From: Patiria pectinifera
Lineage: Eukaryota; Echinodermata; Asteroidea; Valvatida; Asterinidae
Length of the DNA: 64,000 nucleotides
Assembly (NCBI GenBank): GCA_029964075.1
Contig: CM057134.1
Location: 21,678,905-21,742,904, forward strand
Direction of reading: 5' to 3'
Shown: in pieces, positions 1-64,000 of the stretch
Layout of the letters: each line of letters starts with the position of its first letter
How positions within the stretch are numbered: position 1 is the stretch's first letter
Position numbers and translations under genes: made by a program
The notes under the pieces: model-generated
Databases searched by the model: none
What the model was told of the DNA's origin: nothing
The model's input: the letters and a program-made list of their open reading frames with translations, nothing else

Positions 1-1989
1 TTCCTGAGTGATTTCACGAGTCTTGTCTATATATGAACAGCTAATTTGACTTGCGACAATGTTATACCGCATCCAAGTTTAAACCGTATTGATGGCTTTT
101 TCTGTCTTTGGTTTGTGTATTGTATAGCATTACAGTATGTATTTTTGTTATTTATTGGCTTTTCTGCAACTTTTTTCTTTGCGGAAAAGCCTTTATTTTC
201 TTCTGACTTTGAACTTTTACAAAACGTTTCTGCGGAAAAGACTGATTTCGTCTTCTCTGATTGTTCTTCGTTATTCTGTTCTATCCCCAATCCAATAGAC
301 TTGTACTTGAATTTTCTAGATGGCACTTTGGGCACTTAATAAACTCATCATGATGAACTCTAGTGTCATATCTTCAGAACTACAACTCCTATCGGGTTGA
401 AACTTTGTATGTAAATAGTCAGGAATTGTTATAGATAGGCTAAACATTGAAATGACGTCTGATGACGTTTTATTTATTTTTTATCTCATTCGTATATCTC
501 ACGAGCGAAACATGCTACATTCAAAGTTGTTTTTGTATTATGTTTGAAAGATCATATGAATATGACCTATAATTTCGAGAAAAATTGTGACGACATCATG
601 AGGTCTTCAAAAATGAACTGCTCCAATCAATCTTTTAAAGCACAGACATCCAAAAAGGTTACATTTCGAGTATTTTTGTTGAGTATTTTCTTTGCTGTAG
701 TACAATTTCGTACATTCCGTTTTGAATGTTAGAAAGTGGAACACATTACAATGATATCCTATCCACTTGCCTTGTACAAAGACTTGTGCTTGTTTCAAGT
801 TGTATCGCTTTTCACAGTGATACAATTATAGCCTTTACCAACGATGACGAATTCATCTCGCGTTATATTCTGGTGTCAAAATGTGTTAAATAAATGAAAG
901 ATATAATTTTAACTTACATCTTATAAAAATGTGCTTCTCAAAAAAAAAGAGTGCGGCTGGTTAAGGAATGGTTGGTGTACCCCCCCCCCCCAAAAAAAAC
1001 CTCCAATGAGTTGTGTTCATCTTCCACTGCGCAGCGCCCCCTGTACTGTTCAGAATTCGTACAGAGGCAAAAACGGGTAGATCGAGCGGGTAGATCGAGC
1101 GAGCATAAAGGAAATGCGGCGAAACAATCACCTGCCGTACATGACCCCGAACTATGAATACCGAAACTGGATCCCCGTAAACTAAATAAAACCGTCAACA
1201 CAACAATGAACCGGCTTTCTTCCTGACTGTACAGAAGTTTTGTTGCATTTCATGACGGTCCCGTATAGTTTACTTCAACCCGCCATCCATTAAATATAAT
1301 CAACTGACGCATAAGTTGTCACTTTCAACGAATTCGTCGTGTGGGAGCAAGCATTTCGCACGATGCCATAGCAATGAAGAGAAATTTAGAATCTCCAAGA
1401 CGCCGTAACTCGGACAGAAGTTTCTAAAACAAGCACGAGCACTGGACTAGGGCACAAGTCAGCGAACCTAATCAATACACACACTTCGATTACATTGGTC
1501 AGTTTGTTCGGCATGTTTGTCGTCTATTCACTCTATGAGGAGCATGTCACTACGAGTAAGCGTCACATTACGTTAACGATAATAGGCCGATGACAAAGCG
1601 ACAGCGGAGGCCTATTGTTGGCAGTTTGAGCGCCTATTCACTGTTGATGACTGGGAGAAAGGTTGTCAATATTTCGGTTGAAAAGCAGCCGCAACAATTG
1701 GGGAAAAGGCACCATTATAGTCCGCCTACGCGCAACGGTCAGAGACACAACTTCAAACAAGCACGTGTATGAGCATTATAAAGGCAAGTAACAGTTTTGT
1801 TAATTTTTGTTAGATGTTGTACAGTATAGATAATCAAATTTCATTTTGAGACCATAGGTCGAGACTGTTTGAAGAGAAAAAAGTACATTGTACATGATCT
1901 CGGAACAAAACTTTACCTAGGATGTGCCTCACTTGCAAACGTAATTAACCGCCCCTGTATGAGGTAAAACCAACATAATGTTGGTATAC
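1..1989. other. Intergenic, no recognised gene
   Basis: I see no supported coding exon here. Both strands are open around 27-340, but the two frames are complementary, low in complexity and match no family I know. The stretch holds a poly-C/poly-A run near 980-1000 and a direct repeat of GGGTAGATCGAGC near 1074-1100. Confidence 0.5.
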
Positions 1990-2085
1990 ATGTAATGAAT
2001 GGTTATGAGTGCAATGGTAAGAATAATTTCACCTGGGGTGACAGATGGAATATTCCATTCCACGAGACGAAGCCGAGGACATTCA
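1990..2085. repeat. Half copy of a palindromic MITE-like repeat
   Basis: The stretch containing GTGCAATGGTAAGAATAATT, then GGTGACAG and a TATTCCATTCCACGAG-like end, matches the left arm of the complete palindrome at 5229-5391. The right arm is missing here. Just downstream, 2088-2145 carries two direct copies of an AACCTTCA(A/G)TTATCAAAG motif. Confidence 0.55.
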
Positions 2086-2239
2086 AAACCTTCAGTTATC
2101 AAAGTTTTCAGTTAACATCAGAACCTTCAATTATCAAAGTTTACATCGCAGTGATTTAATTTTAATTCTAACACAGTAAGTTGCAACCATTTGTCTTTTT
2201 GAGATATTGGCACGATACACAATGTATAACAAAACCATT

Positions 2240-2353
2240 ATTGTTGACTGCTGTGATGTGGGATATGCCGTTTTTAATACCCTAGGGGCGCATAGCCGAG
2301 GCGCCCCTCGGGTGTTAAAAACGTCACTTTCCCACATCACAACAGTCAACAAT
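2240..2353. repeat. Long hairpin (inverted repeat)
   Basis: Left arm ATTGTTGACTGCTGTGATGT and onward pairs with the right arm ending ACATCACAACAGTCAACAAT. The arms are about 50 bases with a few mismatches, and the loop is near CATAGCCGAG. It lies upstream of the GPCR gene and is probably the remnant of a palindromic mobile element. Confidence 0.7.
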
Positions 2354-2413
2354 TGTTAAATGTATCAGAGCAATCAGAGCTGTGTGAGAGCTCAACTTTG
2401 TGCCCGTGCAATC

Positions 2414-2451
2414 ATGGAAGTTCTATTTACGTTGGAATAGAACTTCCATTT
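2414..2451. repeat. Short perfect hairpin
   Basis: TGGAAGTTCTATT and AATAGAACTTCCA form a 13-bp stem separated by a short loop. No function can be assigned. It sits about 460 bases upstream of the GPCR start codon. Confidence 0.6.
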
Positions 2452-2915
2452 TTGCGGTGCAGCCGTGCCGTGCGTTGGGACGGATAATGCAATGATACGT
2501 GCTCAACGACTTGCCAATCAGACGACTATGATTTATTCACTGGCGTTGTATAATATTTTCTACCGATCATAGTCTTTCACATGCATTATTATGGGTTTTT
2601 TCCAATAGCTAAAGGTCTAACATATCTGTTTGTAATTCAGCATACTAAAACTCGTTGAAAGCACCCAATAATTTGTCATAGGGCTTGTTGAGTCGGAAAA
2701 GACATGTCAAACTATTATGTAAGTGAGCATGCTTACACTCATGAGGTAATTATTTAAAGCTCAATTTAAAATGTTTTCATGATTGAATTTATAACATTTG
2801 CAGGTGACACTTTGCATGCAGAAATCGCAAGCTACGCTGGAGAAATAAAAACGAGTCAACCTCATCTGAATAATATGGCAAAACATTCTGGTCGTGATAT
2901 CTCGGCGTGACGGTT

Positions 2916-5900
2916 ATGGCGAATTTGAATGTTACATCTGAAGACGTGGGAATCGACGGGCCGGCTGCTGGAGCGAGTCTGGCCGTCATTTCTGCCGTGT
3001 CGCTCGCCGTCAACCTGACCCTTCTTGTCATCATCGGAAAGAGGCAGTCTGGAATCTTGAAGACTGCCGAGAGACTCCTGACACTCTACTGTTGTCTCGA
3101 GGCAACTTATGCTGCGGTGCCGGCCATGTTGTCATCAGTCAGCTACCTGGGCCAATGGCGCGTAAATGCCAACGAAGTGATCTGCGATTTCCACGGCTGG
3201 GCCGCCTGTGCTGCAAAATGCTCATGTGCTTTCATCACGACGGTTTTGCTATTGTCTTGCTATCTCGAGCAAAGACAATCCCTAGTTTACAGGACACGAA
3301 TGAGGTTGTTTTATGCGGCAGTTTTCGGAGTTGTAGTTGTTTGCCTAATTGCAGCTGTCCCCATTATGGGCGGTCTTAAGATGGCGTCCTTCGAGCCATC
3401 GGGAAGTTACTGTCATTTCGATTACCGACAGACGATCGGCTTTTTACGAGGTTTTTGCATCTCGCTTGTTTTAGCTGGGTATATTCTGCTGCAGACAACA
3501 CTGTTTTGTTGCGTGTCCATCTTGTGCGATAGGAGACGTAATACAGGCCGAGATTTGGAACGAGGGATCAGAAAATCTAGTCATGGATTTAATCCTGAAA
3601 CAAGAGGGCGTAAGTCACAGGCGTCACGAAGTCAGCCAGGACGGGGAGGTTTGAATGATGGAAATGGTGTCGTGCCTCGGAATCTTAGACAACAAGATAA
3701 AGGCAGCCAAGAAAGTGAAACGTTTACAACTACAGTGCTTGTAATGGTGACAGTGCTTTGGTTATGCTACCTACCTTTTTTGGTAAGTAGGCCTATCCAT
3801 AAGTGCGGTGCTTCGAGTGTACCTTTTAGTGTGATTGAACACAAGCATACACATTAATCCGGGACAAAGATATACTGACTCTGGGAACCTTACCCTCACA
3901 CTGGAAAACTAAAGGTTTACTTTTAGGGGCCGTGTCACAACGAGGCAAAGTACAGGCGACTATTGTCCTGCACTTGCCTAGAAAAAATCGAGGGGCCAAC
4001 TTTCAGGAATTTCCATAAAGTGTCAGGAAATAATCAAAGAGTTCTTTATGCTTATAATGCATTATTGCCTCCAAGTTAAGTTGCGTGTGACAATAATGTG
4101 AGTTGGCCCAAACGGTCCACTGGATAGCAATTCGCGTAAATTCTCGTTACCAGGAGAAACTAAAATATGCTTTGGAATCAAGTGTCTTGTGGTGGGCAAT
4201 TCCTCGCGGGGCCCTACACAGTTCCTGATTTTTTTTAGTTATATATAGGCTATTTTCCTTTACAATTCATCGATTCTAATAACCAGATTCGTCCAGCAAA
4301 ATTGATTTAGTGCACTTCCAATGTTTGATTTTGTGCTTTTCCATATCATTTCAAATTTAAGTTCAGGCATATCAAAGGCATAGTTCATCATTTGTAATCT
4401 GTGCATTATGTTCGTTTGAAGCAACAAAAGTGCTCAAAGTGTCAAAAAGGGTGCTTGACAACAAACCGATGAAGTTTTAGCTCTTTTAGAGTTTAGTGAA
4501 TGTTGTATATTTCGAGAAAAAATATTCTAGGATCTTGATTTCAAATCAAAAGTTGCTGAGTCATGTTTTGAATTGGGTCCGAATTAAGCGTCCGACACAC
4601 GTACTCATCCAGCTGATTGCAGCTACGTCACGCACTGAACCGCACGCTTCGCCGAACTTAAAACGAACTAACGCACATTTCTAAGGATGTGTCTTTATTA
4701 TCTTAAAACAAGTATGCTTTTCAGCAATAATTAGGCCTACGTCAGTTACTTTTTGGATATCTGCAAATGATGGACTGTAGTTTTAAATCCACGAGCATAC
4801 GTATTTATTCGTCGAGCGTCCAGGGGTAGTCGAATTTGTTTCGTCTGTACGCCAAACAGTGTTATTCAGAAAACAAAATCGTGTTATGTCACATTATACA
4901 ACGCCTGAACAAATCCCCGTCATCTGATTGGTGAATTGTAGATCACGTGACATATTATTATTCGGTATAATGCACGGTGCGACTATGCGTTATACCCATG
5001 TGTTGTACCGTTTCACTTTGCGCTTGTTCCATGACGCGGTATTTGCGTGCAAAATGCATGCTGGTGTGCGCGTTCAGCGTAGCGTGTATTGTTCCAAAGA
5101 GCCAGCGCTACAGCGTTGGGTTCAAACATTTTCGTGAAGGGGTAGTTCAACATCTTTAAAATCAAAATAAATTGTAGTTTATAATTTATCAATCAAATGA
5201 CGAGAATTTATTCAGGTGTTGTATAAAACAAATAACGAATGTTTTACGTTCGTGCGATGGAAAGAATAATTTCATTCGGTGACAGATTGAATGTTCTATT
5301 CCACTCGGCTTCGCCTCGTGGAATAGAACATTCAATCTGTCACCTCATGAAATTATTCTTACCATCGCACTCACAAACATTCTTTATTTGTATACTATTA
5401 ACTCCTAACATTTTGTTCAATTTCGGGGTTTGTACTGATATTAGCAGTACAAGGCAAACAGGTCGATTATAAGAATAATTTCCACTTTTTTTATTTCCTT
5501 GTTTTATGAACACTTATCCTTTGGTAACTGTTCTCTGCATACCTACTTGGTCTGATAGAATCATGCGAATGAATGAGCCGAATTGTGCTCGAGGACACAA
5601 GGAAAATGCGTTAGCACACATACTAATTTACTTAAGAGTTTCAAATTACTGGTTGACATGAGACGAAATTGATCTCTGAATGCTGTCATTCGGCAACAGC
5701 TCAGACGAATTCAGTCTATATTGACGAATATTTTTGACCAGGCACTTTTAACTAGGTTGTCCAAAATTTGAAATTTAATGATAGATTACGAAATTGATTT
5801 ACTAAAAGTATGTGCAATTCTTCTCCAATTTGAATAATAACTGGAATGAAAAAAATGTTTTAAAAAAGCCGGGAAAACTTATAAAAACATTTTTTTAAAC

Positions 5901-8900
5901 CCATAATTTCACCATGGCGATGAGCGCTAAAAGATTGTGTAAGCAAATTTCACGACTGTAGAACTAAGGATATACTTTGAGCATTGAGGTGAGGGCCCAA
6001 TTCCATGGACCTGTTGTGCACATTGTGCCAAGTACTGAAACAACATACAACTTACGGGCCATTAGCGGGTTGTATATTGTTTGTGGCCAGGTCACGGCTT
6101 TATTCTGCTTAACACATAACATAATGGAGAGCAATATTTTCAGGCAGCGTCCTGGGATTATGCGGTTCTTATGTACCGTGTCAGTGACGTATTCTGGCAG
6201 GCTAATGACCTTAAGCATAATAATTACATGTATTTCCAAGGTCTTGGCTTGCGTGCCTCCTGACAAATGACGATCCCGACAAGTGACTTATATCGATTCA
6301 ATGTTTAAAAGGCCAACCTCTCAGACGCTTCATAATCAACAGCTGCTCTACTCTTTTGCCAGAAAACATGCAAAATCGATAAACTCTCTAAACTCTTCGA
6401 TTCTTGTAGCCGTCATAATGAACAGAACGGGCATATGAGAACAAAACATTGTCTAGGGGTGTTGTGGGCCTATGGATTGACAGTACACTGCTCGAAAGCT
6501 TTAGCTGCTGATTTGGCAGTGGAGTTGCAAGGATTTTTTTCATTGGGGTAGATTAGGTGTTTGAAGTTTGGGATTTTTCGGGGTGGGGGCGTGGCTGTGT
6601 TGTTTAGTCAATATAGACTACATGTCTTATAGAGCTTAAAGGGAATGTATATCATTGGCTTTTGCTGTAATTTTCAGAAATGAACTATTTGAGAGGTTAG
6701 TATAATAGATCAAATATTGTTACACTGACATTTTTGACAAGTTTTGTGTTCGAAAAGGTTGGAAAAACCAAGAAAAACAAAAATGTTTAAGTAGTCTGGT
6801 TCCCTGACTCCACAAAAGATAAAATGGATCAATTTATAGATGATGGAAAATTGTAAGGCAAGGGAACCAGTCTAGCTGGCCTACACCCGTTCAAGAACAT
6901 GTAACCAATAGCGAACACAATTTTGACTGAAAAAATGGTAAATTTGGAGCAGTAGTTGAAAAATAGTAACGTTTTTCTAACGCTGGTCGGCCGACCGCCA
7001 TTGGAAATGTTTTTTTTAAATACCATTTTCTTGAAAATGACTTCACAACAGGTGCCATAATTTTACAAGATGCTTGAGACTGTCATTTACCAACATCCTA
7101 GTAAGGTATTTCGTAAAAACTTGGTAGTTTTATTTTTCGATGTTTGCAAATGTTGTATATTCCCTTTAAGCAATACACCGAGAAAAGATAGGCCTGTTTC
7201 AGGAAAATAAATGTGGTATTTTTCAATATTACTTTTTTATTAGAATAAATATAACCAAAGAGACAATTATCTGTATAAACCACTTTGTTTTATCCGTACA
7301 TTGTATTTAGGTTCAACTGCGATTTAAAAAAAAAAAGTTATCTCGATCCACAAAGTGCATTAACATCCACGATTGCATTAAGGGCTATTTTGGTTTTTTT
7401 GTATTTTGATGGACATATCAAGCTAGAGATCGTTACAGATATTAATCAAAGCTTCTCTCATGAAATTTAAAACAAAACGATCTCGTTCCCAGATTGTGGT
7501 CGTTCTGGCGCAAACTGGCATCCCAATTCTTCCCCCTGTGGACTTCGCCGTGGTGCGGGTGTTGTCAGTAGAGGGCGCCTTGAACCCTATTCTCATCCTG
7601 GTGACTTTCCCGCCCTATCGCCAGAGAGCGCTGGAGATTCTGACTTTACCTACTCGGGGGTGCGTCGGAAGAAGATCCAGAAATCAAAGGCATGGACGTA
7701 AGTGGAGTTCCGTTTATTGTATTCACAAAGAGCTTTTTATAACCATTACCATGCTCAGCCGCCCACGCTATATGCCCTAAAATATATATAGAAAGTTGCG
7801 GGATAAGTAAAAATGACTGAGAAGCTCCTTTACAGTTTCGATCTCTCATTTCTCAAGTCGGTAAAATTTGTTTTATAATCTCTGAAATCTCCTTCATCCT
7901 TTTGCATAAAAAAACTGGGTGGAAGACGGTGGAAAACTTAAAAACTGACGGTGGAAGACCAGTAGGGCACACCCACCTCTTAGCGTGGTAGACAAAAGTT
8001 GGCGGGTAAACCAGTCCCATGGTTGTCCGCATTTAGTTTTGTTCAACATTGCAGATGGACACAAATCGCGAGAAAAATGCCAATGTGATATAAGAATTGT
8101 TTGGTATTATGGTAAATAGTTTTCAATATACAAAGAATAATTTTTAAAAGCCAATGATGTTTATAAATGAGCGATGAAAACTGGGTTATCAACACGCTAT
8201 ATTGGCAACCAAGTCGTTTGCAGCCATTTGCGTACCCCGATGATATGATTCTAGAACATTTCAGAACATCTAAAAGATTTATAATTTCTACACTTTTCAG
8301 TATATGTTCCAGACTCAAAGCGTATCGGCCTGTCCGAGTCTGTGGTCTATGATGATTCTACTCCGCTGGATTCAAATGCTTGGTATCTGGTCAAACCAAA
8401 TAGGTATGTCAAGTATCGGTAATCCGTGTGGCGTTCAGATGCTTGTGGTCTTTCTTAGGTTATCAGATTTCTGAAAGCATCAACTAAAATGTCTCATGGA
8501 CTACGCAAATGTGTGCAGCCAGATTTCACAGACCGTTTTTTTAAATCTAGTTGCTCTTTTTGGTATTGGGTCTCGCTTTCGGAAATGGCAATTAGCAAAA
8601 AAGATTTAAAACAACACAACAGAAATCCTTTGTTTGAACTTTTTAAGGGCTAATGCAAGTTCTGGGGGAAATCATTTTAAAACCTGCCAAACCAAACTGC
8701 TACATGTATTTGGAGTTAAAGCCCAAAAATAAATAATGGATGGATACCACAAAAATGTCCCAATGAGACCGACTGTGGAGGCACATATCTCTACAATACC
8801 TCACCAACAAACACAGAATCAGTCACAGGAATCCTGGCTTTTTTCCCCCCAGATCATTCGCCAGATCCTATAGCACAGGTGACCTCGCATCCCATGTTAC

Positions 8901-11900
8901 TGGCCATGGTAACACAGGTGGATTGCATCCCCATGGTGCCAGAGACACACGTTACCAGTCATCTCTCCGATCCATCCTCCAGCCATCTAAATCATCTGAG
9001 ATGCTCTCCCAGTCACAGGAGAAGCGTCGACGCAGTATCCACTGGGAGGATGGTGTTAACATGGGTCGGGAGGTCACACATAGGTCAAAGGTCATCTTGG
9101 TTCAGCAAGGCCCAGACAAAGCGAAGACTGGATTTGATTCCGTGTGTTATATTGATGACGAGGAGGCATCCTACAGCAGTGAAACAGGGAGTTCATATAG
9201 CGATGAGTGCACTAGTGGTAAGCAACCAAGAGGAGCTCAGACTGATTCAGACTTTTCATCAAAATGTTTAAACTGTCCTTTATGTGCTGCACAATTCTTC
9301 TAAGCCCACAGGTTCATTGTCAGTTTCCATGACAGCAAATGGCAATATATTAAACTTAGGTAATCACGTCCATCTTATCTCCTTGCATTGGCACCAATTG
9401 TCTCTTTTTGTGCACTGGCTTCCATTTCGAAATAAAGCTGGTATGGTTCAACTTGTTTGTCTCACTTTCGTTTGTTTTACTGAATAGCACAATGTTAAGT
9501 AGCTTCACAAAACAAGGTAGCAATTGCCATTAAGTTACAATCAGTGAACTTGGCCAACCTAAGAAACCATCACATCCCGAGTCCAAACCTCTAAATGACA
9601 CATATTGATGCATGTTATTTTTTCTCAGAGTCTGACCATGCTGCCGACTACCGCTGCAGTAAATCAGCTCCACCTGTTTACATCATTAATGGGAGAGCCT
9701 ATTACACTCCAGCAACATCAATACAAGGAACTATTTACTGCCAATGTGAACAGTGTGAACGTAGAATGGAGCACCAGACTAATGCAGACAGAGACCCTTC
9801 TTCCCTAGGGGAGGGGAAAGGCATGTTGGCAACTACTCGGGTCTATGGTAGGGCTGAGCAGCGGGCAGGCACAGCTCCATATGAAAGCTCAACTACCACA
9901 ACCGATGGGCAAGAAGTATCAAGTCCAAAGAGCAAGAAACCAAGGGTGCTCAGGAAACAAGTGGAGAGGCTAAGAAGAATAAGGCAACACGAGCTTGAGA
10001 CTATTCAGCACAAAGGTCTGATTGTGAGGACTCTGGATGAAAATGCTCCTGGTTATTATCGAGAGATATTAATGGATTTACGAGATTTACCAAACAAGAA
10101 TCAAACGACTCACACAGACTATCCTTATAATGAGGAACTGGATAGGGACAGATTGCAAAACTATGGTGAATCATGCAATGAACATGATATCAGAGATGAT
10201 GTTCACATGATCCAAAATCAGCAATATGAAGACCAAACACGCAGTGTTACCAACAGGCAAGAGCAATCTAGTTATAATATCAGCATTGGTGCCGTACAAC
10301 AGGTCAATGATGATGACCTGAACAACAGGATCAAGGTTCAGAAACAATTCAGAAATGTTCTGACAGTTAATGAATTCCCAGAAATGATTGCTCAAACTGA
10401 CGTGGATCAAGCAACAACTCCCTTGCATCTTCCAAGAGAGGGTCACAATAGCTCTTCAAACATAATGGACAGCCAAGCTAATCATGAGAGGTTCAATCCA
10501 TCTTGGAGTATCCGTCCATTAAATGTGGAGACAAGACAAGATGATCCACAATTAAGTGTCACCTCAGAGCATCTTGGCAGAGGCATGGAATCACTGAAGC
10601 ATCTTGAGATGCACTGCGAGCATCTGCTAGAGCAATCCCTGTCTTTCAGAAACAACCCAGAGAATGAAAGCAGCACTGCACGTCAGGCAGTGATAAGCAA
10701 GGAGCAAGTACAGGCAAAAACCAGTCCTATGCAGTTGCCTACTGAAGAATCGGTGCCTAACAAGATATTTGGAATAAATACGGCGGAGAGAATGCAGGAG
10801 GTACAGCAACCTACAGATACAATGATACCTCAAGAGGTTCTAGGGAGAGGTACAATGAAGGTGACAAATGAAAAGCAGGAAATAAGACAGGAATCGATAC
10901 CCAGTGAGGTATGGGTGACAAGTAAAACACAGATGCCTCAAAAGATGCAAAGTGAGTTACCAGTGACAAGTGAGGTACGGGTGCCCCATGAGATACCGAG
11001 GACAAAAACAGAACAGGAGACAAGTCAAGTACAGCAGACCACAGATCAAACACTGATGTTTAACGAGGTAAAGGTGACTGGTGAAGCAAAGATGCAGTAC
11101 ACGGTGCTTGAGAACGACAGATTTGAGGTTCAAAACACAGAACAGGTAACACTAAGAGAAATGCCTCCAGAGGTTCATAGTGGCACTCGGGTAAATCACA
11201 AGAGACAGAAACCTAGCGAGGTGGCAACATCTAGTGAGACACAGATGATCTCTCAACAAGTTCAAATGCATGCAGCCTGTGATCAAACTGCTGACATGAA
11301 ATTGGATGAAAGCCCAGGTGTCTACAATAGCCGCAACACTTTAAAGATTTCATCCCAAGATGTACGAGCTGAACAGAGTTATCAGAGTAGGGTAGGTGAG
11401 GACATAGATAAACCTAGCTCTCTCATGGGTCAAGCAGCAATGGTCAACAATGTACCAATGGAGAAGGACATAGTCTTTCATGGGTTGAAGTCCGAGGATC
11501 CTCAAGTCATAAATCTTCTTTTTCAGAAGGTTATCATGAAACCCGAAAATCAAGGCAGAGAGGTACCTCTCAGGGAAGTTAATGTAGTTAGGAGACCAGG
11601 CGATGCAAAGGTTGATGAGATAAGACAAGAATCAGACACCATCTTACACATCGACACTATAAGCAGAAGGCAAGAACAAGAGATAAGCAAAGGTGATGAA
11701 CAGCCTATCAAAAATCAGACAACACTTGAACAGGGTCAGCAGAGACAGGGTGATCAGAATAACAGTCAAGGTCAGAATGGTGAGGACTCGCCAACAAGCC
11801 ATGACATTCCCTACCGGCATTTCTTGAGAAGCATCAATGGAACCCCTACCAAGAATGAACAGCATGCCATTCCATCCATCCATGTCACTCCCTCTGACAA

Positions 11901-12786
11901 TAATGATGTGGTCTGGGCATCAGAGAGTGATGATGCTGTGGAATCGGATAGTTCAGTTGAGTCACTGTTCTGCAAACCACCCATGCTTAAACTGGGGAGT
12001 AAGAGACGCAAAGGAAAGAATAATCTCATGATACCTTACTGGCTGAATACACAATCCCATACTACAGACACCTGTTATTCTGAAATGGGTAGCCATTCAG
12101 ATATCAGATCAGCTATCAACACTGATGGAAGTAATAGAAGTAGTGACACAACTGGACAGGAAAACGCACACCGTCAAAGTGCAGTTGAGGGCCAATTAGA
12201 TTCAACAGAGATCTTGACTAACAGTCAAATGGATGTAAATGCTGGGATAAGTGTGAGATATTTTGAAATCAAAGAGCCTCCCAAATCAAATGAAAAACTT
12301 CAACTCTTGCAACAAGAAGCAAAGTCAAATGGACACGTGAACACAAATGAACACATGAATAATACACAGCAAGTATCCAAGACTGAAAATGAAACCACAC
12401 TACAAATTAATACAAAACAGGAAATCTCCCAAGGAGAAACTGTAGGATTTGACGTAAATCCCAACAGGCTAAGACAGGGTATTAAGAGTACATCAAAGAA
12501 TTTTAAACAAGACAACATGAATAACAACACCTTCAATTCCAGTCAAGATGAGACTCTAGGGGTGTCCTTACAGACGCCAACCTGCAGTCAAGGCAGACGG
12601 CGGTCCCAGTCAATAGACAGTGCGACCATAATTGAAGGTTTTACTTCCAAGGGGCTACGTGGTCTTGGTGGAAGTGACTGCAATGAGGACTTTCAGGATA
12701 CTATGGCGACGAGAAGAGCGTCTTTGCCCCAGATTATGTTGAGAGGAAATCCAAAGAAAGTGTACATAAAGAGTGAAATTCTTTGA
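2916..12786 (+). CDS. Prostanoid-receptor-like GPCR with giant C-terminal tail
   Basis: Exons: 2916-3782, 7493-7697, 8301-8403, 8853-9217 and 9629-12786. Junctions are GT-AG and the frame is kept, giving about 1,565 aa. Exon 1 (289 aa) holds an N-glycosylation site (NVT), TM1 with the conserved Asn, TM2-TM5 and TM6 (LCYLPFL). Exon 2 holds TM7 (RVLSVEGALNPILIL). Prostanoid features are an Arg nine residues before the TM7 Asn, a second extracellular loop PSGSYCHFD like the family PGTWCF motif, and an intron at the end of TM6. Exons 3-5 add about 1,200 aa of Gln/Glu/Ser/Thr-rich, apparently disordered cytoplasmic tail. Imperfect short repeats (EVxVTxxxQMP type) lie near residues 900-1060. Exon 3 has a second in-frame acceptor at 8313. 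The start is the first ATG after an in-frame TGA at 2895. Ligand is unknown; GPCR assignment is firm, prostanoid subfamily likely. Confidence 0.82.
4372..4786 (-). mobile_element. TTAA-flanked MITE, family A copy 1
   Basis: Lies in GPCR intron 1. The right end ATGATGGACTGTAGTTTTAA and a decayed left end CAAAGGCATAGTTCATCATT are inverted. The interior (GTCAGTTACTTTTTGGATAT, TTTCAAATCAAAAGTTGCTG) matches, in reverse, the copies at 18804, 25504 and 55859. No coding capacity. TTAA flanks suggest a piggyBac-like transposase source, which is inference. Confidence 0.75.
5229..5391. repeat. Near-perfect 160-bp palindrome
   Basis: Arms of about 75 bases pair around a TCGGCTTCGCCTC centre. The innermost stem is GAATGTTCTATTCCAC / GTGGAATAGAACATTC. 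Outer parts CAAATAACGAATG and CATTCTTTATTTG also pair. It is in GPCR intron 1, and a left-arm-only relative is at 1990-2085, so this is a dispersed repeat. Confidence 0.8.
6789..6882. repeat. Short inverted-repeat element (GGTTCCCT ends)
   Basis: Starts TAGTCTGGTTCCCTGACTCC and ends AAGGGAACCAGTCTAGCTGG, giving inverted ends around about 60 unrelated bases. A similar pair of ends occurs at 43248-43340. It is probably a very small MITE in GPCR intron 1. Confidence 0.45.
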
Positions 12787-14831
12787 AGAAAAACCCAAAG
12801 GTTACAGAGTATGAAAATGACAGTTCATTTCGTTAATGAGACATGAAAAAAATCTTGTCACAATAAGCACACCTTAGGATCAGGGTTGATGTTGATTCAA
12901 GTTTCAAGTTCATACTATGAGCCATTTAGAAGAAAAAAGTCGCAGAGATTTATTGTCCAGAAAAAAAAGTAAGCAAGATAGCAAGAAAAAGTGTTGAACA
13001 GTTTTAAACACAGGTCAAGCCAGATATCTTTTTTTTTTAATTATATGCACATGTAATTATGTATGCGATGCACACAATTTTTGTTTTTACTGTGATCTTA
13101 GAAAAGGTTTCAAGATTGCATTATGAACCTTTCATTTCAGTATTCAGATTAAAGTTTACAATAAACGTGACAATATGTACTGCAACTGAAGGTATGTCAT
13201 TTATTGTTTTTTAATCTGTCATAACTGTTCTATTGTCCAAGCACTCACAAAGCATTGAGTTTTAATTAAAAATTCCATGAAGAATTAAAAAACTGCTCAC
13301 GAAATTGTGAGCCTTGTTACTCTAAAGTATTGACTTTATCTATGTACATGTACATAATTTCAAAGCAGTGCCATTTTCTAAACGCCATTCAAAAAACAAA
13401 GTTCACATGTTTTAATGTGATACATTTATAATGCCGCAAATCTGAAAGAAAAAACACAATTTCAGACAAGATATCAAGTAAAAAGTCTGCAATCCATCTT
13501 TTTGGATAAAACTGACTACATTGTAATTCATTCTGTCTATACAATCAATTAGATACCACACTCTGTTAAATACATTTACACTGTAAAATACATTTCTATA
13601 TACAGAGTTCAACTTTACATGTTTCATCACTCGTTGTTTTTGTTTCGTTTTCTTCATCTGTTTTCAATTTGATTTCCTCAAAGCCACATTAGATCATTTG
13701 CAATTACCTGAGTAAATACCGACCTACACGTATAATGACAGAAACCTTGCTCAAAGTGAAGATAGGACTGGTATCAAACATTCTGTGAAATTATTCCGCC
13801 TGAAATGGTATCTTTTGGAAGAAAACTCACATTGAAGGTGTTTTCACAATAGGATTAGGGCATTTCTACCCGTGTTAGCAACAGAATCCAGTGACGAGAC
13901 CAAAACAATTGTGCATTTATACGTTTTGTCCATTTTCTCAAAATGCATAGTATCCACTGAGCTGAAACTTCCACTGGTTTAATACCGTAGTTGTTATGCA
14001 TCCTTTTCAAAGTTCGGAGCAATTTGTTGCTTCAAACAAAAACTGAATAAAATGTAAATGATCCTTTAACTTCAGGTGGTTTGTAGATGCTTTTAAAGGG
14101 TGCATGTATGGAAATAATGGGGTGTTTGAAGACTGTAGGCATACATGTAATTGGGGCCATGTCCTCATCAATGAGACACATTCAAGGAAATGCAGTGTAA
14201 ATAACGGGCTGTTCGTTGGAAAATCACAAAATCACATTCAATTACATCACGACAAGTTCATCTGCACACATATGATTGTTCACTGCATATCACTGTGGCA
14301 CACATCTGTTGAAAATTGAATGGGGCACAATGGACTGAATTCTGCAAACTTGGTTCCCATGTGAGTATTGAGTACAAATTGTTGAGTTTCTGTGTATTCA
14401 GGTCAACTGCAACATTGTCCTCATTTCTCATGAATAATCAAAACGAAATAGAATCATTTATCAAAATTTGACCAGATTCCCACAAGAAGTCTACATCTTA
14501 AAAAAAAAATTGTTATTACTTACTTATTTCCAAATGAGTACGAGCATTATCATCTCTCCATTTTGAGCCATTATCATAAGACATGTTGAGGAATATGGAT
14601 AATTTGTATGCAAACAAAATTGACAAGTGACAAACACAGAGTTTCCACTGTGCAAGATTTGTTTAAGAGCCTGTGGCTCAAAAGAAGCTCTGGTGACTTC
14701 CAATTCATTTTGCACGGTTGGGTTACATACTCGCCATCAACTGCTTGAAGGGCAAAGGAAGATTTATTTGTAAACAGCAGAACCTCTTAATAGTCCTGTA
14801 TTCCTCGTTTTGACAGATCCTTCACTAAACA
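12787..14831. other. 3' UTR of the GPCR gene and intergenic DNA
   Basis: The first about 380 bases are probably the 3' UTR, ending near the AATAAA at 13160. The rest, AT-rich up to the transposon at 14832, shows no supported exon on either strand. Confidence 0.5.
13160..13165 (+). terminator. Candidate polyadenylation signal, GPCR gene
   Basis: A canonical AATAAA lies 374 bases after the GPCR stop codon, followed by T/G-rich sequence. This is a position-based inference. Confidence 0.45.
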
Positions 14832-15586
14832 CAGTAAACTCCAGCTAAGTCGGCACTCTCGAGACCCGAGAATTTGTGATGGCTTACGAAAAAGACGATA
14901 TCTGCTGTAAGTTGTCATTTTGCCGACTTACATGAATGGTATTTACACACATGATCCATTGCAATTGGCTTCGATTTACCCTGGATTATCTCCTTAATGC
15001 TCGAGTTGAATCCAGCAAATTAATCCTCAAATTGTATCATAGCGTTGGAAGAATTGATAGTGGAGACCACGATACATAATTATGTACATGCACAGTAACA
15101 AATTAAATGCGTGCATGGTCCGGTATATACCACGCACGCATTGACTGCAGTAGTCACTCAATAAGACGACCCCAAAATGGACAGAGCGCATGCGAACAGC
15201 CGAGAGGGGGTACGGTACTGGTATTGATATGCTCACGATGCATGCGATGTATGCAGTAGGACACCCTTTTTCGACACTGATGCATGCAGCGATCACGGGC
15301 CGTGCCAAACCACTTGTCACTCGACACTTTGCCAACCGCAGTACAGGAAGTCGTTGCCATTGCGTGATTTGTTGAATGCTGACTTACAGAAACGATTTTG
15401 TAATGCTTTTTATGGAAAGGGGACCGAGAGTAACACGGCGACTTGAGCGAAATGGCGACTTAAAAAAGCCGACTTAGATAATTAAAAATTCAATGGAAAT
15501 GCATTACGGACAATGGGGACTTTAGTCAGACGGCCGACTTAGCGATTTGACGAGTTGTACGATGTCGGTTTAGCCGGAGTTTACTG
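14832..15586. mobile_element. Pogo/Tigger-like non-autonomous DNA transposon
   Basis: Terminal inverted repeats CAGTAAACTCCAGCTAAGTC (left) and CAGTAAACTCCGGCTAAACC (right end read in reverse). Several internal GCCGACTTA motifs sit near each end. The CAGT-starting termini resemble pogo/Tigger families. A clean TA target duplication is not visible, and there is no transposase frame. It lies just downstream of the fumarase stop codon. Confidence 0.65.
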
Positions 15587-15622
15587 TAACTACCTTTGCT
15601 GGCTCAGCTTTCGTGTTCATTT

Positions 15623-18600
15623 TCAATCCATCTGCCACTCCTTGAAGAAGTCATTTCCTTTGTCATCAACAACAATAAATGCTGGGAAGTCTTCTACTTC
15701 CACCCTCCACACAGCCTCCATGCCCAGCTCTGGATACTCCAGCACCTCCACTTTCTTGATGCAGTTCTGAGCTAGGATAGCCGCTGGACCGCCGATGGAA
15801 CCCAAGTAGAAGCCACCATGTGTCTTGCATGCCTTGGTCACCTGAAGAGAATGAGCCGAAAAATGAGTTTCTAAGATTCTGATCAGTGTTGCCACAAGGC
15901 CTGGTGTTATATCCCTCAATAATTGGGGAGGCTGAAATTATCTTTTGAAAGAAAGAAAAACATCTTTGTTAACCTGTTCTCAGGAAATTGCACATTCATT
16001 AGATATACTTCTCTGCTCATTTAATAAATTTAATGGCTCCATCTCGCCACCTACACAGGAGAGGTGGCTTCACTTGTTGCCCACTTTGGGGCAATCAACA
16101 CTCTAACAACTGGTGAAAATAAAAACACACATACAAACGTACGTTCACGTTACAGACGTAGTGTGGACATTCCTTTGTTTACGAAAAACCTGTGAAAAAC
16201 TACTTTTACTCAAACTGTGAGAACTCTTTCAACCCAATTTTTTTTTATGATTCCCTTTAGTGTTGCTCTTCATTTTTCCACCAATAAACCTAACCCAAAA
16301 ATGCCTCTAAACCTGTTTTCCAGAGAGGGAAGTCCACACTTTGTTCAGAGGTCCACACAGTGATTGTAATGCTTGTACCCACATACTTGTTCCATTGTTA
16401 TGGGGACTTCACACGAGTTGTCCCATGGTACTATGGGGACCGAAGACGTTATGGGGACAGCAGAAAGTCTCCACAACTCGGTCCTAATTTGCCTAACAAT
16501 AAAGAATTTCCCCAGAACGCAGTGACGGCCGCCCACCCATGTTTGTTTATGGTGTAAATCGAGGATTTCCTCTTGTTCCTCATCATCCATCTTTTGTTGG
16601 ACAACTCCCATTGGTTTGGTACACGTTTTCTAATCGAGGACGTCCTCATTTTGACTCCTGTCCTCAATTACACAAGGATGTTTCACATGTGTGTCCTTGA
16701 TTTACACCATAAACAATGCCACACATACAGTCTTTGCGCTTTACAGTGTAGCTGTGCTGACACCACTAAACCCTTGTAATTCATACAGTTGTATTTCATA
16801 CATGTACATATTCCATTTGCTGCTGGAAACGTTGGATTTGATTCTGGACATAATTTGTCTTTTGGATAGAAACTGCATCCAGATATGTTGGAGTTGCCCA
16901 GCCTTCTACAGATCAATCCAGCATGCTTTTAATTCTATCATGAAGGCCCCTTCAACTGGGAAAGATTGTGCTTGCTACCGTTTAGATAATCCATCACAAG
17001 GTAGTTGCTTTGTACAATAGCGTGCACAATGGTTTCCCCATTGAAGGGGCCTTGGATTTGCCTACATGCACATACCTGCTTACTCCTGTTCCCCTTGGCT
17101 AGCATGACCATAGATCCACCAGCTGCTTGGAAGGCATCTACATACGAGTCCATCCTACCAGCTGTGGTCGGACCAAAGGAACCTGAAGCATAACCCTGAT
17201 ACAGCAATTAAACAACAGAATTGTTACATTTTCTGTGCTCACAGGAACAGCATCACAGGAAACTAACTTGATTCCAGCCACACCTCTAAAATAAAGCATG
17301 GTTATCTGCTAGAAGTCATGTGTGAACATAACTAACATTTCCTAGAAAGGCAATAGGCTCATGACAACATAATAATGAGCTCTTTTGCTATGGTATCTAC
17401 AAAAATTGTGCAACTTTGCAAACTCAAGGCAACTTGCAATCTGCATCAAAGCAATGGTGTGCCTATATGTGCAAACCACTGAACATGCTGAACAACGGTT
17501 CATAACCACGAGGTAATACAGAGTACAGAGGTACTATCTAAGGCTGCATCCGAATCAGTTGTCTAGAGCTAGGTCGAGGTCTGCGCCCATTGAAAATTCG
17601 CGGGGACGCGCTGACAATAGCTCTGGAAGCCCGTTTCAGACACGGCCTAAGCCTTAATTTTACCTCTTGCATCTTCATGGTTGGAATTCTGCCGGATGCA
17701 TGCTGTGAATGGACTTATTGTCAGTTACGACCACAATGGGCATCTTCAAAATTAAACTTCTCAGATGAGGTTTTCCTCCTACACAGGACATTTCGTGACT
17801 GTCTTTTTTTCAAGTTGTCCATCAATGCTACACTGCCGTACAGTGATTGATTTGGCTCAGTACCACCAAGCACCGTTGTACGTTAATTCCAACCTCCCCC
17901 AACTCCATCAAAATCCATCCCCCCATTTTGGTGGATTTGGGGGGCCTTGGTTCTGCAGGCCTGATTTGACTAAATATTGATGGAGTATGATGGACTTGGG
18001 CCTGGAGGCCTAAAGCAAAGCATGCATTGGAAGCAGTGCGACTGATGGATTTTGACAGACCTGGTCCAGTACTTAGTTAAAGACAGTAGGGAGTGTGGGT
18101 TAATCAGAAGGCAGGTCCTCAGTAGCAAGTGAACAATGACAAGTATGTTGTGACAGTTTATTTGAAGAGTTTCTCTTGATTTATAAAAGGAATGACTTTT
18201 GATTGAATGGCGATGATGAATGACTTTGGATTCATCTCATTTATCCAAGACAAGTTGTAGGAAACTTCCCCTCATAAGCTGATATGAGTGCATTACTGTC
18301 AGCAATACCTGAGCACTGCGATGAATGAAACAGTATTGCTCAAAACTCCCTGGAGTAAATGCAGAGTTCTTGTCAGTTATCAGGCAAAGTTTTACCATAA
18401 CTTTTGCAGGATTTTTATTGAGATGGCTCCTTACGGACACTTGTGATAATTTGATTGGCGACTCTCCCATGAAGAAAATAACAAATCACAAAATAATGTA
18501 CCTCTGGTGTCTTAGCAGGGCCTGCATAATAGACTGGATGATCCTTGATGTACTGAGGCAAACCTTCCCCGCTATCAAGCCTCTCCTGTAGCTTAGCATG

Positions 18601-21600
18601 AGCAATATCCCGAGCCACTACTAGCGTTCCTGACAGACTGAGGCGAGTCTTGATTGGGTAGGCTGACAGAGCCTGACGGATCTGACTCATCGGCTGATTC
18701 AGATCAACCTGGTCATAAGCCAAGGAAATCATGTCAAAAAACAAACGAATAACACATCTTTAGTCACAAAAAGTCTATTTTATTTGCAGTCAGCAATGGA
18801 TACTTAAAGCTATAGTCCATCATTTGCAGCCATCCGAAAAAGTAACTGGCGTATTATTGTGGAAAAACATACTTGGTTGAAAGATAGTAAGGGGATTAAA
18901 CTCCCTGTGAAATTATTCTTTCTGGCAAGCTATCATTTTGAAGTAATCAACGAAAGAAGGACTTTCCAACGGTGCGTCTTAAGACGCACCGTAGGAAAAT
19001 TTAGATTAGTAGTTCGTTTCGTTATTCGGCGCAGCGCGCGCAAGCATTAGCACGACGCACACGCGTGCGCAGTTGCTTTAATTCGTACTAATGTTGGACT
19101 ATATCTTTAAAGTACATTAACATAGATGTATTATCCATTTTCTCTCTCGTTCTAGCCCTTTGCTGGGCCAAGTTCACAAACATACCGAAAACAGCAAGAG
19201 GGAATAGGGCGGAGTGAAGGGGATATATATCAAACCCAACTATTGCAGTTTACTATTGTAGAAATGAAATAAATAAGGAACATGGATCTGTAGAAGCCAT
19301 CATCAGAGCTTTGTATCACAAGGATAGGTGGGAATACACCTCTTGTTCATTTGCTGCTCATTTTTAAAATATGAAAAGCCAAAGGGATGATTTCCACGCA
19401 AACATATTTCAGCGTTATTATGCTTTCCATCATCCTGTGTTTAAAAAGGACACAAAACTTGTTTTTAACATTTTGCATAATTTGTTGTGACTTCTAATAT
19501 TTCAGCCTTCTACATATTTTTAATTTATTTTTAAAACTGCAAAGCAAGTTTAGGTAGGCCTTCAATATGACATTATAACTGACACTGCTGTACTTCGCTT
19601 TTAATTACAATTAATTTTTATCAAATGTTACGACATTTGCGCTCATGTTTGAAAATGAAAATCACTGCAAATACATGCATGTATAATGAGCATTGAAAGG
19701 ACATTCATGTGACCCACCTTCACAAAATAAGCAGGGCAAGGTGTTTATTACAATTTGAAGGCACAGGCATGTACAACATGTACAATGTACATGTACATAT
19801 ATGACGATGGAACAGTTCTTGTTAATGTATGGAGTTGTTGCAGAAAATCAAATCATAAAGTTGCTGCCATCAGCATTCATGGACAATCATGACAATAGAG
19901 AAAGATACGAATTCTGTGAAGCCATTCCAGAAGCAAATTCAGTCAAAAATGAGATGGCAGAAAGTACCGGTACTTTGGGACACTTTCATTCAATTTATGT
20001 AAGACATGTGAGGTGCAGTCTTTGACAAATTATGCACAAGTTAACAACTTCAGTTTGGATGTTTATAAATTAATTGTTACTACTCTAAATCATTGTAATT
20101 TGATTTCAAACATTGACTTTAGAGTTCAATTGAAAGCAACACCTAACTGAAGCCATCAGTTCTACCGGTAGATGTTTTGACCTTAAATGTACATGTAGGC
20201 TGGTAGCGCCCCACCCTTTAGGTAAACCTTTGAACCTGCTATTATTATTAAAAGTTGTTGGTGAACATGTAACCAATATACTCAAGAGTTCAAATACTGT
20301 GTATTTAAACTTTTAAGGATTGAGGTGATGGGTTTCAAGTCTATTTCTGAAGTATTCCTGTGTTCGTGAATTATGTGTTTTGGGTTGTTTTCGTTTTTCT
20401 TTTGTTATCATTAATTAGCAGGCTTCTATCTTTATCTCAATAGTTTCTTGGGTATAATTATTTATGCCAGGTCTGCATATTGTTGATTTCACATTCAGTT
20501 ACACATTTAAGCAATTTGTTTCACTTGTATAATTAGTGTAAATTCACATTTTGTTCATGCTATAATTGAGTAAACCATTTGTCCTTCCGTTACCGTCCTT
20601 CCGTTACCAAATTGTAATCTGCTTAAAACGTTGTAATTATATAACCGAAACACTTAAAGTCAAATGAAAGGCGGTATAGTATAGATAAAGCTTCAGGGAT
20701 TCCATTTCCTACCTTTAAAATATAATTGCCCCATAAAATTCACAGAGTTTTTGCAAAACGCATGTTAGTTGGAAAACCCTTGTCCGTTTTACCGTCCTTC
20801 CGTTACCGACCTCATTAATATTCATAATTCATAAACGGGAGGCATTCATGCCCCCCAAAAGTGTGGAAAATGAAAGTAGCATTATAGCAATACAATTGTG
20901 ACATTTGTTTGCTGTAACTATGAACAGTGTGTGTGATACACACATTTGAAATTTTGTTTAATGAGTGAAAACGTCCTTCCGTTACCGTGGAATTGCCCAC
21001 TATTGAAAAGGTCACAGCATTCCAATAGCTGGGCCAATCAGGAGGCAGTAATGAAAATTGGGAAAATCAAACAGCCAATCACGTGCCAGATCATTTCAAT
21101 AACATAAGATGGTCTAGTACCTTGACTACATCTGCTTCAAGATCTCCTGGTTGTATCTCAGGCAGGTACTTCCCAGGGTCTGTCTCCAACTGTTCTAGGA
21201 ATACTCCCTCCTCATTGATTTTGCCAAGAATCTGCAGGTTAAAAAAAAGCATTTATGTTTTCTTTGTACGGTAGACCAAGGTTGGACACCAAATGTCCAA
21301 GTTATCAAATTTGCTTGGCATTCACGTCAGGTATAAAATGATCCCTTTGTTTAGTGGCTGCCTCTTTTGACCATTGTTAAAGTGTAGTTGCATTAACAAA
21401 CAACACGTGGAGTCGCCAAACGTCTCCATTTATCTTTTCAATTCTGTAAGCAGAACTTCACCAAGTATGACTTTGAACACGTGCGACTATTGGATCATGT
21501 AATCAAACTGTTTTTGAGCTGTGGGGGGCTTTTCCCTTCTATTCCTTGGGAAAATAATAGCCATTTGTCGCTCTTGTCTGTTGGCATTTCCAACAACAAT

Positions 21601-24600
21601 GTTTGATACATCACGTACCCAAAAATCGGGAGCCAAGGCTGATGTTCGGCAGAGCCAAATGTTCAGTATAGCTGTGTTCAGTATAGTGACGTCCCACTGT
21701 AGATGTATCTTTTTTAATTTAAATTATACTAATTCATGATAACTATACAGAAACACAGGAAAAGCAATTAACTACTGCAAGCTGTCCTAGACTCTAATGT
21801 ACAAGTACCCCCTCAACCATCAACCCTGATAGGGCGACAGAGATGAGAAATGCAATCGTCATCATGTATATTGTGTCCGTGTAAAGAATCTGTGCACATT
21901 CAAATGAAAAGAAAGTTGTTTGTATGAGTATCATACGCACGTAAACCAGTATATGCACACAGTGTATCTCACATACCGGAGCTCTCATGAGCAGGACACG
22001 GAGCACCATCTGCTGTTTCTGCAAGGAGTCCTTATGCTACAGAAGTGAGACGTAATGTAATTAACACCAAACTTCAAGCCTGAATTCTTTTCCTGGGTGT
22101 GATACTCACCTGTCTATCAGCAGAGCAGGATACCCCCATACCCACGGGGCATGAGGCACCATGCCTAGGCAGCCTGATAACACGGACATCATGGCAGAAG
22201 TACTTGCCTCCAAACTGAGCTCCGATGCCTGTACTCCGACACAGATCCAGCACCTGCTGCTCCATGTCCAGATCACGGAAGGCTCTCCCATGCTCATTAC
22301 CTTCACAGAAGTCCAAATGAAACGCACTTATATTGAGTACTAAGGCAACGATTAGAAGCCATCATTGAAGTGGTCCCACGCTCGTGTACTGATGATGCGT
22401 ATGGTCTTAATGCTCCTTCAACAAAGTGGTTTGCCGATTGTATGCATGCCTTAACGCAGATGGGCATGAGCCTCAGTGATGGCTTCCTATGCCAGGTTTC
22501 AATTAGACTTTTTTGGATAATCTACCGCGACTTTTTCATAGAATTACAGAATTAAGTCCAATGGGAAAAGCTGGAGAACTAACATCCCTGTCAACTTACA
22601 GCTACTGTGATGTAAAACTACCAGGCTGAAAGTGCTTGCCGAAGATTTCTGCCCAGTCACAGTAGAATAAGTGGGACATTAATTTTTTCAATGGGAACAG
22701 CCTTTGGACACAGTAAAACACTGTTTACTGTGTTGGATTCTCTTTGGACTTTTCTTCTTTTAAGGTTACAGTTGAATTTTTTGCTGGAAATGATTTGAAA
22801 ACTACAAGTACGGATCAAGGCCATTATGGTCACAAAACACTCATCAGTTAAGTTCAGTACAGACAAAGGTACGTATCAAACAAACACTTAACAATCAACA
22901 GACAATACACAAAAAAATAAGTGAAAACTCCCTCTCAAATGCCGATGGCGTATAAACTGCCAACCACTGTTGCTGTTTATGCCAACTGATGGCCATCCAT
23001 ACATTACAAGTATAATCAAGTCAATCATGAGACAGGTCACAATAACAGGGATTCACAATGACAAAGGACGGTCACTTGACTTGAGAATGAATGACTTGTG
23101 ATTGTCTTGCGATGACGTAATAACAATTCTGCCGTGTATGTGTGACCACTATACAAGCGAAAGATGAGTTTTGTTCCTCCCCCAATTTGCCTACCTAATT
23201 TCCAAAATCTCTAATCATAAACTAAACCTTTAGTATTATACTACCTGTTGTTGGCAAGTTGTCTAGGTACTTGGTGGAAGCCAATTTGACTGTCTTGAGG
23301 GTCATTTCTGCTGATAGTCCTCCAATGACAAAAGCTAGATGGTAAGGTGGACAGGCAGCAGTGCCAATTGTCTGAAAATATTCAAGTGGTGTTATGTAAT
23401 ATCATTTTCAAAATGTAATTGCATCATTACTTTCTAACCAGTGGTTAAAAGCTAAACCTTGCCATGTGTTGTTTTTGCTCAGCCATGCATAAATATAGGC
23501 CTGGATTATGCTTGAAATCCTCCGTACTGCTCCAGGATGTCACTGGCCAAGCTTAAACATATTGACAGTCACTGCTGCAGGATTTTGCAGGATTCAGGAG
23601 TGGTTACCCTTCCACGGACCATATTCAAGAAATAATGGAGGAATTTGCAGGATTGAGGCAATATGCTGTGTTTTCTATGAGGCCGATTGGAGGATTGTGC
23701 AGGATTGAGGCTACATCCTAGCAAAAAGGCCTAGGGAGTTAGGGTTAAGTGCAAGCTATAACTCTTGCACTGATCAATGAAAAGTTACCACTTCCGAAAA
23801 AAGCAAAAGTTCCCAATTCAGAAATAGCCAAAAGGATGCTGTAAGCCCATTTATTGAGAATGTTTTCACTGAACCAAAATCCCCGGCAAAAAGGATCCCA
23901 AACACCACACAATACATTAAGCCTCGCTCAGTGCCAATATGTGATCTGTCATCCACTAGTACTCTCAGGCCAATTTCAAAGTATTCTAAAGAAATTTATA
24001 AAACCTCTGGAAACATCCACAAATGTAATAAAGTATAAAATGACAAGTTTATTGCACTTATTCATAAATTACCAACATACAATCAACAGCTGTTAAACAC
24101 TTGTAAATGAACTTCTTCATTTGAGACAATTTTGATATCGAGCCTTGTCATCTCTCAAGTTAGAATGAGCTGTCTTACTTTGATCTTCTCATCCACAAAG
24201 CTGGCCAACTTGGCAGGGTTGAGCAGGGCCTTGGTCTGCTGGTACAGGAACGTCTTGTTGGCTGAGCCGCCGCCCTTAGCAATGAATAGGAAGTTGTACT
24301 CATTGCCAGGCGTGGCATACAGCTCTACCTGGGCTGGCAGGTTGGTGCCTGTGTTGACCTCTTTGAACATGTCCAGGGGTGCTACCTGGGTTATGCAGAC
24401 GGATGGGAAAAGAAGACTTGATAACAAAGCTCTAATTAATATGACAAAAGCAGCTGTCTGTGGTTTTGTGAATTACAATACCTGCTGCTGACTATTATCT
24501 ATAGCCATTATTGTTTTTACGTTACGGCCCGAAATCCCCAATATTTTATGTTTTGGATTGTTTACTTATCCTATTTCAAAGGTCTGGTTGAAAGGAAACT

Positions 24601-27600
24601 AACCCAATGTCTAACCGTTCCCAAGAAAAGACAAACATTTTGTGGCATACGCATACGTTTTTCCAGCCGTGTCCATTAAATGTATGGTACTCATTGTGTG
24701 TGTGACACATAATACACACAGCATCAGCACACAAATCGTCGCATCAGTGCAACAAGTTCGTAACTCAATTCTGCAACAAAGTCGTATCTCACGCGAATAC
24801 GCTCAGTGCAACCAGGTTGTATCAAGACGCCCATTGACTTTGTGTGTACATCTGGGTTATTTTAAGTGAGATACGACCCTTTGACATTCTGAAACTCGCA
24901 TTTCACGTTCAGCCCATTTTAGGAGATATGACCTTGTTGCACGGACACGACGAAATGTTGTTTCTTGCACGTCCACAAAATGTGATGCACTGGTGGAACA
25001 TGTGCAGCAGGATTCACAAGCTCGATTTGAGAGTCAAAATTTGGATCCCCAAAATTCGTTCTTACAATAATAACACCACAAAAAGGCCCAGGTTTTAAAG
25101 GATGGTTGTGTGGATGTTTAAATCCTACTTTTAAACGCTTTTTTCCAATTAACATTTTTTTTTTCATTTAAAATGCGTCTTGTAGCCCAATTGGATGTAT
25201 TATAGGATGTAATGTCCCTTTGAATAAACCAGCACATGTTACAATGCAACTTGCTGATTTTCACTTTGGGATAAACAACTGTCAAATATATGCAAATTCT
25301 GATATACTGTACCTGTGAGTAGCGTAAGTTTGTCTGTGTGTATGCATTGTAGATGCCCCGTGATAAGTGCTCTTCATCTTTCTCATCTGTCCACACGTTC
25401 TGTCCCCTCTTGCCTGCAAATGCAGAGATTAATGCACAATAAAAGCCCTCCAAAACAGCACTGTTGCAAGAAGTGCATGAACACCAGTGCTAAATCTACT
25501 GTTTTAAAGGCAAGTCCATCATTTGCAGCTATCCAAAAAGTAACTGACGTAGTTATTGTTGAAAAGCTTACTTGGTTTAAAGATAGTAATGGGACTAAAT
25601 TCCCTGTGAAATTATTCTTTCTGGCAAGCTGTCAGTTTGGAGAAATCTATGACAGAAGGCCTTTCGTTATTGTTAATTTTTTATTCGGCGAAGCGCGCGC
25701 AAGCGTTGACAGACACACACACACGCGCGCGGTTGCTTTAATTCGTCGGTTCAGTGCGCCACATCACGAAGCTGCAATCAGCTCAGTGAGAACATGTCTC
25801 GGACGCTGAATTCAGGCCCAATTCAAATATGACTCAGCAACTTTTGATTTGAAATCGAGATCCTAGAATATTGTGTTCTCAGAATATACAGCATTCACCG
25901 AGCTGAATCTTCATCAGGTTAGTCGTTCAGCACCCTTCTTTAGATTTTGAGCACTTTTGTAGCTTCAAAGGAAAAAAAATGCACAAATTCCAAATGATGG
26001 ACGCTACCTTTAAAATACATGTACAGTGTTGTGATCTTTAAGAGTTTAGCTGACTCAAGCATACAAGCATGGGGGGTTTGGAATATTCTCTTTAGACAGG
26101 GGATCAACATGACATGCAAGGGCCAGTCTGCTGCACATTAAGGCCCTTTTCTCAACATAAATTTGTAAATTGGTCAGAAATATGTGCAGGATCCAAAACA
26201 TTTCAGTAGTTTGTTTGGTTTCCTTACTCCAACCAAGCAGTGTAACTGCAATGCCTACGCCATCAGGAGTGTCATGGCCAAGAGGTTAAGAGCACCAGAC
26301 TCATCCCCTGGTGTTTCAGAGGCAACAGTGGCGTGGGTTTGAGCCTGGGTGGACACTTGTGCCCTTAAGCAAGGCAATTAACCATTATCGCTTCGTCCTT
26401 CGGATGGGACGCAAAGCCGGAGGTCCCATGTGTTGTGTAATGCAATGCACGTAAAAGAACCTAGTAACACTTATCGCTAAGAGAAGGGGTTTGCCCTGGT
26501 GTTTCTGTCCTCCTGGTAATACTCCCCTGCTGAGTCCCTAGGAAAAGAACCAAGCAAGTATACCAAACCAAGTAATCTGGAACTGGATCTTGGATTTACC
26601 TAAAATGATCGCTGTTCCTGTATCCTGGCAGCCTGGTAGAATCATACCAGCAGCAATGTTGGCATTCTTGAGGAGTTCCAGAGCAACAAATTTGTCATTA
26701 CTTGATGCCTCAGGATCATCCAGGATACTACTCAATTGCTGGCGGAAATTTTAAAAAACATACAAATCAAATTTTATCTGAAAGATGGGTTAAACCATTT
26801 TTTTTATATTTGCTAACTGGCTTAAGCAAGGCTCTTTAACTTTACCACCTGTATCCCCATTCTCCCTCAAATGCCCCCTCCCAGTTCCAACTTCCCCTTC
26901 CCTTCGGCATTTTTTTTAAGGAAACTTCCATAATCTGCAAAATTCCAAACTTTGCAGTCATCCAAAGACAAATCTTTGCACTGCTATCAGGCTGTAATTT
27001 CCTAAATACATCTAGCTGGTGTTGGTCCAAGACGGAATTTGAATTTTTATTCCCGTATTTTGCAGCCAGTTCCGTGACAAATGTGGTTAAGTTGCCGCGG
27101 CGGTGGAGGTCTCTATCAAGAAGATATGAATCAAATCCAGTCTTGACAATATTGGCAGCGCTACCCAGGAAATTCCAAGCACATACTTTAATACATTGAG
27201 CATGAGGTACAGGTATGATCGGAGTTTCCTGGATAGCGCTGCCAATATTGCCAAGTCTGCTTGCCACAGACCAGCTGTACAAGGGCAATAATCCATCAGT
27301 TTTGGACCAAGACAACTGATTAGGGAACTGCTCAAAAGTCGGAATGCCAGGTGATCCCGCGTGGGAGGACCATGCGCATACACGCTTTACTCTGGAACGG
27401 CCTGTTCCAGTTGGGAACACGCTGGGAACGCGAATGCTCCGACTTTTGAGACACTCCCTTACTGCAAAACAATGATTCAGTGGAGAGTTATTATTCCAAC
27501 CTGTAGATGTTTGGGTCTGAGCAAGTGTGCAATGTCCACCATTGCTTGTGATGATAACGCCGTCAATGCTTCCGGTGCAACTTGGAGAATCTTTCTGCCC

Positions 27601-27953
27601 TCAAATTCAAATGTTGACACAAAGTCCCCTGAAAAAGTAACAAAGAAATGTGAAATACAGCTAATACTCATCTTGTACAAACTCTGTGTCATATAATTTC
27701 AAACTATTTTTTTTTAATATTCAAGATGACAAACTCTTGATTATGTAAATTACACTTCAAATTCAGGCTTATTACCAGTCAACTGTTTGTAGGGTACATC
27801 AAGTTGTGTATCAGGCTTCATGATGTCCTGATAGTGAAATGCCTTGACAGCTGGTGCTGCCTTGGCTGCAGTGGCTTTGCTTCGATGCAGCGACGAATCC
27901 AGCAGGCATCGCTGGCACAACAGCAGACCTCGGCGTACTGACTGCGTCAACAT
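15623..27953 (-). CDS. Class I (Fe-S) fumarate hydratase, mitochondrial
   Basis: Eleven exons in coding order: 27953-27776, 27628-27501, 26738-26600, 25413-25313, 24385-24179, 23371-23245, 22300-22110, 21231-21121, 18708-18502, 17195-17076, 15841-15623. All are GT-AG and in frame, totalling about 575 aa. The product closely resembles bacterial FumA/FumB (about 548 aa): FHYQ start, LRP and [13 protein letters not shown] block, [63 protein letters not shown]-type block, [34 protein letters not shown] and a complete end in VDDKGNDFF. The three cluster Cys contexts (near residues 139, 258, 344) are present. The enzyme hydrates fumarate to malate using a [4Fe-4S] cluster. An Arg-rich N-terminal extension (first about 35 aa) looks like a mitochondrial presequence. 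Animals normally use the unrelated class II FH, so this gene is unusual. Eleven exons rule out simple bacterial contamination. Confidence 0.93.
16544..16715. repeat. Inverted repeat, about 21-bp arms
   Basis: GTTTATGGTGTAAATCGAGG and the inverted CCTTGATTTACACCATAAAC bound about 130 bases in the last fumarase intron. A GGGGAC-rich stretch with several ATGGGGAC motifs precedes it (16340-16460). Probably an old mobile element. Confidence 0.5.
18804..19110 (+). mobile_element. TTAA-flanked MITE, family A copy 2 (short)
   Basis: Begins TTAAAGCTATAGTCCATC and ends GGACTATATCTTTAA. The interior GTGAAATTATTCTTTCTGGC and a GGTGCGTCTTAAGACGCACC palindrome match the copies at 25504 and 55859. It is internally deleted relative to them. 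It lies in a fumarase intron. Confidence 0.8.
20581..20985 (+). repeat. Four dispersed GTCCTTCCGTTACC motifs
   Basis: The exact 14-mer GTCCTTCCGTTACC occurs at 20581, 20595, 20794 and 20972, the first two in tandem. All four have the same orientation inside one fumarase intron. Chance repetition is very unlikely. No mobile-element ends are recognisable. Confidence 0.7.
24490..25223 (-). mobile_element. Relative of the TTAA element at 29657 (inverted)
   Basis: Read in reverse it starts near GTCCCTTTGAA and runs through AGCCCAATT, a TTAATTGGAAAAAAGCG-like block and CAATCCAAAACAT. These occur in the same order in the left part of the element at 29657. It occupies most of the intron between the 25313 and 24385 exons. 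Its left boundary is approximate. Confidence 0.55.
25504..26013 (+). mobile_element. TTAA-flanked MITE, family A copy 3
   Basis: TTAAAGGCAAGTCCATCATT at the left and AAATGATGGACGCTACCTTTAA at the right (inverted ends), with TTAA at both edges. The interior is shared with the copies at 4372, 18804 and 55859. It lies in a fumarase intron. Its open frames are not coding. Confidence 0.8.
26266..26530 (+). mobile_element. tRNA-derived SINE
   Basis: The head has a tRNA-like A box (TGGCCAAGAGGTTAAG) and B box (GGGTTTGAGCCTGG). The conserved-looking body contains AAGGCAATTAACC, CTTCGTCCTTCGGATGGGAC and GCACGTAAAAGAACC, and the tail includes AGAAGGGGTTTGCC. This layout is typical of tRNA-derived SINEs with a conserved central domain. 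It is fixed in a fumarase intron, and no target duplication was confirmed. Confidence 0.75.
26842..27463. repeat. Hairpin-rich block with a long open frame
   Basis: Two inverted repeats are visible. One is TTGGCAGCGCTACCCAGGAA against TTCCTGGATAGCGCTGCCAA (about 27150-27250). The other is CTCAAAAGTCGGAATGCCAG against CTCCGACTTTTGAG (about 27328-27455). The minus strand is open for 192 codons (27420-26842), but the protein matches nothing I know. It sits in the fumarase intron between the exons at 27501 and 26738, and I treat it as a decayed mobile element. Confidence 0.5.
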
Positions 27954-29656
27954 GGTTCAAAGATTACACTGATCTATAGGAGAAATGAATGGAAAACAAT
28001 ATAAGATACATATTAATCATGTAGCACACAATACTCACATCTTTATTTCATCATGGCAAACACAAAACTACATGTACATGTAAACGTGAAACCACTGTGT
28101 CCCTGCTATAGACTGCGTGAACAAGTACCCCTCTGAGAATGTGACAAAGTTATAGGAAGGCAAACTCTTCAATGCTATTGCTGCCATACACATGGTGTCC
28201 ACATAAACAATGCCAATGTCTTGAAATCAGTCCCACAATAATTCAAGCAAACCACTGCCAAAGCAGAAGACCGTTAAGTTAAAAGAGTTCAGTCAGTGTG
28301 GTTCAGTATAAACTGGTGAGCTATCATTATCAATCATCAAACATGACTTGTATTAAAGTTGTAGTCAAAAGGAGCGTCTGTCACTTCGCCCTATTTCCAG
28401 TTTGCCCACATCACTTTTTATTAGACTCCATGCATGACTGCAGTCACTACACAAAATCATGCTGCTACCGTGAAGCTCAATCATTTTGGTGAAGCAGGCC
28501 TACAAATCTAACGTTTAACAACTTTTTCTGTTTTTAGTAACGTTAGGCCTAAAATCTGACTGGGATCTGGAGTGCTCTGGAACGTGCAAATCTAAAACAA
28601 GCCAATTACTCACTCGCTTGTTAGCCAGCAAATTTCTCTAAAAAATTTCATTGGGCAACGAAAAGGTGCCCAGTATTTCACCAACCAAGTTTGAAGACTC
28701 AGTTCAATTTTTAAAGGCGACATTTCTTCAATATTGTGCACATGTGAGGGAAGTCAAGTGATTTCAAAATGAGGCTAAAGACTAGACTGGTACATGTCAA
28801 ACCATGGTCCAACTGTTTGAAAAGACTGACCTCTTCATTCAGTGTCATTAGTCTGGTGACTGACAATGGAGAAATGTGTGGTAAATAGAGACTACATTAA
28901 GTCCCCGGTCCATGCCAGATGTTTCTTTTGGCACAGCTGACATGGTTGATTGATGCAGTACTGAAGCTGTGTTGGACTGGTTGTTTCAGGTGCCAGTGTA
29001 TTTTCTTTTATATAACCGACATACAGATCCTTGTCATTTGATTGGTGGAACTCACATCACGTGACATTTGTTATTACTCCCATTCACGCCGGGTCTCAAA
29101 AAGTACTATCCGCCCATGGGGAATGGAAAATACTATTGAACAGTTAGGATCATTTGCATTTGATAGATATACATTGCCTATGGGCCAAATAATTTTATTA
29201 AAACTCAACAAACATGACAAGCATTATCACTGCAAAAAGGTGCAATACAAGTGCAAACATGGCAAAGCACTTTTAGACACGTCAGATAAAACGTTCATTT
29301 CAAAATATTGGCCGAGGGAAGTTGAATTATCTAGTACAATTTGTAAGTAGTATAAAAAGTAAAGCAGAGAAAAAATGTTGCAACCTGACACCAGTTTTTT
29401 TCTGCATATATCACCTCAATGAAGGTCATTCTTTGCAAAAATGATGATGACATGAATCTGGGTCTGAGAAACATTTCCAATTTTGTTAGGAAATACTTAA
29501 AAGTTAGAAAATTGTCTTGACTCTCCTTACTTAGACTTTGTACACAAACGCAGAAATGGCGTCATAGGTTGCAACATTTTGCCAAATGGGGGTAATTAAG
29601 TGGAAGGGGGGGGGGGAAGTGACAATGGGGCTAGCTTTATGTCATGCATGATGTAG
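27954..29656. other. Intergenic between fumarase and brambleberry
   Basis: This is the upstream side of the fumarase gene and probably includes its promoter, but no TATA box or defined site can be called. The stretch 29039-29080 resembles 4925-4965: both carry TGATTGGTG followed by ATCACGTGACAT, pointing to a shared repeat. The 102-codon frame at 29042 belongs to that block and is not supported as a gene. Confidence 0.45.
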
Positions 29657-30265
29657 TTAAAGGGACACTGTATCCTGGAACAGCCCAATTGGGCTACAAA
29701 ACTCGCTTTGAACGAAATGATGTTAATTGGAAAGAACATTTAAAAGTAGTTTAAACATCCGCACAACTGTCCTCTAATTATTAATTAAAAACAGTGCGTT
29801 TTTGTTTTATTCCTGTATTATGCATGCGAAAACGACTTTCGAGGTCCACTTTTGCGACCCCAAAAAGTTGTGCTGTTTGGGTGCTAGTTGTGATTTCATT
29901 CATAAAGTGTTTGCCTTTTGCGGACGTGTAAGAAACGACATTTTGTGCATTGGTGATTGGTCACAGCTGTTTGCGAGACACACGTGGTGTATATCCTACA
30001 CTGAGAACAACAGGTACTCCTAGAACTACATTGTATGATGCTCCGCGTGAACACCATAGTTCTAGGAGTAAACGACAGAAAAAACATATTCATACTCTGT
30101 CATGTCCGATGTAAACAACCAGGCTTTTTTCCGTCTTTTCTCGGTAACGGTAAGACATTAGGTTGGTTCCCTTTCAACATGTTCAATCAGATGTTTGAAA
30201 TAGGATAAGTTAACAATCCAAAACATGACATTTTCGGGGATTTCAGGACCGAGTGCAGTAGTGGC

Positions 30266-31513
30266 AGTGTCGAGCGCAATTTGAGTCCCCCACGCAAGTT
30301 TAAACTTGCGCGCGCAAGTTTAAACTTGCGCAAGGGACTCCTGAAGCACGCAAATTACACCGCGCCATTTTAATTTGCGTGCGCAAGTTTAAACTTGCGC
30401 AAAGGCGATCGCTACCTTCTTTTGCGGGCGGGATTTTCATGGATGAAGAATTTTTTTTTTTTCAAAACACGAGTACATGGAGAAATAATGGAATAAATGA
30501 ATGAATAAATAAATAAATAAAAAAGGGGAATTCAATTAGCGTCAATGAAAAGAAACATTGAGATTTAGCAGTGCTTATCAGAGAAGTTGTTTAAGGGTAT
30601 GTGGGGGCGGGGCCAGGGAGGGGACCGGGCAAGCAATCAACTTAAGCACACTAGCGGCGATTGCTTGGAAAGTGTACTGAAGTTGTTCAAAAATGGAGAC
30701 CAGCTTCAACTTTTTTGCTTTGTAAACCTAATTAGCATTTTATTTATATTCTTGAATGTAAATAAATCATAATTTCCTAGGTGTAACCCGCTGTTAACAT
30801 AAAAAGAATGATTATGATCCCTTCAATTGTTCAAGTTTTGACATTATACTAATCATTTACATTATTTTTAAAATGCTTATGTATTCTACAATTAAAAAAG
30901 TACTTACTCTTAAAAAAAATACTAATTAATTTAACAATTAATAAATTGATATTGTTTTTAGAAATACTTGCATAACATTTCGAGCGCTGTGAACACTTCA
31001 AAAATGCATAATTTGAAAAAAATTAATGAATGCATTACTAATTTAATTAATTAATTAAATGTATTACTTTAATAAATATTTTTTATTGCAGGCTCAATAA
31101 TTCATATTCAAAAATGTTTACAACTTAAAAACGCTATGCATCTAAAATGGTAATTATTTTAAAAATTAAATAAATTTGCAAATGATTTAATTAATGAATT
31201 TAATCAAATGTTAAAAAAAGGCATTAAGGCATTGTCTCCCGAAGCTCAGTGATGCTATTAAATCGGAGAAAAAAATCTGCTTTCAAAATAATGTTACATA
31301 TCTGCATGAGTATACCCTGGGGCAAAATAGTTTAGCGGCTCTGTGCGGTATGCGTGGCCGGGAAATTCTATGCAGAGCGCAAGTTTAAACTTGCGTACGC
31401 AATTTGTAGCAAGGAAATGAATGCTCGCGCAAGTTTAAACTTGCGTGCGCGCAGGTTTAAACTTGCGCGCGCAAGTTCAAACTTGCGCGGGGGTCTCACT
31501 TTGCGCTCGACAG
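30266..31513. repeat. Foldback element made of AAGTTTAAACTT palindromes
   Basis: The outer ends TGTCGAGCGCAA (left) and TTGCGCTCGACA (right) are inverted. Inside each end are three or four copies of the palindrome CGCAAGTTTAAACTTGCG, at about 30293-30400 and 31376-31490. They are separated by about 970 bases of very AT-rich DNA with an (AAAT)n run near 30500. Confidence 0.75.
30483..30525 (+). repeat. AAAT-type microsatellite
   Basis: AATGAATGAATAAATAAATA continues into an A-rich run. It is simple sequence inside the foldback element. Confidence 0.8.
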
Positions 31514-31527
31514 CAGTACCCCTTTAA

Positions 31528-32144
31528 CTGGAAATGGGGCGAAGTGGTTTGGGGCATACTGACCGACCCCCTTCTGCATGTTTTGACAATGTGACATGGG
31601 GCAAACCGCAAAGTGACTGTAAAACGTCCAAACCGCATGAAATTTCCACGGTTTGTCACAGTTCAAAGTCAAACACAAAATGTTTATGCTTCCTAGAATT
31701 GAACTGCGAAAGATTTTCGTTGAGTGTGAACCTTCTAATGATAAATTATCCTATTACTTTTTTCGTCAACTTACATTCAAAACTTACTGTGCTGGCACGG
31801 CTGCTGGCACGCTAGCAGGCAGCGAGTCACGTACGCCAAGTTATATACTGTTCATTTTTAGTCTGATCCCCGCCATTATAACCGTTACTTTACGACAACA
31901 GAGGTTGGGAGTAAGACACGAGTTTTTAAAGGCCGGAAATTATATGTAAAACTTGACCAATCAGAAAGAGCTTTACGCGGAATGATTAAAAGCTGTCCAA
32001 TCAAATTAGACGTAAGTAATTGCAGACTCTGTGGCGCAATATTTCAACTCTTAGTGCGCACAAGCGCAGCTACTGTCGTAAAATATCAACTGTTTTGAAG
32101 AAAAATTTCAAGACAAAATCATCTTTTGCAAGACTGACACAAAC
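31528..32144. other. Upstream region of brambleberry
   Basis: No exon is supported. The region immediately before 32145 is the likely 5' UTR and promoter, but no specific element can be named. Confidence 0.4.
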
Positions 32145-35100
32145 ATGAAATTGCTTTTTGTAATTGGGATCCTTCCTGTGCTGTGTTTGGGAGTTGATGG
32201 GTCGTTTATTTCATGGATTTTTGGCGCAGAGAGTTCACCTCGACCTGAGATCTCGGATGAGCAGACGACTTCGAACCCCTCGGCGGCGGGTTCTTCTGCG
32301 GCAAGTTCCCGTCGGGTGCCTTTTGAAATGAAGTCGGCAGAGCAGAGATTTTTGAAGGCGGGCGAAGAATATATGGCTGGATTGTCTGAACTGGATACGT
32401 GTCATCATAGGGTGGGTGTCATCATCACCAAAAGAGATCTAACTTCTAAGTTCTAGTGCCCCAGTTACTGGGGCCAGTATTTTAATTTTTATGTCATTCT
32501 TGTCAGCTTGTCATTAAAAAAACAACAAATTAAAACACATTTCGCGATAGTGATACACTTTGCATAGTTGTGTTCTTATTCCTCCATGGTTTAAGTTATC
32601 CTCGACCCTCCGTTATCTGCGCAGGTAACACTTGCATACGCACGCGTTGTCACACACAAATCGAAGGTAAATGCCTAGAAAAAGGACCGCGTAGCTTTAA
32701 CTTAAGGGGGAATAAGGTCTGACATCAATAACTGTATCAATATAACATTAGGGGGCTTATTTGTTAAGTATAGTATGAATGCATGTTTTTGCTTATGATC
32801 TAAATATTTCAGTTCTCTATTGTCTAGTGCAAAAATGTTTTGAAAAAGATAGCTTTCAAGTCGTCACCCTAGCTTGTCGCACCTAGCCTGGCCGCGATAT
32901 TGCTGACAGTGCAGCAATATCGCGGCCACACTAATGGGGCTAGGTCGCACCAAGAAAGAAATATTTCCTAGTACATAAACAACATGCATGTTGTATATTA
33001 AAATTAATTTCAAGGTTTTTGAGTGCGTGCATTAATTTTGCTTCAACTGCTTCTTTTATTTTGTAATATGGCAGAAGAACCATAATAACAGGTGTACTCT
33101 AAACATTAGTAGGCCTATAACATTTAATTTAGTTTGTCTTTTTTTCCCTAGGTGATTGCCGACTTGGAGACATCTTGCAATGACATTACAGAGGAGGAAT
33201 TAGGCAAATTGGGCGTGGCACTTCTGAACTGCCAGTCACAATCTGAAGGGCGCCCAACATTCACCTGCACCAAGGATATGGTAAAGAGATACAATGCATA
33301 CGAAAGACAGATATAGGCTCAAACAAGTGTGTATGCTTGTATCTTGATGTGCCGGTACTCAATTTGTGTGAATGATTACATAAACATTTGAACTCCCTTT
33401 CAAATTTCAAACTGTTCACAATATCATAAATTATTATTTATATCAGGGTTCCAGCAGTAAAAATAAATCAGCGTATTGTATGCTTTTGTAAAACATACCC
33501 AGATGACAGCACGACAAGAAGGAACAGATGACAGCAAGGGATACAAGAATATATTGCTCTCGCCATGACAATATTACACTCGTCTTCGACTCGTGCAATA
33601 TTGCAATAGCTCGTGCAATGTATTCTTGTATCCACCTCAAAGCCATCCAATATTATACAATTATTTTTCCCATCACTGGACACCAATCTACAGTGTACAT
33701 GTATTTCAGCTTTATACCAATGAAGATGCAGTCCCCTAAACTTATCTAGCCACCCAAAAAAATGAGTATTTGAGAACATTTACAAGTTTTGAAATTGCCA
33801 ACTTTTCCTTGGTTTCAAATCGTGCTTTTTTATCAATATGAATATGAGGCCCTTAATTGTGTACACGTTCGTTTTTACTGCTATTTTTCTTGTTTGGGTC
33901 AATTTGAGTAAATCCTTGTCTTGCAATCTTGCACAGCATGTAGACATGTAGACTGGCTCTGTCAAACTTTACCAAATGACTTGCTTGACATGTTTGAAAT
34001 ACTAAGCCCACTCAGAGACTGTTTATTACATGTCTTTTCAAAGACTTTGGCAGAATGCACCAGAGGTATGGATGCCACAACGTGGAACACGTATCACATC
34101 ATCAGTGACCGTTCCCGCTCTGTGTGCTACGGTGTACGACAGCAACAGTTCCAGCGCCAGACGCGGTACGCTGTCAACCAGCTTGCTGCCACTGCAGCCG
34201 ATCAATTGAATGTTATGGAAAACCTAATGGTAAGGTTTAGCCATTGTGATAGTGTAGTCAGTGCTAGTACTAGTAGAATTACCGGCATTGTGCATGAGTT
34301 TAATTTATAGCAGTGCATGTTTTATGAAGTATTTAATAAAGCATGCGTGGTGATTACTTTTACTCTAGATTGTCATGAATCAATGACAGGACAAATAAAA
34401 ATCTGCATGTAGTTTCATCTGCAATTTGGTGTAAGTATGCAGTTTAAAGAGTTCATGCATCGTCAACATTGTCAATTGTTTGTGCTAACCTTACTGACCA
34501 ACATTGCTTGGTACTTCAATTTCAACTTTAAACTACATGTACATTGTAAATTCAACAGTTGAAAATGTTTGCAGCTACTGACCAGAAAGAATGCATGATG
34601 TATGCCTTAATCTGAAAAGCTCTCCTTTCTGGCCGCAGGATGGGCAGGATGCTCTGCACAGTGTTGCCTCAGACACATTACAGATCATGTCAGATGGACA
34701 ACAAGAGATCATTCAGAAGCAAGCAGCTATGAAGGACTCGCAGGTATCCAAAGGGTTTGCCATTTACAGCATGCAGTGTTTTCCTAGACTGTGTGAGAGA
34801 AGTTTATAAACGTACTGGCTTTCTTGGGTTGGATAAGCAACCATCCCACCATGGAGTTTACTTGAGTCAGCTGATTGAAATATATCTGTACAGAAACCAG
34901 TGACTGAAAGCCTCGTAGAACTCAATGGTTTTATAAATTCTTCAGTTAACCCTATTCATAGGGTATTTTGAATAGTAGGAACACTGCTAAACCATCAACA
35001 TACAACACTTATCACAGTGTTCTGAATGTGCAAGATCTATCTGGTCAGACATCTCAAGGCCAACAAACCACCTCAGAGTCTGTGGTCACCGACTGCAACA

Positions 35101-38100
35101 TTATACATCTGTGGCATTTGTTCAGTGGGACTAGCTCTCATTGTTTCAGAATTGGCCGTTTGTGCACTGGTGTTGATAGCTCAATGCAGCAAGGTCCAAC
35201 AGACTTTTACACCTGATGCACTGTGTTGCACCGTAGAACTCCATGCATTGTTGCACAATGTAGTAGAGTTGATATAACAGGTTAAAATGCGGTATGGGCG
35301 CTGGGGATTCCCAATACCACTATGAAATGGCAATGAATGTAGGTTTGTTCTTTGTCAGTTTTTTGTAAAAGAGTAGAAATTTGTTAAAACTAAGTCATAT
35401 GAGAAACTCTGAATCAGTGGATATATTTTGTTATGTCTCATCTCGTACCCTAGACCTAGCTGACAACAGGCCAGTTTATTCAAAGAAAAGATCAAGTGAG
35501 CCAACCATTTTCGACCTTCGCTTGAGCATGAAGTATGAACCGACTCCTACATTTTAAATCATGAGGGATCTATTGTAACATGCCATTGTGTATGCATGCA
35601 TTCCAGGGTGAACTGCAGCAAAGCATCCAGGGGAATCTGCAGGACTTGACCAGTGAGAAGGCATTGATAGCAGCAGGCCATAGAGAGCTGGCCCAGATGA
35701 CAGACAACATCAGACAACAACTAGGTGATCCGTGCTTAAGCTAACTGGCTTATTATCTTCTCAATACAGAAACAGATTAAAATTCACACAGAAGTATCAT
35801 ACAATTGGCAATACATGGACATAACAAGCCTCTCACAACTGCCTATGGCATTATCTGTCAATGCAAAAAGAGGTTACAAAAGTAACTTAGAATTAGACGC
35901 TTTTACTGCGGTGCTGTCACGCTCACCCGCATGCTGCACGCAGTCTTAAAGACGAGGCGCACGTGCATTTTGATATTCCTATTAGTCGAAGGAGCCCGGA
36001 GTGTGTGTGTACTACCTGAGAGCGACTCATGCGAGCCTGGTGCCACCGCAGAAAATGGCTGCTGCCGGATTTGTCTATAGGCTACTGAAAAATAGCGATG
36101 TTCATATACTCACACAATTTTGTATACTGTTGTTTACCTGGTAGTGATTATAAGTAGGGTTTGCATTGCATAATGCATAAAAAGCTGACCAGTTCTGTAT
36201 CTAAAACTGTCTTTTTTTTATTTCAGAAAATGCTACCAAACAGCTACTGAACCAGGACCAGGATATACGACGGAACCACAAAGAGCTGCAGAAAGACCTG
36301 ACCAGCATCCATCGGAAAGCTAAAGAAGCATTTGATAAATTAGGTTAGATCACAAGGCAATAAGGACATTGGTCTTAGACTAATCAGAGTCAATGGTTAA
36401 GAAGAATCATAAAAGTCGGCCAAATCCTGACATGCATGCTGAGGAACCCAACAAATTCCAGGATTTCATGTTTGGCATTTGAATTGTTGGAAAATGTTTG
36501 TTAAAGCTATCTTAATTAAGACATCATTGCCGTTGTTTATTCAACATTGTTCAGTACAGGGTGAGCAAGGTTTAAACCACTTTATGCTTTCCTGCGAGAT
36601 ACACATTGATGCTTTTCAACATTTTTTCGTAAAATTAATTTTAACCTCAAATTGTCCTTTTTTTTCCTTTCAGTGTAAGGACAAGCAATCAGATACTTAA
36701 GAACTTGGGTGACAAATGGTGTCTTCCACAAGCACAAAAGTCTGACATTCAAAGCAGTGGAGTTTGACTCTAATTCACAATACAAATTCTGTAAAAAGAA
36801 ATATGTGTATGTGATGAACCTTGCTGTAAATGGTCAAATAAACTGTTGATAAAAACTCTCATGTTTTGAAACGTTTCTTCCAGATGGAAACATGCAGCAT
36901 GTGACGTTTTTTCAAGATGAAACATTCCAGTACTACAAGGAAACCATAGATAACCTGAAGAAGATGAACGATACTATCAACTACCTGCTAAACCTGGTTA
37001 ACGACATGCAAACTGGGATTGATGAACGGTTTGGCTGGTTAACCTCCCTTGTGGGCGGTTTAGGTGAGTGTTAATTGAAGCCAGATTGCAACTCACTTCT
37101 GTTGTAATTATGACTTCAAATCAGCAGATTGTAGAAGTGTATTACAGTATGTACATGTATATAGGATCGTAAGATTTACTTCTGTACATATGGACTATAA
37201 TCTGGCAATAACAATGAGAAGTCATTACAAGGTGATAACATGCTTGCCAGCAGGTCATACATGTATATGCACAGACTCTATGCTCCTTTGACAAATGGGG
37301 TTTCCAAAATTTTCATTTGTCTTTGTTTCATGATTAAAGAAACCCGCATGGGCATGGTGTTACCCCAATAATGGGTTCTAATAGACAAATTTGAACGTAA
37401 GCAAAGGCTTCCATTCTAAATCATTGTGTTACTTTAAGGATTTTGTTTTTACCCTCCAATGCAAACATATAAAGTCAAAATCAATCAAGTGACGGTTTTC
37501 AACCCGTAAGAATTCCCAGCTCAAATAAAGCAAGACTGACTGCCTTGGCCTGCTTAAGTAACTTGATGCAACTATGCTTTGACTCCGGGTGAGTGATAAA
37601 ACAGCTGTGACCACAACTTGCCTGCTTGTCTGTTGACCCTGTTTGACTAGTCACTAGTGTTTGCTTGACATATGATCTGACTGCTGGTGACTAGCCTTTG
37701 ATAAAAGTATAGAAGAGGAAGTGGAAGTGAATTTTGACTGTCTGTGACTGCTTAAATAGCAGGCGGGTTAATCCTCGCTACAAAAGAGAGCTCTGAAGAT
37801 CTTGATTTCTCTATGCTAGTTTGAAATCTGTTGGACATCTGGTTGATTGATATCCTAAGATTAGACAGCATCCTAAACCCATGCCTGTGTATCACTGTTT
37901 TCTGTTCAGGTGAGAATCTGACCCTGTTGTCTACCTGTGTTACCCACTGTGCCTATTTCCTCCTGGCCTCTCTGTGTGTGACCTTCCTGCATACACCCAC
38001 CTTCTCCCGCATCGTCCTGCTGCTCCTGGTGCCACTCAATGCAATCTCTGAGGTCAAGCATGGAGCCAGCCTGGACTTCTCTAGCCTGACCATCCTCATT

Positions 38101-41100
38101 ACAGGAGTGGTTCTTGGTAAGTTTGTGGACTCCATTTTTCCTGTTCTGTTTATTGTTTTCTTTTTTATCATTCTTTTTTTTTTTCTTTTTAGCTGCGCGA
38201 TAACAGCTCAAACAAATCATCATGTCTCTCTGTTAGTAACAAACACTGACATTGTCTACTGCTCCTGCATATTTTGACCGATTTCAACCGAACTTTGTCA
38301 AAAGTATCAGTAGCCCAAAAGTATAAGTATCAGTATGTCACATGACCAAATTGGGGTCAAATGTCATCATGGGGTCATGGTCAAAAAGCTGATTTTTTTT
38401 TTTTTACACAAATTCGTTGGCCCGCAGCTTCCGAGATATTTCCAATCGAACATGTTTATCAATTAAGTCATTGCATTCAAGTACAAATGTGTGTGTAAAT
38501 CAATTTTGTCCACTCACCATGCATACATGTACATGTAAGGTCATGTTCTTCACATTCATGTGACCCACTAACACCACCTCAACCCTGCTGAAACAGGCAC
38601 TTTTTGTTTCAGTACCAAACTATGTATATTTCAAATTAGGTTTTTGCCCTTCACCGACGTATAAACACTGTATGCTCAGTGTGTTTCCTCCTGAGCAAAA
38701 GTTGGAAAAATCACTCGGGTGGGACTCGAACCCACAACCTCCTGCTTTCTAGTGCAGATGTCTTACCACTCGACCACCGAGCTGACGGGATCGGTTTTTC
38801 CAACTTTCACTTGGGAGATAACACACTGAGTACACAGTGTTTATACGTCGGCGAAGGGCAAAAACCTAATTTGATCTACATCACCCCGACACAAAATTCC
38901 ATCTTACATGTATATTGGTAATTGAAACTGATCCAGGGTACAACTTTGTATGCAAAAAGCATTGCAGGTACATGTATGCGCGATGAGAATAATTGTGGAT
39001 TTAATATATTGATTGTGTATTACAAAACTATAATGATGGCTTCAACTTGGAGGCACTTATGAATCGATCTTTAAGGATAATTAAAATGTCACATGTATTA
39101 ACATGGTCAAGTGATTTCACACAAAAAACCCAATGATCAAAAGTACTTTGAAAAACAAATGTTAACCCTTTATTACTTTTAGCCAACTGGGTTGTGCTGC
39201 TGATCTTGAAGTATCGAGGCAGTTGGAATGCAGCCCTAGTAATAGGCACTAAATCACCGGCAGACTTTACACCTGCCTCTCCATGCCAATGCAAGCATGT
39301 CACTCCCAGATTTATCATGCCACCTGCAGTCAATAGATCCCTGGGGTAAGTCCCAATGCCTTCCCTGGCCGCTTGGTATATTTGTGCTGAACTGAAGCAT
39401 CATTTTATATTCTTCTCAGTGTAGGAAATTTAAGAGAAAAATGGTTCAAACTTTGTGATGTGGCCTAGGACAGGTTAACTTTATCTCATGGACATCAACA
39501 CCTTGTAGTGAATGAGTGAAGCATCAAAGTAGTCAAACTTCAATTTCTGAGGATTTAAGAATATACAGTTGGCTTTTTTTTGCAAGAACAAGGTTGCTAC
39601 AAACATATCTATGACTTACTCAAGATTACAAGAACTTAGATTTACATTTCTTACACAGGGTGCCCCCCAAAAAATGTGGAGAGGGTGATCAAAATTCTCA
39701 TAATTTATAGGGGGAACAAATCTTGTGAAATTGTTTTGTCGGATTTGGTTCAGTGGTTTTGAAAAAAAGGCCATTGATGTAACACCAGTCCATTTTGCTC
39801 CATTCCAAGTTTGACAACACATACATTGAGAGCGTACACAATGTGTTTCTGTTTTCTCAGGCCCGCCCCTGCCTGAATGTCCTGAATCACTTTGAACTGT
39901 TATAACAGGTGTTTGAGACACTCCTTTGTTATAAGTAAACATGGTAAAGAAGATATTATATGTACATATTAGCCACAGTCAACAATGAAAAAAGTCAACA
40001 ATAGTATTCCTCCTGTTTAGTTTAGTAATTTAATCAAAAAGCCAATTTAAGCTCAATGTTAAACTTTGAATGGTGCAAAATAGTACTGTGCTTCATAATT
40101 TTTATTTGCAAAACCAGTGAACCGAATCCGATGGAAATTTTACAGAAAATAGTACAATAAATATGCTTCACAGCTTTGGAAGAAAAGTAGAAATAACGTT
40201 GGATTTTCAAAACATCCTGCTACAACCCTGAGAGCGACGTTTTATTCTGGGACAACCTGTATTGTCAAACTTGGGATGGAGCAAAATGGCCTAGTGTTAC
40301 ATTAACGGTCTTCGTTTCAAAACCACTGACCCGAATTCAACAAAAACTTCACACAAGAAAGAAACGTGTTTGAGCTCATCAATTCTATAATTGAATTTGA
40401 TATTTTTTCTCATAAATTACGAGAATTCTGTATACCCTCCAGAGGGACTTTTTGGGGACACCTCGTACAGAACTGAAAGTTTGAGCTTAAACTGAAGTAT
40501 CTAAGAAAAGTTCCCCTTGAACAATATACATGCATGTATGTCTTTTTTTTCACTAGAAGTCTTGGCGACTTTTCTGATGATGAGGACTACACCTTGCCCA
40601 CTGACCTGTCAGCCATAAGTGGGGAGCACACCTCTCATATGTTCAACAGTGGCATGCTGTCTGAGTCTAGTGCCTTCAGTAATGACACTACATTGACTGG
40701 CTCTAATGTGACAGATAATTGGTTCACTACACTCAACACTGACAAGTCAGTCGACAAAAAGTAAGTTAGCTTCAGAGATGCCTTGTAATTGCAGCAGCTA
40801 TTATCTCGGCTTGAATCTCAGCAAATCCTTTTCATCAGTTTTGTATTTGTATCTGTCAATAACATGAGTTAACTTCAGCGTATGTGTTGATTGATCTCAT
40901 TGTTTCATGTTGTGTCACTTCTTGGATACACTTACACTTAGTTTGATGGGCAATTATCAGGCTTAAGCCTTTAAGACCCCATATCCTTTTTCCTTTCAAT
41001 ACTTATCCAGCTGCGTCTTGAACTGGTTTGTGGTCTTAGCTTCTATGACGCTTGATGGGAGACTATTCCACTCTGTGATCACGCTTACTGTGAAGAAATA

Positions 41101-43737
41101 TTTTTTTCAGTTCGGCCGCTTTTTCAGAGCTGGCTTATACAGCTTGTAACAGTGTCCTCTGCCTCTGTCAGTGTGTGGATTGGTTGAGAAGAGCTTGGAT
41201 TTCTCTGTACCTTCCAGTCCAATGGATAGGGAATCATTGTTTCTCACTATGAACCAATGAACATTTATCTTAAAATCTAACAGCTCAACTTAAGCTTGAT
41301 CTTTTTGTTTTGTTAACCAACAGATTTTCTAACCAAGATATAACCCTCGTTTTCTATTAACTGTTTTAATTCATTCAACATCAGAATTTTGAATTGCTAA
41401 CTTCTACAGATCTTTTAGAAATCCATTTCCTTATATTACAAATAACAAATTGTTTATTAAGGCATGTTTGCTGCGTTGTAGACTGGCTGACATTTTAGGT
41501 CATGAAATGCTAGAGTATACTCATAAAAACCTTCCCTACTTACATTGACCTATCTACATGTACCATACTTGGTAAATCTGCTTTTTCTTATCTAAGACTA
41601 TTTATCCATGTTTGTCATGTTTGTCAGGAATGACATGAGAGGAACTCCTATGGACTCCTCCCTCAAGACTCCAATGCCTTCCTCTCCATCCATCCTGGGC
41701 TTTGGTGACTTGAGACACACCAACCCAGCCAGAAGACACCTTGCTGCAGCTCTGCAAGAGCTTCCCAAGCCTGTGCCATCACCACGGAGCCAGAGAGAGG
41801 GTACACCATCCAGGTATAAATGAAGCTTCAGTGCACAACTACCCCCTCAACGGTGACAATGAGAGAGTTAAGCCCAGTTCATACTGTACTGCAAATGTAA
41901 ATGCGAAGCGAATTGACATCACCAAGCATTCGCTGCAAAATTCGGCGGAGTTGAAATGTGTTCAAGTTTTGTGAATTCGCAGCACGAAAATTTGCCGACG
42001 TAAAAAATCGGTGTTCGCGTTCGTTTTCACGCCGAGTGTGAACCGGCTTTTAGGCAGACTCATACAAGGCTCCCACACAGACACTACCAGTGTTGTAGTC
42101 GAGTCCATCACAAGATCCCACAAGTCCATCAAATCACTAGCTACAAGTATTCAAATGAACTGTAACAAAGGCATTCCTTTGTCATTGTTCATCCTGTTAC
42201 TTGTGACTGGACTTGTGTCTGGACTTGTGAACAAAGGAGTTATAAAAGGACTTGTGAAAGGATTTGAGAAAAGGCTGGACTACAACACTGGATGCTACGT
42301 GTTTGTGCACATTCAGAATAAAATAAGTCATTCATACTAGGTGTCATAAGTACAGTGAACACCATAATATGATTCGTTCAAGGAGCTCATGAGTATTCAC
42401 AAATGGCCATCTTCTGTCATGAAGGGAGTTCATTAGCCTCATTCCATGGACAACTAAATTTGGCACAATGTCCAAGTGTTCACTGTAATCCAGGGTGAAG
42501 CCCTACCTTGGCCAACATGTTGTTTAGTGAGGTATTTCTGCAATAATTGTCTACAGTATCTTTGTAGCCTGCATTTCATGCATGTACCTGTACTTAATAT
42601 CTCTTTTGTTTGTCTTTCCCAATGAATGTCTTTGGGCTTATAGAAGCTACATTGGTTCAGAGGTTTTATACATTGTACCAGTCTGTGATTTCATTAAATA
42701 GGGTAACAATGTATTCCTCCTTAAAGACGTCTGTGCTTAAAGACGTCCTCCTTAAAGACGATGGGGTTTTTTTTCATAAAGACAAATGTTAATCATTTAT
42801 GCTTTCAAACTAAACGCAAACCCCAAAACTGCCTTTTATTTTGTTTCTATTTTGGGCATCTGCAACCCTCTGAAACAAGGCCTTTAAAGTTTGGGTTGGT
42901 TTTACGCGGTAAATACATTTATTACATTGTATGTTATATACGCAAATGTAGAGAGTAGTGCAAGTACTAATGGGGAAGGGTTACGCAGTGTACAACATTT
43001 GCAAGCATTAAACAAAAAAATTATCAATTTATTATTAAATACCTCAATCAGTGACTAATAGTAGTCTCAAGCACATGAAGCATCCTGTGAAATTATGGCA
43101 CCTGGTATGTTGCCATTTTCTAAAAAAGCTGAATTTTTTTTATCAGTTTCCAACAATGGTTTGCAAACCATCGTTGCAAAAAAAATGACTCTTTCAGTTC
43201 ACCTCTTGGTTATATTTGGTTACACATTTGTGAAGTGATGCAAGCCAGCTAGTCAGGTTCCCTGACCTGACAATTCCCCGACGTCTGTAAATTGCTCTGT
43301 TTTGTCTAAAGTAGGTTTAGGGAACTAGACTACTAGAACAGCATTTTTATTTCTTGGGTTTTTTTCCAGCATCCATCAACACAAAACTTTACACAGGGTG
43401 TGGGGTTTAACAATATTTGCTACAAAATACTAGCCCCAAAAATCCGTCTATTTCAGAAAATTACAGCAAAACCAAATGTTTTATATAATACTTCTTTTAG
43501 TTTAAGTCATCATGAAGTGCTGTTTTTCCACACTTAGTTTGTTTGAAGTGCAGTGCAATGAACTTGAATAGTTAATTTGGTTCTTTCCTTCTCAGTTCTA
43601 GACCAAGTACCCCTGGGAGTTCCCGAGCTAGCACCCCAGGCAAGCGACTCTGTAATGGCATCACCAAATCAGGCCAGCCCTGCCGCCTGGCATGCAGCCA
43701 GGGATCAGATTATTGCTTCCGTCATGCTGACAACTGA
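32145..43737 (+). CDS. bmb: Brambleberry / KAR5-family nuclear fusion protein
   Basis: Twelve GT-AG exons: 32145-32411, 33152-33280, 34044-34229, 34639-34743, 35607-35724, 36227-36343, 36884-37063, 37910-38116, 39183-39345, 40557-40760, 41628-41813, 43596-43737. The frame is kept throughout, giving about 667 aa. Order: signal peptide (about residues 1-20); Cys-rich lumenal region with LDTC, TSCND, LNCQ, FTCTKDM, ECT and SVCYG; a coiled coil across exons 4-7 (about 195-365); hydrophobic membrane segments in exons 8-9 (about 370-450); a Ser/Thr/Pro-rich tail; and a C-terminal C/C/C/C-H cluster (LCNGITKSGQPC...DYCFRH). This architecture is that of brambleberry (zebrafish) and yeast Kar5, nuclear-envelope/ER proteins needed for fusion of nuclei or karyomeres. 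A role in pronuclear or karyomere fusion in the early embryo is inferred from the family. Confidence 0.88.
32889..32927. repeat. Perfect hairpin, 16-bp stem
   Basis: GGCCGCGATATTGCTG and CAGCAATATCGCGGCC flank a 6-base loop. A weaker outer pair (CACCTAGCC / GGCTAGGT) surrounds them. It lies in brambleberry intron 1 and is GC-rich compared with the flanking DNA. Confidence 0.75.
33535..33633. repeat. Imperfect hairpin
   Basis: GGATACAAGAATATATTGC pairs with GCAATGTATTCTTGTATCC, and the interior arms ACAATATTACACTCG / CTCGTGCAATATTG also pair. It lies in brambleberry intron 2 and is probably a MITE remnant. Confidence 0.65.
38630..38875. repeat. Palindromic element enclosing a tRNA-like sequence
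   Basis: The left arm AAATTAGGTTTTTGCCCTTC... and the right arm ...GAAGGGCAAAAACCTAATTT are inverted for about 75-80 bases, including ACGTATAAACACTGT and AGTTGGAAAAA. The tRNA-like sequence at 38712-38783 occupies the loop. It is in brambleberry intron 8. Confidence 0.8.
38712..38783 (-). tRNA. tRNA-Ser(AGA)-like sequence, probably tRNA-derived
   Basis: On the minus strand there is an A box like TGGTCGAGTGG, an anticodon stem-loop CTGC-ACTAGAAA-GCAG that would read AGA, and a T arm GTGGG-TTCGAGT-CCCAC. The acceptor stem CTCGG/CCGAG pairs five bases. The variable arm is too short for a normal serine tRNA and the outer acceptor pairs are imperfect. I therefore think it is a tRNA-derived repeat rather than a working tRNA. 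Confidence 0.5.
39656..40470. mobile_element. Long-inverted-repeat element
   Basis: The ends are GGGTGCCCCCCAAAAAATG and, inverted, AGGTGTCCCCAAAAAGTCC. The arms stay similar for about 170-200 bases: TTTGCTCCATTCCAAGTTTG near 39795 pairs with CAAACTTGGGATGGAGCAAA near 40267. The centre is about 430 bases with no coding frame. It lies in brambleberry intron 9. Confidence 0.65.
40973..41235 (-). pseudogene. 3' end of a CR1-type LINE reverse transcriptase
   Basis: The minus strand encodes the typical C-terminus of CR1/L2-like LINE proteins: a GHCYKLYKP-type block, then after a frameshift in a poly-A run FFTVSVITEWNSLPSSV and NQFKTQLDKY followed by a stop. Only the last about 80 residues remain, so it is a truncated, frame-broken insertion in brambleberry intron 10. 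Confidence 0.72.
41869..42053 (+). mobile_element. TAA-flanked MITE, family B copy 1
   Basis: GCCCAGTTCATACT at the left and AGTGTGAACCGGCTTT at the right are inverted ends, flanked by TAA and TAG. The interior GCGAAGCGAATTGACATCA matches the copies at 49906 and 56164. The 3-bp target site suggests a PIF/Harbinger origin (inference). It is in brambleberry intron 11. Confidence 0.75.
42087..42291 (+). mobile_element. hAT-like MITE with CAGTGTTGTAGTC ends
   Basis: CCAGTGTTGTAGTCGAGTCC at the left and GGCTGGACTACAACACTGG at the right. The flanks GACACTAC and GATGCTAC could be a decayed 8-bp target duplication. It is in brambleberry intron 11, immediately after the family B element. Confidence 0.6.
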
Positions 43738-45660
43738 ACCATGTGAGCTTGCTTCAGAGAATTACTTATCAATGCCACGGAAAAGCTGCATTAAAAAGTT
43801 GTTTGCCTTAATTGCTTAAAAACTATTGCATATAAACAGATTATATCTGAGTTTAGAGTTTTGTATTTTGTGTATAACACATACATGTGTATCTTGCTTG
43901 GAAAATCAAAAACAATTATTTATTAATCTTGAAATCACAATATGATTACATCTTTACGTTACCCTTGTTTGTAAGACAAAAGAGGAGGAAAGATATTTAT
44001 TAATTTTGGAGAAATCTTTGGTAAAAGTTTGTTTCCAACAGTGATTTTGAAACAAACAACTTAATATGGCACGTGAAAGGTTGACAAAATCTAATGTTTG
44101 TGAAAAGCAAAACATCTAAAATGTTTTTCTGTAAATTTCAACGACGTGTCCAGTGTTAACTTGTGTTTCTCTGAATTTACATTTAATCTGAATTCATTTT
44201 GATCAATAAATCATTCCCCTTTCGCGTACATTTTTAAGTACTCAAATAGCCAATTTATTTTTGGATCAATAGTTAAAACTATAAATTATGTCAACAACAG
44301 AAGTTTAAAAGAACCAACCATAAAATGTACTCGCCTTTTCAGAACATTGGGCTTGACATTATTTTCACCAAGTAATGCAGATGTGTGTGTTTGTCTTCCA
44401 TGGGGGAAAGGTTTTGTATATAGTGCGTAGATATTTTTTTAGGGTTTTGGCTTCAGAACTGTTTTGATCGGGTGAAGTTGCATCCTCTGAAAGGATATTC
44501 ACCAAGTGATTTTGCATGAATGCAATTTTAAAAAGTATGGAATAACCCACACAATTGATTGTTTGAATGACATCCTAGTAGTAATTACTGCATGCCCATC
44601 TCATAATTTGCTTTTACGTTAATCATGCATCAGACAAAAATAATTAGTCGGAGGTACAGTCACAGCACATCACATTTATTATAAATATTGAATTGTTTAT
44701 TTGTAGCTGCCAGTTCGAAAAAGGGACAAAATTACAACTTGGAAATAAAGTTAGCAAAGATTTTCTATGATATTAAAAGAAAGACACTATAATTAAAATG
44801 CAATGTAAGAATGTCTAAAGCGTCACTTTATAACTCACAGAATATTATGCTGTCTGATTGGCTTTAATTTCTAATTGTTGAGGCGCTAATCACAGACTTT
44901 ATTTCTGTTTAATCATATTCTTCAAACTGATGCATTTCTTTTGTTAATTTTTCAAAAAACTTTAGCCCGAGTATTATAATAATTATGGGGATTTTTTGCT
45001 TTAGTGCCGAGTTATGGTTTGTTGTTTTATGTACAATCACTTAAGATGCATTCCCTGTGCTTTTTTTGAGTTTCACCTCAAAAAATACATTAGTATTTTC
45101 AATTGCTATTTTTCGAGGAATATAGAAGTTATTCACTTGTGAATGAGAGACATCGAATGAAAAAAATCCGACATTTTTAGTTTTGAATTATATCTTCCGA
45201 AAAAAAATGATTTATTGACTGCCAGATTTTTTACCTCTCGCAGGGCGGGGTCATTTGAGGCGCAAAATTAAATTTCTTTTTTTTCAGAGGGTCGCAGACG
45301 CTCAAAATTAGAATCAAATAAATTTTTCATTAAAACAAAACATACAAATTGGAAATTTGTTCAGAGAAAAAAAACAATTTTTGGGAGAGCACTGGGTATA
45401 CATCTTTAAATCTGTAAATAAGAAGAAAGCCGTTTCTTGGTTTTGTATTAAATCGTGGAATGTTAATGCAATAATCTATATCAGAGTTTGTGGTCAGTGC
45501 AAATTTCGTATGCTGTAAATAAAGACATGAAAACATTTTGAAAGCATTTCAGGTGCGATTTTGTGGATTTTTGTTTTGAGCCTTAAAGAGTTTTAATTGT
45601 GTGTACAGGTATAAAAAAAAAACCGGTGTGAACGAATTATGAAGAAATTTGACCCACTTC
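43738..45660. other. Convergent intergenic region, brambleberry to CaaX gene
   Basis: AT-rich 3' flanks of two convergent genes. An AATAAA at 44205 could end brambleberry. On the minus strand AATAAA at 45216-45211 could end the CaaX gene. No other exon is supported. Confidence 0.45.
44205..44210 (+). terminator. Candidate polyadenylation signal, brambleberry
   Basis: AATAAA lies 468 bases after the brambleberry stop codon. Other AATAAA hexamers occur further on (for example about 44742), so the choice is tentative. Confidence 0.3.
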
Positions 45661-48600
45661 TCAAAGTATAACACATGCCTTGGACGTTGCTTGTCCCTTC
45701 ATCACCTTCTGTTGTACACCATTGTCCCCTGCACCCCTCTCCACCATTGGGTGATGGGTGCCCGAAAAGTCAAAGTGGTTTTCCCGAGTGTCCGTGTTTG
45801 GCGGACTCTTAGGCGACACCCTACCCATCCGTCCCAACCCCGATGGGCCAACCAGGTCCTGGATACCCTTCGGTTGCCCCTCGGTCTTGGACCCGTGGCT
45901 GCTGCTGAGCGTCCCGTTCCCGGAGTCAGTGTCGGTGGAGGAAGTGCCAGCGGACAAGGCTACGGAGCGGTCGTCGTCATCACTGGAGCCGTGATCCTCT
46001 TGGGACGACAGGCCGCTCTCACTCACTTCGCTGCCTGAATCACTGGAAGTGTCGGAGTCCGAGTCGGAAGATGTTGCATCGTCTGAGGATGATTGTGAGT
46101 CTTCCGAGTCAGACTCTGAATACTCAGAGGAGGATCCGGAGTAGTCCGATGACGACCCAGATGATGAACTGTAGTCACTATTGCTGGAAATAAAAATTAA
46201 CAATACAACTATCATTTTCAATATAACTATCACTTTATGCAACCGTACGAGGCAATAATGTGACCTTCCGGCACAAAACCAGTTACTTGGACCAATTTTT
46301 GAAAACTAGAATTTTTGGGCTTAAGTGAAATGAAAGGCCATTGAATAAGTTTGATATGAGATAAGACCAAATCTGACGGAGTTGTACATGTATTCTCAGT
46401 GCCCAATTTTCGGGCCACAGAAAGTTTTTTTTTTTTTTAATCGAGAAATTTGTCGTTAAACTTCTTAGGCTATTTACAAATTACGATGTAACTTGGCTTA
46501 CATGCATTTAAGTGAAATATATTCATTAATCAAACTTTTAATTAATGTCTAAATCTGAATTTCGCAAGACTTTGCTGAACAATGTATAGGCTGTATCTCA
46601 AAATGTGGCCGTGGGAGTTCCGACTGGTTTTGTGTTGGGGGTCACAGACATGTATAGCCAAATGGCTTCAGGTAATCTCCAAAAAAGGATTTGTATTAAG
46701 AAGGAATTTCCATAAACGCTCTGGGAAAATGTTTATCTCGTTCTGTTCCACCTTCAGGCCTTTCAGGGCAGTCGGTTTCCTCAAAGTTTACTGTGAAAAC
46801 TTGCTGTCTGTGACCATAGTGACTTGCCCCTTGAAGCTTGAAGTAGACGGACCGTCATAAATCATACAAGGACGTTGCATCTAAAGAGTTCGATTTTTAA
46901 GTCTCTGACAACTCTGTTTACTGTGACAAATTACCGCCATATATGAAAACATTCCTTGTGTTTCAATTCCCTCACGACCAGATTCACAAGGAGATTCTAT
47001 TTAGATCTAACATTAAAACTGAATCCACGCAAGAACTATTTCAATCTTTCAGATTTCTTTAATCCCCCCAGGTACCAAGTGGAGGATTAGAACAAATCAC
47101 GGCCTGGTAACATGGCAACCAAGGATCAGTGTTAACTTGGTGTCAGAACAAACGCCTCGGAAGCTAAAGATAGATGGAGGGACCCTTTGAAGATTTGAAA
47201 GAGGATACCACATAAGTGTTTGCATGCCTCGTTTGTAGATGTTCTCATAACGCTGGAGGGTGATATTGTATGCGGTTTAGAAAACCGTCAAGATTTGCTA
47301 GGCTTCATTGGTGGCCTTCGCATTAATCCCAAAGGACAGTATCGTAGGCTGGTTCCGATTTCATTGAGCTTTTATGAAGCGGTTCAGATTTTCTGAGCAC
47401 GAAAGTTTTGTTCAACGAACCACAGGTATTAGGTATATATAATATTTTGCTATGCTCGCCTTTTCGCCGAACAATCGATTTCCAAAGCCGTATTTAGGCT
47501 AGAACCCTATTCTTGGATTGACCTCGATTTCGATGTGATAATGAGTGAGCGAGCGATGAGTGAGTGAGGGAAACAGGGAAGCTTACAAGTACTTACAAAG
47601 ACGAAACACGTAAAGATGTAAAATGAAAACTTGTTCAGGAATTCTCGTATAAGATGTTTTGGTGACGTTTTCAGATGCAAATCCCGGTAAAAATTGAACC
47701 TGTTCTGTTCTCATACTATATATTGGGAAAGTACGTCCTCGCAACAACCAAAACATTGTTGTGGTTTGTTTACCGTGAAGGAATTCATATAATATTATTT
47801 TGCGCAATTTGTTGGAATTGGGAAAACAGCAGAAAAACCATCAACGATTTTTTTTATGCGCTTACAGTTAGTTATAGGTAATCTCACGAATATTAACTGG
47901 GTGGGAAGTTTATTTCAAATATGCCTCTACTTGCGGTTGCCTCAGTGTTATTTAAATGAGTGTCAGTATTTAACTCCGCAGCGTAAGTATTTTCCATTTC
48001 TCTTTAGTCATTTCTACTCGTATGTTAAGCCTTGTACAAACCTGCTGTAAGAATCCGAATCCTGACTTCCCTGTCGACTTCGGCCACCGGTCATACTACT
48101 CATGGATCCCGCATTGATTGACGATCCTCCTGCACTGCTCCTCCGATGCCCGCTCGCCAAACTCCCCCGCCGGCTCTCTGACGGCCTTGCGGCGTCTTCA
48201 ACCACGGAGAACTGTACTCTAGAGTTCAATCGCTTCACCAGTTGTTTCTCTTTGATCAGGGTCATCTGCTGGTGCATGTCTTGTATCGAGGTGCTGATGG
48301 ATAATCGCCTTAAGTGAGCGTCCAAGGAAGCAGTGCTATTGCCCCTGGCGCGGCTTGACACAGAGCCTACGGATAGCCTCGGAGATGATCCCCTTAATGA
48401 GGATCTTCGCAAGCTGTAGCCTCCTGTCGAGCCGTCTTGAGAGTTTCTTCCTTGAGCCTTTTGAAGTTTTGCCAGGGCTTTCTGGTTCTTGAGTAATGTG
48501 ATGGCATGGTGCATCTCGTGAATGGAGGCAAGGGAAGCTCTCCTAAGCGTAGCCTCGTAGCTTAGATCGTCCCTATCTGCCATGGATCCTTCGAACACAT

Positions 48601-49366
48601 CTCTCGACTTCTCCCCCATGTCAGGAGGAGGGTAGGACTGGTAGGCCGGACCCGATGCCTGATGATACCTCCGAGATGTCGACTGGGGTGGGAAGGACCT
48701 CCGCCCAGACATTGAAGTGTTTCCATCAGCCGATGCCCGGCGAGTGTGTCCCACATACCCGTCCGCGCTATTCCGCCGCCGTGGCTTGGGAGTTTTCCGT
48801 ATTATCACCGCGTCTGATACAGTGGACAGTCGCCTCGGGTTGAAATCCATCAGAGACGAGACAGTCGAGTCGCTTCTTTGCAGACTGACAATGGAAACCC
48901 TACGTCTGGGAGGCTCGTCGTAAGACGATTTCCCCACAAGCGAAGATGAGGATGATCGCCGATTATATAAAGCCGGTGGTGTTTCAGAAGCTGATGAAAA
49001 GGATACCCGTCTTCCAGCCGTTGGAGGATAACTCTGCCTGACTTCTCCTCGGAAGTCATCGCAGACGGCATCCTCCGCGATGGTTGCGAACTCCGAGGCA
49101 ACTGACACCCGGGATATGCTGGAGTCACTCCGCTTCATCGGGCGAGGACGCGGTGGTAGGGGCGCGGGTGATTGAGGCCGAATGGCAGGCATCGTCTCCT
49201 TCCTTGTCACGGTGATACTTTTCCGGCGTTTTCCTCGCTTGTAGCGCACGGGTGCCTCCATGTTTTTATCCTTGGCCCTGTAGCGATCCATGTCACCACT
49301 GAATACAGCTGCAATACCGCCATACGCATCCACGTACACGGGTCCCGAACTTCTCCTTGCGTTCAT
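45661..49366 (-). CDS. Ser/Arg-rich disordered protein with CaaX box
   Basis: Two exons, 49366-48042 and 46183-45661, joined GT-AG in frame, giving about 615 aa. I do not recognise the family. The first 440 aa are basic, Ser/Arg/Pro-rich and carry 13 RRxS motifs, the consensus of PKA and related kinases. Two related segments of about 33 aa form an internal duplication: LRRASLASIHEMHHAITLLK and LRRLSISTSIQDMHQQMTLI, each followed by a Lys/Leu-rich helix. Exon 2 switches to an acidic Ser/Asp/Glu-rich stretch with CK2-like sites. The protein ends KACVIL, a CaaX box whose final Leu predicts geranylgeranylation and therefore membrane attachment. The start is the first ATG of the long frame; an extra 5' exon cannot be excluded. 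Confidence 0.78.
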
Positions 49367-51385
49367 AGTGTGAAAAAATCACTTCAATTTTATATCTTAT
49401 ATCCCATCACAGTTGTCAAAAACCATTACTACTACATTTTCTGATCCGTTCAATCTTGACATTTAATAATTGTCAGTCCGAGGTTACTTCTATCATCAGT
49501 TTACGGCATGCATGGACGAATTAGAAATACATGTAACGCTCTCATACCGTAGCTTGTCCGTCGTGAGGGTGTATTTGCCCCCGTTGTTATGGAGCAACAG
49601 GACCGGTCGATACTTGAAGCCTCATGACTGCCGTGCCAACACATAACGCATGAGGCAAGTAGACTCGCTAATCCCCCAAGTATTGGCAGCCTTTTGTTGT
49701 AGGGGGGCGTCTTGCGGAGAGTGTTGGCAATCAACATGGTATAAGCCAACAGTTGTGTATTTAATCACGGTGACTTGTTTGGCTTAACCCATCCTTTGTA
49801 GGTAAATAGCTAACTAGTTAAAGTACTTATGACGGTAACAGGCGTAAGGTTTATAAGGTTTTAACAAAAACCGCTTTGTAATTAAGCAAATCATTCTTGC
49901 GCCTTTAAAGCCTGATCATACTTCATGCGAATGCGATGCGAATTTGACGTCACGAAGCATTCCCTGCGAAATTCGCCGGAGTTGAAATGTGTTTAACTTT
50001 TGCGAATTCGCAGCGCGAAAACTCCCGCTGTTCACAAACTCGCGTTTGCTTTTGTAGAGAGTATGAACCGGCCTCTAATGTGCTCAGTCACAATGTTGAA
50101 TATGATCTTGTCCTAATTTCTGAACTTCTCCATTTGTTTGAGTGATGGTCTGATAAAGTTTTTTACTTTAGAATTCAAGTTTTCAAAAGCAATGAAAAAA
50201 TATGTTATCACGGTAGAGCGATCCACTCTTTTTAATAGTACTTATATTAAACTAAATTCAAATTCCAACTCTATATACTTAAGATGTTAAGCAAAGTTAA
50301 CACTATAAACTAAACTATCCATGCATTAACCATTCTGTCCGATGGTTCATCAACCACAAAAAAGGAAATCGTTCATTTAAAAAGTGCTCTACATTTTATA
50401 TTCTGAGATACCTGTACTCAGTCTGTAGGCCTACTTACTTTAATTTTTAATGAAAATCAAAGGCTTGATATTTAGTTCTTATCGGACCACATTGAACGAA
50501 ACAAAATATATGAATGGTTAACGTAACTGACATAGTGAGTCAAAAAGACTGGTCACAGTACTGTAAACTCAGTTTTACCACACAATGTGATAACGGTGGC
50601 ATGCATTTAGTCGATCCCTAGAGTTGCTTGTTCTATGGTCGATCTAGGGACAGCCAGTGAGGGAAGTGAGTGAGCCTTGAATGTAAACTCAGTGTGACTA
50701 GGGTTTCTCGTGACAATCGGCCAGACGCAACTAATCCACCTTGACTGAAAGTGAGCTTTATAAACTTAGCGTGAACTTTTATTTACCGCACAGTTTATAA
50801 GGTTGATACATTGAACTGTTTAAAAATGTATTTATACATGAAATAAATCCATCAGTAGCTTATCTTAAAGGTAAATGGATATCCTTTGCAAACATTTTAA
50901 ATGAAACTGTCAACAAATCACGAACTATCCTAATTGATTGTAAGTAAATACAATGTAGGATCGAGCATCCTGTGAAAATCACCGTGTCTATTACGCTCTG
51001 TCATTTGCGAGAATTGACCATCATTTCCTCACGATGCAGGTTAGGACTATTTCGCTTACAACGGAAACCTATGCTTTGCGTCGAGAAAAAAATGAAGATG
51101 TATTTCAGTTTTCTCAAAAAATCGCCAAATTGGTTTTTAATAACCTGCTTCAGATCTGTTTTTAATAACCTACTTCAGATTTATGTTTTGTTGTTCCTTG
51201 AATTGACAAAAACACTTTCTTTTTTGCAAATAGTGTCCATCACCTTGAACCTAAAGGACTGCTGTTAAAATGAAATATAAATATGAACCTCGCCATTTGA
51301 AACTAGAAAAAGGTACAGTTTGACGGTAGACAGATGCGTGGCTATGATGATGCCATCAGTGAAATGTTTTGGATGAAAAGATAAT
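49367..51385. other. Intergenic between CaaX and peroxidase genes
   Basis: This is the upstream side of the CaaX gene and the downstream side of the peroxidase gene, both on the minus strand. It contains a family B MITE at 49906-50078. A minus frame at 49749-49501 (82 codons with a hydrophobic middle) is not supported by any motif or splice model. Confidence 0.45.
49906..50078 (+). mobile_element. TAA-flanked MITE, family B copy 2
   Basis: TAA at both edges, left AGCCTGATCATACTTCATGC and right GAGTATGAACCGGCCTC. The interior GCGAATTTGACGTCACGAAG is shared with the other two copies. No coding capacity. Confidence 0.8.
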
Positions 51386-54300
51386 TCATTGTTCTGCCCA
51401 GGCGTTGAGGTTCATCTTCGGAATCCTCGATTCGTCCTGACAGCTGGCCCATCGGTTGGAGAATCCCTTTAGTCGACCGTTTCGATTGGGATAGCGATAA
51501 TATTTGCTGTATTCAACGAAAGATTCGTGTTCATACTCACTCCTGTAGATTAATAAACAGAGTAGAGGGTAAAAATAAATAAAAACCACGAGAAAATAGT
51601 ATTACTGCCACTTTAATGGGTGAAATATCCCCACACAGATCACATTATACCATTATGTTATGTTAAGGAATGGATGCCACGAGGTTGTACAACCATCTTT
51701 CAACCAAGAAATAAAAAAAAACCAGCGCATGCCATGTTTTGCTGTCACTTTATTCTGACGCATAGGCGGATCAAGTATTTTCGAAAGGAGGTGTTGGGAA
51801 GCTCCGATCAAACTTGTTGCGGGTTGATGAGTCTCAATTAATTTGGTCCCCTTCAGGCATGATCGCTACGAGGACACAACCCCTAAAACGATTAAACAGG
51901 AAAAATATAGCTCGACAAAGGAGGGGGTTCCTAGGACCTTACTGCGATTTCCTGTAAACATGCACTGTTAGTGATTGGGAATACAGAACGGCTGGCCCCT
52001 ATAATTGAGCATGCTGTCTTGCATACCAAGATTAATTTTGTTTTGTCAAAACAAATTGTTTATTAAAAAAATAATAAATAGCTTACAACTTTAACGGTAA
52101 CAAATTTAAGAAAATTTAAGTAATTCACTTTGGTATTTATATTTTTTTATTTAAATTTTTAATTTTTTTTTAAATCAATAGTTTTGTGCAGCCCAATAGC
52201 CTCCAGGCCTTCCCGTCACCATGCATCGGGTTCTTATTCCTTTTCTTCTGGCCAACCATCCCCTGAAACGACACCTGGGACCCCACAAGGCGATTAGTTG
52301 CCACAAATTCCAAGTGCAAGTGTACTTTAAAAAAAAAAATCGTGAAAACCATTGCACCATATGGATTTCTGAATAAGTATACAGTGACGTTAGTGGATTT
52401 AAAACCATTTCGGTCGCTTGGTGGCAGTACTCATATTATCTCCATCTTATGTTATGGATGTCAATGACTTCAAAAGGTTTGACGGCCTGGGGAAAATCAT
52501 GAAGGTTTGTAATCTTATGGCCATGTAAGCTAGACGTTCGTTACGGTGCCACATACTGATTTCCTGCAAATACCATAATGTGACATGGTTTATCTCTTTA
52601 CCTTTTGTACACACGCAAGGATTCTGCCATAAGGAATGCGTAAGGTTGAATCTGCAGCATATCGTCTGTGTTGTCACATAACACACGGGCCATGCTGGCC
52701 TGCTGGATTTCCTCTAGCTGGTCTAAAAAAAACACCGGAAAATCACAAATTTAAGATCTCAACTTGGATTAATATTTTAAAAGAAAACGTATAGTGTCTT
52801 GCAATTTTACGTCAGGACGGTTAGGGAAGCTGATCCGCTTAACTCGGGCAACATCCTTGTTCATGTACGCACACATGCGGGTTCAAATCTACATTCGAAT
52901 TCTACAGCAGCATACCGCCGTATATTCCTTATCTGGATAAATAGGCAAGTCAGTACCGTATTTGCCTCAAAGTGGAATGCATTTCAAGAAGATTGCCGAT
53001 AATCATATTTGGATTTGGAAGAGAGATTATCGCTAATTCTTCTGTGATACTGTTCAAAATTAGAAGTGGTATCATAATCTTGTATACCGGATATTTATGA
53101 AACAAATGTTGACGATACAGGCTTGTGAACTGAATGACACCATGCCAGCTAAATGCAATTCTTGACCAACTCCAAAAGAGGGGCTCTAGTTTTTAGCTAT
53201 GACGGTTGACATTATAGGCTGTGGCTTGAATTATTTGACTACGGCCGGTAATATGCGTATATGTGGAAGCGGTTTAACTACATGTAACGCGTGTGTTACT
53301 GCCGGTTCGTAGCCGAGTATATTTATTCAGATGCTATACATTTTAATGGTCCCCAAACAATCCCCATTCAGTAAAAGCTCCAACACCAGGGTCTGTTAGC
53401 GTATACTGCCCTAGTAAAATGATTATGCTTTTACATGGGGTTATATTAGGTATACCATCAATAATCAGAGTCCAACAGGCTATGTGTACTGTTGACCATA
53501 CAATGGGTGTTGGCAGCGTGAGGAAGGATCTGAAATCACTTTAGGGGGTCAGGGTTGGACTTACCGTGGGTAAATGCTTGCTGGCCGTCAGTGTTCTCAT
53601 ACCAGAAGCGGTCCCCTTGTTTGAGGTAGCTAAACTGCTTGCCAAGGAGGCAGGCGAGAGTTGGCCCTACCAGTGCGCCAGGACAGGGCAACTCGGCAAA
53701 GAAGCCCACGAAAGGGTCGATATCATCGACGGAACTAATAGAAGAGGGAAAATACACAAGCACGAGTAAAGTACAGGGACTTCCTTTTTGTAAAAATTGA
53801 GAATCAGAGGATTCGAATGTGATATCTGTTTTCAAAAATGTTTGCACATAATTTCTTGTGTACACCTATGACCTCAATAAAAAAAATCAGGATACACCAT
53901 GTTCCGCGAAACAATGAAATTAAAATGTAGGCAACCATGTGTCGTGAATCTCAGATCAATGCTTATGACCTCTGTCATGGTCTCTGTGTGTCTCAGCCAC
54001 ACCGCCCTGACTTGAAAATCCTGAATCGAAGAGCTTGAATAACGCCTGTTGTTTCACGAATTTGTGCTGCAGGTCGATCGGCATTTACACCTATATTTCA
54101 CCTGTAAATGTCTCTCAGACGTCTGGCAATCCCCGGCGGCAGGACACCCTCCAGCTCCTCCCAAGTAGTAATCAAACTCAATCCACATACCTCAGCTCTG
54201 AATCGAACGTACCCCGGAAGTCCGTGATCCCGACCTCTTTGTATGTTCAATGCGACGAGATCCAGACCAAAGCTTCAAAGAAAAGTATGAAACGACTGAA

Positions 54301-57300
54301 CTTTACATGAAGCCATGGATAAAACTGGGCGGTTAGTTAATGTAGCTTTACAGTAGCAATTGAAAGGACTTAATATTCTCTGCAAAAGTTTAAGTTAAAT
54401 GGCTTACCCTTGTTTTGGATCTTCAAAGAGATGTTTTCTCACTGCGGAAGAAAAGAAATGATCCACTTTATTCAGAGGTTGAACGAGCATCCCCCTCAGA
54501 ATGGAGTCCGGCCCGCCGCCTTGTGTGTCGTAGATATGGGTTGCATTGAAGAAGGTTTCTTTTAACTGGAGGTCACTAAATACACGCTCAAAATCCTGGT
54601 CCACCCGCCAGATGGTGGTCGGTATTTGGCTGTGCCCGAGCCGAAGCGCAGCCGTAGCGAATCCGTTGCGGATGGTAGCATCCACGTCGCCGTTATACGC
54701 GTACTCGGGTCTCGTCTCAAGATTCACATCCAGCCAGTGCTGCCTTGCAAACCGTCTACCTAGCAGAAGCGGTAGGTACTCGTTGTAGACAATATGCTGC
54801 CATTCAGCGCCGACGATCTTCCGAGCCTCACTGAAAATCGTCTGCCCGTCCCAGTGGGGGTTGATGCGAGAGAGTTGCCTGGCGATGCGGTTGTGCTCCC
54901 GTAGCCAAACAGTGTGCAGCGAAGTAAGTCCAACCGTCTCGGCTGCTCTTGAGTCGCCGGCCTTCCCACAGGAGACGGGACCGTCTTGGCCGGCGCAGTT
55001 TGCAATTTCATTGTCCGGTGGAAGCAAGTCCATCTTCGAAGAGAAGGGGTTTGGTGTCACGCGCATCAAGCCCTGTGGATCTATAAATGTAAACCTAAAG
55101 TGCTTTAGAATTCAGCGCTATATTTAAGCTGGCCTTAAAAGTTTAAAAAAAAAAAAAAAATCATGTAGAGTTGATCACCCCCTCTTATCAAAATTTGATG
55201 TAATTGGTGCTTCACTATAGAGTCGACCATGGTCAACAAACAAATACATCTTCACACTACTCAAGCATAAGCTTACAACAAGTGACGTAGTGACGCAGAA
55301 TGCTTGCCTGCTCATTGTGTCATTGTATCTTTAAAAAAAAAATACACGGGAATGCATAACACACCCGACCTACAAAAATAAATCATGCAGCTGACACCGA
55401 AACATAGAAAGAATACTATTATTGGGTATTTTTCTGACCTCCGGGTATCCTTAGTGAACTCATAGTCGCACCGCTAGATCCATACACAAACGAAGCATCC
55501 AGGTACGACGTGAGCCGATTGGTCTGCTGGTAGGCCCATGGCTGGTCCCCGTATCGAGATGGTGCCCCGAGGGAGCGTACGAAATTGATACACTTTTGAT
55601 CGACGAACACGGGATCACCGGGAGGGATGAGGATGGGAAGGCAAATGTCGGACTTCTTGCAGTTAGAACATTTACCTAAAGAGAAAGATTTCACGCACTA
55701 AAGATCGCTCTGAAGATTTACGTATTCATTTCCCTGGATTGCATGACCTTGGAAAGAGATTTATGTTTATTTTCAATCTTTTTTTATGTCTGGAACATCA
55801 TGGTTAAAACTCACTGGGGAAAAAATAAAGGGAAAGGAACAATACCCAACCTTTGCAATTAAAGCCAGAGTCCATCATTTGCAGCTATCCAAAAAAGTAA
55901 CTGGCGTAATTATTGTTGAAAAACATACTGGTTGAAAGATAGTCAGGGGACTAAACTCCCTGTGAAATTATCCTTTCTGGCAAGCTCTCATTTTGAAGAA
56001 ATCAACAAAAGAAGGCATTTCTAACGGTGCGGCTTAAGACGCACCGTAGGAAAATTTAAATTAGTAGTTCGTTTTGTTATTCGGCGCAGCGCGCACAAGC
56101 ATTGGAACGACGCACAGGCGCCCTCGGTTGCTATAATTCGTCGGATCAGTGCGCGACGTCGCGTAAAGGCCGGTTCATACTTCATGCGAATGCGAATGCG
56201 AAGCGAATTTGACGTCATGAAACCTTCGCTGCGAAATTCGCCCGAGATGAAATGTGTTCAACTTTTGCGAATTTGCAGCGCGAATACTTGCCATGACGTC
56301 ACAAATTTGCGTTCGCTTTCGCTTTCGCGCCGAGTATGAACCGGACTTAAAGCTGCAATTCAAAACAATTCGAAACATGATTTAGCAACTTTTGATTTGA
56401 AACTGAGATCCTAGAATGCTGTTTTTCTCGGAATATGAAGCTGAAGTTGAGCTTAAACTTCATCAAGTAAGTTGTTCAGTATCCTTCATTAGATTTTGAA
56501 CACTTTTGTTGCTTCAAACGAACAAAAATGCACAAATTACAAATGATGGACTGTAGCTTTAAGCATAGCGCAGTCAATAATCTCATGGGGGTAACTCGTG
56601 AGTGGTAAATGTGCCCTCGAAAACTGGTAATCTTAAGGATTCTTAAATTCATGATTGGAACTGCTTTAGCAGTTGCAATTAAGAAAGGAACAGAATCTGA
56701 TGCTACCTGCCACCTGTGGGACAAGGTCAAGATCATGGCTGAGCAGCTGGCCAAAGTGGACGTTGAGGGCGCTGTATCTGCTGGCCACCAGTTCTCCATC
56801 TTCGTCAGTCACACCGATGGATACCTTCCTCGCGCTTGGCAGCTCGTGACCATTGAAGGATTTTCGCGGGGATTTTTTGCCTGAAAAGAAAACAAATCAG
56901 TGCATACGTTATACAGTACTGAATCTACGACAGTACGAGAATGACAGAGAGCCTCGATAGGGATCATTGCCTACCCGTACCCTCTCGAAAGTTTTGGCAT
57001 GCATGAATTTCTTATAAAGTGTTGTCAGAAGTGGGAGTTCGAAGTGGATATTCTCCGCAGCTTCGGAGCAGAATTATCGCCGATTGCTCATTGTCTCAGA
57101 TATTACCGTCGTCATACGCGGAGGGCAGGAATCTCCTGAGTGGTAGGTTCGCCATTCCCCAGCTTGGGTGTTTTAGATTATTACAGCTGCCGTCTGGCGT
57201 CCGGTATCTTTGGGTCGATTTGCCACAGACCAGGGCGTCGGCGGTCGGATGGAGCCGGTGGATCACCTGGTCGACCAGGTCGTCTGCCACTGCTGAGTCG

Positions 57301-59120
57301 ATCCTGCAGAAACGATAGTTTGTTAATTCGATAAATGACGGAAATCATTGGTGCACCCAGGATTTGGCTTGGGAGGGGAGCTAAAAAAAAATCACTTTTT
57401 TTCGGGGAACGGACGATTTTATGAACGGAATTTACACCAAAAAAAATACTCGACCCAAAAAAAACTTGACACCCTCTTGGTGGGGAAGGGGGGGGGCTGA
57501 AGCCCCCCAAGGCCCCCCCCCCTTGGCTGCGCCACTGACAGAAATACAGTTGTATATGACTGTAAGTCTGATGTGTATGTTAAGGTAGGTCATACTGGCC
57601 ATCAGTGAGCTGAGGAGATGCAATGAAGTTCAAGGCAGTGCGCTCCTACACGCCAATGTTCGCACGCCAATGTTCGCACGTGTCCGACACCACGAGCGGA
57701 TTGACGATTAAGGCTAATGGACTTCGTGCATAAACAGTATAATGGCACTTTGCGGACTGCTGCCGAGAGCTCCTGTAAAAGTGAGTCAAATGTGGCACAC
57801 GACATACCTCGGCTCACCTGATTTGAACGGTTTATTTTCATCGGAACACCAAGCCCGATTACGGGGCGGGACGGGGCACAAGCTTTTTTTCTGTAAGTGT
57901 AACCTAGTAGGGGCCTATAGTCAGTGCCTATAATGAGCATGCGTCAGTTGCCAACGAAGACTTAACTTATGTTTAAAAAAAGCCAAAGCCATGTGATCAG
58001 TGGCGTAGCCACGCGCCGGGGGGAGGGGGTGCCTTGAGGCACGTGTCCCCCATACATTTTCTGTGCCCCCCCCGGTGCCCCCACCAAAATACTGATAATG
58101 CCCCTTTTCTTTCCCAGACCAAAAATGGTTTTTGTAAGTTGTTTTTTTTTCAGTTAGCGAAAGGCTTACTGTTTACAATTTCTTATGTCAATGGATATAG
58201 CGAGGCATTATGGGACCCAACTGGGAAAAACTGCAATAGGACGTTTGCGATATGTGCCACTATGATATTTGTCCCCCTCCCCGGCCCTCCCCCAACTCAA
58301 TAAATCCTAGCTACGCCACTGCATGTGGTGTGTTTCACAAATGTATTTAAAGGTAAACGACTTTATTACCAGCCTCAAGAAAACTTAGCGGGCGGGGTGT
58401 CCGGCGACGATGACGTCTATTTTGGTGCTTAGTTATGTATCTCTTTGTCACTTTTGCCAGGCTACCGTTCTGTACGCTGTCATACCTGGTGATGAAGTCA
58501 GCTTGTGCAGTACCCAAGAATGTGAGCAGGTCCCGTTCACCTATTGAGACGGGCTGGACACTCTTGAACTGCCCGAGCACCTCCACGGGATCTCGACTGT
58601 CCTCCACCCTGACTTCAGTGGTATCTCAAATGCAAATGGCAAAATTCAGCTTTATCTTAAAGACAACTCGGGATTTGTTTGTTGTTGGATTGGAATGTAA
58701 ACATACATTATAATAAAGCGCATGACCGTTGCGGCCCAATAGCATGTTAGATGTTTATACATGTATATGCCTATATTTCACTTGATTTCATTGGTGTAAT
58801 CGGGGTTAATAGCTTGGCAGAGATATCGTTACTTTTTATTGTGGTGGATAATATAATAAGTAATCATTGCGTTTTAACAATTCGTCATATGACGGGATGC
58901 AAAGGGTGATGCTTGCCGGATACAGGAAACGGGGCTACTTCAAACAGGATTCTTCTCATGCGGATGCTCATGATTAAATAACACACCTGCAATGGTAATA
59001 GTCGGTTCCAGATGTGTCCATTCATCACTCGTGATAAGATCTTCCAGGTAACATATCAGTTGCGTGTCATTCATCATGTCTGCCTGGCATGACGTCACGA
59101 TAAGGACGACAAGGAGTATC
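51386..59120 (-). CDS. Secreted animal haem peroxidase
   Basis: Coding exons: 59120-58987, 58624-58370, 57292-57107, 56880-56707, 55675-55439, 55080-54408, 54272-54102, 53734-53565, 52722-52602, 51542-51386, all GT-AG and in frame. The start ATG seems to be formed by AT at 62475-62474 joined to G at 59120, giving a signal peptide [14 protein letters not shown] and about 759 aa. Family motifs in order: [10 protein letters not shown] and [15 protein letters not shown] with the distal His (about residue 241); [14 protein letters not shown] calcium-loop type; GDSRAAE with catalytic Arg and haem-linking Glu; [28 protein letters not shown] with the proximal His; [15 protein letters not shown] with Asn; [29 protein letters not shown]. 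It would oxidise halides or phenols with hydrogen peroxide. Oddly the Asp before the distal His is Ser. The acceptor at 57292 has alternatives within 14 bases, and a short alternative last exon near 52261-52175 exists. Confidence 0.87.
55859..56562 (+). mobile_element. TTAA-flanked MITE, family A copy 4 with nested insertion
   Basis: TTAAAGCCAGAGTCCATCAT at the left and ATGATGGACTGTAGCTTTAA at the right, with TTAA at both edges. It is about 187 bases longer than a simple copy because a family B element is inserted at 56164-56350. It is in a peroxidase intron. Confidence 0.85.
56164..56350 (+). mobile_element. TAA-flanked MITE, family B copy 3, nested
   Basis: TAA at both edges, left AGGCCGGTTCATACTTCATG and right GAGTATGAACCGGACT. 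It splits a family A copy, so family B was active after that family A insertion. Confidence 0.85.
57998..58321. mobile_element. hAT-like element, CAGTGGCGTAGC ends
   Basis: CAGTGGCGTAGCC at the left and TAGCTACGCCACTG at the right. The flanks CATGTGAT and CATGTGGT make an 8-bp target duplication with one mismatch, as expected for hAT transposons. It is in a peroxidase intron and has no transposase. Confidence 0.82.
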
Positions 59121-59239
59121 CTGAGGGAGATAATGTATATATTTTTTATCTATCGTTGACTGCTGTATTTGAATGTGTGACATGGACTTGAAGCCAAACT
59201 GAGGGCGACTTAGTGTAAAAAGCATGGCAGTCAACAAAT

Positions 59240-59898
59240 CGTCACCGACACCACGAACTGACACCCTCTGCATCACATGTGTACAAAAAAAATTAAAAAT
59301 TCAAATTTTCTTTTTTTGCACATATTAGCAGTTTGTATCATGAAGTTTAACATGACGAGGTTAAAATTGCTGAAATCATCTAAAATAAGCGAATTTTACT
59401 AATGAATTTTCAAGAAATTTGTCAATTCTGGTATTTTTGGTTACCACGAAGTGACACTGCACAGGGTGTCAGTTCGTGAAAACCAAAATGTACGTGTTTT
59501 CGGAGAGTGCGCGCATGCAATAACGTTTTGGAAGAGTGCGCGCACGCATGCGCAGTGTGTGCGCGCACTCTCCCAAAACGGGTCAATTTTGGTTTTCACG
59601 AACTGACACTCACTAACGCTATTGCATGCGCGCACTCTCCGAAAACACGTAAATTTTGGTTTTCACGAACTGACACCCATCTTTATCATTTAATTGCTAA
59701 TTAAGTAAGCAGATTTGTACAATCTAACGTTTGTAATTGAGCAGTGAAAGCATTTTTACGTTGAGTGATACTAAAACCTCTAAGATAAATGGAATATTTT
59801 ACTGAGTAAATTCGTGTCAAACATTTAAAAGCGTTTTTTCTCCGATTTGTATTTCTACAACGTTGACCACCGGGTGTCAGTTCATGGTGTCGGTGACG
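59240..59898. mobile_element. Foldback element with nested ACGAACTGACACC palindromes
   Basis: The outer inverted ends CGTCACCGACACCACGAACT (left) and CGTCACCGACACCATGAACT (right, read in reverse) match for 27 bases with one difference. AAAT lies on both sides. Within it, 59465-59679 is another palindrome of about 60-base arms starting GGGTGTCAGTTCGTG. A third, GAGTGCGCGCAC / GTGCGCGCACTC, lies inside that. It is in peroxidase intron 1. Confidence 0.8.
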
Positions 59899-60944
59899 AA
59901 ATATTGTGTTGTATCGTGGCAATAAGTCAAAACAAGATTAGGCACGAAGTAATTTCTGGTCTATAAGATCAGTCTTGTCTGAGTGCTCAAATGATCTTTT
60001 CAATTATTTCTGGTCGACACAGTCATAGGACAGATTTAGCTCACAAAGCACTGGCGTTATGGGGTAATCCTTTACGATTGGACTGCCCGGTTGTCTTCCC
60101 TCAGACTACAGCCATGTAGACAAAGTAGCACGTGACAGTGAAAAAGTCAGTTTATAAGTGCGAAAAGAACTGTTGCAGTTTTTAAAAGATGCTAAAAGTA
60201 AGTTGCAACTATCTTCAAAAGAAATTGAGTGAAGTCATTCAGATGAACCTTTAATTTCTGCTCTTTCGTTTGGTCTAATCATAAATGACACCCTTCACCA
60301 CGCGTTCCATTGTGTTAATGAAGTGGCATTTCTTGTTCTTGGGGAGCGGGGAGGAAAGGGGGACGGCGACCAGCACCGAAAACTGAAGGGGGTTAGGGTG
60401 GACACCATCCGACTACATACTATAGAGGGCGCCGTTGCAACGAGGAATGTATAAACCGTTCTACGCTTGGTTTGCAAACTGTATTTTTGCCAACCACGGG
60501 TTGCAAAACTATGGAAGGTCCAACACTGCGAAGACGAAAAAGAGTTATTACAGATAACCCAAATATTATTTGATAGTTGGAAATACAACATTGTCATCAA
60601 ACGTACAACACAATTTTTACACATGCCTTTTGACTATGTTTTGAAGGCGTTATGAGAACGTTTTCTGGAAAAATAATGGTCAACCCTGGCTTCAATTTAT
60701 GAGCTTGCGGCAGTCCATACAAAATGGCGTCAATGTTTACAATGTTTACAAAGGTCTATTGTGTATGCACACACGGGTATGCATACACATGGGCCTTATT
60801 CACGAGTTTTTGTAGAGTTCCCTGAATGTATTTAATTAAGTGTTAACTGTTGTATGGGATGGCGCCAGACTATTTATGCAGGCACAATGCAGCCTTATTT
60901 TACTCTATTTTTTTAATCTGGCTTTTAACATTAAGGAATGTTTT

Positions 60945-62379
60945 AGTTACAAATTTTAAATGATTCATTGAAGCAGACTGGAACTGATTAGAAGAAAACT
61001 TGCTTTCAATACATGGCGTTATTGGCAACTTTACATTGGGTTAAAATCTATTTGCACTTGGACAATTTTCAATTCATTATCATTATTATAATTTTTTTGG
61101 GGGGGGAGCGACAACTCCATTGTCGTCCCCGCCCCCCCCCCCACCCGGATTGCCGCCCATGCTACTACTTTCTAGAAGGTACCATCCCCATAACCCACCA
61201 CTGCCTAATGACCCACATAAAACACGTTTTAGCTTTAAGAACAAAATAATGGAGACTTAAAAGTACAGTTCTTTTTTAAAAACTTTTAAAAATTCGTTCA
61301 GTTCTTTAACAAGCTTAAAAACACTTTTCTAATTCATATCAGTGTACGGCTTTAGTGATTCTTGATGCAAGGCATCCTTTTATCAGTTAAAATTGAATGA
61401 ACTGGTTATGTGATTTTGGGAGGGGGGTTATTGCGGGGATAACATCTTAAAGTTGGAAAATCATTCTTATGTAATTATCATTCGTTTAAATGTATTAGTT
61501 TTCTTCAGCGTTGTGGAATATTGAGCGTATTATTGATGCATCCCCCCAACCCAAACAACCATTCCTCAAAACGTATCATTATATCAGTACAATTTCCCCT
61601 GCATTGTTACAATACGAATGCACTGTGGATCAAGGGCGGATCCAGAAAACAATTTTTTGGGGGGGGCCCAAAAAAAAAATTGGTCCCCCAAAAAAGTGGG
61701 TAAAAAAAAATACGGCGTGGGGTTCGGGGCCCGCTTAAGGGCCCCGAAATTTTTTTGGATTCTAGATGCTCTGTGGTGCGATCTGAGGCAATTTCTGACC
61801 AGTTTAACCTATATTTTTTTGAGGAAAAGATGGTGGTGTACTCATTGCCTGCCTTTATTGCGATGTCACATAAAAAAAAAATTGGTTTCGGGTTTTTTTG
61901 GGGGGGGGGGGGGGGCCATGGCCCCCTTTGGCCTCCCCCTGGATCCGCCCTTGCTGTGGATGCACCATTAAATTCAAGTGATTATTTACATTCTTAAGTT
62001 CTAAAGTTACAAATTTTAAATGATTCATTGAAGCAGACTGGAACTGATTAGAAGAAAAGTTGTTTTGATTTTCCTTCGCAAGAGCCAAAAATTAAGATTT
62101 TTACCTCACTTTCAAATTAATATGATGGCCAACAGGCCAACTCGTGAATAAGGCCCATGATGCGCGCTTTAACCTTTTACTGAACAAGCAATTTCTATAG
62201 GCTATCACGTTATAGAATACATGGCGTTATTGGCAACTATACATTGGGTTAAAATCTATTTGCACTCAGACAATTTTCAATTCATTATCATTATCATTAA
62301 AAAAAATGGGGGAGCGACAACTCCATTGTCGTCCCCCGCCACCCGGATTGCCTCCCATGCTTTTATTTCTAGAAGGTAT
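60945..62379 (+). repeat. Direct duplication pair in peroxidase intron 1
   Basis: About 60945-61180 and 62005-62379 are near-identical in order: AGTTACAAATTTTAAATGAT, ATACATGGCGTTATTGGCAA, TTGGGTTAAAATCTATTTGC, GAGCGACAACTCCATTGTCG and TTTCTAGAAGGTA. The second copy carries about 150 extra bases. An hAT-like element lies between them. Confidence 0.75.
61631..61953. mobile_element. hAT-like element, CAAGGGCGGATCCAG ends
   Basis: CAAGGGCGGATCCAG at the left and CTGGATCCGCCCTTG at the right are perfect inverted repeats. The flanks are an exact 8-bp duplication CTGTGGAT. No transposase frame. The interior is rich in G and A runs. Confidence 0.9.
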
Positions 62380-62473
62380 TTTGAGCTGCAGAAATGATGC
62401 ACAGTTTGTTTTCTTTAATAAACCAACCATTTCGGACGACCATTCTGAGACTAGGAACTTCAAATTTACTTAC

Positions 62474-62560
62474 ATGTTTGCGATGATGGCAGTCAACCTG
62501 TGGTGATCCTCGATCGTTATGCTTGGTTCGACTGCACTAGACCACTAATGTGCAACGTGG
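62474..62560 (-). other. Probable 5' leader exon of the peroxidase gene
   Basis: On the minus strand CGCAAACAT is followed at once by a strong donor GTAAGT (62473 downward). Joining its terminal AT to the G that opens the exon at 59120 creates an ATG in frame with a signal peptide. The 5' limit is unknown, so the upper coordinate is nominal. This is inference from splice signals. Confidence 0.45.
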
Positions 62561-64000
62561 ACGTCTGAATTTGTAAAATTCAACTCATTACAGCCGGGCA
62601 CTTGAAAAAGAATGAACAATATCTCATAAACAATGCAGGGGATTCCATTTTAGGATAGGAAGGGGGTTTTACCATATCTTCCTAGGATTTAAGGGTCCTA
62701 GACCCAGTAGGGTTTTAAGCAAAGCCTGCTAAACAAAAGCAGAAATCGAAAAATCATGTACTCTTGGGGTGGAAATGCCCTTTTATCCAATTGTTTTTGA
62801 GTTCTTGATTGATCTTTTATGAAATTAAAACACAATTAAGAAAGACGGCCATTCTGTTCCACTTTGAATGGAACCTCTTTACAAAGTAGTCCCTACGCTC
62901 TGACGTCACCAACCGTATGGTTCACCGTATGCCAGGGTGTAGTGGTGCTACAAAAAAGGGCAACCATCAATAGCCTTCATTCAAGAACACTTGAAAACCC
63001 TGAATGATGACAGTGGTGGTTAGCAATGAAGATTCCAGCCTGCAGCGAAGGTTACGCATTCATTGGTGAATACAGGCAAAATGACATCCTCTGTTGTTGC
63101 TGTTTTGTGCCCATACCAATTCACTTTAATTAAAGTAGCCCCTACCAATCCGACAGTTACCCAGCCCACTGTCAACAGAATCGTTAATCAAACCTGAACA
63201 GTTGGGGTCCTATTTTCTTTAAAGTTTGTCACGTACTACGGGGGAGCCTCTCGGTTCTCGGTTGATGGTTTGAAAGACACTCTTTAGTAACTCTCTGATT
63301 TCTCTGTTTACTGTACTCCATTGGTGGCTTATGAATAAATCCCAGGGTTTGCCTTGGCTCGTGTAAACGTATCATCAGCAAGGCTTTCCAAAATGACAAT
63401 TTACTGAAGTAGGATACCCTACAAAAAAAATAGTACATGTGCTTTTTTGTACCCCGATTAGACAAAGTGATTTTGTAAGGACTTTTCCCTTGATCTTACA
63501 GACCCAGAGAAGCATGCACATACCAGGATTGCAATTTGCAACTCGCATGGCATCTCGCCTATCTTATTTAATTTAACCGTGAGACCATTAAACATAATCA
63601 ACGTATAGTTCAACTGGCACGGTCTCACAATCCGACACTACTACAGATCAACACAAATATAGACTACTAAATAGTTTGATGTTAGGTTCGAGATAGTGCG
63701 TCTGGTGACTTCACAAAAGACCAAGTGAAAGTCACTAGCGCCAAAGTATATGCCAGTTTACAAAAACAAATATTATGGAAAATATTGAATCGTCCCACTC
63801 ATGGTGTCTTTGCTTGCTCTGTGAAAACAAGTTGTTGGTTTTCTACGGTGGCCCTGGAACGACATTTTAATATTGACCTTCTTAATATGAACCTTGTAAC
63901 TTCTTAATATTGACGTTGTACCGTCGCAATATGCACGTTGCACGTAGCTTAATATCGCATTGTGGAAGTTGTTCCTTCCTAAGGACAAAAAAAAAAGTCT
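62561..64000. other. No recognised feature
   Basis: AT-rich sequence with no convincing exon, RNA gene or mobile-element ends. It includes the likely upstream region of the peroxidase gene. Confidence 0.45.

Follow-up and report, generated by a model that had tools for sequence, protein, structure and literature searches.

The locus poses two questions: whether a seven-transmembrane (7TM) receptor and the very long open reading frame downstream of it are encoded by a single gene, and how a receptor with such a tail could work. In the 64-kb stretch of Patiria pectinifera DNA analysed here (the window), five exons of 867, 205, 103, 365 and 3158 nt (Table 1) were spliced in silico into 4,698 nt, which encode 1,565 aa and a stop codon in an uninterrupted frame, with introns in phases 0, 1, 2 and 1. 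A first-pass annotation of this DNA had proposed that the frame is continuous across junctions 7697/8301, 8403/8853 and 9217/9629, into a tail of roughly 1,200 aa that belongs to the receptor. These junctions proved exact, all with GT-AG borders and in a single frame, and the tail, which begins at residue 335, is 1,231 residues long. The methionine at 2916 is the first in frame after a stop codon, and a Patiria miniata protein and a shorter relative (P0002), both introduced below, begin with the same three residues. Twelve alternative combinations of splice sites (donor 8403, 8412 or 8418, acceptor 8853 or 8865 and donor 9214 or 9217) also keep the frame open, differing by a few codons in exons 3 and 4; this count set intron 1 at 3786/7494, where 7494 has no AG acceptor, and the final model places it at 3782/7493. 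An open frame by itself therefore does not settle every boundary of these two exons, and the gapless alignment to P. miniata at the joins agrees with the junctions first noted. Exon 5 holds 1,051 open codons, whereas none of 500 base shuffles gave more than 181, which puts its coding character far beyond chance.

Table 1. Features of the receptor gene and other observations in the window
Feature	Position	Strand	Borders or basis
Exon 1: start Met, N-terminus, TM1-TM6	2916-3782	+	Donor GTAAGT at 3783
Ser-Cys-Tyr at 3.49-3.51 (codons TCT TGC TAT), usual class A E/D-R-Y site	3255-3263	+	
Exon 2: TM7 (Arg 7.40, NPILI) and start of tail	7493-7697	+	GT-AG borders
Exon 3: proximal tail	8301-8403	+	GT-AG borders
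Exon 4: proximal tail, basic site RRRS	8853-9217	+	GT-AG borders
Exon 5: ~1,052 tail residues and stop codon, C-terminal SEIL	9629-12786	+	GT-AG, ORF
Likely 3' untranslated region, with presumed end position	12787-13185	+	AATAAA at 13160 (hexamer scan)
Inverted repeat in intron 1	5252-5370		58-nt arms, 91% complementary, 3 nt apart
Second inverted pair, near the first	4894-4940 / 5180-5226		83% complementary
Open frame of 114 aa, Fumarase C-terminus	18415-18759	-	PF05683, E 1.3e-23
Open frame of 214 aa, Ser/Asp-rich, low complexity	45661-46305	-	Weak below-cut-off PF21827, E 0.0019
Open frame of 454 aa, Arg/Ser-rich	48014-49378	-	No Pfam match at E 0.01
Animal haem peroxidase exon	54404-55111	-	PF03098, E 1.8e-64
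DDE transposase match	60295-60633	-	PF03400, weak, below cut-off, E 0.0036

The inverted repeat at 5252-5370, with a second pair nearby, resembles the remnant of a hairpin-type mobile element.

A search of 5.8 billion proteins, restricted to entries of 0.55-1.75 times the query length that shared words with it (7,382 candidates), returned one match to the full-length window protein, the P. miniata protein LOC119732676 (P0001). It is a database prediction, listed as uncharacterized, of 1,566 aa compared to 1,565 in the window, and the two are 95% identical over 100% of their length, end to end. A search by the name LOC119732676 found no paper, and no title among the matches listed concerns the gene. 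The identity by exon was 283/289, 66/68, 32/34, 119/122 and 984/1052 (exons 1-5), with no alignment gap at any exon join. In total, 79 substitutions separate the proteins, and 78 of these need a single base change from the window codon; the lengths also differ at two sites, by 2 and by 3 residues. The tail accounts for 71 of these substitutions and for both length differences; 71 unselected missense changes would bring about 4.3 nonsense changes. LOC119732676 is likely to be the direct orthologue of the window gene. The annotation of the P. pectinifera genome is described as having drawn on P. miniata proteins as well as transcriptome data (PMC10511450), so a matching P. pectinifera model would not be fully independent evidence.

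These comparisons bear on the possibility that exon 5 is a separate gene misjoined to a short-tailed receptor, or that the long-tailed version is only an uncommon isoform. The frame is open upstream of the exon 5 acceptor, with an ATG at 9595, a transcript retaining intron 2 would end its frame at 7780, leaving a short tail, and exon 5 itself as well as introns 1, 3 and 4 contain AATAAA hexamers. However, the acceptor at 9629 is in phase with exon 4, the P. miniata prediction spans the same join, and exons 3 and 4, which would otherwise have little role, are 94.1% and 97.5% identical to their P. miniata counterparts. A misjoin is unlikely because the P. miniata protein matches end to end without gaps at the joins, and we consider this explanation, in either form, very improbable. 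That the 7TM core and the tail are one protein, made from one gene by ordinary splicing, appears by contrast highly probable from the reading frame and the annotated orthologue, and the original proposal that the tail is part of the receptor is supported.

Further relatives were sparse. The first-pass annotation had suggested looking for orthologues with the same tail in other echinoderms and hemichordates; the P. miniata protein carries it, but our limited protein searches found no other relative of the tail, and Acanthaster and Asterias were not among the matches. When the core of P0001 was used as the query against long proteins (6,844 candidates), only P0001 itself was returned. P0002 was found using residues 1-513 among 7,993 candidates, of which those sharing most words were scored; it is a 324-aa protein from a 2,490-base contig, covers the exon 1 stretch only and stops before TM7. 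After YLPFL, where exon 1 of the window has its donor, the P0002 sequence seems to continue into an intron. Pattern searches of viral contigs (46 stretches) and of bacterial and archaeal genome contigs (29 stretches) gave none that was confirmed, and a tblastn search for a nearby paralogue within the 64-kb window returned, beyond the gene's own exons, just four matches, with E values of 2 to 9.9.

On profile evidence, the core is a rhodopsin-type (class A) 7TM protein. Pfam 7tm_1 was the sole family over its cut-off in P0001 (35.4 bits compared to a cut-off of 30.5), and scored 32.2 bits with exon 1 of the window alone and 45.5 bits with P0002. Hydropathy peaks between residues 13 and 330 are compatible with seven predicted segments, although the peaks of TM6 and TM7 overlap. 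The AlphaFold model of TM1-6 was poor (mean pLDDT 46.7), and a Foldseek search using it was uninformative, with 597 matches at E values up to 10 and none at 0.001. The TM3 cysteine C90 and the ECL2 cysteine C166 are conserved across the alignment of the window protein, P. miniata and P0002, and position 3.50 lies 25 residues past the TM3 cysteine with no gap, as in EP4.

Our analysis revealed two altered motifs, neither of which featured in the first-pass annotation: E/DRY is without its acidic-Arg pair and NPxxY without its tyrosine. Both losses are relevant to the way in which the receptor could act. Neither of these class A motifs was found in the window protein. At 3.49-3.51 the two Patiria proteins have SCY, and P0002 has Glu-Arg-Tyr (ERY); in TM7 both Patiria proteins carry NPILI in place of NPxxY, with Asn-Pro kept and Tyr lost, and TM6 has LCYLP in the window and LCFLP in P. 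miniata. E/DRY is usual but not obligatory in class A, some receptors tolerate the replacement of R3.50, and coupling is not abolished in every receptor. As E/DRY is the usual state of the class, the simplest history would be a loss on the way to Patiria. In solved complexes, Arg3.50 is described as contacting the alpha5 helix of the G protein and the finger loop of arrestin (PMC7913897), and coupling should weaken or change because this contact would be lost. From the roles of the lost residues, the usual G-protein coupling is probably weak, constitutive or altered.

The ligand class of the core is less clear, and prostanoid kinship is only hinted at by the sequence. Arg 7.40, a hallmark of the prostanoid receptor family, is present and in register with EP4 and IP; Trp occupies this position in D2 and TAAR1. 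Intron 1 falls within TM6, two residues past the Pro of LCYLP, and the genes of vertebrate prostanoid receptors have a common intron close to this point. An ECL2 motif ending in Trp-Cys also marks prostanoid receptors, and here the window protein has SGSYC, compared to PDTWC in EP4 and PGSWC in IP. Unlike prostanoid receptors (EP4, IP and TP), the Patiria protein has NP instead of DP in TM7 and has lost E/DRY. No prostanoid receptor was found among the PDB matches of the Patiria core (0/21 and 0/19), and the best PDB matches of P0002 were the apelin and beta-1 adrenergic receptors. Human EP4, with a chain of 488 aa, has approximately 135 residues past residue 353 (the end of the query), so that the 1,231 residues of the Patiria tail are many times longer, in line with the earlier remark that prostanoid and other class A receptors usually have tails below 200 aa.

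One way to read this core is as a class A receptor of the ordinary kind, coupled to G proteins and possibly prostanoid-like; its tail would be mostly a disordered extension that grew passively and would serve desensitisation and trafficking, as in shorter-tailed receptors. The 7tm_1 match, the two kept cysteines and Arg 7.40 agree with such a receptor, but both Patiria proteins depart from E/DRY as well as from NPxxY. The same replacements, SCY for ERY and NPILI for NPxxY, would also fit a decaying or decoy 7TM protein that binds ligand without signalling, in which the motif losses and a drifting distal tail reflect relaxed constraint. The rates of change along the protein, given below, bear on both of these readings.

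The composition of exon 5 (S 9.2%, Q 9.0%, E 8.7% and T 7.9%) bears out the earlier description of the tail as rich in Gln, Glu, Ser and Thr. No Pfam family was found over its cut-off in the tail, where P0001 gave two sub-threshold matches (E 0.054 and 0.57); the one NCBIfam match was far below threshold and located in the core, and exon 5 gave a single match to the PDB, with an E value of 0.37, which was not useful. All 13 tail stretches tested fell on the disordered side of the charge-hydropathy line. The AlphaFold model of exon 5 had a mean pLDDT of 30.4 and no residue above 70, with just low-confidence helices near residues 619-663 and 830-851, although its input was two sequences, from which a low pLDDT would be expected anyway, and it is weak evidence for disorder. 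Taken together, these predictions suggest that the tail is probably disordered.

The short imperfect repeats that had been described in the tail found only modest support. The best self-alignment of the whole tail scored 65, where 60 shuffles averaged 57.5 and reached at most 83. Residues 880-1070, which were picked after seeing the sequence, scored 62, a value reached by one of 500 shuffles scanned equally, and by 0/200 when the shuffles were scanned more coarsely. Among 26 overlapping 191-residue segments of the tail, just three, between residues 815 and 1085, scored above 40. A tandem-repeat origin of the tail was considered and rejected: low-threshold TRF over positions 2000-14000 reported six short arrays, of which one (3.6 x 8 bases) is in exon 5.

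Comparison with P. miniata revealed an uneven rate of change. Substitutions affect 8 of the 334 core residues (2.4%, leaving 326 identical), 6 of the 268 residues between 335 and 602 (2.2%), 63 of the 888 between 603 and 1490 (7.1%), and 2.7% of residues 1491-1565. The difference between proximal and distal tail gave P = 0.002 by Fisher's test, with borders that were set after seeing the data; the contrast at the slow C-terminal stretch gave P = 0.23 and was not significant. An invariant run as long as the longest seen, 80 residues, was not unusual under uniform placement (P = 0.44). Exon 5 is 93.5% identical overall, and P. miniata is too close to tell strong from mild constraint.

An ordinary class A receptor would fit a core that is nearly identical in the two species and a distal tail that differs about three times more, but the proximal tail is conserved as much as the core; with the altered motifs, this leaves that explanation rather unlikely, though still to be taken seriously. 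The decoy reading would also account for the faster distal tail. However, the core is 97.6% identical to that of P. miniata, with predicted TM1, TM3 and TM5 unchanged, the window frame contains no stop, and the proximal tail is slow, and we regard a decaying or decoy protein as improbable.

The first-pass annotation had further suggested that the tail could be a large scaffold or phosphorylation platform. Our data are consistent with such a role, but Ser/Thr sites were not significantly more conserved than other tail sites (9 of 219 Ser/Thr sites differ, compared to 62 of 1,010 others; P = 0.34) and phosphorylation-code patterns were at expectation rather than enriched (12 compared to 12.3). 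A scan of 16 patterns, with uncorrected counts, gave candidate sites present in both Patiria proteins: RRxS at residues 450, 1503 and 1542 (3 compared to 1.0 expected) and PSIHVT at 1262, which is calcineurin PxIxIT-like (1 compared to 0.1 expected). Both proteins also end in E-I-L, which resembles a class III PDZ ligand.

The joining of core and tail is well supported, and from it we infer a possible mechanism. The 7TM core would sense a ligand, its coupling to G proteins weak or unusual given the altered E/DRY and NPxxY. The slow first 268 residues of the tail, and perhaps its end, might form binding or phosphorylation modules, which would keep partners such as kinases, arrestin, a phosphatase or PDZ proteins membrane-bound and close to the core that senses the ligand. 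The middle part, which changes faster, would mainly be a flexible spacer. That the tail is an output arm holding partners is a tentative proposal, which we place somewhat below an even chance. As a whole, a single receptor with a disordered tail, altered coupling and the tail as its output arm appears to be the best explanation, and its chances are about even.

A bolder version is that a starfish class A lineage dropped canonical coupling and signals chiefly via a disordered scaffold of 1,230 residues, its proximal module constrained as much as the core, as an independent counterpart of GPR179 or Smoothened; we put this forward as speculative and, on balance, unlikely. Should the reading of altered coupling and an output arm hold, the Patiria protein would combine, within class A, an eroded G-protein switch with a tail over three times as long as its core, in a receptor retained in P. 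miniata and in the species of the window. It would then offer a direct test of the idea that a core of the rhodopsin type can work through a scaffold tail with no G protein involved. The timing of the loss of coupling in evolution can be asked because the relative P0002 retains ERY. Patiria has long been used for studies of eggs and larvae.

Known receptors provide two working analogies. Smoothened, a member of the Frizzled class, is the first, as a disordered tail that is a direct output. It is described as a non-canonical GPCR whose disordered tail binds the catalytic subunit of PKA and inhibits PKA directly (PMC13186710). In contrast to this PKA-inhibiting tail, the PKA pseudosubstrate pattern RR.[AG][ILVFM] had no match in the 1,231 residues of the Patiria tail, and the Patiria core matches the class A profile. 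In GPR158 and GPR179 the recruitment of RGS complexes is done by the tail, which in GPR179 is very long. The pair is presented as 7TM orphan receptors that recruit these complexes and so regulate other GPCRs (PMC3581496), and the likeness, as far as that account goes, is to a 7TM orphan recruiting signalling partners. GPR158 and GPR179 are, however, class C receptors, whereas the Patiria core is assigned to class A, 7tm_1 alone being over the Pfam cut-off. Judged by its sequence, the Patiria receptor belongs to neither the GPR158/GPR179 nor the Smoothened group.
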